From positions 56,836,528 through 56,900,527 of the forward strand of contig OY720345.1 in the NCBI GenBank assembly GCA_963082975.1: a stretch of DNA of 64,000 bases, read 5' to 3'. Both the position numbers and the translations under genes were made by a program. Under the pieces are notes generated by a model. The model worked only from the letters and a program-made list of their open reading frames with translations, had not been told where the DNA came from and made no database searches. Below, one piece after another: positions 1 to 64,000 of the stretch. The DNA is from Labia minor. Lineage: Eukaryota > Arthropoda > Insecta > Dermaptera > Spongiphoridae. Numbering within the stretch: the stretch's first letter is position 1; each line of letters starts with the position of its first letter.

Positions 1-285
1 TATAAGTGAACAATTTCAAATTAATCTGATATTTTTAAACAAATTATTAACTTTAATTAAATGAGAAATTATAATATTAATATTTTCGGGGGTCATTCAA
101 TAAGTAAAGAGCCATTGGTTATAGCTCAAAAATGATTTATTTGATTCTTACAAAACTGAGGCTATTTATCAACATAATCACCCCCACCCCCACCCCCACA
201 GTTAAGCCCAGCTTTCTTACAGTTTTCGAAGTTGACCCGTGATAATCTCTAAAACTTGAGTTGTGTGTGGTATGTCTTACCTTAT

Positions 286-377
286 CCTCCCTATAGTCCC
301 GGCCTCGCCCCATCTGATTTTTACCTGATTGGACCACTCAAAGACGACCAAGGTAGAAAGATTTGTAAACAATGAGA
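286..377 (+). pseudogene. Mariner transposase C-terminal fragment, left arm
   Basis: This frame reads PPYSPGLAPSDFYLIGPLK, the block around the third catalytic aspartate of DD34D mariner transposases, usually PPYSPDLAPSD. The expected D in SPDLAP is G here, so the catalytic residue is lost. No N-terminal helix-turn-helix region or earlier catalytic residues are present. It is a non-functional remnant that ends at a stop near 377. Its mirror copy lies on the opposite strand at 338-439. Confidence 0.75.
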
Positions 378-439
378 AAGTTAAGGAACAGTGACAAATC
401 AGATGGGGTGAGATCGGGACTGTAAGAAGGATGAGACAT
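338..439 (-). pseudogene. Mariner transposase C-terminal fragment, right arm
   Basis: The minus strand reads MSHPSYSPDLTPSDLSLFL, again the third-aspartate block of mariner transposase, here with the D of SPDL kept. It then runs a few dozen residues to a stop. It lacks the N-terminal DNA-binding domain and the first two catalytic aspartates, so it cannot be active. It pairs with the left-arm fragment as half of the fold-back element. Confidence 0.75.
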
Positions 440-740
440 CCCAACCAAGTTTTGGAGATTATCACGGGTAAGCTTAGGAAGCTGTAAGAAAGATAGGACA
501 AGTGCATAACTGTGTGACGTAATTATGTTGAAAAATAGCCTAAGTTTTGTAAGAATCAAATAAACCATTTTAGAGCTATAGCCATTTGTCTCTTTAATTA
601 TTGAATGACCCTCATATATTGTTTTTTTAATGTTAATAATATATGTGCATGATTAATCAAACATAATTAAAGAAAAAATAAATGAACAATACTATAAATC
701 AATAAAATTATTTTTATTTATAATTTTTTTTCTCTCCATC

Positions 741-779
741 TTTTTACCGACCGACAATAGTAAGGGAGGTATTGTTTTT
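741..779 (-). mobile_element. Solo 3' end of family A (Helentron-like)
   Basis: A poly-T run is followed by ACCGACCGAC, AATAGTAAGGGAGGTATTG and a T run. This is the conserved 3' terminus of family A in minus orientation, about 40 bp only. The rest of the element is missing, so it is a truncated relic. Confidence 0.7.
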
Positions 780-2671
780 CTCTCTCTTCATTTTTATCAT
801 TTTTCAATTCTACGCCATCATTATTCATTGCAAACACTGCAATTTTAATATATTAATGTGAATTAGAAGACCTTCCGACTTTCCTTCTTTGTGTATTGAA
901 CTTCCTGTGACTTTGCATCTTTTTCATTGAAGTGCAGTGGATTTTTTTCCCAGACAGACAAGTCTAAATATGTCATTTAATATTTTATAATAAAGTTAGA
1001 ATATTCTCAAGAAATGTAAATAAAAATTCGTTCATTATTTCTTAATTTTTTTTTAGGTAATAAAAATTTAATATTTAATTTATTGTTCTGGGTAATTATT
1101 AATTTAAATGTAGCTTAATGACAATTTACCATATAAAGAGAAATCGCTTTCAGTTTTCGTTTTAACAAATACAAATCTATCGATTCGATTAGTTTCGTTT
1201 ATCGAACACCTATCTTTAAGTAAAATCATCTATTAATTTTCACGATTTGTTTTAATTTCTAATCTCAAAAAAATGTCATAAACTATTCTATAAATAAGAA
1301 GATAATAATAAATTTTATTAATAATTTTTTTAGATTATTTAAAAAAAAAAATTAAGTAAAAGTAAAAACAGTGTAGTTTTCAATTTTCTCTTGGATATTT
1401 ATTTCGATTTATTTAATATGTCTGGTATTATAAAACCAATTTTAAAGTCAGTTATATTTTATGTAAACAATATAAACCGATAACTTATATTATTATATAT
1501 TATAAATAAATTGTCTTAAAAATTAGCTTTTATTTTAATGATTATGTTTAAATAATAATTTTTAATAATAAATAAATCGTTTACATACATCATCAATTAG
1601 AAAATAGAAAACAAGACGGATGGAAGGAGAAAATAAAATTTTCCAAATTATATATCAAGTATAGTCGGGGAAAAATTAAATAAAAGTGAGGAAATCTGTT
1701 TGTGGAGTGAACAGTTCAATTTAATTTATTTATTAATTTATATAATAAATTAATTCACACATTTATGTTTATATTGAAAGCTAATAATTCATATTTCATC
1801 ATCAAAATTAAGTAAGATTCTTTTTTTACTATATTGCTGTCATTAAAATTATTATTATGTCATTCAATGGACTAGTTGTACTTCAAATCATTTAATCTTT
1901 TACTGAATTTGTAAAATATTTCAAATTAAAATAAAGAAATTCACAAAATATAATGCAAATAATTAAAAATATTGATCTTATCAATAATTAAGAAAATGAA
2001 AATAGAAGAACTATTATGTTCAGACTTGCAAATTATATCTGAAATTTAATACAAATTTAATATTTGCATAAAATGTATTCTTTTAAATTTTTTTAACTAA
2101 TTAAAAAATTAAATTAAAGTATTTAATTAAACTCAACTATGTAGATAAATTGAATGTTAAAATACCATTATATTCTTCAGGTTGATTGTAACAAACACTA
2201 GTTGAATAGAAAAAATTGTTAAATCAATTGAAAAATAAATAAATAATTACTTCAAATAAATGAAATTATATTTTTTCACTAAAAAACCCTTACAATATGG
2301 ATTATTAAAATTTATTTGTTCTTTTAGAACTACAAATCCTTTCATTAAAAAAACATCCCCCGGGGTAAAAACTAATGCGACATTTCATCCTAATTTCCAC
2401 TGCCAACATTTCTTAAATCGTTTTTTGATATTATCTCTACAAACGTGTTTTCCTGGCCCTTCTTATGAGATTTATTTATAACTAGAAATACTCTTTTTAC
2501 ATATTTCCCCACCTCATCCAGGTGTTCATTGTTATTCTAATTGTGTCTAGAGATGCATTAAGCGACTAAAATTCTATATTATATAATCTCAATAATCTAC
2601 TCTTATTCATTTTAATGTTTTTATTTTTTTTATGATTTTCATCGCCAAAATAACCTTTAAATATATAAAAA
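780..2671. other. AT-rich spacer, nothing recognised
   Basis: Almost entirely A/T with many homopolymer and TAAT-type runs. No transposon ends, tRNA-like boxes or convincing coding sequence were seen. A 73-codon open frame at 2260-2481 has no family resemblance and sits in AT-rich sequence. Confidence 0.6.
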
Positions 2672-2765
2672 TCTATATATTTAATACGATAGTGTCCGTC
2701 TGTACGCAAAAAACTCCAGAGCCTAAACTACAAGGAGTAAGATAACCAAATTTTTCTGAGGTGAA

Positions 2766-4168
2766 GGGTACCTCAAATGATGAAAAATAAAAAAGAAATT
2801 AGAATCTTAGGTAACTCCTGAGCTGAGCTGCGGGTGTTTCATTTTCCAGAAATATATATAAAGGAGAGTGTTTGTATGTATGTAATTTGTTTACTTTTTC
2901 GCTGTCATAGAAACAGATATATATATATATATAATTAGAACCTCTCTCTCTCTCTCTCCCTCTATTTAAAATTTTAAAAAATGGAGCGTTCTAGCCAAAT
3001 TAAGAAATTTAAATTCCTTATGCAACATTGATAGGTAAATGAATTGGACATGAAGAGGAGACATATTATTAGAGAAATTGGGGAAAAATCAACCGAAATG
3101 TAATTAAACAAAAAAATTCAAGAATTATGATACGGATACGACTTACATACAATTAACATACAAAATGTAGAATTTGAAAAAGTATAAATATTTAAATACT
3201 TAAGATCTCTAATCACGAAGGATAATAATATTCGAGAAGAATTTAAATCGACGTTGTAATTGAGTAACGCCTGTTATTATGCAATAAAGGGGCTTATCTC
3301 ATAAAACAATTATTTTTCATGTTGATCGATGACTAGGGTGACCATATTTCGAAAACACCAAACCGGGACAAACGGTATACCTTTTTTTAGAACTAAATTG
3401 AAAAAAATTTGAAAAACAAAAATTACGAAATGTCCTAAATATTGAAAAAACGGGACAGTAGGGTGTCCCGAAGACATTTTTGGGACAGAGCACCTAAAGA
3501 CGGGACGTACCTCACAGGGTACCTCAAATGATGAAAAATAAAAAAGAAATTAGAATCTTAGGTAACTCCTGAGTTGAGCTGCGGGTCTTCCATTTTCCAG
3601 AAATATATATAAAGGAAAGTGTTTGTATGTATGTAATTTGTTTACTTTTTTGCTGTCATAGAAACAGATATATATATATATATATATAATTAGAACCTCT
3701 CTTTAAAATTTTTAAAAATGGAGTGTTCTAGCCAAATTAAGAAATTTAAATGCCTTATGCAACATTGATAGGTAAATGAATTGGACTGGAAGAGGAGACA
3801 TGTGATTATAGGAATTGGGGAAAAATCAACCGAAATGTAATTAAACAAAAAAATTCAAGAATTATAATAAGGATACGACTTACATTCAATTAACGTACAA
3901 AATGTAGAATTTGAAAAAGTATAAATATTTAAATACTTAAGATCTCTAATCACGAAGGATAATAAGTTTCGAGAAGAATTTAAATCGACGTTGTAATTGA
4001 GTAACGCCTGTTATTATGCAGTAAAGGGGCAAACGGTATACCTTTTTTTTCGAACTAAATTGAAAAAATGTTGAAAAAAAAATTACGAAATGTCCTAAAT
4101 ATTGAAAAAACAGTAGGGTGTCCCGAAGACATTTTTGGGACAGAGCACCTAAAGACGGGACGTTTAGT
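2766..4168 (+). repeat. Imperfect tandem duplication (~750-bp unit)
   Basis: Copy 1 (2766-3508) and copy 2 (3517-4168) share most of their sequence at an offset of about 751 bp, starting with GGGTACCTCAAATGATG. Copy 2 lacks about 75 bp, including the end of the flank and the beginning of the hAT MITE. Both contain a (TA)n tract; copy 1 also has a (CT)n tract at about 2940-2960. The duplication breakpoints fall inside the MITE, so it arose after the MITE inserted. Confidence 0.85.
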
Positions 4169-4175
4169 CACCCTA
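3334..4175 (+). mobile_element. hAT-type MITE split by the tandem duplication
   Basis: The element begins TAGGGTGACCATA and ends TTTAGTCACCCTA, terminal inverted repeats with a perfect 9-bp core. It is flanked by an exact 8-bp direct repeat, TCGATGAC, at 3326-3333 and 4176-4183. An 8-bp target duplication and a TAGGG end fit the hAT superfamily. Interior blocks such as GTAGGGTGTCCCGAAGAC occur twice because the local tandem duplication copied part of the MITE and its left flank. Without the duplication the MITE would be roughly 200 bp. It has no coding capacity. Confidence 0.85.
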
Positions 4176-4794
4176 TCGATGACTCTGGGAGACGAGAGTA
4201 AATTTGGAGTATTCGTGAGATTAATATTGTTCGCAGCATTTATAGGCCAAAAGAAGATGAGGTCACAGGGGGATGGCGGAGATGGCATAACGAGAAATAA
4301 TGTCCAGATATATTTAAGGTTATAAAATCGAGAAGGCTGGGATGGGAAGGGGACGTGGTTGGAATGGGAGAAACTAGAAATTGGGAGAAACCGATTGGGA
4401 AACATCCGGTGGAAGACCAAGGACCAAGGTGGGTGGACAATGAAGGAAGGGACATGGGAGAGATGGGACAGGGTAGGATTTGGTTGTAGCTCAGGATAGG
4501 GACGCTTAGAGAATTGTAGATGCTGCGGCTAAGAACTTTCGAAAACTGTAGAGACACAGAGTTAGATAAATATAACATATACAATAATAATATATAATTA
4601 ATTTACTGATTAAATTAAAATATATTTTACAAGAAAACAAATACATGTCTTATCTACTTATACTGATTGAAACAAAATGGATGAAAACCTTTTACGTACA
4701 GACTTTCAACCAAGTACTATGTATCACTCGGGGGTACAGGGGGCGGAGCCCCCGTCTAGGTGTGAAGAGCGCCGAAGGCGCTCGGAGCAGCTAG

Positions 4795-6932
4795 TATTTA
4801 ATTAATTCGGAATTAAATGGTTTAGTAAGTGTACACATTATTTTTTTGTTTCTTAAATTAAAATAAACTAAATTTATTATATATATATTTATTAAATTTA
4901 AACTAATTAAATGAAATTGCATACTTCTGAAGTTATCATCTATAAATAAGTTGACCAGATCATCCAAAAACATGCATAATACAAATAAATTACATTCATG
5001 TTCATAAAAATGATATTAATAATTTATTTAACAAGTCAAAATTCAAAATCTCTAAAATTACTCTTTATTAATTTATATAAATTAAAATATTCGATAAAAA
5101 TGTTTATAATTATTATATTATTATAATTATTATTTATTTATATTTATTATTAAAAATGTGAAGATAGCAACATTATATATAAAGTATTAATTGTTAGATA
5201 GCTAATATAAACTAATTAAATTCTTATTAATTAAATTCCTCTCTATCTTTTCAAATATTAAATATACTAAATTACTTTATATTAGTATAAAAATGTATCT
5301 CCTATTAATTCATTAATTTTTTATTATTAATTTAATAATTTTATTTAATAGAGATTTGTTTTTTTTTTGTGAGTTCAATTAAAAGAAGTTACATTTAAGT
5401 TTATTTGTTTAAAATCGTTAAAGTGAAAAACAAAAGTAACACGAATCAACATTATCCTAGTTTAATTAAAATAACTTTTTAGTGTGACATTAAGGTGAAT
5501 GAACTTAGTTTAGAAGAAAAGTGAATAAACTATAGTGAAAGAAAAACCAAACAGTAAGAAGAACGTAGTTGGGAAGATGAACTTGTTTTTTTTTCCTTTC
5601 TTTTTATTATTATTCATCGAGATGATTTCAAAACAAAGAAATGATGTCATATATTTAGTATTTCGTTTATGAATGCGGGTATGACTGTTTATTAATAACA
5701 AAAGTATAGTAAATTGGGTCGCGAATTCTCAAATAGCTTCGAGAATTGGTGTCGTTCATTTCTTCATTGAATTTCTCTTTGAGTGCACCGATGAGAAGCT
5801 GCGCTTGGACCCATCACAGTTGCTTACGACATAAGCTTGGGGAAGTTCTCAGTTCGTAAATCACAAACAGTTCCCAGAGAACTACTAACATCTTTCATTA
5901 CGTGGCGAGAGTAATTTATTACATATTGCATCTCACTCATACCACTCATTTCCTCGCCACTCTCCTTTTTCCCTTTTGATAGAGAAGAATGCTTATAGGA
6001 AGTTTTGCATTTCAATCGATTTTATATATTCATATTATAGTATAGGAATATTTAACATACTTTCCTCAATCGAAGTCATCGCATTTCAATTTTTTCAATA
6101 AAAATTTAACTCGCGAATTATTTTATTATAAATATTTAAAGAATATTTTAAAAATAAATTAATAAAAAAACTTTTGAAAATGCACGCTTTTAAATAAAAA
6201 ATGCCCTATGTTTATGACCATAAACAAGTCTGTAAAGGCGCTTCAGCCTCCATATTCACCAGTTATAGCCCTTAGAACTTTTCCAATTAAATATAAAGGT
6301 TTTTTATTTATTTGTTTATTGATTTAATTACCTTTAACATATTTTCTGTAGTGAATTAAAGAATGAAAAGTGTTATTTCTTAATGAAATCCTTATTAAAA
6401 TAATTATTCTTTCTATTTTTCCAAAACTGGGTTGACTATACAATTATTAACATATTTATTGATTTAATTCTGTAAAAATGGAATTTTACGGAAACGATAA
6501 TTTTGAAATATATGATTAAGCCAAAACTGAGATAAATTTAATTTTAATTTTAATAAAATTTGTAGGTTTTAAATTTCGTCCAAAGACCCATTTGAACTCA
6601 TCACGAACTGCTCCCAGCGGATTTGTCACTTAATATAAATAAAAGATTATTAAAATTCATTGACCTCAGAATGGGATTTAGTTAATTTAATTGAACTCGC
6701 GGTTTTCGCACCCTGGAGGTAGATAATGCTCATCTTTTGAATGAACAATTCACGCTTGGCAAAATATACAAAAATAGTTTCGATGACAAATATGAAAAAT
6801 TGTTAATAATTCAATTTTATTCAGATTTAATATCGATAACAAAATTTATTATTAATAAAAGAAAATAATGGAAGAGCATAGATTATATTCTACTAATAAT
6901 AATATATTCTAATAATAATAATTGTTTTAGAT
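4795..6932. other. AT-rich spacer with one moderately complex patch
   Basis: Mostly A/T-rich with nothing recognisable. Positions 5715-6010 are less biased and look single-copy. A 63-codon minus-strand frame there (5824-6015) resembles no family I know. That patch may be conserved non-coding DNA or simply less decayed sequence. Confidence 0.5.
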
Positions 6933-7258
6933 CAGAGGTTCCCAAGCTTATTTGGTCAAGCCCCCCAATATACAAAAATAGAAAGAAATTTCTGAAAAAA
7001 ATTTATACAGCGCCCCCCGGAAATTTAACTTTTTTTAATTTTAATAACAATTAAACAGAAAGATAAATGTACCTATTCGCAAAATATTCTAAATAAAGGT
7101 GTAAATTAGAAACATTGAAAATATGTATTTATTTATTGAACTAAGAATAGAAAAGTAATATACAAGTAATTTTCCCTAAATACTCCTGTGGCCATCACCC
7201 CCCCTGGATCGCTGCAACACCCATGAGGGGGCGGTAGCGCCCACTTTGGGAATCACTG
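6933..7258 (+). mobile_element. hAT-type MITE with perfect 8-bp TSD
   Basis: The left end is CAGAGGTTCCCAAGC and the right end, reverse-complemented, is CAGTGATTCCCAAAGTG, giving imperfect inverted repeats of about 15 bp. The element is flanked by exact 8-bp repeats TTTTAGAT at 6925-6932 and 7259-7266. The CAG start, the TTCCCAA motif and the 8-bp duplication are typical of hAT elements. At 326 bp and with no open frame it is a non-autonomous MITE. Confidence 0.88.
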
Positions 7259-7589
7259 TTTTAGATGTATTGTCCTTAATTTGGCAATTAAATAAGGTGG
7301 CAATAAATAGGATAATGAAACCTGTGAATATAAGTTTAATTACTAATTTAGATAAACCTTAACGCTGTATATTTCATATTCAATCGTTTATCTAATAAAT
7401 ATATCTTTATTTATATTTATTTATTTTTAATTAATATTTATTTATTATAAATGAAAATAAATATTAATAAACGAAAAATACCAATTTTTTCATTAACATG
7501 CCAAATAAACAATAATAATAACAACTAATAATAATATTATATTTGTTTAAAATTAATTAATTTAAATAATGTATGTCAATGTGATGTAC

Positions 7590-7663
7590 CTACAGCTGTA
7601 AATCCACCAATCCAGTTGTCTGCTCCTTCAGTATAGACAACTTGTTTAACAAATCTATACTCT
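7590..7663 (-). CDS. Candidate 74-nt internal coding exon
   Basis: On the minus strand an open stretch of 24 codons starts EYRFVKQVVYTEG and ends NWIGGFTAV. Its composition is protein-like and unlike the surrounding A/T sequence. It is preceded by an acceptor-like TATATAG and, about 35 nt further upstream, by a strong branch-point-like TTAACTAAC. It is followed by a donor-like GTAG/GTACAT. If real, it is entered in phase 2 and left in phase 1. I do not recognise the protein. No neighbouring exon on the same strand was found within the window, so this would be an isolated exon of a gene with long introns. Chance resemblance is the main alternative. Confidence 0.35.
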
Positions 7664-8259
7664 CTATATATGGAATATATTTATTAAATATCAATGTTGT
7701 TAGTTAAAATTCTATATAAATTTAAATTTTAAGAAATTTATTTTCTGAAGGAATGTATTGGTTTATTTATTTTATGATTTTTTAATTAAAAAATCCCTAA
7801 TTATGTGAAAATTCATAGTTGGCATTGCTGAAAATTTCACTAAAACAAGGTCAAAGTTTTATCATTTTTTATTATAATGCCAATTGTTCCATATTGGTCC
7901 TGATAATGTTAATTAATTAAAAAAACTGGATGATTTAGGCAATAAATATGATCCTGTAAACCTGTGATTGGATTATAATTTTCTTTTGAATCAAAATTGA
8001 ACAATCGATATAAATCAACAATCGTTTTCGAAATATGAATTTATATTGTAACGATTCTTATGTTTTTTATAAAGGATTGACAAATTTTATTTAAATTTGA
8101 AATTGACTATAAATGATTCTTTAATTGTCATTTTAAATAAAGTGGTAATCATTTATTTCTAATATTTATTTACTTCTTCATTCTATGTATATACAGTATG
8201 TGGGTCGAATTGAAAAAAATAAATAAATAAAATAAAATAAAAAATAAAAAAAAAAAACT
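7664..8259. other. AT-rich spacer, nothing recognised
   Basis: A/T-rich sequence with an A-rich run at its right end (8210-8256). No transposon termini or coding signal seen. Confidence 0.6.
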
Positions 8260-8800
8260 AAGTTCTTTTGATATGATTGTGCTCGGCTTCCCCTAACCTT
8301 GTTGTGTGTGATGATGAATCGGTTTCGGACCTGGTCACTGTTTTCCCAAAAGGGTTCGGAAGCGCACTTCTACGAATCCCTTGGTAATGTAATTTGAAAA
8401 GGAGACATTCGATGTCAGAAGGTCCTCGGGAGTAGCCAGCTGGTGGCAAAGGTAGAGGTGATGAAAGCCATTTGGACAATGGTAACCGGCGGCGGTGATC
8501 GGGCTCCGTTTGTGTTCTATTTAGACAAAGCAGCGGCCCCCAAGAAGACGACGGCGCGAGTTGAAGCCCCGCGGGGCGGGACCTCCCAGCCGAGGCGGCC
8601 GACGTTTCCCGCGAGGGTAGTAGCGACACGCGGCGGCGACCACACAAGTCGCCTTAACGCGGGCACACACACACACACACACACACATACACATCTAAAG
8701 ACACACGACCCAATGGACAGGATACACAGGCAACTTGTTGGGACCAGAAGGGTGACCGGGGAAATTTGCAAAAACACCACCCAACCCCACTGATACGGTA
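8260..8800. other. GC-rich island 1
   Basis: A sharply bounded GC-rich block with many CpGs (for example GCCCCGCGGGGCGGGACC at about 8564) inside very AT-rich DNA. Both strands stay open for over 110 codons (8443-8793 plus, 8258-8647 minus), as expected where stop codons are rare, and neither translation resembles a known protein. It may be a promoter-type CpG island, an enhancer or an unrecognised 5' exon. A (CA)n tract lies inside it. Confidence 0.5.
8663..8692. repeat. (CA)n microsatellite
   Basis: About 13 CA dinucleotides within the GC-rich island. Confidence 0.9.
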
Positions 8801-10023
8801 TGAATTCCTTTGCTGATTAAGAAAGAAAGAAAATCTCGGATTAATTAAGATATTAGATCGTCCAACGAAGGCATCAGTGATGATTAAAAAAAAAAAAAAT
8901 TTAATTAAAAAATAGAATAAAGGGTGCTATTAAAATATAATTAAGCATATAGTTAGAAAAAAAAGATTCAATATAGCTTGATAATATATTTAAATGAGGA
9001 AAAAGTTTTTGGTGAGGTGCAGAGAGAGGAAAGCTAATAAAAACATCTTAATTATTTAATTTTTCTATGGTTGGAAATTATATAATAAAAATATAATTAG
9101 AATAAATTTGCAATTCAGCAGGAGGTATTATTTTTTTTTTCTTTGAAATTTTCTTTATTTTTTATTTTTTTTTTTTTATTTTATTTTTTCTTTGAAAAGG
9201 TTTGTGCCAAAAGTTTTATATTCTTATAAGAAAGAATTATCTTTAAGGGCAGTTTATATCTTTAAGGCACAATTATTTTGAAAATCTAATTTGATTTATG
9301 TAAATTGATTTAATAATTTAATTTAAATTGATTTCATCTTCTAATAGGTAAATGAAATGAAAAATCATATATTAATATCAAATATAATGAATTTATCAAA
9401 TATAATTATTAGTTTAATTAATAATGTTTTTATTTCTATAATATTAATGATGGGGATATATCAGAGTTTGTTTTGGGTAGCTCTAATTAACCATTATTAA
9501 AAAAGTAAATTTACACAAAATAAAAATAGATAAATAAATATCAGTCATTACATATATATTTGCGTTGACCTATTTATTTTTAAAAATTAAATAAATTAAA
9601 TATTTTTTTTTTAATGAGATTTGTTAAGTTGATTTTTAAATATTTTTTATTATTTTTTTTTTGGTTTAAGAAAATTTACTTAATTTCTCATTTTTATTAT
9701 ATTTAATTTAATTTACATTCTCAGTTTCGAAGAGGATATTATATATTTATTCCCTTTTCGAAGTTCATAATTAAATAAATACATATTATAAATCTTGTAG
9801 TAAATTAAACATACGATATTCATATGAATAGATAAATTATTACTTCTTGAATTTTGACGAAGTATAAAAAAATATTATTCATGTTCTCTCGAATTATCAA
9901 AATTTCTTAAATGAAGGAATTTTTTTTTTCACTGACTAAAATATTTTTTTATAAACTACTAGTTTAGCTTACTAACAATTTCAAATTAACATTAAAAAAT
10001 TATTTAAATATAATCAAATCAAA
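8801..10023. other. AT-rich spacer, nothing recognised
   Basis: Homopolymer-rich A/T sequence including a long T-rich tract at 9127-9195. No features supported. Confidence 0.6.
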
Positions 10024-10166
10024 TCTTCAGTGGTTTTGTGGTTAGTACGACAGACTACCACACTGAAGACTTGAGTTCGGGCCTCGGGAAATTCAATAAT
10101 TAATCTTTTCTCTTTAAAAGCTCAGTGATCCTCTGGGTCTTTCCGCAAATAATAATAAAAATAAAT
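10024..10166 (+). mobile_element. tRNA-derived SINE, family S1
   Basis: An A-box-like GTGGTTAGTACGACAG and a B-box-like GAGTTCGGGCCTC are spaced as in a tRNA gene. A body with AAATTCAATAATTAATC and GCTCAGTGATCCTC follows, then an AATAAT tail. Copies occur at 26750-26905 and, inverted, at 49522-49656. The flanks share a loose AATCAAAT-type repeat compatible with a degraded target duplication. It should be transcribed by RNA polymerase III and mobilised by a LINE in trans; no partner LINE is in the window. Confidence 0.8.
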
Positions 10167-11418
10167 CAAAATCAAATTATAATGGAAAATTTAGGTTTCT
10201 CTACCTGAACCACTAATTAAGTAATTACCAAAAGATATTATAATAATTTATGTGTGTATTTAATATTTTAGATGTAATAGTCATTTTCATTTATTTTAAT
10301 CATCTTCGAATCAGAGAACCTACAAAATTTCAAAGTGTTTTTTTAACGACTGTGAACATACGTCATCTATAACGGTAGAATAATAAATTTAATAATTTTA
10401 AAAATAAGATCCAATTATAATGAACAACTCTTGATAATAAAGAGAATATGTACCTAGAGAATTTTAATCTTTATTGTTCTTGTTTTTATTCAGTTTCAGA
10501 AGTTTTAGAAGAGGTTAATTTTCTTATCTCTAGTACAAATGTAATCTTGAAGATATTAAATTTATTTTATTTCTTCATTCGATTAAATACATTTGTTATG
10601 TTTAATTAAAATGTTTATTTCTATATTTTATGAATAATATATTAAATTAAAAAAAAATCTTTATTTATTTAATTTTTGAAAATTAATTTAATCCATTTTT
10701 ACAATTTTTAAATATGTATTGGAATTTATATAAAAAATTATGTATTTTTTAATGTTTGTAGATATTTAAAATAAATTTATCTATAAAATAATATGAAAAA
10801 ACAGACAGGTTTATCTCATTTCAATAATTTAATTAAGAAATTCGATAGTAAGTAATATACACTTACTTATTAAATAAAAGTAAGTAAGTAATATAAAATT
10901 TTTATTTATTTTTAAATTTAACTATATACCATGATTCACTAAAAAAAATTAATAAATTAATAATAATATATGAATTCATATGAATATATATATATCAAAA
11001 GATAAATATTTATATTTATTAATTTCTTAAAATTAAAAATAAAAAAAAATGAAAACCCCCCGCCATAAAATAAGAATTTTTCATTTGTCATCTTCGAATT
11101 TCGATTCTCTTTTTCCTATTTCATTCTTTCCATATTTTAAACCGAGACTGGAGGGAACATCCTACAATTAGATGGTTTCCCGTGATAACAGCACATTGTG
11201 GAGAAATAACGACCTTTCTGCTTAATATGAATACATTAATTAACCACCATCTACGTCAATCACTAATAATTTTATAGATTAAGGAACCAGATTAAAAAGA
11301 AATACGTTTATTTTATACTCTAATTATCATGTCAATTTTATAATAAACTACAATACCAAAGTCTGGTGTGAAAAAAGGAATGCAATTGAAAAAATCTGAA
11401 GTTTCTTCATTCGAATAT
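10167..11418. other. AT-rich spacer, nothing recognised
   Basis: A/T-rich. A slightly more complex stretch at 11060-11220 has no recognisable features. Confidence 0.6.
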
Positions 11419-11987
11419 TTCGCAAATTTAAATTGGATAAAATAAGATATATTATATTTAAATAATATTTAATTAATTAAATTATCAATTAAAATTAATA
11501 AATAATATTTATTAAACCAGCGCGTGTTTGGCTCTTTTTTGATGGCATCACGTCGCGTGCTGGCAAGTGATTGCCAGATAACGTGTTAAAAAATTAATTC
11601 CGGTACTTTCAGCCATTCAATGAAGCTGAAATTCAATATATAGCAGTTTTGTGCAATTTTTAATCATGAAAAACACTATCAAACGTATATCTTTATTTTT
11701 ACGGTCACTTTAAGTGGAAAAAAAATCAAAACGTGGTAAGTAATGACCCTTTCCGGATGAGCTATATTTCTCAAAAGTTGATAGAAAATTACGAATTTTG
11801 AATAATGCCCGTGTACCAAATTTCATGATTCTAGCTCAAATCGTTTTTGTGTAATCTTGTCTACATACACACTCTCAGTCATTTTTCTTTAGTGAAAATG
11901 ACTCAGGGACCTTTAAAACGTATAAAAACATCAAAATCACATCGAATTTTCATGATCGCAATACTAGCTCTGGCGAGATAGTAAAAA
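11419..11987 (+). mobile_element. Family B element, 5' truncated (B1)
   Basis: Matches the other family B copies from the CGCAATTTG-type start through the CCAGCGCGTGTTTGGC block and the core (AAAAGTTGATAGAAAA, ACCAAATTTCATGATTC) to the terminal GGCGAGATAGTAAAAA. The 5' stem-loop GAGTG-TCTC-CACTC found in full copies is missing. It is more diverged than B2, B3 and B6, so probably older. Confidence 0.85.
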
Positions 11988-12543
11988 GCCACCTAAAAAT
12001 TTTAATTTTAATTTTAAAATAACAGTAATCCATTTTTTTTATTTAATATTTTAAACTTTATTCTACCAAAGAATTCAGTAACTATTAATTAAACGTTGAA
12101 TTCGTTGATGTTGAAATTAAATTCGAATTAAATAGAATCAAAAGATATAATTAAAGTTATTGATAATGAATTAATACTAGTACTTAGAGTAATTTATATA
12201 ATTATCTTGCTATTTTGTGAGTTGATTGCATATGAAAAAATTGACTTTTGATTAAGTTAATCAAATGATATAATAAATGGGCTTCTATTTATGTAGCAAT
12301 CCTTTGTGATATTTAATTATCAGCAATATTTTTCTAATTTTCATTTGACATTTGATTTTTTTCCCTTCCCCCACCAATTTTTTATTAAGTATATTTTTTT
12401 TATGAATTTAAGTTCGTTTAAAAAAAATACGGCTTCAAATTTTATTTGATTATTAAAATATAAAATAAAATATAAATTATAAGTAGAAGATATAAAAGAA
12501 ATATTCGAAATCATTTTAAAGAATAAATTATTTTGTTTTTGTA

Positions 12544-12582
<39 letters not shown>

Positions 12583-13048
12583 TATATCTATATCTATCTA
12601 TCTCTGTGGCTCTACGGAACTCGAAAGTTCTTAAATATTTGATATATTAAATAATTTTTTTTAAATTTTCCACTTTTTTAATCCCTAATGTTACAGTATT
12701 ATGTATTATATCTAGAATGTAAATGATTCAACATCAATGATAAAAAATAGACATAACCATAAGATATATATATATATAAATATTAGTATAAATAGTACAA
12801 TTTACATTTTTACAAATAAATTAAATATAAAAAATATTTTTCATTTTTTTTTTGTTTTGTATATTATTTAAAATCTAATTTATTTTGAAAATTTAAATAA
12901 ATATTCACTTTAAAATATTTTTAATTATTAACTACACATATCAGTTATATCAATTCCCCCTCCCTTCAACTCTCTTCAAAATTTTATAACTAAAATATTT
13001 TTTAATAATTATTGATTTGTTCAAATATCTAATATAAATAAAAATAAG
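11988..13048. other. AT-rich spacer with (TA)n at 12542-12579
   Basis: A/T-rich; includes a TA dinucleotide tract and a short CTAT repeat just after it. No other features seen. Confidence 0.6.
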
Positions 13049-13696
13049 TTGACCTGTGGCCAGGTCCGAACCGACCGACGGTTTGAAATAAATTAATTTC
13101 CAGCTACAGAAACAATTTCAAATAATTTTAATATATCTATTAATCTAATAAAAAACAGATAGGCATATAACATAAATATTTTTAATTTTATTTTATTTTT
13201 AATATATAGCTGAAGTAGCCGGCGTTGCCCGTGATCATAATAAGGAGACTGTGACGTCATGAAGGGCTTGGTGACGTCACATAATTTTAAATTAAGAAAA
13301 ACATAATAAATATGATTTTTCCCGAGGATAAAACCAATACATTCGTGGTGATATGTAAAAAAATCTCCTCATGTGAAATTTGGTGTGAAAATAACCCTTC
13401 CCTTCCTATCGTCGATCGCTAATAGTACCACTTCCGGTTTCCAGATTTGCACCAAAAGTTGATCAATTCATCCCACTGATGCATTAAGTAAATATACCAA
13501 ATTTCATCAAAATCGGTTGAGCCGTTCAGGCTGTACACATCTACACGGACGGACAGACGGACGGACGGACAGACATCATGCTAAAAATACTTTTTTCTGT
13601 TAAGAAAATGCATGATTCGTGGAGATATGTAAAAATCTCCACATGTGAAATTTGGTGTGAAAACAATACCTCCCTTACTATCGTCGGTCGGTAAAA
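13049..13696 (+). mobile_element. Family A element (A1), near full length
   Basis: Starts with TTGACC and the stem-loop GACCTG-TGGC-CAGGTC, then GAACCGACCGACGG. It ends CGTCGGTCGGTAAAAA, so ACCGACCGACG is inverted at the 3' end. Internal landmarks are two TGACGTCA palindromes (about 13252 and 13272), the core with AAAAGTTGATCAATTC and CCAAATTTCATCAAAATCGG, and a GACG/GACA tetranucleotide tract. It has no coding capacity. The architecture resembles Helentron-derived (HINE/DINE-1-like) elements; that class name is inference. Confidence 0.88.
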
Positions 13697-13742
13697 ATGA
13701 GTAAATTAAGTGATTATATTTTTTACAATTACAATATAATTT

Positions 13743-14013
13743 ACAATTTTATTTAAAAGCATTTGTAAAAACTCAAGGATTTTTTTCTTCCCTTCATTTC
13801 AGCTTATATCAATTATAATGGATTATTTAATAGAATTACACGATTTTAATAGCTACAGTACTACTAATGCATAGAGTGATGTAATCGAATATTTACAAAA
13901 TTTTTATTCTTTTACCATAAAAAGGTGATATTGAAATTGAAAATGATTAATAAACAGTATTGTTTTCAATTGAATTCTATTGAATGTTAATTAATTTGAA
14001 ATTATTTTTATAT
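13743..14013 (+). repeat. Left arm of a 3-kb-spaced inverted duplication
   Basis: This segment is about 85-90 percent identical, by eye, to the reverse complement of 17115-17388. Shared landmarks include CTTTTACCATAAAAAGGTG, GATTTTAATAGCTA and CTACTAATGCATAGA. It is not an A, B, SINE or TIR element seen elsewhere in the window. It may be a large fold-back element or an inverted segmental duplication. Confidence 0.85.
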
Positions 14014-14574
14014 AATGAGTCAAAAGAGTAAACTAACACAATTCAATTTATCTTAATTAAACTAATGAAAATATAGATTTATAAGTATAAAATAATAAAG
14101 AAAACATTATTAGGAACCAGGAAGAGTACAATTGTTATATTACAATCATACAGTATATGCTATTAAGATTTTTTGAGTATAGCATATGTTTTCTCATTTA
14201 AATACACTTTTGAAATGGTTTTTTCTAATCATTCAATGTCAATAAACGATATAAAATATTTTCCTTTCAGTTATAAAATTGTAATCAAGGATTGCTTATT
14301 CTTCAAGCATATTTTAATTTTCTAGTCCCAGAAGTGAACCATTCGAATGGTTTGAAACATGTCAAATGAATCGATCATAAAATAATAATAATAATAATAA
14401 TATATAGTTGTCAAGACTGTCAATCATTCAAAGCTAGAAATGATATTTGCCGATAAGAATTCGTTTCTGAAATTATTTTCCATCTCCCTCTATTCATTTT
14501 CATTAGGGGTGAAAAAGTCCCAAATTATTTGGTAAACGAAATTTGAAGGCAGAACGAATTTCATGGTAAATAAG

Positions 14575-16055
14575 TTGACCTGTGGCCAGGTCCGAACCGA
14601 CCGACGGTTTGAAGTAAATTAATTTCCAGCTACAGAAACAATTTCAAATAATTTTAATATATCTATTAATGTAATAAAAAACAGATATGGATAGAACATA
14701 AATATTTTTAATTTTATTTTATTTATAATATATAGCTGTAGTAGCCGGCGTTACCCGAGGCTGTGACGTCATGAAGGGCTGGGTGACGTCATATAATTTT
14801 AAATTAAGAAAAACATAATGAAGATGATTTTTCCCGAGGATAAAACCAATACATTCGTGGTGATATGTAAAAAAATCTCCTTATGTGAAATTTGGTGCGA
14901 AAATAACCCTTCCCTTCTTATCGTCGATCTCTAATACTACCACTTCCGGTTTCCGGATTTGTACTAAAAGTTGATCAATTCATCCCACTGATGTATTAAG
15001 TAAAGATACCAAATTTCATCAAAATCGGTTGAGCCGTTCAGGCTGTACACATTTATACGGACAGACGGACAGACGGACAGACGGACGGACAGACATCATG
15101 CTAAAAATACTTTTTTCTGTTAAGAAAATGCATGATTTGTGGTGATATATAAAAAATCTCCTCATGTGAAATTTGGTGTGAAAATAACCCTTCCCTTCCT
15201 ATCGTCGATCGCTAATACTACCACTTCCGGTTTCCGGATTTGCACCAAAAGTTGATCAATTCATCCCACTGATGCAGTAAGTAAATATACCAAATTTCAT
15301 CAAAATCGGTTGAGCCGTTCAGGCTGTACACATCTATACGGACGGACGGACGGACGGACCACTTCCGGTTTCCGGATTTGCACCAAAAGTTGATCAATTC
15401 ATCCCACTGATGCATTAAGTAAATATACCAAATTTCATCAAAATCGGTTGAGCCGTTCAGGCTGTACACATCTATACGGACGGACGGACGGACGGACGGA
15501 CCACTTCCGGTTTCCGGATTTGCACCAAAAGTTGATCAATTCATCCCACTGATGCATTAAGTAAATATACCAAATTTCATCAAAATCGGTTGAGCCGTTC
15601 AGGCTGTACACATCTATACGGACGGACGGACGGACGGACGGACCACTTCCGGTTTCCGGATTTGCACCAAAAGTTGATCAATTCATCCCACTGATGCATT
15701 AAGTAAATATACCAAATTTCATCAAAATCGGTTGAGCCGTTCAGGCTGTACACATCTATACGGACGGACGGACGGACGGACGGACCACTTCCGGTTTCCG
15801 GATTTGCACCAAAAGTTGATCAATTCATCCCACTGATGCATTAAGTAAATATACCAAATTTCATCAAAATCCGTTGAGCCGTTCAGGCTGTACACATCTA
15901 TACGGACGGACGGACGGACGGACGGACAGACATCATTCTAAAAATACTTTTTTCTGATAAGAAAATGCATGATTCGTGGAGATATGTAAAAATCTCCACA
16001 TGTGAAATTTGGTGTGAAAACAATACCTCCCTTACTATCGTCGGTCGGTAAAAAT
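14575..16055 (+). mobile_element. Family A element (A2), expanded to ~1.5 kb
   Basis: Has intact family A ends: TTGACC plus the stem-loop at 14575, and GTCGGTCGGTAAAAA ending at about 16055. It is more than twice the usual length because part of the interior is repeated. The core plus GACG tract occurs once at 14940-15100 and then five more times in tandem at 15221-15926. The block beginning near 14865 (GTGGTGATATGTAAAAAAAT) also recurs near 15140. The near-identity of the tandem units indicates recent expansion. Confidence 0.9.
15221..15926 (+). repeat. Minisatellite: five 142-bp units from the family A core
   Basis: Units begin CCACTTCCGGTTTCCGG at 15221, 15359, 15501, 15643 and 15785. The spacing is 138, 142, 142 and 142 bp; the short first unit lacks exactly one GACG tetramer. 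Apart from scattered single substitutions the units are identical. Each ends in a (GGAC)n tract that runs directly into the next CCACTTCC, suggesting slippage or unequal exchange initiated in the tetranucleotide tract. A short minus-strand open frame across two units is a by-product of the repeat and not a gene. Confidence 0.95.
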
Positions 16056-17114
16056 TAATCACACTCTTTCATATTTGAAATATTTATTCATTAGCAAGTC
16101 TCAACAAACACTAATAAAATAAAAGAACTAAACTTCTCCCCTTAATTCCATATAAGTTAGTTTTTTTAATGATTATTATTATAATTTTAGGTAATTATTC
16201 AAGTAAATTAATTTTCGTGGATTTGGATAATACTTTACCAGTAGGTTCCTTTTGCAATTCCAAATAAAGTTTTCTTATGAAAATTTTTCGGACCTCTTCT
16301 AGTTTACGTAAGAAAAATTATTAAAAATTGCATATAAATCCATTGATATTCTATTTAGCTAGCATGTTTTATCCGTTTGACTACCAGAGGACGCACTAAT
16401 TTTCGTTTTTTATAAGAAAAATTTAATTAATTTTTGAATGTTCATATAAATGAATAATTAGTAAATTAGAGTCAATGAAATATTACTTAATGACACATTT
16501 CGACGTTCATAACTAATCAGTCAAACTTAAAAAATCTTTATTTTAATAATGTTTATCTAATAAACTAAGAGGCCAGAACTATTTAATAAGAAAAGTTTAT
16601 TTGGAATAGAGTTCTCGTTATGCATTTGCACCATTTCTCGGTAAGCTCATCTTTCTTTGGCCCGTAATATTAAACATTACACAAAAATTAATTACAAACT
16701 TCCATTTTCCAATTAACTGTATTTGGGTATACAACATGTAGGTATCTTATAAAATATTCTTTAAATTAATTACTTTATATTAATTATTTAATTCAAAATG
16801 GGCAAAATTAATGACAATCTTTGACAAGATTTGTTATGTATATTAGATTATTACATATTTTTATATTATATATCTAGGAGAATATTGAAGTATTTTATTT
16901 TTATATCATTTAATTTTTCTTATATGTATAATAAAATAACCAGAAAATAATAATTATAATATTATAAGATTAGGGTCTGTAATATATAAATAATATATTA
17001 TTATTATTAACCCTGATATTATTATTAAAAACATTTATTTGACACCTTTTTTCAATTTAAAATTTTTAAATTAAATATTAAAAAAATAAATATATTAATT
17101 AAATAAATACCAAT
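16056..17114. other. AT-rich spacer, nothing recognised
   Basis: Single-copy-looking A/T-rich sequence between element A2 and the right arm of the inverted duplication. Confidence 0.6.
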
Positions 17115-17388
17115 AAAAAATAATTTCAACTTTAATTAACATTCAATAGAATTGAATTAAAAACAATACTGTTGATTAACCATTTTCAATTTCAATAACA
17201 CCTTTTTATGGTAAAAGAATCCAAATTTTGTAAATATTGAATTACATCATTCTATGCATTAGTAGTAGTATAGCTATTAAAATCGTGTAATTTTATTAAA
17301 TAATTCCATTATGAATGACATAAGCTGAAACGAAGGGAAGGAAAACGATCCTTGGGCTTTTAAAAATCCTTTTAGATAAAATGTAAAT
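17115..17388 (-). repeat. Right arm of the 3-kb-spaced inverted duplication
   Basis: Reverse complement partner of 13743-14013. Small indels and substitutions separate the arms, including the block CCTTGGGCTTTTAAAAATCC where the left arm has CTCAAGGATTTTTT-type sequence. The interval between the arms contains the family A element A2. Confidence 0.85.
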
Positions 17389-18086
17389 GAAATGGTAATC
17401 GTTAAAAAAATGCAATTAATATTAATTTTTTATTTACATTAGGTATTTACTTTTCAAACAATCGATTGCTAATCCCTTTCCATTTCATTCTTTTCATCCA
17501 GACGTATTCAAATATAATTAAGTCATCAATCAAATTTGATTAAATAGACAATACTATTACAATTAAATATTTACATTGAATTTTTGACGATTTATGAAGA
17601 ATTTTATATTTCTATATATAGATATTGGAGATATAGCAGATATAATCACAATGATAAATTGACATATTTGCGAAAGTTAGTGTTTCGAGGTTCCAATAAA
17701 TAAATTTTAATCTTTAAAATGATGTCAAATGTGCTTTAAAATTACTTTAGAAAATCATTATATATTTTTTACTATAACAAATTGATTATAAATTTTTTTA
17801 AAGAATTATGGACTTCTATATCGTTCCACATTTTCTTTCAACTTTCAACTATTCAAAAAACTTAAACGGTATTATTTGATTAAGTAGATAAAAGATGAAG
17901 CGAATAAAGTATTAAAGCCATCCATTGGCTTTTGAGTATTTAATATGTTAGGAAGTTCTTTGAAAAGAAGAATAATTATTTTATCTATAATCATAAAAAT
18001 TAATAATAAAATAGTTATTAAGTTAAATTTTTTTTTTAAATATTTGCGTTATAAATTCAAAGATAATTACTTATAAATTATATATA
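17389..18086. other. AT-rich spacer, nothing recognised
   Basis: A/T-rich, no features supported. Confidence 0.6.
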
Positions 18087-18096
18087 TGATTAGTAA

Positions 18097-18400
18097 AAGG
18101 CGCCACAGGATAGGGGACGGCGTAGCTGGCTCACATTCTTGGGGCCCCGGGTTCAAGTCCCGGGCCTGGCAAGGGATTTTTTATAGCTGGGACTAATGGG
18201 ACAGAGTCAACTCAGCCTCCGGGATTAACATTGGGAAGCTACTTGATAAAATGTAGCACCTCCGATCAAGAAAATCAAGGTAAAGGTTGATAGGACCCGT
18301 TCTACTGATCATAGGACACCAAATTGATATAACCGAATTGATAGGCGTTGTCCTTGCGTAGGTCGTACAAAAGTCAGAGGTATTTTGTTTTTTTTTTATG
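18097..18400 (+). mobile_element. tRNA-derived SINE, family S2, with 10-bp TSD
   Basis: Flanked by exact 10-bp repeats TGATTAGTAA at 18087-18096 and 18401-18410. The head has an A-box-like GGCGTAGCTGGCTC and an excellent B box, GGGTTCAAGTCCCGGG, as in tRNA genes. About 220 bp of unrelated body follows, with CCTCCGGGATTAAC and ATAGGCGTTGTCC. The element ends in a T-rich tract rather than an A-rich one, which is unusual for a SINE read in this direction. No second copy was seen in the window. Confidence 0.85.
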
Positions 18401-18410
18401 TGATTAGTAA

Positions 18411-21400
18411 GAAATTAATTTATTTGTTTTTGAATTAATTAAAATTAAAAGATTTTTAAGATTTAAACTAATTTTCAATTCAAATTTAATATAAAAATCA
18501 ATTAATTTATTTAGTCCTGGAATTATTTCCAGAAACAGTATGAAAAATTCATTAACCCATTTATTTTATTTTTTTTTTTTTTGGAATTGTTTAAAATGAT
18601 TTAATATATATGTTTAATTTTGTTCTTTTTAATTCCAAATCATTTGGTTTAATTCTATAAAATTGTGAAATTGACAAAAAGCCTGCTAATTCTTAATTCA
18701 AACAAATGAAAGTTTCGAATTCTATTTACGTGTTTGTTTTACTAATCACTTGCCGCAATGGCAGACAAAGGTCCAAGGCTTTAATTAGGACGTGACACTC
18801 AAATCAACGAAAAGCCATATATTGTACATTTATATTTAATATGATAAACTTGCCTTCAGCTCCAAATGAGAATTTAATTTCAAGGGGAAAAATATTATCT
18901 CTTTTGATATAATTTCAACTTTTATTATTAAAACATTAGTAAATAAATTTATTTTTTAATTGCCATTGTTCTTGCTTTAATTGGTTAAGAATTGGATAAA
19001 GTTTTTTTTTCTGAATGGAGAAGAAAAAAATTGATTTGGTGAAAAATATGATTTTTTAAGAGTTTAATAGTTATAATAATAATAATTTAATGTAAACTAT
19101 GTGTAAAATTATTTGATTACAAAAAAGAAGTAAATAGAAAATAAATATTTTGATAAAAATAAAATTAAATTAATACTTTTATATTCGATCAATGGGAAAA
19201 TACTTGTAGTATAAAGTAAGATTAAAAAGGAATCGATAAGGGGGGGCTTTCTAATTAACATTGCTTAAATCTGATTTATTTTTTGGAGATTTTAACACAG
19301 TAGTTTTTAAAAAAAATTTAGTAATTCGCAAATTTATAAAAAAAATAATTATATTTTTAAATTTGTTTTATTATAATTTCATATTTGAAGAATTTCTAAA
19401 ATCAATTCTAATTAAAGATTCAAATATGCTATTTAACATGTAATGTTGGTTGCATACTTATAGGAGCAATTTTTAAAAAATATATATATATACGGTATTT
19501 GTGGTTGTTGAATTGATAAAAAAAGTCTTCTGGACTTCGCCACATATTACATATTATATTTATATAAATAATATTAAATATCACTATATATTTTTGTGTA
19601 TTGTGAAATAATTTTTCCTATTTTTTTAGTAGCTGACAATGTTAACTTATTAATATTTAATAAATTATAAATAAAATTCATTTAGAAAAATGAATTTTAT
19701 ATTAACCTGGAATTTTTAAGATTAGTTGTCACTATAAAATATTACTATAAATAAATAATTAAATTTATTATTACTTTACTTAATACTAATGTTGTTAAAA
19801 TCATAACTTAGAATTTCATTTATTTCATTTCAATGGCAAAGACAATTACAAAAATGATATACCATTTTTTAAAGTATAAAATCTAGAATAAAAAGGAATA
19901 TCTAACAATTATACTCCATCTTATACATCGAATTATAAATATTTACAATTGAATTGAATTCAATAGATAAATTGAATATCTCTAATGAAGAAGAGTTACC
20001 ACTAGTTATATGAATTAGTATTAATAATAATAATTTTTATCAAAGGTTAAAAAAAATAATAACTAAAAAGAATAACGATATTGAAATGAGAATATAAATT
20101 GTGATATATCAAATTAATTTGATCGATTAATAATATACTTCCCTATGTAAATATTGATAAGCTGGATGCCTATCTACAAGGCATTAATCATTTTTGGCAG
20201 AAATTAAATATTATTTTACAAATAATGCATTTCCATTTAATATTCATTCTTTAATCAAAATAAAAATAAAATAATTGTGTAAATGCAAAAAATTAAATAA
20301 ATTCAAACAAGCGAGATTAAAAAAAATATTATAAAAATGGTTGGTTCATTTATTTAATAGAATAACGTAAAATGATTCAATAATTTAATAAACTACCCTA
20401 TGATAAAATAATGAATTTATATTTTGATTAGTTATTTATTTATATGGAAATGAACTCAATTGATAAATTAAACCCATAATTAAGAAATTTTAACATAAAT
20501 TAAATTTAATCAAAAGATTTTATAATATAATTAATTTAATTATAGAATTTATTTACCTACATATAATAAATTCATTATAATAATATGTTATGATACCTAT
20601 AAAAATATACAAATATATATTTATATATTAAATTAGAATATATTATATCGTTCAAAAAAGTATTTTAATGAAAATGCAATTATCATGTTTTTGTATTATT
20701 AATGTACTTGAATAATTTGTTTTATATTTAATATTTTGAAATATAACATTGTAAAAATATTTTAACAACATACTTTTGAAAAATATTATTCATTTTCAAT
20801 TATTAAAAAAAATTACTTACTTTTTTTTAGTTTTCTTGTATAAGTATTACATTTTTTAAATAATAAGGAAATACAATTTGCAATTTAAGCATTTATGACT
20901 AAATTGACACTTTTCAATGAAATGTATCAAAACAAGAATTTTTATATTTTATTTAATTGAAACGAATTCAAATTCAAACAAAGGAAGATGCTCAAATGCC
21001 AGTTAAATAATGCGGTCGGTATTTGAATTGGAGGCCAGTGATCTAATTGCGATACCTAGAAGTATCTCGGAAGTTCCTCTCATGACATCTGACATGACTT
21101 ACATCCAAACAATGATTCTTTATATGTATAGTAATATTTCTTTTTTTATTTACAATATATTAACAATAAGAAATATATTATATATATATGTATATAGATA
21201 TGCGCAGGAAATTTGTTATTTTTTTTTAATTCTTAAAAAATATCTAAATATTTTAGTGATTTTTATTTTAAAACAAAAATAAAATGGTTATGGGACATCT
21301 AAATAATTTTGATATCAATGTTAACATTTTAGATAACTAACTTAAAAAAAACAGTCTACCCAATACAAAAAAGTCAACAACATGATGTTCTTTTATAAAA

Positions 21401-23299
21401 TAATGTATTTTTCATAAATATAGTTATTATAATAAAATTAAATTAAAATATTTTCTTTTTTTAATTTAAATTATTAAAATAGTCATGTTTATTTATTAAG
21501 AGATATATAGAAGAAACAAATTAAAAATTAATAATAATGTGTTCTTCTATAAAATTTTATATAATCTTAAACTTATTTAAAACATACATTTAGTTGTGTT
21601 TTTCCTAATTTAAATAAATAAATATTTAAGCGAAACGAAATATGTACCTATATTAACATTTTATCATATTCACATATTATATGTAAAAAAAAAAATTAAT
21701 AAAATAAACGGGGAAACGAATTTAAAAATTATTTATTTATAAACAATCAGAAAATGTTTTCTAATTTCAGTCTGCTTGAAGAAATATTTGTTGTTTTTTA
21801 TTGTCTCAAAGTATGTCAGAAAATTAATATTTCATTCTGAATTTGAAATCACTTTTATTAAGGCAACGTAGCTTTAGAAATGAAAGAAAGATCTTTTTAT
21901 TAACACTTTGACCCTTCCACCCTTTACAAAACTCTCTTAGAAAAAGGCAATGAAAAAAAATTGTTTAAACATTATTAGCTATAAAATTTAAATATTTCCT
22001 TAGACAGTACGTAATAAGATAAAAGAAAAAGTACATACAAATATAAACGGCATCTTTTTTTTATTACTTTTTTATTCTTAATACTTTTATTTATTTTTTT
22101 TTTTTTGTGATTAGTTTTTAAATAAAAAGTATGTTATTTAATTTGAATATAATAAGATGAATTCATTTCTTTAAAATATAATTAATTTCTTAAAAAATTA
22201 TTTTAAAAATGTTTCAAATATATGTTAATATATATAATAATTTTTTTATATTTTATTTATCTCTAAAATGAACTGTGATAAGCATTAATAATTTTGTTTT
22301 TTTATTTTAACCAATTTAAAGTTTATTAGATTCTAAATCCATGTTAGCTAACTTCACACTTATTTTGAATACAATAATTATTAATGTTATTAATTTTTGC
22401 AATATATTACATTATTGCACTGAGATCAGATCCCACAACCTTATTCGGGGGCCATTAAGTCATATTTATAAATTAATTTCAGTAAAAGTATGTTATTTCT
22501 AATGATTTATTGATTTTCAATATTCCATCGCCTATGTGATATCCAAGAATATATATTTATCTGGTGTTTTTTATTTTGTATAAAAATATGCATGCATCTT
22601 AACAATTAAATTTGAAAAATAATATAATTTAAATATCTATCAGGTCAAAATTTCTTTAAAAATCTTAAAGATAAATTAAAAAATTGTAGCTTTCAGAAAT
22701 TATTTATTAATCATATTTAGTGACGTTTTTTGATAAACCTACTACAAATATTATGTTCAATACACTGATTCTTAATTGATTGTTTTAAAAATTATATTTG
22801 GAGAAATAAAATAACACTTCCGAAGATATCTTCTTGTCATTTGCTGAAATGTACATAATGCAAAAAAAAATCAATTAAAACCGAGTGTTTTATTTAAAAA
22901 GTAATTAATTTTTAGTCTTATATTAGTTTAATTTTAGTTTATAAAATATATTAAAATTTTACAATGAATACCTAGAATCTATTTATTAATTTCATTAATT
23001 AAAGGTCTTTTTAATGCTTGTTATAAAAAAAATTTATAAATAAAATAATTTGAAAATAATAAGATATTTTATATTAAATGACATGTTTCATAAAAAATAA
23101 TATATATATATATATATTTCATGAAGAAATTAAATGTATTTTAACAAAATTAAATTTGTTCTCGATCCAATCAAAGTCTTATATGTGTATTTTATCAAAG
23201 AGAGAGAAAAGAGAGAGGTTTTTCTGATCCTGGATATAAATCTCTTGCTAAAGATCAGGGAAATCGGTGCGTTTCTTGTTCCATTCGTGTTTGATTGGA
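18411..23299. other. 4.9-kb AT-rich spacer
   Basis: The longest featureless stretch in the window: A/T homopolymers, TA and TTTA runs. A slightly more complex patch at 20990-21120 contains a 90-codon open frame that begins MRSVFELEASDLIAI and then becomes A/T-driven; I do not recognise it. A (TA)n tract lies at 23099-23118. No transposon ends or tRNA boxes were found. Confidence 0.55.
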
Positions 23300-23655
23300 A
23301 ACGGAATTAAATGTCCCGTTAGGCAATGGAATGGTCTAGGAAAACAAACATCCCTTTGAGTGTGGAAGCGGAATAAGAGTGGAGTGGAGGAGGGAGAAAG
23401 TGTGGTGGTGAGTTATGGGGTGGTGGTGGTTGAAATGGAGAGAAGAGGGATTGGGTAAGGGCTGGGGGTAGGTGGAGTGGGCAGGTGTTTTGCCCGGCTG
23501 CCATTTAAGAGCGGTCGGTGGCTGTGCAGGCGAATGGCGCGCAGCCTTTGAGCCTCCGTGTCCGGAATTCTAATCGGGGACGACCTTCCTGCGACAAGAA
23601 GCGCTTCTTTAGAACACAGCCTTCCAGGTGATTACACCTTAAGAAGCCGAACGGA
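23300..23655. other. GC-rich island 2
   Basis: A G-rich plus strand (GGTGGTGGTGGTTG at about 23419, GGGCTGGGGGTAGG at about 23459) is followed by a balanced CpG-containing part (AATGGCGCGCAGCC). No coding similarity was seen in any frame. It has the character of a conserved regulatory element or promoter-proximal sequence; its function is unknown. Confidence 0.45.
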
Positions 23656-24751
23656 AAAAATCAACTGGTGATTAAATAGACATATTAATTAATACTAATA
23701 TAGCATTGTAGCATTCAATTGGTTTTTACGAAAAAAAAGTAATTGGTATTATGTCAAGTATATTATACAAAAGAATTCAACAAAGAAATCCTTCGATTCA
23801 GGTTAGCACACGAAATAAAGAGTGAAAAACATCTCGAGACCTTCGTTTCTCGTCCGTTTGCCTTTCTTCGTTTCGAAAGGATACATAAATCATACTCCAT
23901 TCCATCAAGATGGATTTTCTCCTATTGATACAAGTCATCATTTGGTTTCCTATTTACTATTCAAGAAGATTCGCCTTTTTTTCGCATAGATTGATGTTTA
24001 ATAGCTGGATTTTGTTATTGTCCACAAATGGACGATCCATTTTTTTGAAGAGATTTCAAGTAATCCATCTTAGAAGAAATGATCTCGATTTGTTTTAGGA
24101 CAACATCCGATCATTTTATATTGATTTTTCTGTCATTTATGAAAAAAGGGAAAACTGCATTCCTATACGACTAGTAAGCTTGAGCAATCCGTTAATTACA
24201 ATGAAGAGTGCTCGTCTTTGCAAGAGTCAAGAATCCACACAGCTGGAGAGTTATTGCAGATCAATCTCTTGAACAAACAAATATTCACTGACTACAACAA
24301 CAACAACAAAAAAGAAAACTATCATAAGATGGACCAGTAAAATATATATTTTCATTATAAAAATAACATATTATTAATTTTAAATTTTATCATAATTTTT
24401 AAAATATAAATTTTTTTTAAGAAGTTTTATCTCATTTTATGTATATATAAATGATTTTAATTATGATATATAATTTGAACTGTTTTATTAATCTACATAA
24501 TCAAATAAATTAATATTTAGTTTTAAAATTTAAAAATAAAAAATTTAAATTTAAAAATATGAATTATATCATTTATATATCATTTTATAAGAAATATATT
24601 CTTTTTTTTTGTTATTTAAAAGAAAAAAGAATCTAAAAAAGTTTGTTTAATTATGAATTAAAAACATTAAATATAATATAATATAATATATAATTTAATT
24701 TTTCATTTAATTTAAAAACATTATATACATACATATATATATATATATATA
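23656..24751. other. Spacer, nothing firmly recognised
   Basis: 23740-24330 is less AT-biased than average and has two overlapping ~60-codon plus-strand frames without family resemblance. The rest is A/T-rich, ending in a (TA)n tract against the mariner at 24752. Confidence 0.5.
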
Positions 24752-25324
24752 TTAGGTCGAGTCATAAATAACTTCCGCCTAAGTAGTGTGCTTCTTTTGG
24801 TATTGTTTGTACACAATGAGATTCCCCTTGATAAGGGATTTTTGTTTTCGCTTAGCAAGTATAAACTGGTCAGTCTCTAGACAACCTCGTTTCGGTGCGC
24901 ACGTAAATATTTTTTTATTTATACCTTTAAAATGGATAATCAAAAAATACACTTTCGACATGTGATGCTTTGGGAATTTAAACAAGGCAATAGTGCTACA
25001 GCTACGGCTCGAAAACTTTGCAGTGTATATGGTGAAGGAGTGATAACTGATCGGGCAGTAAGAAATTGGTTTGTAAAATTCCGTTCTGGAGACATGACCT
25101 TAAAAGACGAGCCAAGGATGGGTCGTCCTTCTGACTTTGATGACGATGTTTTGAAGTCAGTTTTGGAAGAAAATCCACGCCAGTCAACTAGAGAGTTATC
25201 ACAGAAGCTCAATACATCCCAATCAACTGTTAGAATACATTTTAGATTAATTTTTATTTGTTTTTGTGTTATCGAAAAATAAATGTATGAATAAAAAACG
25301 GAAGTTATTTATGACTCGACCTAA
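24752..25324 (+). mobile_element. Internally deleted mariner
   Basis: Both ends carry TTAGGTCGAGTCATAAAT extending to a roughly 26-bp terminal inverted repeat, with TA on each side as expected for Tc1/mariner target duplication. At 573 bp the element is less than half the usual length of about 1.3 kb, and it encodes only the N-terminal part of a transposase. The ends match perfectly, so the copy is probably young. It could be moved in trans but cannot move itself. Confidence 0.93.
24932..25282 (+). CDS. Truncated mariner transposase (DNA-binding part)
   Basis: A 116-codon open frame. Residues 1-55 form the first helix-turn-helix (MDNQKIHFRHVMLWEFK, then SVYGEG and VRNWFVKF), followed by the linker KDEPRMGRPSDFDDD typical of mariner transposases. 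The second helix-turn-helix is recognisable at about 68-100 (ENPRQSTRELSQKLN, SQSTV). The sequence then leaves the family at RIHF and ends after about 15 unrelated residues. The whole catalytic DDD domain is missing, so it has no transposase activity. A DNA-binding-only product could in principle bind the inverted repeats and compete with full-length transposase; that is inference. Confidence 0.9.
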   Translation: MDNQKIHFRHVMLWEFKQGNSATATARKLCSVYGEGVITDRAVRNWFVKFRSGDMTLKDEPRMGRPSDFDDDVLKSVLEENPRQSTRELSQKLNTSQSTVRIHFRLIFICFCVIEK

Positions 25325-26369
25325 TATATAAACATTAATCGAAATAATACTAATACGTCTAAATAATAATGAAAAATAAATAAATAAAAGGTTTAAAAGG
25401 TCGATATGAACATTAAATTAAAAATAAATTAAATTATTTAAATTTCAAATAAAAAAACTTTAAAATTGGAGAAATTATTTTATTATATTATTATTATTAT
25501 TAAAAAATAATGAAATGGAAATATAAATATTATAGTTTTAGTTAAAGTTTAAATTCAGCTTTATCAGATTTATTTATAATTCATTTAATTATTAGATTAT
25601 CTCCTGTATAATGAATAATAATAATAATAATTTATTAATTTTTATTAAGATTTTGTTTTAATTATTAATTATAAAATTAATAATAATTTTTAAAAAAATG
25701 TCCTTAAATTTGAATCAGCACTTTCAAACTGTATGAAATGAAAAAATAACAAAAATATGAATAATGAAAAAAAGAGCTGAATTCGTTGTATAGAAGAATG
25801 AAACAAGAAAATAATTAAAAATGATGAGATGTAATCGCATAATGACTCTTTTTTTCTTTTCATGTCGTTTATTTGACCTTAGCAGTAAAAATCTTCAGTA
25901 ATCCATTCGATGTGAAATTAATTTCAGCATCCATTAATGAGAAAACGAGGAGGGAAAATTTCAATTGAACTGATTATATGGTAATATAGTAAAGATGTAT
26001 TTTTCAATTCATCGGAACCCTGAAGCAAAAATCCTCCCACCATTTCCATGTTAACCATTGTAAAAGAATGCAAATATCCCAATTGCCTTGAAGCTTTTTC
26101 ATCTGCCAACTCCGATATTTTTTTTTTCTTTTTCAAATTAATTCCCTGTGTTAATAAAGAGATAATAAAGCTTATTGGAAAGGAAAGAGGGAGAATGGTG
26201 TGTATTCGGATATATACTAAGTTTAATTATGTTTTGATTAATTGCAAATGCAAATTGAGAGTGACAAGAGAATAGTCCGTTTCGATTAGATAATCATTTG
26301 GCTCTCAAGCGATATTCAATATAATTTTTTTTTTTTTTTAATTTTAAATTACCAGATCAGATTGGATTC
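25325..26369. other. AT-rich spacer, nothing recognised
   Basis: A/T-rich; ATA/AAT trinucleotide runs near 25490 and 25618. Short open frames at 25924-26275 on both strands lack any family signal. Confidence 0.55.
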
Positions 26370-26640
26370 GTCGATCTCGCACACTGCCAACGAACGACAT
26401 ATATTGTTAGATGTGTGATATTTCAGACTGGGGCCTCACATCCGGCTATAATTAACGCTTTTCCGATGCTATCACATGGGGCGATTCAACGGTGAAACGT
26501 TCGGTGAACGACCGCAAAGACGTCGCGGTGGCTGCGCCGAACAACCACCGACAACGCGGTCAGCCCAAAATCAACAAAAACAACCAAACACCCAGACATT
26601 CAACAGACGAAAAAACAATCGTCACTTCTCACTGATTTCT
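26370..26640. other. GC-rich island 3 with an exon-like frame
   Basis: A balanced to GC-rich block with CpGs (GACGTCGCGGTGGCTGCG at about 26519). Inside it, 26427-26490 on the plus strand follows an acceptor-like ATATTTCAG, stays open for 21 codons (begins TGASHPAIINAF) and is followed by GGTGAAA, a possible donor. The peptide is not recognised. It could be a coding exon, a non-coding exon or a conserved regulatory block. Confidence 0.4.
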
Positions 26641-26749
26641 CATTTATAAAAATTCAATTCAATTCTTTTTAATAAAATCATACAAATTATTTTCTTATCT
26701 TCCTGTTTTATTTCCAAAAAAAAAAAAAAAAAAATATAATTCATTTTTA

Positions 26750-26905
26750 CTCTTGAGTGTTTTAGTGGTTAGCACGACAGTGTGTCCACCACACTGAAGA
26801 CTCGTGTACGTGCCTAGGGAAATTCAATAATTAATTTCTCTTTAAAAGCTCTGCGTGATCCTCAGGGTCTATCCACAAATAATAATAATAATAATAATAA
26901 TAATT
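26750..26905 (+). mobile_element. tRNA-derived SINE, family S1 (second copy)
   Basis: Same body as 10024-10166: TTTAGTGGTTAGCACGACAG (A box), ACACTGAAGACTCG, a degenerate B box, AAATTCAATAATTAATTTC and a (AAT)n tail of about eight units. A clear target duplication is not visible. Confidence 0.85.
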
Positions 26906-26989
26906 AATTTTTTTTTGTCAAATTTAAGTCTTTATTTAGGATTAATAGGGATGTTTTAAAATTTCCATGTGGTTTATTTAGAAGAGGTT

Positions 26990-27200
26990 ACTTGTGTGTG
27001 ATGGTAGTGTCTGGATCGGTGGAGGTGGTTAGGAGGCGTGAGTGGCTCGCGCCACGCGCCGCCGTCCCTTGCCACCATTAATTACGCGAGTGCGTTAATT
27101 GCACTCCTCTTGGTCGGCACCTAATTCCAAGAGCCACGGCTTCCCTAAGCAGTGCCATTATGTGAGTTAGACAAAGCATAAGATATTGTACTGGTACCCA
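26990..27200. other. GC-rich island 4, candidate conserved non-coding element
   Basis: A GC-rich part (GGCTCGCGCCACGCGCCGCC at about 27046) leads into a block with homeodomain-type core sites: CCATTAATTACGCG and GCGTTAATTGCACTC, then CGGCACCTAATTCC. No frame stays open with protein-like content. The mix of CpG and paired TAATTA/TTAATT cores is what one expects of a developmental enhancer; this is inference from motif content only. Confidence 0.4.
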
Positions 27201-28829
27201 TCAGCATGCCAGACTGTTCAAAGAAAAGGAAAAAAAATCACAGAAAACGGAAATTATTAAAAAAACACTCCTGTTTTGTAATTTTTCAAGAAAATCCCTA
27301 TCTCAGTTTTTTTAAATAAATTAAGATTTGAATTAATATTTAAAAAATGTTACAATAAATAAGTAGAATAAATTTTCATCATGACGTCACTTGGTCGGCA
27401 AGAAACAAGCTTGGTTATCAATTATATAGTATAGTGTATAGCGTATGATTGTGAAAAGTGATTTATTTGTAAACGAAAATTTTTCAAATTTCAAGGCATT
27501 TCCGCTAAACTTTTTTTTTTGATTCCTAAAAAATTTAAAATCAGTTCGAGATATTGAGAAAATACATTGCTCTTCTCTTTATCGCGTATTTTCCAATGCC
27601 AACATTATGCTGTTTTGCCTATCATTAATAGTGCCAGTAATAGTGTTTCCTCCCTTATACAAAAACATAAAAGTCCCTGAAATTGCAATTGTAGTAAGTA
27701 TTATAGATAAAGTAAAAGTTAATTTGAAATCAATATAAAAAACTTTTTTTTTAAATTATCTTTATGTTTTTTATGCTTGTATTATTATGTTCACCCTATT
27801 TATATTTTTATAGGAGAGAGAGAGAGAAGATAAAAGATGATAACTATTTATATAAGAAGCTAATAAATATATTGACAAAAAATTTCAATACTTTTTATTT
27901 TTCTCTAGGATATGTCTTCATCGCTTCAGAAATGGATAAAATGAGTCATTTTTGAAATATTTTTCTCATTTTTTTTTGCCTATAAAAAATTAAGTAAACT
28001 ATAAGTATTTAATTAAATTATTGATGAATATTAAATAAAATAATTAAATATTGAATATCAAATAATAATTTTCTTATCGAATCGATAAAGAATGTAAGTT
28101 TATTTTTCTTTTAACTTTTTAGAAAAATTAAACTTTATATAAATATAAGGTAATCAATAGAAACGATGACAAAATATGTATAATTCTTAATTTAATTTTT
28201 TGTAGGGAGAGGGAAGAGGAAGGAGGGAAAGAAAAAAAATGACTAAAATTTATATTTTTGTCTATAAAACGATAATTAATTAGTTACTTTTTTCTTTAAA
28301 ATAAAATAAATCTTTAAAATAATAAATAAATAATTTTCAAAAAAATTTAGAGTTTAATTAATTCAATTAATTTTTCTAAAAACACAATAATTTTATAAAT
28401 CACATAAATTTTATTTTCTAATTAACAAAACAAATTTCGAATGATTGTAAAAAATTGTAAAAAATAAATGAGTTCGATAAAAAAAGAAAGAAAATATAAA
28501 TTAATATATTATTGAAAGTTATTGGAAGTGAAATGGGAGGGATTTTGAAGTTACAATATTATTTTAGGTTCTATCTTTATTTTTAATAAATTTAATTTAT
28601 AATAAATAATTATTCTCGATTAAAAAAAAATAATATTATTTTTCATTTCAAACGAAGAGATTTCATTGGAATATGAGTTAGACTATAATTTATTTTTATA
28701 AATGGTGTTAAAGGTAACAAAAAAATTTCATTAATCTAAGGTGAAAATGTTGATAAGAAATTATTTAATTATTAATTTCTTTATTGATTTAAAAAGATTT
28801 CAATTGATTTAAAACTATAAAATGATTTT
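27201..28829. other. AT-rich spacer, nothing recognised
   Basis: A/T-rich with no transposon ends. A 63-codon frame at 27764-27955 has no family resemblance. Confidence 0.55.
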
Positions 28830-29040
28830 GTGCTGGAGATGCACCCTAAGAGGGTCTTGAACAGGCGCCGAAGAGTAAGGAGTGCCTGTGGCCGTCCGGC
28901 GCCTGCGTAGGTGAATCAGCGCGAGACAATGCGGCGTCACGCCCACGCATCACGCAAGGAGGCACCGCGTCGCGGAACGCACGTGGCGTAGAGGACACCT
29001 GCACACTCCCACTTGCAATTAGCAACAAGTAGGTAGTAGG
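28830..29040. other. GC-rich island 5
   Basis: About 200 bp of GC- and CpG-rich sequence (GGCCGTCCGGCGCCTGCG at about 28890; CACCGCGTCGCGGAACGCAC at about 28963) with sharp edges. It is open on the minus strand for 60 codons without recognisable similarity. Possible regulatory element or short exon. Confidence 0.4.
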
Positions 29041-29719
29041 TACTCAATAAATCACCAACACCTTACAATAAAGGGGTGAATTTTTTCAAAAATTTATCTA
29101 AAATTTGAAAAAAAATTATTATTATATAAAAGATAAACAAAAAGAAAAAAAAAGAAAAATGTTAAATCAGTATAAAGAAAATAAAGTCATTAAAAAAATA
29201 TGTTATTTGATTGTTCAATATGAATATTTTGTATTAATAATTTTTTTAATTTAATAAACATAACTTATGCATCAGCAACCATTTTTAAACATAGATTCAT
29301 TTCATTCGAAAAAAAATTGTATATTGTATGTGATAAATTATTTAAAGATTCTTTTAATGAGTTTTACAGTCCGTTTAAAATAGGAATTGGAGCGAATCGT
29401 TTTAACTTCAATATTATTCAATAACATTATGAAATATCAACTTAGCAATGAAATAATATGATTTTAAAAAAAATAAAGAAAGAAAACGATTTTATTATTA
29501 TTATTATTGTTACATAGTTTAAATCTATTAATGTTAATTTAATAATAAGAAAGATTAGATTAAATATTTATTTAATGAAATTTTGTTTCAAAAAAAAATC
29601 GATTAAATCAATAATATTCAATATATGCAGCTAGTTGAGATATACATAAAAATAAATTAATACATATATATAATGAGAGTGTAAAATATAATTAAATAAT
29701 TAATATAAACATATAAAAA
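29041..29719. other. AT-rich spacer, nothing recognised
   Basis: A/T-rich with a short (ATT)n tract near 29495. Confidence 0.6.
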
Positions 29720-30205
29720 TGAGCTGTGGCCAGGCAGAGAAGCGACTGACGATTTAAAATAAGTGAATTTCCAAACATTATATATATTATATATATATAT
29801 TTAAAGTATCAAAAAAATATTTTTAAAATTTGAATTAAAATGACTAAATTATATTATCTTGGTTTTTATTTTTAGTTTAATCACTCAATTATTAATTTCT
29901 GCTATATTTTAAGTGAAAAATTTCCGACAATGAATATGAAATTAATACTTTATAAACTACCACTTCCGGGTTTCTGGATATACACCAAAAGTTGATGAAT
30001 TCATGGAAGTGATGCATTAACTAAATATATCAAATTTTATCAACATCCGTTGAGCCGTTCATACGGACACACAATGGACAGCAGAATGACTAATAATACT
30101 TGTTTCTGTTAACAAAATGCATGATTCGTGGAGATATGTAAAAATCTTCACATGTGAAATTTGGTGCGAAAACAACCTTCCCTTCCTATCGTTGGTCGGT
30201 AAAAA
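29720..30205 (+). mobile_element. Family A element, divergent subfamily A' (A3)
   Basis: Starts GAGCTGTGGCCAGGC followed by AAGCGACTGACGATTT and ends GTTGGTCGGTAAAAA. The interior keeps CACTTCCGGGTTTCTGG, AAAAGTTGATGAATTC and TTGAGCCGTTC but lacks the TGACGTCA block, and has only ACGGACACACAATGGACAG in place of a long tetranucleotide tract. The same variant, inverted, is found at 46824-47328. It is a separate, probably older lineage of family A. Confidence 0.82.
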
Positions 30206-31931
30206 TACAAAATAAAACATTAAATTTATATAAGATAATAAATTAATAAATCAATTACAAATTATGTTATAAATTTATACCTATAGATAATACCTATAAA
30301 TAAATATCAGTCTATTATACTTATAATTATAAAAAATTCGATTATATGAAAAGGGATATTTAATTAATTATTATTATATATATAATATAATAATAATAAT
30401 AATAATATAATATAATTCATTAATTAATTATTTATTACTTATTCATATTTATTTTATTATTGATTTATTTATTTATGAAAATGAATTTAAAAAAAAATTT
30501 AAGAGAATTGTAGAGTAGCATTCATTCTGGGGACTTTAAGATCTGATTAATAATACTAGTAAAAATAATAATATAAAATATATGTTAGTTATTCTTAATC
30601 TTTATAAAATAATAATATAACATAATAATATAAATAATAAAGAAAAAGTTAAAGATATTGCAAGATAAGCAATTGATAATTTCAAATAAGATTAATCAAA
30701 TAATTATTTAATTTATTATTTTGATATTTAATTCATGGCATATATAAATAATTATAATTCAAAACCTTTTTAAGATTTTGTTTATTAAGAGAGAGAACCG
30801 AGTTCGTGTTTTTTCAAAGTTAATTGAATTAGTTGGATAATATTTTTAGTAATAGACCTCGTCATGTGCATGGTATTTTTTAAGGTCGTTAGAAAATAAG
30901 TATAAATACACATTTGAAGATCTGTGATTCAATAGTTCAAAGGTCATTGTGTCGTGATTTATTTCATACAATGAATTTAACTTCATTTTCAATCTATACT
31001 ATATAAAAATAGTAAATAATTTAATTTAATAGAAATCTTATTATTATTTAATTAATTTAATATTATGAAAAAAGAAAAATTGTACTCTTTAGTAAATTTA
31101 CACACATATATATATAGTAACATATTTTTTCTTTTTAAATAAAATTGTATAAATAAATGTTAGGTCGTAAGGGGCTTAGGTAAATGGTAATAGAAGTGCA
31201 ATGTCAACGACAGATTGTCAGAGAAACCTTCCATACCTTAATAAGTGAAAATGGAATTGAGAAAAGAAATATTTATACAATATTAGCCCAATAAAAGATT
31301 TTAGAAAAGTGATTTTTTTATATATTTAATAATTAATATATGTGTATTTTTATATTTAAAATCCAATGAGTTATTATTAATTAAATTTGATAGAGAATTT
31401 CTATAATATGTACATAACAATACATAGCAAAGAATACAAAAAATATTTAAATTTTTATTGATTTTCTTAATTCAATTTAATTATTATTTAATGTATAATG
31501 AAATATATATATGTAGATAAAAGAACAATGAAATGAACACAAATTGTAATGTGAAAAATATGGATGAAGAACGAATGCTGAGCCCTTCTCCACTCCTCAA
31601 ACATCTTTTATCAAGATCCAAGGTCGGGGATTAACACATCAAACGATCCGTTAATGCCATCATAACAAATGCCATACTTTTTAATAGAATAAAAAAAAAT
31701 AACAATTTAATGTGTTTAATCAGAATAGTAGTTTAAAAAGCGATAATTTCTCCTCAAAACAATTTTTTTAGAAAGGATTATTAATTTTTTTTTTTTTGTA
31801 ACTGAAATATAAACATTTATAGATTAATATATATAATTTTTTTTTAAATTTTATTATAAATAAAAATTAAACGAAAAATTTTTTTATATAATCGATTAAA
31901 TTAACAAAAGTAATTTAAGACCATTAAATTT
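30206..31931. other. AT-rich spacer, nothing recognised
   Basis: A/T-rich. More complex patches at 31165-31260 and 31560-31670 show no recognisable features. Confidence 0.55.
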
Positions 31932-32591
31932 TTTTTACCGACCGACGATAGTAAGGGAGGTATTGTTTTCACACCAAATTTCACATGTGGAGATTTTTAC
32001 ATATCTCCACGAATCATGCATTTTCTTAACAGAAAAAAGTATTTTTAGCATGATGTCTGTCCGTCCGTCTGTCCGTCTGTCCGTCCGTCTGTCCGTCCGT
32101 ATAGATGTGTACAGCCTGAACGGCTTAACGGATTTTGATGAAATTTGGTATATTTACTTAATGCATCAGTGGGATGAATTGATCAACTTTTGGTGCAAAT
32201 CCGGAAACCTGAAGTGGTAGTATTAGCGATCGACGATAAGAAGGGAAGGGTTATTTTCGCACCAAATTTCACATAAGGAGATTTTTTTACATATCACCAC
32301 GAATGTATTGGTTTTATCCTCGGGAAAAATCATCTTCATTATGTTTTTCTTAATTTAAAATTATATGACGTCACCCAGCCCTTCATGACATCACAGCCTC
32401 GGGTAACGCCGGCAACGTCGGCTACTTCAGCTATATATTATAAATAAAATAAAATTAAAAATATTTATGTTATATCCATATCTGTTTTTTATTACATTAA
32501 TAGATATATTAAAATTATTTGAAATTGTTTCTGTAGCTGGAAATTAATTTATTTCAAACCGTCGGTCGGTTCGGACCTGGCCACAGGTCAA
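31932..32591 (-). mobile_element. Family A element (A4), near full length
   Basis: Inverted copy: TTTTTACCGACCGACGATAG at the left, and the stem-loop plus GGTCAA at the right. It contains the TCCG/TCTG tetranucleotide tract at 32058-32100, the core, and the TGACGTCA region (one palindrome intact, one mutated to TGACATCA). An 85-codon plus-strand frame across it (31963-32220) is open only because this repeat happens to lack stops there; the same frame recurs in other copies. It is not a gene. Confidence 0.9.
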
Positions 32592-33782
32592 CTTATTTCA
32601 TTTTGTTGATATTGTCTGTTTGAATCTTTGACAACTCGTCATAAAAATTTGTATACCTATAAAAAAAAAAAATTTCGCGTAAATGCTTTTTTTCACCATA
32701 TTAATTTAGATATAAATTAGAATCAAAAAGCAATATTAAATATAATTTGATTTTATAATGATAATTAATTTTAATTTCTTTGAGTTTAATATCAACTGAA
32801 TGATAAATAAGTTGATTATTTTATTTTATTTATGAATATACTTATATAAGAAATAAATATATGGGTTATTTTTTACTTTTAGTGATTTAGGGTTAATATT
32901 TTTGATTTGCCATTGGATCGAGTTATATTTAGAATTTCCTCTTTTGCTTACTTGAGTTTAGAATTATTTTCCTACTCAGGTTTAAAGGGTAAAATTCCAG
33001 AATTGTATACTCGTTTTATTATAATTTTTATTATTATTAATTTCACATTATAGTTAACATATTACACTAATTTATTAAACGAATTAACGAATTTCACATA
33101 TACCTATTGTAATTTTATTTTTTAATTAATATTATTTCTATTAAATTTAAATGTTTGTCTCAATTGTACAGTATAAGTCCGAAATTATTTATAAAATTAC
33201 GAATAAGTAGCAAGTCTCAAGACAAGGAAGGGTTCAAACCTCATCAAGTATAAAATTTAATTAATTAAAACAATATTAATTAAATTAACGTTAAAATAAA
33301 TTATTATTATAAAAACTATACAATAAATAATACAATATTTTGAATTATTACAGTATAATTTAAACACTAATAAAGAGATGGAAAGAAGTGTAAAATTGCT
33401 TTTTAAATGAGTCATAGATCATACAGTAGAGTAGGTTGAGGAATTAAAGTGGTTTGCTTGAATGGGCCCTAGTTTTTGCAAAATTCACAGGTCCAATTTC
33501 ACTTTTCGCGGACGTTAGTAAACTATCTTTGTAGTGCAAATAAAAAAAAGGAGAGGGCCAATCTCGGACAAACACAATTTTTTTTAAGTGTTATATATTT
33601 TTATTACAAAAATTTTTTAAATTTTCATTATTTTAAAAAGCAAATTAAATTAATAATTATATCAATGAATTTTTTGTTTATGATTTTTAAATAATTTTTT
33701 AAAAATGATTTGGAATTATCAGAGATAGCGGAAATAGTAGATTAAATTGGTTCTAATAGGAAATAAACAACTTTTTGAAAAA
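32592..33782. other. AT-rich spacer, weak tRNA-like hint
   Basis: Mostly A/T-rich. GGGTTCAAACCTC at about 33230 resembles a B box but no A box is found at the right distance. Short open frames (33476-33694) are not recognisable. Confidence 0.5.
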
Positions 33783-33807
33783 TTAACCCTTTGCACTCGT
33801 ATATATA

Positions 33808-33874
33808 TTCGATAAGACTAACAATCAACTCGGAATTTTTTCGATAAGGCTACTACTCTCAACTCGGAATTTTT
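33808..33874 (+). repeat. Left subterminal direct repeat of piggyBac
   Basis: Two units beginning TTCGATAAG and ending CAACTCGGAATTTT (33808-33839 and 33840-33874). They lie just inside the left terminal repeat and may be transposase-binding sites. Confidence 0.8.
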
Positions 33875-34231
33875 TTTCATATTCGATCAAAAGGAAAATA
33901 TTTTCATGCGAACATATTACAATTTAACTTTTCGGTTTAGTAGAAAAAATTATGAAAATAAACATATTTAATCATCTTACACTCCTTTGAAAAATGAAAA
34001 TCTATATAACTGTTAATATATGTATATACATTATGATTTTTCAAAATTAAAAAAAAAATAAAACTTACTTCTAAATTGGAAGAAACACATAGGATACACA
34101 TGAAAAGCTAAAATAATGCTGTACTACATAAAATTATGAAGATTCATTATGTTTTTTATTACTAGCCTTAATGATATGAAAAATAAAAGAATCTTAAATA
34201 GTAAAATTGATATAAGTTATGTATAAAAAAA

Positions 34232-36051
34232 TTACATTTTATAGTTTTGCATTGTATGATATCGTTCAAAACATTCCCCAATATGTAATCCTGGTTTTAG
34301 AGTACATGTATTGCAGATATATCTTGTTTCATGTTATCCTCCTTTGACTTTTCGGTCAGAACATACTAAACAATCCTTTTTCTTTACTTCATTTTTACGC
34401 AAAATATGCAATTTGCCGTTTAGTCGTTCTTCCTTGTCTGACGTTGATGGTCTACCTGAAATTTTTGATCCCTTTCGGTAATTTGCTGTCAGTCCATCTA
34501 CTATTTCTCGAACAAACTTTAAATGCGTCATTGGTCGTTTATTTTGGCGATTTTGAGTTATTTTATATAGTAAATATGCATTCACACTACATAATTCAAG
34601 TCCCCAAAAAAATAATTTCCGCCACCATTTCAATGATTTTCTCATAAAACAATATGACGCTGAATATGAGACGGCTCGATCTACGCCTCCCATATATTTA
34701 TTGTAATTAACAATTACTATTGGCTTATCTATAACTTGGATATTACCTCCACGTACTCTTCTAGTTATTGGTTGAGTACCTGAAACGTCCCAGCTGCTAA
34801 GTATAGTGACGACACGTTTATCTTTTCATACCAACAATAGCAAATTTTCTGATCTGCAGGCAAATGTATTGTTTTGAGAAAACTTTGGTTTTTTTATTGA
34901 ATATGGTATAAACTTTCTATTATTTTGTATAGTTCCTGTTGTATATATATTTAGCTTTAGCAGTTCTTGTGCAAGTGGTAAGCTTGTGTAGTACCTATCC
35001 GTATAAATATGGTATCCTTTACTACCAGGATTGCTATCCAATAAGTCTTGGCACAATTTTAGTGCTATTCTTGTACTTATGAGAAGATCAGGTCGTGGTA
35101 AATCTTCTGAAGACAAGCTTCCATAATAGGGTAAAATTGAATATACATACCCTGTATTGGCATCTGCGAGTACATATATTCTTATTCCCCACTTGGTAGG
35201 TTTATTTGGATTATATGTCAGAAAACATATTTTCCCTTTGAATCCCACCACTGACTCATCAACTGAGATTTCTCTTGACGGAACAAAATGTTTTTTGAAT
35301 TTTTTATTTAAAAATTCTAAATAATGGCTAACTTTATGTGTTCGGGCTCTAAGACTTTGGTTATTTGGATTATTCTTATATAAGTGAAACATCCAAAATA
35401 TTTGCATAAATCTTTCTCTTCTAAATATACTACCAAAGAAAGGAATTTTTGAGTTGAAATTTTGGGACCAATATTCTTGCAGATTACTAACAGTAATTGT
35501 GCCCATATTTAGGATAACTCCAATAAATGCTGTAATTTCTTCTACGGTAACATCAACCCACGTATGCCACGTGGACCGTTTGGACAGATTTTTTTTTCTA
35601 TTTTATTTCGAGCATAAATATTTGTCTCTTCTACTATTTTTTCGATAAGTTCATCAGAAAAAAAAAGTTTAAAAAAATCTGTAGGTTTTGTGCAGTTATC
35701 TGGGATTTGTGGGCCTTCAGATTTTTGGCCGGAAGTAAAATCGATCCTATATGGCACATTGTCTTGAAGAGTGACGTCCACCCATGGCCCATAGTTGTCT
35801 GTCCTTTTAGTGGTATACTCATCTTCACTGTTGCTTGAACTCGTTGGTAAAGGCACTGTTCTTCTTTTTTTATCAACTACGATATCACTATCTGTGCTAA
35901 TATCAATTTCCTATTCTTCTTCTTCAAAACTTTCCGTGTCACTATTACTAGAGGAATTTATTTCTTCATGGCCATACGAGTCCAAATAAAATTCGTCATC
36001 ACTACTTTCCAATTCATTTATAATTTCTTTTTGTAAATGTCGTTTGGGCAT
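34232..36051 (-). pseudogene. piggyBac transposase, inactivated
   Basis: Reads from ATG at 36051 (MPKRHLQKEI) to a stop at 34232, about 600 codons, the normal family size. An acidic, serine-rich N-terminus (about 1-50) precedes the DDE_Tnp_1_7 domain. Catalytic aspartates are visible at 35260 (ISVDESVVGFKGK), 34999 (YTDRYYTS) and 34681 (MGGVDRA). The YSASYCFMRKSLKWWRKLFF block follows, and a C-terminal cysteine-rich zinc-binding tail (KKDCLVCSDRK, CNTC, CFERYH) closes it. Breaks: in-frame stops at about 35912, 34827 and 34335, and one frameshift in an A-run at about 35590. The TGA at 34827 sits where a tryptophan codon would fit. All three catalytic aspartates are kept, so decay appears recent. 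Confidence 0.93.
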
Positions 36052-36220
36052 TTTTAAATTGTAAAGAATTTCAAATTATAACACAAATATAAATTAGACA
36101 TACACTTGAGTATTTACCGCGTGACGTTCTCTACAAAAGTAATGAAATAGTGAAAATTTCTAAAAGATATATATTATTTAAATTAAAATTAAAATATATA
36201 TTATTTAAATTATTTATTTA

Positions 36221-36260
36221 CTAGCTGCTCCGAGCGCCTTCGCCAATGAAGACCGCCGTT
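36221..36260 (-). mobile_element. Helitron 3' terminus nested in piggyBac
   Basis: On the minus strand the sequence reads GGCGAAGGCGCTCGGAGCAG then CTAG, followed by T. This matches the 3' end of the Helitron at 2672-4794, but the left half of the hairpin has mutated. The element body extends right, toward about 36480 at most; its 5' end could not be placed. It marks a Helitron of the same family inserted in the piggyBac leader and mostly lost. Confidence 0.7.
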
Positions 36261-36500
36261 TTTTAAAATAATTAAATTATTTTATAGATTATAAAATAAA
36301 AATTATTGTATTAACATTAAAAATATTGAAATAAAAAATAATATTTAGTTTGATTTAATAAATAAAAATATTATAAACATTTTTAGTGGGAATGGGAATT
36401 TCTAGGGGAGGAAGGGAGGTCAGATAAGCAACAACTTTTATTCCAAATGTTCGTCCTCCCTAGCTGTGACGTCATCCATAAGAAGATGTAAAGAAAACAG

Positions 36501-36635
36501 TAAAACATATAATGTCGCCTATTTGGCGACATACGAGTGCAACGGTAAAACATATAATGTCGCCTAGTTGGCGACGTACGAGTGCAACGGTAAAAATATA
36601 ATGTCGCCTAGTTGGCGACATACGAGTGCAAAGGG
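36501..36635 (-). repeat. Three 45-bp terminal repeats of piggyBac, each with a palindrome
   Basis: Units at 36501-36545, 36546-36590 and 36591-36635, the last ending exactly at the element boundary. Each contains TGTCGCC-TAGTT-GGCGACA (a stem-loop, with minor changes) followed by TACGAGTGCAA. The inner part of the terminal inverted repeat is therefore present three times. The units are nearly identical. Confidence 0.93.
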
Positions 36636-36639
36636 TTAA

Positions 36640-37051
36640 AGCCGATTATATGTGAGATATAAAATGGAAAAAATTGAAACAACTTTATATTGTACTTCTG
36701 AGAGTTTATGCTATAATTATTTTTATGTTAATTGAACCAATAATTAATAAATTAATAAATACTTATTGAATAAATATAATATATAATAACATATTATTGT
36801 ACAAAAAAAATTTAAAAAAAATAAATAAATAAAACTTAAAAATCGAAGAGGAAAATAAGAAAAGAAGAAATGAATATTAATTAAAGAATTGTCCATTTCA
36901 TTAATTCGATATCAAGAAACAGCAGCTGCTTTTCATATAAAAGATTATTGCTTTTTAAATCAAGAGGGAGTTATAACAATGGTGAGACAAGATGGTCTTG
37001 TTTAAATATTGTTGCCATAAAGGGATATATTTTTTATAATTAAAAAAATCT
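36640..37051. other. AT-rich spacer, nothing recognised
   Basis: A/T-rich, no features supported. Confidence 0.6.
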
Positions 37052-37160
37052 TGGCCTTAACTGGAATTCAATCCAGGAGGTCCGTTAAGACATAAACCAA
37101 TCGCTTGACATGAACAACGCGACCACCCCAGAGGTCGATTCAATCAGCCTTTCTAGTCCA
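37052..37160 (-). mobile_element. Possible tRNA-derived SINE or tRNA relic
   Basis: On the minus strand GGATTGAATTCCAG resembles a degenerate B box, and GGGGTGGTCGCGTTGTTC lies upstream at about A-box distance, followed by T runs. There is no complete cloverleaf. It shares no sequence with families S1 or S2. This is a weak call. Confidence 0.35.
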
Positions 37161-37451
37161 TTGTCAATTGGAGGAAAAAAATTCAAGGAAACACCACGAA
37201 AATATTCACCAATTCGTATACATAAATCTATACGTAGAAATAGAAGCTTAAAATCATTCAATTTCTTTTAATTTGTTCATTATGTCTTTAAATATCAATC
37301 CTGTCTAAACGAAAATAAATGTGAAATATTTGTATGGATAGTTAATAATTAGAAAAAAATAATTTCTAAAATTCTGACAATTGACTAATGGGTTTTATAA
37401 TAAAAATTAGAAAAAAACTATTAGGAAAGTAATCTAGGTAGATGATAAATA

Positions 37452-37958
37452 CGAGGGCAGGTCAATAAGTCCGTAACTTTTTGAATAAAACACAGGCTTT
37501 TGGATAAAAAAATTATTATATTTTTCAACGCAGTCTCCTTTGAGTTCTATATACTTTGTCCAACGTTTCTCCAATTTTTTTTATCCCTTTCAAAAAAATA
37601 AGATTTGTCGAGGACATCAAAATAAGTATTTGTTTGTGAGATGATTTCATCGTTGGAGTCAAATCTCTTTCCGTCGAGCCATTTCTTCAGGATTGGAAAC
37701 AAGAGATAGTCACTCGGGGCTAAATCCGGTGAATAGGGCGAATAAAGAAGCAATTTGTATCCCAATTCATGGATTTTCATGGAAATTCACTTTTTTCCAT
37801 TTTTTCTCAAATCTCGAGGTATTCTACTATTAATGAATGTCAAACAAAAACTAAGAGACCCAGTTGATTCAAATTTCAGTCAGCTGGTAGGAGCAGTGTT
37901 GCCATTTCATTTAAGAGACGAAAAATCGAAAAGTCACGGTCTTAATGATCTGCCCTCG
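37452..37958 (-). mobile_element. Internally deleted mariner (second family)
   Basis: The left end CGAGGGCAGGTCAATAAGT and the right end, reverse-complemented, CGAGGGCAGATCATTAAGA form imperfect inverted repeats flanked by TA. The length is 507 bp. The termini belong to a different mariner lineage from the element at 24752. Only a C-terminal transposase fragment remains. Confidence 0.9.
37547..37780 (-). pseudogene. Mariner transposase C-terminal fragment
   Basis: 77 codons, starting MKIHELGYKLLLY and containing YSPDLAPSDYLLFP, the third catalytic aspartate block of DD34D mariners, then the typical LKKWLDGKRF and the final KNW region. The N-terminal DNA-binding domain and the first two aspartates are deleted. 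The frame is intact to its stop, so the deletion rather than gradual decay removed function. The start shown is simply the first methionine after the deletion. Confidence 0.88.
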
Positions 37959-37960
37959 TA

Positions 37961-40900
37961 TTAAAAAAATAGAAATTTGAAAAATTAGCGATTTGATTAT
38001 GTGAATGCTCCACATATAAATAAAAATAATAATAATTCGAAAACAATTCATTAAATTAAGATTAGATACGACCCAAATTTATATCACACTTTCTTATCAC
38101 ATAATTATCATTTTTGAAAAGACAATGAAAATTATAGGCCCAAGGTGTCAAAATTACTATTAGATATATACTAAACCGGTGAATATGCCAATCTCTTATC
38201 TAAACAATTTTCTAATAATCTTATAATTCTAATAATTTTTTTTGAAAATTTGTTTTTATATTAAAGCATTTCTAATTTCTTTAATTAATTATCATTAATT
38301 CTAAATTTAATAATTAAAGAATTACACACGTTATTGAGGTATAAATAAATAATAGTATTATATTATTGTATATTTTTAGAATCATTATCGTTTCCTATAA
38401 ATAGAAAATTATTTGAAATTTAAAAAAGAAATGAATGGAAAATAAATGTAAAAGTTTTCCAAATGGTTGAATCAACAGGTTGTAACGAGAAACAAACACG
38501 AACCTTTATATCATTATATATATATATATATATATATTTAAATAATTGATAGTATAAGTGACTTTTATTTCGACATTTAACGACAGTTGATTATTCATTT
38601 AATTGTATGTACAATTTTATCACAGAGTAATTTAGATATAACCCTCCACTTATAAATAGCCATTTATTTTAATAAAATAATAGGAAAACATTAATGGAAA
38701 CAATAGATAAATGGTTAAGAAACAAACTCATTAAATTATGAAAAATTATAAAAGATTAATGAAAATGAATGAGAAGGAACTGGATTGAAGAAGTTCATTT
38801 AAATGCGATGGATTATTGAAATGGAAAAAACTTTGAGAGTATGGCGACTTCTGTCAGAACCTTAAGATTTCTTGAATCTGAGTAATCTCTATTTTATTTT
38901 AGTTTATTTTAATTTTGATATCCATTTCAGTTACAATACATATGTTATATTTAATTGTAACTTAATATTTATTTAATAAATCATTTTTAAAATTTTTCAA
39001 CTTAAGGAGATTTGAACTCTCGTCCTCAAGTTCTATAACTCAGATCTTTGCCATTTGAGATAGGTTCTATATTGGTTTAGTCATTTTTAATGTAGATACT
39101 AACTTTTTTATATCAGATTATTTAAATATCTAAGTAAACATTACCAGATAAATATAAATTGAAAATAAAAAGGGAGTAGACAGTAAAAATAAGAATAAAA
39201 TAAAATATCGATCAAAATTAATTTGATACTAAAATTAATCAAGTTGAAATAAATTCATTTTATGATTCACATTAAAATAGAATATCTTGAAATTGTCATA
39301 AGAAATGTTTCAAGAAAATCATCTTTTCGATGATCCAGAGAAGCGTAAAAGGTTGATGACCTCTGATTAGGATATGGATTTGAGTTTATCAAGATCATAG
39401 AATTATTTCATATAACTACTTTTAAAGCATTTTATGGAATTAATGGAAAACAATTGAATGAAGATATGTTAAGATTTCTATCAGTATATTGTAGATTTTT
39501 TTGGAGACAGACAGGTTGCCTACAATCTCCGATTTTATATTTCTTGGAGCACTTTCAAATGAATTGGAAAAATCGAAAATTTTTAAATATTCTGTATGGT
39601 GGAATAATAGGGGAGAGCATTTATAATATTATTTTTCAAATATAATTTTAATTATTTACTGAATGATCAAATTTTATATTATATTCTATGACGCGATTTA
39701 GCTTTAGGGAATTTATACGTAACAACAAAATAAATATTTGTGATAATATTAAAAACAAAAAATGTAAAAATATATACAATCGGATGAATTTATTATTGTA
39801 AATAAAATGAACGGAAAGATAAAAGATGTATACGCCCCCTTTGTCCTTATCCTTTTAAAAGGTTTTTGACAAATATTTATGAAAAAAATTAACTTTTGTT
39901 AAAAATATTTAACAATATATTATTATATTATAATTAAAAATGTTAAAAAATTATATTTTTAAAATAATTAAATTTTAAATTTGCTCAAATTCTTTGTTTA
40001 TTTATAAAAAAATCAAAATACTTTTAGAGCCTTCTAAATAAATTGAATTATAATAATTGAAATTTGAAATTAATTCAAATAATATAATAATAATCTAACA
40101 ATAACTTATTCTCTTTGTTATTAAATCTTATTAATGAATGTCATTTCTTTCAGTTACAGAAAATTTAATAAAGAAAAACAAGTTCAAGTATTTTATTATT
40201 ATTTTATTTATGTTTAAAGAATATTAATCTTACAATTATAAAATAAAAAGTTTAAAATTAAAGAGAAACCACCTCCATGGAAAAAAAAAGAAAAAAAAAC
40301 AATTTAATGTTTTACAAAACGTTAAGATAAGCAAAATTACAAAAATATTTTATGAACTTAAAATAGAAATTTAATCTATGATTGATCCTAATGATCACTA
40401 TACTATTATTGTTTTATTCCATGAAATAAATTCTTTTATAACTATATAAAAATTTATATAATAAACATACTTTTAAATATTTTAATCATATGAGAAATAA
40501 AAAGTTAAAAACATTAATTTTTAATGAAATGTTATGAAAATTGACTCGTAGAAAACAAAATGAAAGAATGCAAATGATTATAAAATATTTCGGGTTTGTA
40601 AACAAATAACATTTTTTTTAAACATTAAATTGATGAAGAATTAAATTATCATTAACATACTTAGGATACTGTTAGAAAATGGGATGTCATATTTAGATTA
40701 TTAATGTACATTTATAATATAACTGAATCTAATATAACTAAACAAAAAGAAAGAATGCACTTACTTAATAATTATAGACCTTTATATATATATATATGTG
40801 TATATATTGTGCAAGTGTGCAAATGGGTGATTGATATTTAATTTTCTTTTGGATGAAGGTGAGTAGTAATTTTAAAAACATAACCATAATTATTTGTTAT

Positions 40901-41029
40901 TTCTTAAAAATGACTGTTCCATTTTGTTATGGATGTAAATTTTCTTAAATGAACTTTGTGAATATAATAAAATACAAATAAATAGTATTTATTTATTTAT
41001 TTTTGAGAAAGAATTGCCAAAGAATACCG
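37961..41029. other. 3-kb AT-rich spacer
   Basis: A/T-rich with a (TA)n tract at 38515-38537. A 63-codon frame at 39454-39645 has no family resemblance. A weak tRNA-like patch at 39003-39068 is listed separately. Confidence 0.55.
39003..39068 (-). mobile_element. Possible tRNA-derived relic
   Basis: The minus strand reads ATCTCAAATGGCAAAGATC and, downstream, GAGAGTTCAAATCTCC. The second motif resembles a tRNA T-arm/B box with a short stem on each side of TTCAAAT. There is no full acceptor stem, so it is a SINE head or decayed tRNA rather than a gene. Confidence 0.35.
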
Positions 41030-41370
41030 ACATGGAGATGTAGGTGTGTTTTTCCACCCTTGCTTGCCCCCCGTCCCCGAAATCGACCCTGCGAAAGGCA
41101 TTGTTTCAGTTCGAACTAAGTCTAATGAACCTCGACGACAGGAGTATTCAGATGCAAATGCGCCTGGGAAGGCGAGTGGGCCGGTGAAGGCGACGGCCCG
41201 GGGACAACGAACCAAGCTCCTCAGGAGACAACGCCGGCGCCGACATCGCTTGGGGTTCGCCTCCCAAAAGAAGCCACCCAACGCTCTCACGGACGGCCAC
41301 CAGAATGTCTTCCACATCCACTGCCATACCAGCCTCTGCATTCGACACTAATGAATATACTCCCTCTTTT
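41030..41370. other. GC-rich island 6
   Basis: A CpG-rich block (GGCGACGGCCCGGGGACAAC at about 41188; AACGCCGGCGCCGACATCGC at about 41230). Open frames of about 100 codons exist on both strands but none resembles a known protein. The edges are abrupt against A/T sequence. Regulatory island or unrecognised exon. Confidence 0.45.
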
Positions 41371-42864
41371 CCTTCTCTTCCTTTTCTTTTCTTTATCATC
41401 TTAATATTAATAATGATAATATATATATATATATATCAAATAATAATTAGTAATTTTAATTTTAATCTTGGAGAAATAATTTTAATTTTTGAAAAAATAT
41501 TTTTCTTATATTTATTTTTATTAATAATAATCAAATATCACACAAATATAGATTCTGATAAATTTCTTTATTTTAGAAAAATAATTTATTCTATAAATCT
41601 ATATAAACATAAGATAAGAATATAAGAACTTTCGAAATTAGATATTTCTTATTATATTTGTAATAGAGAAATTATAGAATTAATATATTTTATAATTTAT
41701 ATGTATTTTAAGTTTCATATAAAAGGTTTAAAAAAATTTCAGATTTTATTATAATATAAAATTTCTGATTTCTAAATTAATTTCAAATTTTTTAATAAAA
41801 TATTTATTTTTCATAAATTTTATTTATATCGATCTATTTTTGAGAGAATAATGAAATGCAACTTTTCTTTTTTTAATTTTTAATTTTTTTTTTATTTAAA
41901 ATATAATCATATTTATTTAATTCAGGGGCTACTGAACTTGAAATTTCTCGAAAAAAATCATATAATTTTTAAATTTTATTCTAAATTTCATATATCTTAT
42001 ATCTTATATATATGATATCTTCCTTAAACAAAAACTATAAAAATTACATTAAAGAATGAGAAATTATATTTATCTTACTTGGATTTTATAATATTAATTA
42101 CTTTGTGAATTTTAAAATGAAAATAACACACACACACATCATACAAATTATTATTTGTTTTGTTCATATAAAAGTATGATTGTTTTTAATAAGAATTTAA
42201 ATAAATAAATTTTAATGATATAATTTTTAAAATATAAATATAATTGATAAAGAAAAAAAATGTACAAGACCACAAATATATTTTTATTTTTAAAATAAAT
42301 TTTATGAATCATTAAACAGTTTTTTTTTATAAAATTAATTTATTATTATCTATATATGTATAAAAATTTTATGAGATTTAGAGATTAGATACTAAATCAA
42401 TTAAATCCAATTTAAATATATATTTATTATTTTTTGAAAAATCTGCAATCTTTTCAAACGAAATGAAAAATCAATTTATCGAATGTATTTGAAAAAAAAT
42501 TCTACTATTAAAAATAAATTAATTTTTTTTAAATTTTGATAATTATTAACATATTTCTTTATTTCATCCTATTTAAGTAAAATTTGTTCTAAAATTCAAA
42601 AATGACATTTTCGAGATAAACCTTTTTTTTAAATTTATTTAAAATACTCAATTAATATTGAAGATAAAAATAAAATTATAAGGACTGATTTTTTTCTATC
42701 GCTTCCTATTTTGTTGTAATTGATGCATTTATCATTTAAATTAATTGATGTTTTGAAATTAATGTTGTTATGTAAATTTAGGGATTAGTTATGCTTATAT
42801 ATTTTATTTATTTTGCAAAGTCGTTTATATGTTAATGGGAGGCGTTTTATCATGTTTCTTTTTA
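41371..42864. other. AT-rich spacer, nothing recognised
   Basis: A/T homopolymer-rich. The 106-codon plus-strand frame at 41305-41625 runs from the island into low-complexity I/L/F-rich codons and is not credible. Confidence 0.55.
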
Positions 42865-42865
42865 G

Positions 42866-42905
42866 TTGAGATTCGAACCCGCACCTTCACTTTGGCGGTC
42901 AGCCA
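42866..42905 (-). mobile_element. tRNA 3'-half or SINE fragment
   Basis: The minus strand reads GGCTGACCGCCAAAGTG, then GGTGCGGGTTCGAATCTCAA. It contains a perfect B-box consensus GGTTCGAATC with flanking T-arm stem bases. No matching 5' half or acceptor stem is present, so it is a fragment, not a functional tRNA gene. Confidence 0.5.
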
Positions 42906-45386
42906 AATAAACAATATGAATCCATTTCAATAAGAATGGGAAGAGCATTTGCTCTTCTCATTCCCCACCCCCAAGCCATCCTTACATTAACACATTGCTA
43001 GGAAAAGAAAATGTCTTTTGTAAATTATCTTTCCTAAATGAAACAAATTTAATAATATCATAATATAAAATTTAATTATTTATGATCCATTTTACATCAT
43101 ATTCATATATCCAACACATTGTTAAAGAAAAAAATATTTATTTCGAAAATTTTTATAAATAAATAAAATAATATTTCTATAGAATTATTTGTATTTATTC
43201 TAGGGTTAATAATAGAAACATGTAATCGAATTCCAGATGAAAAATTAATCATCGTAGTATATAGAGAGGTATATTATAATAAATAAGTATAAAAACAAAC
43301 AGAGTGAATTTGTATTTAAATGTAGAATGAATAAAAAATCAAAGTAATTAAAAAATATGAAGGAAGAAAGAAGAACTAAAAAAAGGGAAAGAAAAGAATA
43401 TTAAATATGGATTTGGATAAGAATATAATAATAACAATTTAATCACTTAAAAAGTTTAAAAGTATTTTTGTTTGTTTTTTGAATGAGAGAGAAGAACTAA
43501 AATAATGTTTATTATATGTGATTGGAGTATATATAATATGCATAAATTATTATTAGAATTTTAGTATGAATAATATTTAAAAATTAATCAATTGAAATTT
43601 AAAAAAGTAAATGATTTAATTTAATAATAATCATCATAGAATATAGAAATGTATATTCTTTGTGACTTTTGGCATGTTTATGAATTTCGAGACTATTCAA
43701 GACTATTCAATCTCTTCTACTCTTATAATTTAAGAATAGTCAGTCCCTCTGATTTAAATTAAATAGAAATATGTTATTTAAAAGAATGAATATATTTTAA
43801 AAAATACAAGGATAGATGCCAGATAAATATAAATATTAATACATTTCTTAAGAATGGTGAACGTCATATTAGATATCTGAATATGTCGTATTCATGAGAT
43901 GCAATTTTATTTACTACTCATGCTAGCTAACACATCTCTATTATATCGAGACATAAATGCAGGATTTAATGTATACTTATTTATACTAGAAATGATTAGT
44001 ATCACCGAATAATTGTTATTATTTTTCTCATCTATAATAAAAGTGATAGAAGGGTGATTGTTTCAAAGGCCACAATGTAATTTCGAATTTAAAAAAAAAA
44101 AATTGATGGAAAAGAAACGTTTATTGGATTAATGATCGCTTTTTCTACACTTTAAACACAATAGAGTGAATGTCATGATAATTAGGCCTGAAATTGGCAT
44201 AAAAAAGGAATTGGCTAAACAGATAGGCAGAAACATCTAATTAAAAAGATATTTGTTTAGTTTCTAACGTGTTCTTGTCTTAAGAAAATGGATTTTCTTA
44301 TAAATTGCTTCAATTAGATATATCTGTGTCAGATTGGTGGTTAGTTACAATGGATCTTGTAAAATTTATCCATTTAAGGCATTTCATATTTTCTATTAGC
44401 CATTGTTATATTTAGATCATCAAGAAAATACATGTATTTATTATTAACTTATTAGATATATAGTCATTGAAATAAACTACTTTCATTTATAATATCCAAT
44501 ATAATTAACAGTATAATTAAATTTAACAAACCATATATTTATATAATTAGATTTAATAAAAAATGGACTAATAAAAAAAAGTATTAAACTTAAATTTAAG
44601 TAATAATTTATCATTCAATCACCAACAACTTGAAAAATCACAAAGGTAAACCGGCATTTCAGGTTGTTCCATTTTCATTTTATATTTTCAATCATATCGC
44701 AGATGGATAGCTACCTTACAATAAAAAATAAATGTAAATTTAAATTAATAAAAAAAAATGAATTTCGTGTTAAATTTAAAATAAAAACAAAAATTACGAA
44801 TTAAATTAATTAAATTTTTAATAAATTTTATGATAAAAAAAATGTAATTGTAATATGATAAGATAAATATAAAAGAAAATATTTTTCAATTTTTTAAATA
44901 TAGTACCTAACAATTCATAATAAATAATTATTCAAGTAATTATGTAAATAATAAGGAAATATTCCTATTAAATGTTTTTTTCCCTTTATTAAATTATTAT
45001 TCTTGTTCTTATTTTTGTTATGTTTTTTATTGTAATGATCATCATCTATTATAAATGTATGTGTTAATATATGTTCTATAATTAAGGTGCTTTATAAATT
45101 CGTAATTTTGAAATTCAATAATAATTATTTATTATAATATAAAATTAATTATTTTTTTAATGAAAAATGTACAATCACATTGATCAAATATCTATATTTA
45201 AGATAAATTAAAATATTATGTTTAGGTAATATAATATATTAAATTGAATAAATGATATGATAGAAATAATTTCTATCAAATAGAATATAGAATAACAAAC
45301 TACAACAAAAACAACATTTACTTTTGCATTTTGTGTTCTATTTGAGATTTCAATTAAATTTTATATTATATATAATTAATTTTATG

Positions 45387-45421
<35 letters not shown>

Positions 45422-45504
45422 CCGTCGTATATATATATATGATGTCTGTAAGATTATGAAGTTAGTTACAAATTGTCAAAATTATTAATTTGTAACTAAC
45501 TTCA
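42906..45504. other. AT-rich spacer, nothing recognised
   Basis: A/T-rich with a (TA)n tract at 45388-45416. No coding or transposon signals. Confidence 0.55.
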
Positions 45505-46144
45505 TTTTTTACCGACCGACGATAGTAAGGGAGGTATTGTTTTCACACCAAATTTCACATGTGGAGATTTTTACATATCTCCACGAATCATGCATTTTCT
45601 AAACAGAAAAAAGTATTTTTAGCATGATGTCTGTCCGTCTGTCCGTCCGTCCGTCTGTCCGTCCGTATAGATGTGTACAGCCTGAACGGCTCAACCGATT
45701 TTGATGAAATTTGGTATATTTACTTAATGCATCAGTGGGATGAATTGATCAACTTTTGGTGCAATTCCGGAAACCGGAAGTGGTAGTATTAGCGATCGAC
45801 GATAGGAAGGAAATGGTTATTTTCACACCAAAGGAGATTTTTTTATATATCACCACGAATCATGCACTTTGTATTGGTTTTATCCTCGAGAAAAATCATA
45901 TTTATTAGTTTTTTCTTGATTTAAAATTATATGACGTCATCCAGCCATTCATGACGTCACAGCCTGGTCTTGCATATATATTATAAATAAAATAAAATTA
46001 AAAATGTTTATATTTATTATTTATGTATGCCTATCTGTTTTTTATTACATTAATAGATATATGAAAATTATTTGAAATTGTTTCTGTAGCTGGAAATTAA
46101 TTTATTTCAAACCGTCGGTCGGTTCGGACCTGGCCACAGGTCAA
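45505..46144 (-). mobile_element. Family A element (A5), near full length
   Basis: Left end TTTTTTACCGACCGACGATA; right end with GACCTGGCCACAGGTCAA. It has the tetranucleotide tract at 45632-45666, the complete core, and TGACGTCA twice (45931 and 45951 areas). It lacks about 20 bp of the second GTGAAATTTGG block that A4 has (around 45830). Confidence 0.9.
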
Positions 46145-46823
46145 CTTATTTTAACTTTGTTTTGTTATTATTAAATATTGAAACAAAATAAAAAAATTAT
46201 TACTACGATTTGAATAACGTTAATAATTTTATATTCTAAGAAGAGTTTTATGCCGCCAGCAGTATATGATGCCGGGAATGGTTATAGTATATATATATAA
46301 TATATTAATAATATAAAATATATAAAATATGACACAATATCATTTAACAATTCATTCTGAGATTTAGATATAAAAATTTTATTATTGATATAATGTGTAT
46401 ATATAAATATATAAATATATATATATATATATAAAGATTGTATAGTATCTTATTTTTTTAATTTCCATGGAGGGTAGGAGATGAGCCAGAGGAATCCCTC
46501 TTTATCGGTTCTCTCGGTTCATCGAGTGAAACACTCATCCCCTCTATAACAGACCCTAGGACTGCAACAGCTGGAACCCGCTAAGTGAGACGTCATCGTC
46601 AGTCTTCAATCTCTTCCCTCCTACTCCTTTGAATTGTCAAAGAAACCACCCCTTGTGTGCTAAACTTATCTCCCTAGTTTTGACTACAAACCATATAGTC
46701 ATAACTATGTAAAATTAAAATTAGTCTAATATAATATTATCCTGTCCTTTTTTTATCTTTTTAATTAATTTTTATCAATAATATATAATCAAATTATTAT
46801 TATAATTTTAAATTTTGAAATAA
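46145..46823. other. Spacer with an unidentified complex block at 46460-46690
   Basis: 46460-46690 has near-balanced composition (GAGGGTAGGAGATGAGCC, TCGGTTCTCTCGGTTCATCG) and looks single-copy within the window. No coding frame, tRNA boxes or inverted ends were recognised. The flanks are (TA)n-rich. Confidence 0.5.
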
Positions 46824-47328
46824 TTTTTTCCGACAGACGAAGGGAAGGGAAGGTATTGTTTTCACACCAAATTTCACATGTGGAGATTTTTACATATCTC
46901 CACGAATCATGCATTTTGAAAAAAGTATTTTTAGCATGATATCTGTCCATCCATCCGTTCGTCTGTCCATTGTGCCAATATTGACGTATATAGCTTGAAC
47001 AGTTCAACGGATTTTGATAAGATATATTTACTTAATGTATCAGTAGCATGAATTTACCACTTTTGGTGTATATCCAGAAACCAGAAGTGGTAGTTTACAA
47101 AGTATTAATCTTATATTCATTATCGGAAATTTTTCACTTAAAATATAGTAGTAATTAATAGTTGAGTAATTAAACTAAAAATAAAAACCAAGATAATATA
47201 ATTTAGTCATTTTAATTCAAGTTTTAAAAATATTTTTTGGATACTTTATATATATATATACGTATATATATAATTGTAAATTAATTTATTTCAAATCGTC
47301 GGTCGCTTCTGTGCCTGGCAACAGCTCA
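46824..47328 (-). mobile_element. Family A' element (A6)
   Basis: Inverted copy of the variant at 29720-30205: CCGACAGACGAAGGGAAGG at the left; GTCGGTCGCTTCTGTGCC and ACAGCTC at the right. It shares ACCAGAAGTGGTAGTTTACAA and lacks the TGACGTCA block. It abuts element A7 directly. Confidence 0.85.
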
Positions 47329-47708
47329 TTTTTACCGACCGACGATAGTAAGGGAGGTATTGTTTTCACACCAAATTTAACTGATATTTTAAATGTAAAA
47401 AAAAAACAGATATAGATATAATATAGATATTTTTAATTTTATTTTATTTATAATATATAAGGGAAAAATCATATTTATTAGTTTTTTCTTGATTTAAAAT
47501 TATATGAAGTCATCCAGTCATTCATGACGTCACAGCCTGGTCTTGCATATATATTATAAATAAAATAAAATTAAAAATATTTATGTTATATCCATATCTG
47601 TTTTTAATTACATTAATAGATATATTAAAATTATTTGAAATTGTTTCTGTAGCTGGAAATTAATTTACTTCAAACCGTCGGTCGGTTCGGACCTGGCCAC
47701 AGGCCAAC
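47329..47708 (-). mobile_element. Family A element (A7), rearranged
   Basis: Begins TTTTTACCGACCGACGATAG immediately after the end of A6 and ends with GACCTGGCCACAGGCCAA. The core and tetranucleotide tract are missing. The segment at 47396-47455 (AAAACAGATATAGATAT and ATTTTATTTATAATATA) is in the opposite orientation to the rest, so the interior was lost and replaced by an inverted piece of the same family. One TGACGTCA remains near 47525. Confidence 0.82.
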
Positions 47709-48207
47709 TTATTTAATCTTCTGGTGAATTATTAAAGATAGAATAGTAACGATTTATTCCTTCTATAGTCTATAAATCTATATATAAAATCAAAGGGAAG
47801 GAAACAACTAAAAATACTATATCATTTTACTAGTACCTCTCCTCCTGTCAAAGCACACACAAAGATCTATATTTCTCCCTAAATGACTATTCTATACATT
47901 CCGTGAAACTTCATAAACAATAATAATAATAATAAAATATTTAATTAACAAAATTATTAATCGTATTAATAATCAAATCAGTTAAAAAGAAAAAATATTA
48001 AAATTTGAATTTACTTGATATATCATTAATAAATAATTTAAGAGTTGAAAGACAAATTTTACAGAAGAATATGAATGAATTTATATTTCTTATCTTAAAG
48101 CACACATGATAATGTACACGTATATACTTGATTGATAATATCAATATATTAGGAAGATTCATAAATGTTTTTTTTTTAAATTCTTTCATTTTAATTTAAT
48201 TCTAATA
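47709..48207. other. AT-rich spacer, nothing recognised
   Basis: A/T-rich, no features supported. Confidence 0.6.
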
Positions 48208-48330
48208 TTTTTTACTATCTCGTAAGAGATAGTATTGCGATCACGAAAATTTTCGATGTCGAGATTTTGATGTTTTTATACGTTTTGAAGGTTCCTGAAT
48301 CATTTTCACTAAGGTTGAGAAAAATGTCTG

Positions 48331-48363
<33 letters not shown>

Positions 48364-48824
48364 CCAAGATTACGCAAAAACGGTTTTAGCTAGAATGATG
48401 AAATTTGGTACATGAGCATTATTCAAAATTCGTAGTTTTCTATCAACTTTTGAGAAATGTAGCTCAACCGGAAAAGGGTCATTACCTACAACGTTTTGAT
48501 TTTTTTTCCTCTAAAGTGACCTTAAAAATAAAGATATATGTTTGATAATTTTTCATATGATTAATAATTGTATAAATTGTATAAACTGCTATATATAGAA
48601 TTTCAGCTTGATTGATTCGCTGAAATTACCAGAATTAATTTTTTAACACTGCAATTCTCACGCGCCAACATGTGACGTGGTGCCATCAATAAAAAGCCAA
48701 ACATGCGCTGGTTTAATATTTATTATTTATAATTTATAATTAATTAAATTTAATTTAAATATAATATATTATGTTATTTAATCCAATTCAAATTGCGAGA
48801 TAGTCGAGTGGAGACACTCCAGCT
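48208..48824 (-). mobile_element. Family B element (B2), full length
   Basis: On the minus strand it starts AGCTGGAGTGTCTCCACTC (stem-loop GAGTG-TCTC-CACTC), then GACTATCTCGC. At the other end GAGATAGTAAAAAA restores that motif in inverted orientation; the 3' end also folds as ACTATCTC-TTAC-GAGATAGT. The interior has the core (AAAAGTTGATAGAAAAC, ACCAAATTTCATCATTC) and an (AC)n tract. No coding capacity. Confidence 0.9.
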
Positions 48825-49507
48825 TATTTAAAATAATTCAGACCCTTATTTTAAAATATATCAGATCAAAACAGCTCCAATTAAAATAATTATTAAATTA
48901 TGTCTAAAAGAATGAAAAACCCAAATACAAGGCTCATTCTAAGACAATGAGAACATTCAACATTATGCATTTAAACAAACATTTTACAATTAATAGAAAG
49001 TGCATAAAAAACATTAAATCCCAAATCGAAACTCAATAATCATGGAAGTATCGAATATTAAATATCTAAAAAATGTAAATATCGATAAATGCTTCCAATT
49101 GCTTATTCCTCAAGAACTCATTGTTAAAAATTGTAAGATACTCACAAAAATAACAGTGACAGAAGATGATACGACATTAAGAAATTCCATGATCCCAATA
49201 TAATCGAGAAAGATCTAAGAGTGGGGAGGGGGAAATCAAAGGAAGATATTATTGACGTCTACCTATTAAATTTACTGAAGCTTATCGCAGTTGCTAGAAA
49301 AGTCTACATTGATTAGAGGTTAAAAATTAAATAAAATTTGATTTTTGATGAGTTAAGAACTTTCACTTACAGTAAATAAATGGGCATATCCTCTCAATTT
49401 TCATTCTAATGACTTTATCATTATTGCTTATATTTTTAATAAAAAAAAATAATCTTCTACCTATTTTACTGGAGCTCGATGAATTCAAATTTTAATTATT
49501 TTTTAAC
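48825..49507. other. AT-rich spacer, nothing recognised
   Basis: A/T-rich, slightly more complex around 49100-49300, nothing recognisable. Confidence 0.55.
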
Positions 49508-49521
49508 AGCTTTAGAATTAT

Positions 49522-49656
49522 TATTCTTATTTGCGGATAGACACTGAGGATCAGAGCTTTAAAGAGTAATAATTAATTATTGAATTTCTCTAGGCCTGAA
49601 CTCAAGTCTTTAGTGTGGTAGACTGTCGTGCTAACCACTAAGCCGCTGAAGAGTCT
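49522..49656 (-). mobile_element. tRNA-derived SINE, family S1, with 14-bp TSD
   Basis: Inverted copy of the S1 SINE: the minus strand reads GCTTAGTGGTTAGCACGACA (A box), GACTTGAGTTCAGGCC (B box), the body and the AAATAAG tail. It is flanked by an exact 14-bp duplication AGCTTTAGAATTAT at 49508-49521 and 49657-49670. The long perfect duplication fixes both ends of the family and shows L1-like target-primed insertion. Confidence 0.93.
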
Positions 49657-49670
49657 AGCTTTAGAATTAT

Positions 49671-51149
49671 ATAATAACAATTTTTTTTTATTAAATTTCT
49701 ATTAATAAGTAAATAACATGAATTTTAAAATATATCGTTTCAATGATACCATCGATAACTCGTAAAAGTATCCCTCTCACTCTCTCTCTCTCTCTCTTTT
49801 TGCAATGAAAATATGAATTTTTATTAAGCCGACATCTTTAGTTCGAAAGAATGAGACTTTATATGGAGGTTGGTTGGTGTTGGAAACTTAACTCAGAGAA
49901 AGATTACTTGATTATCCGATATTTTTTTGAATTCGTTGAATAATTAAGAAAAAATAAAATAAAAAAAAGAAGAATTTATAATCCTTTAAAGTAGAAGAAT
50001 CTTCAACGGAAAGCCTCCCTTATTGCGCTTGTAAAAGTTTTTTAAAAGATGAAACGTTGCCCCTGCGATCTTTCCATTTTAGCATAATAGAGTTGGTAAT
50101 TATAGTTTTCTTTCTAAATTTTATCTTTATTACTAGTGGATATGGAAATAACTTTTAATATTAATATTAGCATAAATAATCATTGGAATGCATCGCGAGG
50201 CTGTATCTCGATTGACATGGCGATCAGGCATAAATAAATTTCATTTGCATTAAAATTAATATTTCAATTGTTTATTACCTTATAATAAATTTTTATCGAA
50301 TTCTATAACAAAAGAGTATATTATTTGTATTTGTATCCAATCTGTTTAACTTCAGATGGCCTCGGTGTATGTTTAGAAATACCACCAACGGATTCATTAA
50401 CAGAAATGAGTATTAAATTGAACCTGACTGAATTGTTATTTAAATGCCTAATAAAATTTTTAATGATTTTACACTTAATTAGTATTTCAAGTATGTAAAG
50501 AATGTGAATTTCGGGTGACAGACAATCGGAATCCATTTTTATTCTTCATGTTTTTTGGAATGGAAACATAAACGAAACCAGAATGAAAAACATTGGTCAT
50601 CAAGTAAAACGAAATTCATTGATTCTACTAGAAAAGGGAATTCACGAGGATTTTCAAAAAGCGTTTATGGCTGAATTTAACAAGTCTTCAGCTTCCACTT
50701 TGCAGCTGGAAATCGAGATGGTTTAAACACAAGACGTGTATGTAAATTTACTCGAAACATCTCTAGAATATTTTAATTGGAATTCTAACTATTTGATTAA
50801 TTACTTTAAAGTCTAGAATATAAAAGTGATTTTATTTTTATAGAGCTATTTAGCTTCTCATCATCTTTAATAGAAGACACGGATGTCTAACTCTAGACAA
50901 CTAAAAGACCACATACCACTACTAAATAATTATAGGCAGAAAAAAACGCACTTAACTCTCATTTTAATCACTATATCATTAATGTTGTATCGAATAAAGT
51001 AGATTTGGATTTTTTTAAGCGTATTAACAGGGGCGAGTCCTCTGAATTCCGAAGTGAATAAGGTATGCTCATGAATCATGGATATATGAAATACGCTTCA
51101 AAAAATGTTTTATATGCCAAGTAAAAACGAAACACTTGCTCGTAATGTT
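49671..51149. other. AT-rich spacer with a (TC)n tract
   Basis: Contains (TC)n at 49773-49798. A 71-codon minus-strand frame at 50321-50536 ends in ISVNESVGGISKH and IGYKYK, faintly like the first-aspartate block of a piggyBac transposase, but too weak to call. Otherwise A/T-rich. Confidence 0.5.
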
Positions 51150-51545
51150 TATATACAATAGATAAACACTCAAGAGAGGCAGTTGGAACGCAAGCGGGTG
51201 TAGGAGGGGGGAGGGGAGAGGGAGGAGGAGGGCGAGGATGAAGTCGAAGGGCGAGAATCCCGAGGAAGGGAAAGCCGAAGAGGAAAGCTGGAGCAGGATA
51301 AAGAGAGGTGTAGATAAAATGTGGGCAGGGTAGGCTCGTGTTCTTGGAAAATGTCGTACGCTCCCAATTATAGTAAAACGGCTGTGTGGAGATTCTGGGA
51401 CGGAATTTCAAGCTGAACAAGAGCGCGCGCGCGAGTCGCCGTGCCATGAATCTTAAGCTGCAAAACGGAGCGGTCGCGGACGATGAAGAGGCCATCGTCA
51501 GCCCGTCCATCTGTCCCTCCGCTCTTCTTATGCTAATCGGTTAAT
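51150..51545. other. GC-rich island 7
   Basis: A strongly purine-rich plus strand at 51195-51310 (GGAGGGGGGAGGGGAGAGGG) is followed by a CpG-rich part with GAGCGCGCGCGCGAGTCGCC at about 51420, and by ATGCTAATCGGTTAAT, a POU/homeodomain-like octamer area, at about 51530. The minus strand is open for 144 codons, but the product is a P/S/L-rich low-complexity peptide without family resemblance. Likely regulatory or promoter-proximal DNA. Confidence 0.45.
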
Positions 51546-51966
51546 CCTTTTCCCTTTGGATTGACCTCACAAACTAGCATCATGCACAAATTTGACTTAC
51601 CAAATACTACTACTACTATTACTCCTTTTACTAGTACTGTATTATTTATTTCCTCTTTTATATATCATCTTCATCCCCACACTTCAATTATTGGAAAACA
51701 ATTAATAATCAATAAATACATATATTAAAACAAAATAAATTAATCAATTAAGTAAAGCGATTTACTCCACATATAAACAAACTGAGAAAGTGAAGCCCAA
51801 AGTTCACAGTTTGTATTCACTTCAGGGTTATTGATTAGAGAAAAATGTATATTGCATTGTAATATTAAGATTATCAAGTTCAATATTCACTTTATATGTT
51901 GCAGATTACATTACATTACTAGCAAAATTTTAAAAATTGGAGTTAATCGGTTTGGCTTCTGAGTGG

Positions 51967-52009
<43 letters not shown>

Positions 52010-52214
52010 TTATATTTATTTGTTCACAATCTTATAGTAATTTTAATTATAAGAAATAAATTTATAAATATTAATTAATATATTTATTATTTTAATTAAT
52101 GAAATATGAAAATATAATATGAAGTATTTTCAAAATTACAGGATAAAATTTTTTTTTAGTTTAATTATAGAATTAAATTTTTATCTATATATTTTAAATA
52201 AAAATAATCTGCTA
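51546..52214. other. AT-rich spacer with (TA)n
   Basis: (TA)n of about 18 units at 51970-52005; otherwise nothing recognised. Confidence 0.6.
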
Positions 52215-52550
52215 TTTTTACCGATCGACGATAGTAGGGGAGGTATTGTTTTCACACCAAATTTCACATGTGGAGATTTTTACATATCACCACGAATCAT
52301 GCACTTTCTATTGGTTTTACCCTCGAGAAAAATCATCTTTATTAGTTTTTTCTTAATTTAAAATTATATGACGTCATCCAGCCATTCATGAGGCGTCACA
52401 GCCTGGTCTTACATATATATATTATAAATAAAATAAAATTAAAAATATTTATGTTATATAAATATCTGTTTTTTATTACATTAATAGATATATTAACATT
52501 ATTTGAAATTGTTTCTGTAGCTGGAAATTAATTTACTTTAAACCGTCGGT
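52215..52550 (-). mobile_element. Family A element (A8), core-deleted and lacking the 5' stem-loop
   Basis: Left end TTTTACCGATCGACGATAG, then the GTGGAGATTTTTACATATC block joined directly to CCACGAATCATGCACTTTC and the TGACGTCA region. The core and tetranucleotide tract are gone. The right end stops at AAACCGTCGGTAGGTTC, so the stem-loop is missing. About half the normal length. Confidence 0.85.
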
Positions 52551-55060
52551 AGGTTCAATTTCAGATTGAAAAAATTATTTTAATTATTTTTTGATGAATA
52601 AAGAAATAGCAACAAAGTATTTTATACTATCTTAGTTTGTGATAAGGTGAATGATAAAAGTGCTTTTGTTTTTCAAAAAGGAATATGAAATTAATTATAA
52701 ATATTTTGCTTATTGAAAATGATTAATTATTGTTGAGTACGTAAAAGAAAATTATTTTAAGTTAACGATGTTTTTTATATCTATCGAAGTTAAAAAGTTA
52801 ATATTACATGGGTTTTATCAATTAACTTGTAGTGATATTTTATAAGTTTTTGGTATATTCAAATTTTTGCTGAGTCAATAATTTTCAAATTTTAATTATT
52901 TTAAAATAATGTTTGGAAGATTAAATCAAATCAAGATCATATCCATTACCATCAGTTGTTTGTAAATTTTTCATTTAACTAATAGCAAGTATATGGATAA
53001 CGAAAAAAAATGGTATTTTATTGTAACTTTGTATTGTGTGAATATATTCTAAGCAATGTAACATTAAAATATAAAATTAAAATATTTTTTTTCATTATAA
53101 CATATAATGGATAAAAATATAATAAAATATTATATATTGCATTGAATTAACACTGAATTAGCAAGACTTGTATATATATTCATTACATTTGAAATATAAA
53201 TTAAAATATCAAATGAGATTTTTTTTGATTTATCAATTTATACTGAAATCAATATGAAATTTTTCTTTCCTAAATTTATTTTAAAAATTTCTTATAGAAT
53301 TAGAATCTGATATTTATACACTGCTAACAAAAAGATGAAATGATCTTATTTGGCTTATTAAGTCATTTTCTCTTTGTAAACTTTCCAATTTCTTGATACG
53401 AATTTAGATTAGAATTAAAATTATTGATAAGATAAATTTTTATCAATCCCAAAATATACTTTAGCAAATTTCGACAAAAATCAAATATTGACTTTTCTTT
53501 CATATATATATATATAAAACTATTTTTAAATAATATCTAAGTTGAAGAAAAAAAACTTGATAATTAAACACAATTGTTCGTATATTAGAACATTTGTAAA
53601 TTATAGAATAAATTTTATTTTTTTAAATCATTCTTTATACAATATTTAATGAAGATTTGAAAAAAAAATAAGTAAAGGATAAAATGTAAAGATATTTTTT
53701 CTGAAGAAAAATAACTGTGATTGGTGGAGAAAATAAGATGAGGTCACGTGACGTCAAAAAATTATATCAATTGCAAAAAAAAAAGACAAGAGTGTCATAG
53801 TATCATACATGAAAGGTAAATATCTATATTTAAAATAATAAAATAGATAAATAGTTTTATAAATAATGTAGTCAGCCACGTTCAATAAAATTCAATTAAA
53901 TGAGAGGGAAATCACTTTTAAACTCTGACTTTAGTAAAAGCCTAGCAATATTAATAAATTTATCCTTTGATGTTAAAATTGTAATGAAAAAATAAAAATA
54001 AAAAAAAAACGAGAAATTTTAAATCAATTTTTTTTTAGATCTTTTCATTTAAAAATATCAGATTGTGCTAGGTGAATAAGATAACAGTACCTGGAACACT
54101 GAGCTATCGCTCGACCCTTTGAAAAATATTGATATACAATTCTTTAATTATTTATTATAATTATTAAAAGTTACATCATTGCATCAATCTGACTAAAATG
54201 AATAGAACTTGGGGTCCTCAAAATTAATAAATATTATTAATAAATATTAAATGATATTTTAGTGAAAAAATATTAAAAATTATAAAACTATCTAAAAATT
54301 AATTAATAAAACAACAATGATTAAATAAATATAAATTAGTAATTTGATAAAAAATAAACACGAAAATAGATAAAAAAAACATAAAATTTTATAAGAATTC
54401 AGAAAAATTAAACAACAAAACAGATTAAAAAATTTCAAATATTTTAGAGAAAAAAAATAACAATACTTACAATGTTTGCAAGACAAATAAATTACCAAGC
54501 CGTATTAATTTGTTTGTTTTTTTAAAGAGATTAATAAATATATTTTATTAAAATAAATATTTTTCATTTTATTTCGAAATTAAATAATAAATTTTAAAAT
54601 ATTTTCAACATAAAAAAATATGAATACAATATCAATTAAAAAAGAATGACAAGAGGCAAATTTCAATATGGATGTCGACACTTGTGACATCTTTTAAATT
54701 TACTATTTTAAAATAAAAAAATACTAATAAGGTTGATTTTTCTCGAGGCTGAAACTAATTATCTTTATAAATATTATCTATGGTGTGAATTACAAATCTA
54801 TATATATACAATATATATATATGGTAAAAAAAGAATAATACATTAAAGAAATATTTTAATAAAATTAATTTAAATAATATAAATTTTATTTTTTAAAAAT
54901 AAACAATTAGTAAAAAAATCTTTAAATCTCACATGGTTTCATTCAATATATTATTTGTAGTATCTTTCAAATTTAAAATTATTTTATAATATTATATGAA
55001 ATTTAATCCAATATGAATAAATGTACATTCTAGTAAATTATCTTACAAATAGGTAAAATT
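52551..55060. other. 2.5-kb AT-rich spacer
   Basis: A/T-rich. GATAACAGTACCTGGAACAC at about 54078 with the neighbouring GAGCTATCGCTCG could be a tRNA-like remnant, but no box pair is convincing. A 68-codon minus-strand frame at 54292-54498 is low-complexity. Confidence 0.5.
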
Positions 55061-55656
55061 AGCTGGAGTGTCTCCACTCGACTATCTCGCAATTTGAATT
55101 GGATTAAATAACATAATATATTATATTTAAATTAAATTTAATTAATTATAAATTATAAATAATAAATATTAAACCAGCGCATGTTTGGCTTTTTGTTGAT
55201 GGCACCACTTCATGTGTTGGCGCGTGAGATTTGCAGTGTTACAAAATTAATTCTGGTAATTTCAGCGATTCAATCAAGCTGAAATTCTATATATAGCAGT
55301 TTTATACAATTATTAATCATGTGAAAAATTATCAAACATATATCTTTATTTTTACGGTCACTTTAGAGGACAAAAATCAAAACGTTGTAGGTAATGACCC
55401 TCTTCCGGTTGAGCTACATTTCTCAAAAGTTGATAGAAAACTATGAATTTTGAATAATGTCCATGTACCAAATTTCATCATTCTAGCTCAAACCGTGCGT
55501 AATCTTGTCTACATACATACACACACACACACACAGACATTTTTCTCAACCTTAGTGAAAATGATTCAGGAACCTTCAAAACGTATAAAAACATCAAAAT
55601 CTCAACATCGAAAATTTTCGTGATCGCAATACTATCTCTGGCGAGATAGTAAAAAA
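55061..55656 (+). mobile_element. Family B element (B3), full length
   Basis: AGCTGGAGTGTCTCCACTCG at the 5' end, GGCGAGATAGTAAAAAA at the 3' end, with a complete core and an (AC)n tract at about 55512-55532. Very similar to B2 and B6 by eye, so these three are probably recent. Confidence 0.92.
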
Positions 55657-56243
55657 GTTAACAAAAATGGAAAAGGTAGAAACTTTTCTATTATTCCATT
55701 CAGTTGGATTTTATATTATTTTTAAATTAAATTATGTATTTTTATTTATTATTTTTCCATTTTATTATTATTTAACCTCAAAAATCCAATTGGAATTAAT
55801 AAACCAAGGCTGTAGGTTCATATCAACAAATAAACACATAAATTGAAAAATCTCAAGTGCAATATTTTTCAATCCCTTTTAGGTATCGCCTTTTCCTGGA
55901 GTTCACGACGTTTGTTCGCTTTATTTATACTTCTTAAGTGACAAGATATTTCTCCAAGCTCAATGACCTTTTATTCAATAACATAAATACAGAACTTTTA
56001 ATTATAAACCAACATATGATATTATTTCTTCTTTAATAAAAACCTTTTTAAAGTTTTCAATTTAATTATATAAATAATGAATTTTATATAAATTTATGAA
56101 ATTAAATTTTATTATCTATTTAATATATATTCTCATTACTTATTGAATATATTTTAAAATAAAAAAAAAAAATATTTATCTATTTTTCGCTCTTTTACTT
56201 TTATTTAGTATTTTTTTCTAAATATATTTTTTTTTATAAATTA

Positions 56244-56467
56244 TGTCTCCAGTCGACTTTCTTGCAATTTGAATTGGATTAAATAACATATATTATATTT
56301 AAATTAAATTTAATTAATTAAATTTTAAATTAAAATTAATAAATAATATTTATTCAACCAGAGCATGTTTGGCTCTTTGTTGAAGGCACCACGTCACGTG
56401 CTGGCGCGTGATTTGCAGTCGTGATAAAAAATTAATTCCGGAACTTCTGGCGAGATAATAAAAAAAT
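56244..56467 (+). mobile_element. Family B element (B4), internally deleted to 224 bp
   Basis: 5' part from a degenerate stem-loop (TGTCTCCAGTCGACTTTC) through the CCAGAGCATGTTTGGC block to AATTCCGGAACTTCTGG, then directly to the 3' terminal GGCGAGATAATAAAAAA. The core and microsatellite are deleted, leaving both ends. Confidence 0.85.
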
Positions 56468-57034
56468 CAATTAAAATTAATTTTCATTTCTTAGTTCATT
56501 AAAAATTTGATATTTTTAGTGTTCAATGTAATTACAAAAACATTGAAAGAATTTTATTTTTCTAGTTATATAATATAATATAAAAGAACTTCGAATCAAT
56601 CATTGATTAAATGAGTCAGAATTATTTGCCTTTTATGAGCATAGTTTAATTTAATTTTTATATTTTAAATCAAAAATAAATTGATGTCAAGACATTCAAC
56701 GAGCAATTTAGTTGTTGGAATGTATATACGAGTAGAAATATATTTAATTAATGAATATGTTTTGTAATGTATATAAAATTTGTGTTTTATTTTCATTACT
56801 TCTTGGAAAAATTAATTAAATTATATATATATAAGATATAATAGTGTATGTATCAAATTAATAGAGAATAGAAGAAAACCAAAATCAAAATGGGTCATAA
56901 ATAATCTATAAGAATAAGTTAAAAGTTCATTAAATTAATAATCAGAATTATTAAAATATGATAAGTAAAATTTTAAAATATAAAATGGCTGCAATAAAAA
57001 CAGAAGAGATTTAATTGGAAATAAAAAAAAATAA
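56468..57034. other. AT-rich spacer, nothing recognised
   Basis: A/T-rich, no features supported. Confidence 0.6.
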
Positions 57035-57664
57035 GTTGACCTGTGGCCAGGTCCGAACCGACCGACTGTTTGAAATAAATTAATTTCCAGCTACAGAAAC
57101 AATTTCAAATAATTTTAATATATCTATTAATGTAATAAAAAACAGATATGGATACATAAATAATAAATATAAATATTTTTAATTTTATTTTATTTATAAT
57201 ATATATGCAAGACCAGGCTGAGACGTCTTGAATGGCTGGATGACGTCATATAATTTTAAATCAAGAAAAAACTAATAAATATGATTTTTATCGAGGATAA
57301 AACCAATACAAAGTGCATGATTCGTGGTGATATATAAAAAAATCTCCTTTGGTGTGAAAATAACCCTTTCCTTCCTATCTTCAATCGCTAATACTACCAC
57401 TTCCGGTTTCCGGAATTGCACCAAAAGTTGATCAATTCATCCCACTGATGCATTAAGTAAATATACCAAATTTCATCAAAATCGGTTGAGCCGTTCAGGC
57501 TGTACACATCTATACGGACGGACAGACGGACGGACGGACAGACATCATGCTAAAAATACTTTTTTCTGTTTAGAAAATGCATGATTCGTGGAGATATGTA
57601 AAAATCTCCACATGTGAAATTTGGTGTGAAAACAATACCTCCCTTACTATCGTCGGTCGGTAAA
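57035..57664 (+). mobile_element. Family A element (A9), near full length
   Basis: AAGTTGACCTGTGGCCAGGTC at the 5' end with GAACCGACCGACTG, core at 57400-57500, GACG tract at 57516-57541, and CGTCGGTCGGTAAAT at the 3' end. One TGACGTCA palindrome is intact; the other has changed to GAGACGTCTTG. It shares the deletion near CCTTTGGTGTG seen in A5, placing both in one subgroup. Confidence 0.9.
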
Positions 57665-58263
57665 TATTTAAAGAGATTAAAGAAAAAAACGAATAAATAA
57701 AAATAATTTTTATTTTAATTTATAAATTTGAATTTCAGTAATGTACTGTATATCAGAGACTTTAACAATATAATCAGTCAAAATTAATTTAGATGAAATG
57801 GCAGAAGAGATTGAAAAGTAATAAAGTAATCATTAATATATGAAATACCTGATGTATTAATTAAAAATAGTGGGAAAAGCCTTTTGTAGAATGTTTACAT
57901 ATATTTATTATTTCAATTTGCTTTAAGAAATTATCTCAAGAGAATGGGAGGAAACAATTATTATTCCTCTTATTAAAAAAAGATAACAGATTTGAATGAC
58001 AATAATTACAGAATAATTTCTTAGAGAAGATTATTAATTTATTATTTTATTAAAATTAAAACAATTTTTTAAGAAAATATCAAGAATAATTTTGAAAAGC
58101 ATTTTTTGGAATTTCTTGTGGAATTTTTTAATTAAAATTATGTCATTAATCTTCCAAATCCTGTGCCAAATTTAATTACACTTTATAACTATAAATAATA
58201 GTATAGATTTGAAAACCTACTAGACACATATACAAACATATCTAAATATATTATTAAAAAAAA
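57665..58263. other. AT-rich spacer, nothing recognised
   Basis: A/T-rich, no features supported. Confidence 0.6.
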
Positions 58264-58905
58264 TCTAGAGTGTCTCCACTCGACTATCTCGCAATTTGAA
58301 TTGGATTAAATAACATATATTATATTTCAATTAAATTTAATTAATAATACATTATAAATTAAAATTAATAAATAATATTTATTAAACCAGCGAGTGTTTG
58401 GCTCTTTGATGAAGTCACCAAGTCACATGCTGGCGCGTGAATGCCAGTCAACGTGTTAAAAAATTAATACCGGTACTTTCAGCGATTCAATATATAGCAT
58501 ATATATATATATATATAGCAGTTTTATACAATTTTTAATCATGTGAAAAACAATCAAACATTTATCTTCATTTTTACGGTCTGTATAGGTTTAGAGGAAA
58601 AAAAAATGAAAACGTGGTTCTTCTGGACGACCTACCTTTCTCAAATTGATAGAAAACTACGAATTTTGAATAATGCCCGTGTACCAAATTTCATAATTCT
58701 AGCTCCAACCCTTTTTGCTTGATTTTGTCTACATACATACACACACAAACACATATATATATATATATATATATAGATAGATAGATAGATAGACATTTTT
58801 CTCAACATTAGTGAAAATGACTCAGGGACCATCAAAACGTATAAAAACATCAAAATCTCGACATCGAAAATTTTCATGATCGCAATACTATCTCTGGTGA
58901 TAGTA
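58264..58905 (+). mobile_element. Family B element (B5), decayed 3' end
   Basis: 5' TAGAGTGTCTCCACTCGAC stem-loop present, then the family body with CCAGCGAGTGTTTGGC, the core (AATTGATAGAAAACTACG, ACCAAATTTCATAATTC) and AC, TA and GATA microsatellites at 58738-58793. The 3' end reads CTCTGGTGATAGTAAT, a degenerate form of the terminal motif. A 78-codon minus-strand frame across it is fortuitous. Confidence 0.87.
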
Positions 58906-59411
58906 ATAATTTAAAAATGTAGATTTATAAAATAATATATTTAATTTGTTTATTTAACTGATTTAATCAAGAAAATGAATAAACTATATTATAAATCTCT
59001 CAAAAATAAAATTACTTTTATTATTATATTGTAGTAAAATTAAAACAAATTAAAAATATATATTGAAAGTTTAAATTATTAAGATTCAATTACCATTTGC
59101 TATTTAAATTTATAATGTTTTTAAATGCACATGTAAATTATTATTCATATATAAATAAATTTAATCATATAAAAACTTAACATTATAATTAAATTAATAT
59201 TATTAATAAACAATTGTATCAAAATAGAAATTATGTTCCATGTGTGCTCATTCCCAATCGTTTTTTATGTTTAATGGGATGTTATGATTTTTTTGTCTCC
59301 AAAAACATACAAACTATTTTCCAGAGTGTTTTTAATATAATATTAATTGATATATATGTATATATATATATTTATAATATATATATGTGTGAATTTATAA
59401 ATACACCTAAA

Positions 59412-59442
<31 letters not shown>

Positions 59443-60079
59443 CATTTTTATTCTTATTTTAATTTAAAATGGAATTAAAACTTTTACCGAATAAATTTAT
59501 GTAGTATAATTATATTTTATTTTTATTTTTTTAATATATTTAACTAGGAATCGCAGTAAACAAGTCTTCCTAGTTATTAGCAAGTTTCACGTTTGGTTTA
59601 AAAAAACAAAAACAAATATTATTAATTAAAATAAAACAGAAATAAATAAAGTGAATGTGAGGAGGAGTGATTATATTTCTTTGAAATTAAAAAAATAACT
59701 CAATCATATTGAATTAAGAATGATTTATAGAAAGATAAATAGAACAAGTGTTTGTACCAATGTTATTATATTTAAATATAATATTTTAATACGAATTAAC
59801 TTGTTTAGAATATTCATATATTATGTGAACATAAATAAAAATTAAAATCATGTTAATATTAGTTTGTACCTAACTATGAACAAATAAAAAAAATATAATT
59901 TAATAATACTATTTAAATAAGACAAAATCTACTTACTTATATTTTCAAATTTATTATTATTTTTCCGCTATATTATCGTAACCTAATTTCCCTATATTCG
60001 CCAATAATATAATATAACTAAAGATAATAAATAAATATGGTTGATATTAGACCTTCCCCAAGACAATATATATATATAT
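58906..60079. other. AT-rich spacer with (ATT)n
   Basis: (ATT)n at 59411-59441 and a (TA)n tract at 60065-60079 at the edge of the next element. An 82-codon frame at 59214-59462 ends in poly-tyrosine from the microsatellite and is not a gene. Confidence 0.6.
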
Positions 60080-60914
60080 CAGTGATTCTCAACCTTTTTT
60101 TACTGCGGCACCCTTTTAACGGTTTAAAAATTTGGCGCTAACAAAGAAAAAGATAAGTGTAAAAGTTATTTACTTACCTATAATAGACTGAGTAATATAG
60201 TTTATGATAATAATTAGGGCAGCCTGATCGCAAAAATATTTTACCTTTTTTACTATCTCGTAAGAGATAGTATTGCGATCACGAAAATTTTCGATGTTGA
60301 GATTTTGATGGTTTTATAAGTTTTAAAGGTTCCTGAATCATTTTCACTAAGGTTGAGAAAAATGTCTGTGTGTGTGTGTGTATGTATGTAACCAAGATTA
60401 CGCAAAAACGGTTTGAGCTAGAATGATGAAATTTGGTACATGAGCATTATTCAAAATTCGTAGTTTTTTATCAACTTTTGAGAAATGTAGCTCAACCGGA
60501 AGAGGGTCATTACTTACAACGTTTTGATTTTTTTTCCTCTAAAGTGACCGTAAAAATAAAGATATATGTTTGATAATTTTTCACATGATTAATAATTGTA
60601 TAAAACTGCTATATATAGAATTTCAGCTTGATTGATTTGCTGAAATTACCAGAATTAATTTTGTAACACTGCAAATCTCACGCGCCAACACATGACGTGG
60701 TGCCATCAACAAAAAGCCAAACATGCGCTGGTTTAATATTTATTATTTATAATTTATAATTAATTAAATTTAATTTAAATATAATATATTATGTTATTTA
60801 ATCCAATTCAAATTGCGAGATAGAGTCGAGTGGAGACACTCCAGCTAATTTTACATACATATAAAATCAATAAGTACTTTTTCTTAATTTAAACACAGTG
60901 GCTGAGAATCACTG
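60080..60914 (+). mobile_element. hAT-type element interrupted by family B
   Basis: Left end CAGTGATTCTCAACC; right end reverse-complemented CAGTGATTCTCAGCC, a near-perfect 15-bp inverted repeat. The flanks ATATATAT and ATATATAG fit an 8-bp hAT target duplication with one mismatch, though the TA-rich context weakens this. Without the inserted B6 the element would be about 234 bp. No coding capacity. Confidence 0.85.
60246..60846 (-). mobile_element. Family B element (B6), full length, nested in a hAT element
   Basis: Right end GACACTCCAGCT with the stem-loop; left end TTTTTTACTATCTCGTAAGAG. The core and a (GT)n tract are at 60366-60382. Nearly the same as B2 throughout. One 2-bp insertion (GATAGAGTCGAG) distinguishes its 5' inverted motif. 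Confidence 0.92.
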
Positions 60915-63263
60915 ATATATAGATTTTAATATTATAGATTTAGAAGGCAATGGTATCACCCTTCTAAAATGAAAAACTTGACCTCATATTTTTGCTCACA
61001 ATCAGATTCATCCCAATGTCTTTTAAAAATAAAATAACCTTCTTTAATCATATTCATACAAATAATTTCTAAAATGCTACAAATACATCTCCAAATTTAA
61101 TAGTAAATAAGAAATTTAATAGTAAATGAAAGTAAAAATAAATAATTATTAATTAAATTATATGAATATGTTATGTTTTTTTTATTTTTTAGAAATAATT
61201 AGAAATTGGCATATTTTTATTAATTCCTGAACTTTTTACTTCCTCTGTCTGGTTTATAGGAGTGAAAAAAATTAAAACAATAAATAATGATATACTCTCT
61301 TCGGTATAGTCTTTACATTTACACAGGAGAGGGATAAAATTTTAAAATTAACAATATTAATTTGTGATTTTGATATTCAAAATTATAATGATAAATTATT
61401 TAAATTCATAAAATATATTTTCAAGCAATAGAAAACAAATACTCATATTATATTATTATTGTTTTCCTGAAAAGTTATTAAAATAAAAATGTGATTTTCA
61501 ATATAAATCACGTAATACGATATTAATTTAATTTAATTATGCATTTATATGGATATTAACATTACACTGATAATTATATATATTTTTTTTTTAAATAATC
61601 ATATCATTTCAATTGATTGATTGGCTGGAATTAAATGAAAAATTGATTTTATGAATCAGAAATTTTAAATGTGTGTGTTTAATAATTTAATTTAATAAAT
61701 AATATTATATTAAACAAAATTACTGTTATGTTATTAAAATCTTTATTATATAAAATATAATCGTAAAATAAAATATCTAATAGTATATTTAATTTCATTG
61801 AGCAATCCATTGACAAAGATAATAGTGAGTAGATAATAATGCTTTGATTAATTTGTCTGGCACGCCAATGCCAGTCATCAGCTTCGATTGGGTAACGCAG
61901 GAGACTCAGTGAGCGTAAAAAACTACTGACACTACTGGCACTGGGTCAAATGAGGATTATAAAATTTTGCGCCATAATAAAAACTTTTTTTTGAATTACT
62001 ACATAACTATCCCAATCTTGTACTTTTTAAATGTACCATATATAGTAATTTAATTATTTTTAACATTTTTAATAGTAAACATATTATTTATTTTTTCAAT
62101 TCTTATAGTAATAATAATAAAATAATTGAATAAATTTAAAGATTTTTTATTTTTGAAATCTGATTAAGAAAAAAAAATGAAAAATCAAAATGAAATAAAT
62201 ACAATAATTAATTTTAATATTAAAAGAAATAGTTAAAATATACTAATTGTAATAAAATTAGGATTAAAAAAAATATTACAAATTCAAAAAAATAGTAATG
62301 AAGCATTTCCAGTAATGCAATTTTAATAACACAATCATGTTTGAATATCAATAATAAATATAATAAATAAATAATTATTATTAAAAGATACATTAATTTT
62401 AATAAATTCAATTCAGGCAAAAAAGGAAATAGTATAGATTTAAATTATATAATTTAATTAATATAATATAATTTAAATGAAAATTTTATAAAAATAAAAA
62501 AATATTTCTGAAAATGTAATACGATTATTGAGACCGAAATTTATTGTAAATTCAGTCTAACCCAAATATAAAAATTAAAACGTATAATTAAAAGCAATAG
62601 TAGGCTTTTCAGGGATTTACAATTATTAGTTTATTTTATTTTTTGTTATTGTTTTTATTTTTTTTCTGATTCAGAAATTTTAGAATCTAAAATATTCCTT
62701 TCTAAATACATATACATGAATATTAATAGGTTTTTTGGAATTATTCAATTCCTACTATTAGGTCATTCTCTCTCTATAGACCCTATATATTTATTACTCT
62801 TGTACAAATATTCAATTGTTAAAAATATACTTTTACTTATCCACTCAAGTTAAAATACATATTTTTAAACTTGAAAAAAAATTGTCTTTAATATTTATAA
62901 TGTTTTGTTGATTTGGCCAGTAGAGGGATTCACATTCATCACTGTGTCCAATATATGTAATGTCAATATTCAAACACTTTAATCATTTTTATCTCGAATA
63001 TTAGAAGAAACCCCCTATATTGCCTAAGGAAAAAGTTTATTAGAATTAAACAAGGAATTCACTGACGAAGTTTCATAAAAATCCGAGAGGTGCTCCGTTT
63101 CCTGAACAATTAACGAAACTACATGTCTTGAGATAGAATCTCGTTGAAGCATAAATTATTTTATTTGATTTTCAAATAATTTTTATAATTCTTTAAGTAA
63201 TAGTTTTAATAGTTTTTTGAGTAGGAATTGACTAATAGTTTTTTTATATTGTTTACTTGTAAA
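60915..63263. other. AT-rich spacer with one repeat-like block
   Basis: Mostly A/T-rich. 61855-61970 is more complex (GGCACGCCAATGCCAGTC, ACTACTGGCACTGGGTC) and unidentified. 63010-63120 includes GAAGTTTCATAAAAATCCGA and GGTGCTCCGTTTCC, resembling the CCAAATTTCATCAAAATCGG core of family A but without its ends; possibly a remnant of a third related family. Confidence 0.5.
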
Positions 63264-63745
63264 GGGTGTGCCAAAATTAACGCAAGATTTGAATTAAATA
63301 GAAAACACAGTTTTTAGTCTTTTGATTGTGATTTTTTTAATGATTCATAAAGTACATAGGATAGGGTTATTTATGGAATAACACATCGGGCAAATGGCCT
63401 CCGCGGCTTTGCATACACATACGCACTCGTTTGTCGAAATTTTCCATGACCGTTCTGCATAAATGTGGCTGAATTTCGTTGATGCAACTTTGAATCTCCT
63501 CCTTTAATGCACGCGTAGTTGTGGGCTTATTGACGTATACCTGTGATTTTAGATATCCCCATAAAAAGAAATCTAATGGTGTTAAATCACACGATCTAGG
63601 GGGCCAATTCTGATCACCGAAACGAGAGAGTACACGACCTGGAAATGTCTCATGCAGTAATTGAAGTGTTTCACGGGCTGTATGGCATGTGGCACCGTCT
63701 TGTTGAAACCACATATTTATGTGACGGTGCCACATGCCATACAGC
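63264..63745 (-). mobile_element. Mariner-like element, 3' half, left arm of a palindrome
   Basis: The left end, GGGTGTGCCAAAATTAACGC at 63264, looks like a mariner terminal repeat just past the transposase stop. The element runs right until it joins family B sequence at 63746. Its last 97 bp are repeated in perfect inverted orientation at 63904-64000. It represents a third mariner lineage in the window. Confidence 0.8.
63367..63735 (-). pseudogene. Mariner-like transposase C-terminal half
   Basis: 122 codons. WFQQDGATCHTARETLQ carries the second catalytic aspartate, and WPPRSCDLTPLDFFLWGYLK the third, with 36 residues between them, two more than the 34 of classical DD34D mariners. The C-terminus (CMQSRGGHLPDV and a final FHK) is intact. 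The N-terminal DNA-binding domain and the first aspartate are missing because the sequence turns back on itself upstream of codon 1. The apparent start MWHRH is formed by the palindrome and is not the natural start. Confidence 0.85.
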
Positions 63746-64000
63746 TGGTTTAATAAATATTATTTATTAATTTTAATTTATAATTAATAATTAATTAAAT
63801 TTAATTTAAATATATAATATATGTGTTAATTAATCCAATTCAAATTTGCAGGAGATAGTCGAGTGGAGACACTCCAGATTTTTAATGGTGACAATTAATG
63901 TATGCTGTATGGCATGTGGCACCGTCACATAAATATGTGGTTTCAACAAGACGGTGCCACATGCCATACAGCCCGTGAAACACTTCAATTACTGCATGAG
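63649..64000. repeat. Perfect inverted repeat with 97-bp arms, open at the window edge
   Basis: 63649-63745 and 63904-64000 are exact reverse complements, with a 158-bp spacer. The right arm continues past the window end, so the true arm may be longer. Within each arm GCTGTATGGCATGTGGCACC and its complement also pair locally (about 23 bp around a ~23-bp loop), giving hairpins within a hairpin. Confidence 0.97.
63746..63877 (-). mobile_element. Family B 5' end fragment (B7) in the palindrome spacer
   Basis: TGGTTTAATAAATATTATT through AATCCAATTCAAATTTGC to GTCGAGTGGAGACACTCCAG matches the 5' end of family B in minus orientation, including the stem-loop. The 3' four-fifths are missing. The junction with mariner sequence falls at CAGC/TGGTTT, where intact copies read GCGC/TGGTTT. 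Confidence 0.88.

What the first reader, a model, noticed from the sequence alone, without database searches (positions are those of the whole stretch)
48208..60846. Families A and B share an end architecture and a ~100-bp core although the rest differs
Seen: both families have a 5' stem-loop (A: GACCTG-TGGC-CAGGTC; B: GAGTG-TCTC-CACTC), immediately followed by a ~10-bp motif (A: ACCGACCGACG; B: ACTATCTCGC) whose inverted copy closes the 3' end before an A tail. Both also share, in the same order, CTTCCGGTT, AAAAGTTGAT, ACCAAATTTCATCA and a CCGT block leading into a microsatellite (GACG in A, AC in B). Outside these blocks the sequences do not align by eye. Known: Helentron-derived HINE/DINE-1 elements combine a subterminal inverted motif, a terminal stem-loop and an internal short tandem repeat. 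Inference: A and B are two families mobilised by one replicase type, and the core is a functional cis-element rather than coding sequence, since the equivalent reading frame in B has stops.
Basis: partly seen in the sequence, partly recalled or inferred. Interest (0 to 1): 0.75.

Follow-up and report, generated by a model that had tools for sequence, protein, structure and literature searches.

The report
Helentron-derived repeats with their autonomous parent
Two very abundant non-coding repeat families in this genome look like mobile DNA of the rolling-circle "Helentron" kind, and a long parent element that carries both ends of one of them was found elsewhere in the same genome.

Summary
Correctly oriented, each starts with a subterminal inverted repeat directly after a T-run and ends with its inverted copy, a stem-loop and an AT-rich tail. 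This is the published HINE/DINE-1 (non-autonomous Helentron) plan. A and B share more than isolated blocks: their 5' ~275 bp align well above shuffled controls, while the rest aligns at best marginally. A ~12.2-kb element on contig C1 has a 2181-codon open frame for a Rep (GSPHEH)-PIF1 protein with weak endonuclease and Ulp1-protease matches at its C-terminus. It begins with B's 5' part, core included (B 1-486, then a second piece 277-513), and ends with B's last 39 bp exactly. B is therefore best read as an internal-deletion derivative of a Helentron, and the core lies in that Helentron's 5' leader, upstream of the frame. No autonomous element with A's ends was found, so A's mobiliser is inferred. 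Exact 3' ends occur 11,064 (A) and 8,904 (B) times; together the families cover about 8% of a 200-kb sample. The kind is known; a cis-function of the core is plausible but untested.

The parts
57029..57661 (-). Family A full-length copy (5' end at 57661; stem-loop 57038-57053; 3' subTIR 57057-57067 with one mismatch; 5' subTIR 57651-57661)
57400..57543 (-). A core: boxes TGATGAAATTTGGTA 57464-57478, ATCAACTTTT 57423-57432, AACCGGAAG 57400-57408, and the GTCY microsatellite (about 57514-57543)
52217..52556 (+). Family A copy, internally deleted and 3' truncated
48214..48824 (+). Family B full-length copy (5' palindromic subTIR ACTATCTCGTAAGAGATAGT 48214-48233; 3' subTIR 48795-48804; stem-loop 48806-48819)
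48396..48451 (+). B core boxes 1 and 2 in the 48214 copy (total span 56 bp)
55061..55650 (-). Family B full-length copy (5' subTIR 55641-55650; 3' subTIR 55081-55090; stem-loop 55066-55079; core boxes 55402-55480)
56244..56507 (-). Matched stretch of a family B copy with a large internal deletion (76% to B; its 5' end lies near 56460 by eye)
58260..58905 (-). Family B near full-length, diverged copy (ends approximate; 3' subTIR 58283-58292; stem-loop 58268-58281); not among the 38 rows extracted as full length
60252..60846 (+). Family B full-length copy (stem-loop 60828-60841; core boxes 60424-60438, 60470-60479, 60494-60502)
14568..16049 (-). Family A copy whose core plus microsatellite is amplified into a 142-bp tandem array (15220-15927, 5.0 copies, 98% matches)
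46829..47714 (+). Two A-type copies head to tail: a diverged one followed directly by an internally deleted one whose 5' subTIR is at 47334-47344
45511..46151 (+). Family A full-length copy with a paralogous empty site at L043:2371-2479

Best explanation
A and B are Helentron-associated interspersed elements (HINEs): non-coding rolling-circle transposons. Shown by sequence: a ~12.2-kb element (C1:47862611-47874777, minus strand) carries B's 5' part with the core and B's exact 3' end around a Rep-PIF1 open frame, so B reads as its internal-deletion derivative; A has the same plan and a homologous 5' ~275 bp. Inferred mechanism: the Helentron's Rep nicks at the 5' end next to the subTIR, PIF1 unwinds one strand, and the 3' subTIR plus stem-loop terminates the rolling circle. 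The single-stranded copy is placed into a T-run without target duplication, perhaps helped by the endonuclease. The shared 5' segment, with two boxes 31 bp apart, is inferred to be a retained part of the replication start region or leader.
For: Autonomous element: 2181-codon frame without stops; PF14214 E 1.3e-23 and PF05970 E 1.9e-31; PF14529 E 2.9e-4 and Peptidase_C48 E 0.003, both below Pfam's cut-offs. Rep motif EFQMRGSPHEH; S between G and P is the published Helentron signature. Endonuclease motifs (GDFN, HKP and others) align by eye with three other PIF1 proteins, two of which also carry the Rep domain and one of which is named Lutzomyia longipalpis. B 1-486 at 90.3% preceded by TTTTT, B 277-513 at 93.2% and B 558-596 at 100% flank the frame. 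A second, stop-bearing copy of the same element is 99% identical over the last 242 bp and ends in the same B terminus. T-run of at least 5 before 12 of 14 A ends, of at least 4 before 30 of 37 B ends with flank. Empty sites for one A and two B copies. Exact 3' ends 11,064 and 8,904, backward controls 0. Two-box core pattern 27,858, control 0.
Against: No autonomous element with A's termini was found: the 3' flanks read for three other Helentron relatives (L056 4.0 kb, L057 2.5 kb, L058 2.2 kb) show no A or B end, and of 100 listed places (of 665) with an A-type 3' subTIR but non-A bases upstream, none lies within 20 kb of a Rep match, compared by eye; this listing covers C1 to 94.7 Mb only. 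The endonuclease and protease matches are below curated cut-offs. Only one autonomous copy with both B ends was read; it has a duplicated B piece and a nested, truncated A copy in its leader. 5' homology of A and B may be plain descent without any function of the core. 7 of 37 B copies have fewer than 4 T before the 5' end.
Confidence: 0.9

Rival explanations
1. A has its own, separate Helentron (diverged, lost, or not recognised here); A and B are independent families whose 5' similarity is inherited from an old common Helentron, and the core has no special function.
For: Several diverged relatives of the B-type protein exist (52% at C2:66.56M, 51% at C1:55.79M, 57-60% at C1:44.70M). Similarity extends through the whole 5' part, not only the core. 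The published scheme treats elements with different subTIRs as different families.
Against: The three relatives whose 3' flanks I read carry no A end. No other match (22 of 1833 candidates scored) covers the whole query in one stop-free frame. A copies are young (median 2.85% from consensus, 12 copies), so a partner should have been active recently.
Confidence: 0.5
2. A and B are TIR transposon derivatives (MITEs) of a cut-and-paste transposase.
For: Short inverted repeats, no coding capacity and high copy number; DINE-1 was once classed so.
Against: At the 3' end the repeat is subterminal with a stem-loop outside it, no target duplication is seen at the empty sites examined, and B's ends flank a Rep-PIF1 frame.
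Confidence: 0.02
3. The shared core is a recent gene-conversion tract or a chance match.
For: Both families are dense, and the boxes are exact while the spacer differs.
Against: The spacer between the two boxes differs in sequence but not in length (99 of 100 listed places span 56 bp), similarity continues upstream (1 of 1000 shuffles), the longest shared word exceeds 500 shuffles, and the core sits at the same place in the autonomous element.
Confidence: 0.03
4. A and B are SINE/LINE-type retroelements with an A tail.
Against: The A-run is the T-run next to the 5' end, no duplication at the empty sites examined, Rep-PIF1 parent of B.
Confidence: 0.01

Closest known systems
HINE / Helentron (Thomas, Vadnagara and Pritham 2014, PMC4067079)
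   Same: subTIRs near both ends, palindromic 5' subTIR (B), 3' palindrome after the 3' subTIR, T-rich target without duplication, Rep-PIF1-EN parent, non-autonomous copies as deletions of it, clusters (sections read).
   Different: Here the B-type parent protein ends in a Ulp1-protease-like stretch, and A is a partial dimer of its own 5' block. An RPA gene was not sought.
DINE-1 / INE-1 of Drosophila (Yang and Barbash 2008, PMC2374699)
   Same: Block A divided by a (CCGT)n(CTGT)n microsatellite, ~90-bp conserved core, central tandem repeats, 3' subTIR and hairpin, TT target. A has a GTCY microsatellite and, in one window copy, a tandemly amplified core.
   Different: subTIR sequences differ (Table 1 of the paper). 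The core boxes named here lie on the 3' side of the microsatellite. B has a (GT)n instead of GTCY. Homology to the DINE-1 core was not tested.
Cg_HINE of oyster (PMC7492417)
   Same: 5' subTIR, complementary repeat, GTCY-type microsatellite in several elements, satellite-like central repeats, 3' subTIR and palindrome (passages).
   Different: In the oyster the authors could not relate an autonomous element to their HINEs; here one is assigned to B.
Canonical Helitron
   Same: Rep-PIF1 protein; rolling-circle replication inferred.
   Different: No 5'-TC / CTRR-3' termini (definition recalled), T-run target, Rep motif of the Helentron type.

Membership tests
Helentron/HINE | Subterminal inverted repeats at both ends | tested here: met
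   A 11 bp, B 9-10 bp
Helentron/HINE | Stem-loop downstream of the 3' subTIR | tested here: met
   28 of 38 B rows share the identical last 22 nt, 8 of 14 A rows the identical last 28 nt; the other rows differ by one or more bases
Helentron/HINE | T-rich target, no target-site duplication | tested here: met
   T-runs; empty sites for one A and two B copies, judged by eye in T-runs where single bases are ambiguous; a fourth, weaker A case is consistent but poorly aligned on the left
Helentron/HINE | Autonomous Rep-helicase element sharing both ends (B) | tested here: met
   one element read in full
Helentron/HINE | Autonomous Rep-helicase element sharing both ends (A) | tested here: inconclusive
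   not found; few flanks could be read
Helentron/HINE | C-terminal AP-type endonuclease in the parent protein | tested here: met
   PF14529 E 2.9e-4, below the curated cut-off; motifs conserved in an alignment with three homologues
Helentron/HINE | Helentron-type Rep motif 2 (S between G and P) | tested here: met
   GSPHEH; criterion. The protein of L051, without endonuclease in its frame, also has GSPH
DINE-1 | GTCY microsatellite in block A (family A) | tested here: met
DINE-1 | GTCY microsatellite in block A (family B) | tested here: not met
   B carries (GT)n instead
DINE-1 | The ~90-bp DINE-1 core sequence | not tested
   No DINE-1 sequence was compared
Canonical Helitron | 5'-TC and 3'-CTRR termini (recalled definition) | tested here: not met
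   A starts ACCGACC, B starts ACTATCT; 3' ends read CAACTTATTT and CAGCT + mostly AATTT
MITE / TIR transposon | Target-site duplication | tested here: not met

The most novel reading that the evidence does not exclude
The conserved 5' segment, with two boxes held 31 bp apart while the spacer diverges, is a binding platform for the Helentron's own protein. The one B-type Helentron cross-mobilises the A family, which differs in subTIR and stem-loop, so template choice depends on this internal platform more than on the terminal repeats.
Probability: 0.15. Interest if true: 0.6.

Novelty: new member of a known kind. Interest (0 to 1): 0.37.

Why it matters
It assigns two very abundant repeats of this genome to a mechanism. 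For B it supplies a parent open frame with derivatives that share both ends, a usable pair for testing Helentron replication. It also shows the conserved core in the parent's non-coding 5' leader, which makes the question of what such cores do in DINE/HINE elements testable.

Tried and rejected
Chance and gene conversion were weighed and rejected. A wider spread of the core was sought in public collections: three core patterns gave nothing in viral contigs; the single hit of a 21-mer in genome contigs (L009) lies in ordinary bacterial-looking sequence by eye and was judged a chance match. In the paper library the 20-nt core string gave 0 papers and six 14-nt strings gave one unrelated paper, seen as a listing. 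These searches cover only that library. The A DNA search returned nothing; the tool warns that it skips very common words, and one search shows that A is not rare. A weak third core-like site (L047:6110-6216, E 1.4e-4) was not resolved. The search for an A-type parent failed. One search is a weak test: its 665 matches (backward control 9) can include A copies with small indels, their sequences were not printed, only 100 places were listed, and a parent sharing more of A's 3' end would be missed.

Counts and drops: consensus A used 12 of 14 extracted rows and B 35 of 38 (length filters). One A row (window 15213) starts inside the array copy, so the 14 include one nested row. B loci came largely from the best-scoring hits (40 scored of 1291 candidates), so B divergence leans young. 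The genome sample is 20 stretches of 10 kb at 15-Mb steps on C1, C2 and C4 only. Of the many joined-flank matches I aligned four. I cite three; the fourth (A at L037:7449 against L043, 79%) is weaker. In the B case at L033 the host bases next to the 5' end do not form a T-run although the empty site does.
Full report
What was checked. The window lies in an unnamed 604-Mb eukaryote genome at C2:56836528-56900527. I located A and B copies, extracted full-length ones, built consensus sequences (A 632 bp from 12 of 14 rows, B 596 bp from 35 of 38), compared the families against shuffles, looked for empty sites, counted exact ends genome-wide, and searched the genome for an autonomous element.

Anatomy. 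In element orientation A reads T-run, ACCGACCGACG ... GTCY microsatellite, core ... CGTCGGTCGGT, TCG, GACCTGGCCACAGGTC, AACTTATTT. B reads T-run, ACTATCTCGTAAGAGATAGT (or ...CGCCAGAGATAGT) ... (GT)n microsatellite, core ... GCGAGATAGT, C, GAGTGGAGACACTC, CAGCT, then AATTT in 22 of the 37 rows tallied and other AT-rich letters in the rest. A T-run of five or more precedes 12 of 14 A ends, and one of four or more precedes 30 of 37 B ends with flank. Joined flanks of one A copy (window 45511) and two B copies (L023, L033) match paralogous sites that lack the element and have a T-run there, without a visible duplication; single T and A letters at the junction are ambiguous.

How A and B are related. 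Upstream of the microsatellite the consensus alignment scores 25.0 (shuffles 12.6 +/- 2.3, 1 of 1000 reach it). The core scores 27.0 (12.2 +/- 2.2, 0 of 1000). The remainder scores 41.0 (30.0 +/- 4.2, 12 of 1000). So the 5' ~275 bp is homologous throughout, with the longest exact runs in the core: TGATGAAATTTGGTA, ATCAACTTTT, AACCGGAA. The two-box pattern, which fixes both boxes and allows a spacer of 28-44, occurs 27,858 times, control 0. Of the 100 places listed, 99 span 56 bp (spacer 31) and one 58; the 65 printed sequences read as A- or B-type by eye. This is inheritance in two families, so the equal spacing counts as one comparison, not as thousands.

Inner history of A. Positions about 275-399 of the A consensus repeat its first ~112 bp, with the start of the subTIR altered. 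A therefore looks like a head-to-tail dimer that lost the first unit's 3' part. One window copy (14568-16049) has the core and microsatellite unit in 5.0 tandem copies of 142 bp. Both facts fit the tandem and central-repeat behaviour described for HINEs (passages of PMC7492417; section 15 of PMC4067079).

Abundance and age. The exact 38-nt A end occurs 11,064 times and the exact 35-nt B end 8,904 times; the backward controls are 0. In 20 stretches of 10 kb, A covers 8,062 bp and B 8,461 bp of 200,000. Median divergence from consensus is 2.85% (A) and 2.2% (B; B sampling leans young).

The parent of B. The Rep family search gave 104 matches, several with long open frames. The frame at C1:47863894-47870436 (minus) has 2181 codons stop to stop, with Rep (GSPHEH), PIF1, DUF6570, a weak endonuclease match and a weak Ulp1-protease match. 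The protein search with its C-terminal part returned 3 proteins of 3580 candidates. All three carry PIF1, two also Rep, and one is named from Lutzomyia longipalpis; the endonuclease motifs align in all three. Reading outward, the element begins with TTTTT|ACTATCTCGCCAGAGATAGT and B 1-486 at 90.3%, followed by a second partial piece, B 277-513 at 93.2%. It ends with B 558-596 at 100%, followed by AATTTT. The stretch shared with B, core included, lies in the leader, ending about 3.6 kb before the open frame begins. A 3'-truncated A copy (A 1-524, 89.5%) sits inside that leader. A second copy at C1:44.69M is 99% identical over the last 242 bp and ends in the same terminus, but its reading frame carries stops and its 5' B part was not seen in the piece read.

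What was not found. No parent with A ends. The 3' flanks of three diverged relatives showed none. Among the 100 listed of 665 places with an A-type 3' subTIR and non-A bases upstream, all on C1 up to 94.7 Mb, none lies within 20 kb of a Rep match, compared by eye.

Known or new. Papers seen: PMC4067079 (abstract, section 4 parts 1-2 of 3, section 15), PMC2374699 (section 6 part 1 of 2, and passages), PMC7492417 (passages), PMC4344730 (abstract and outline only). The anatomy, the deletion-derivative relation, the T-rich target, the microsatellite and the tandem central repeats have precedents there. What is added is two families in this genome, the assignment of B to a parent, and the observation that A and B share the whole 5' segment. 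I did not search whether this organism's elements are already named. The mechanism beyond the sequence facts is inferred from that literature.

Verdict.

Noticed in passing
window 34334-35910 (-): PiggyBac-like transposase pieces in three frames (163, 258 and 122 aa; name from recall, not searched).
   Followed up: no
window 24881-25282 (+) and 63367-63759 (-): Mariner-like transposase fragments by appearance (recalled, not searched); a B 3' fragment (about 63763-63877) follows the second.
   Followed up: partly
window 36496-36631: Three 45-bp tandem units that contain an inverted repeat (GTCGCC TAGTT GGCGAC).
   Followed up: no
L031 (C1:20000001-20010000): The whole 10 kb has very high match depth (maximum 63), probably satellite DNA.
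   Followed up: no
L041:7168-9051, L047:2926-4686, L049:2703-4586: Open frames of 628, 587 and 628 aa with identical first 110 residues (the part printed), zinc-finger and transposase-like by appearance, in 3 of 20 sampled stretches.
   Followed up: no
L047:6110-6216: A third core-like site with a GTCT-rich microsatellite (nhmmer E 1.4e-4), possibly another HINE family.
   Followed up: partly
L020, L028, L035: Copies whose 3' end runs into the middle of another copy of the same family, as end bypass or template switching might give.
   Followed up: partly
L051 (C9:34493300-34502300): A second Rep-PIF1 type: 1785 aa, GSPHIH, no endonuclease family reported for it, no A or B ends in 9 kb.
   Followed up: partly
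L050:1995-3419 (-): A Ulp1-protease-like stretch behind the endonuclease of the B-type Helentron protein (below cut-off); aligned by eye in P0001 and P0002.
   Followed up: partly
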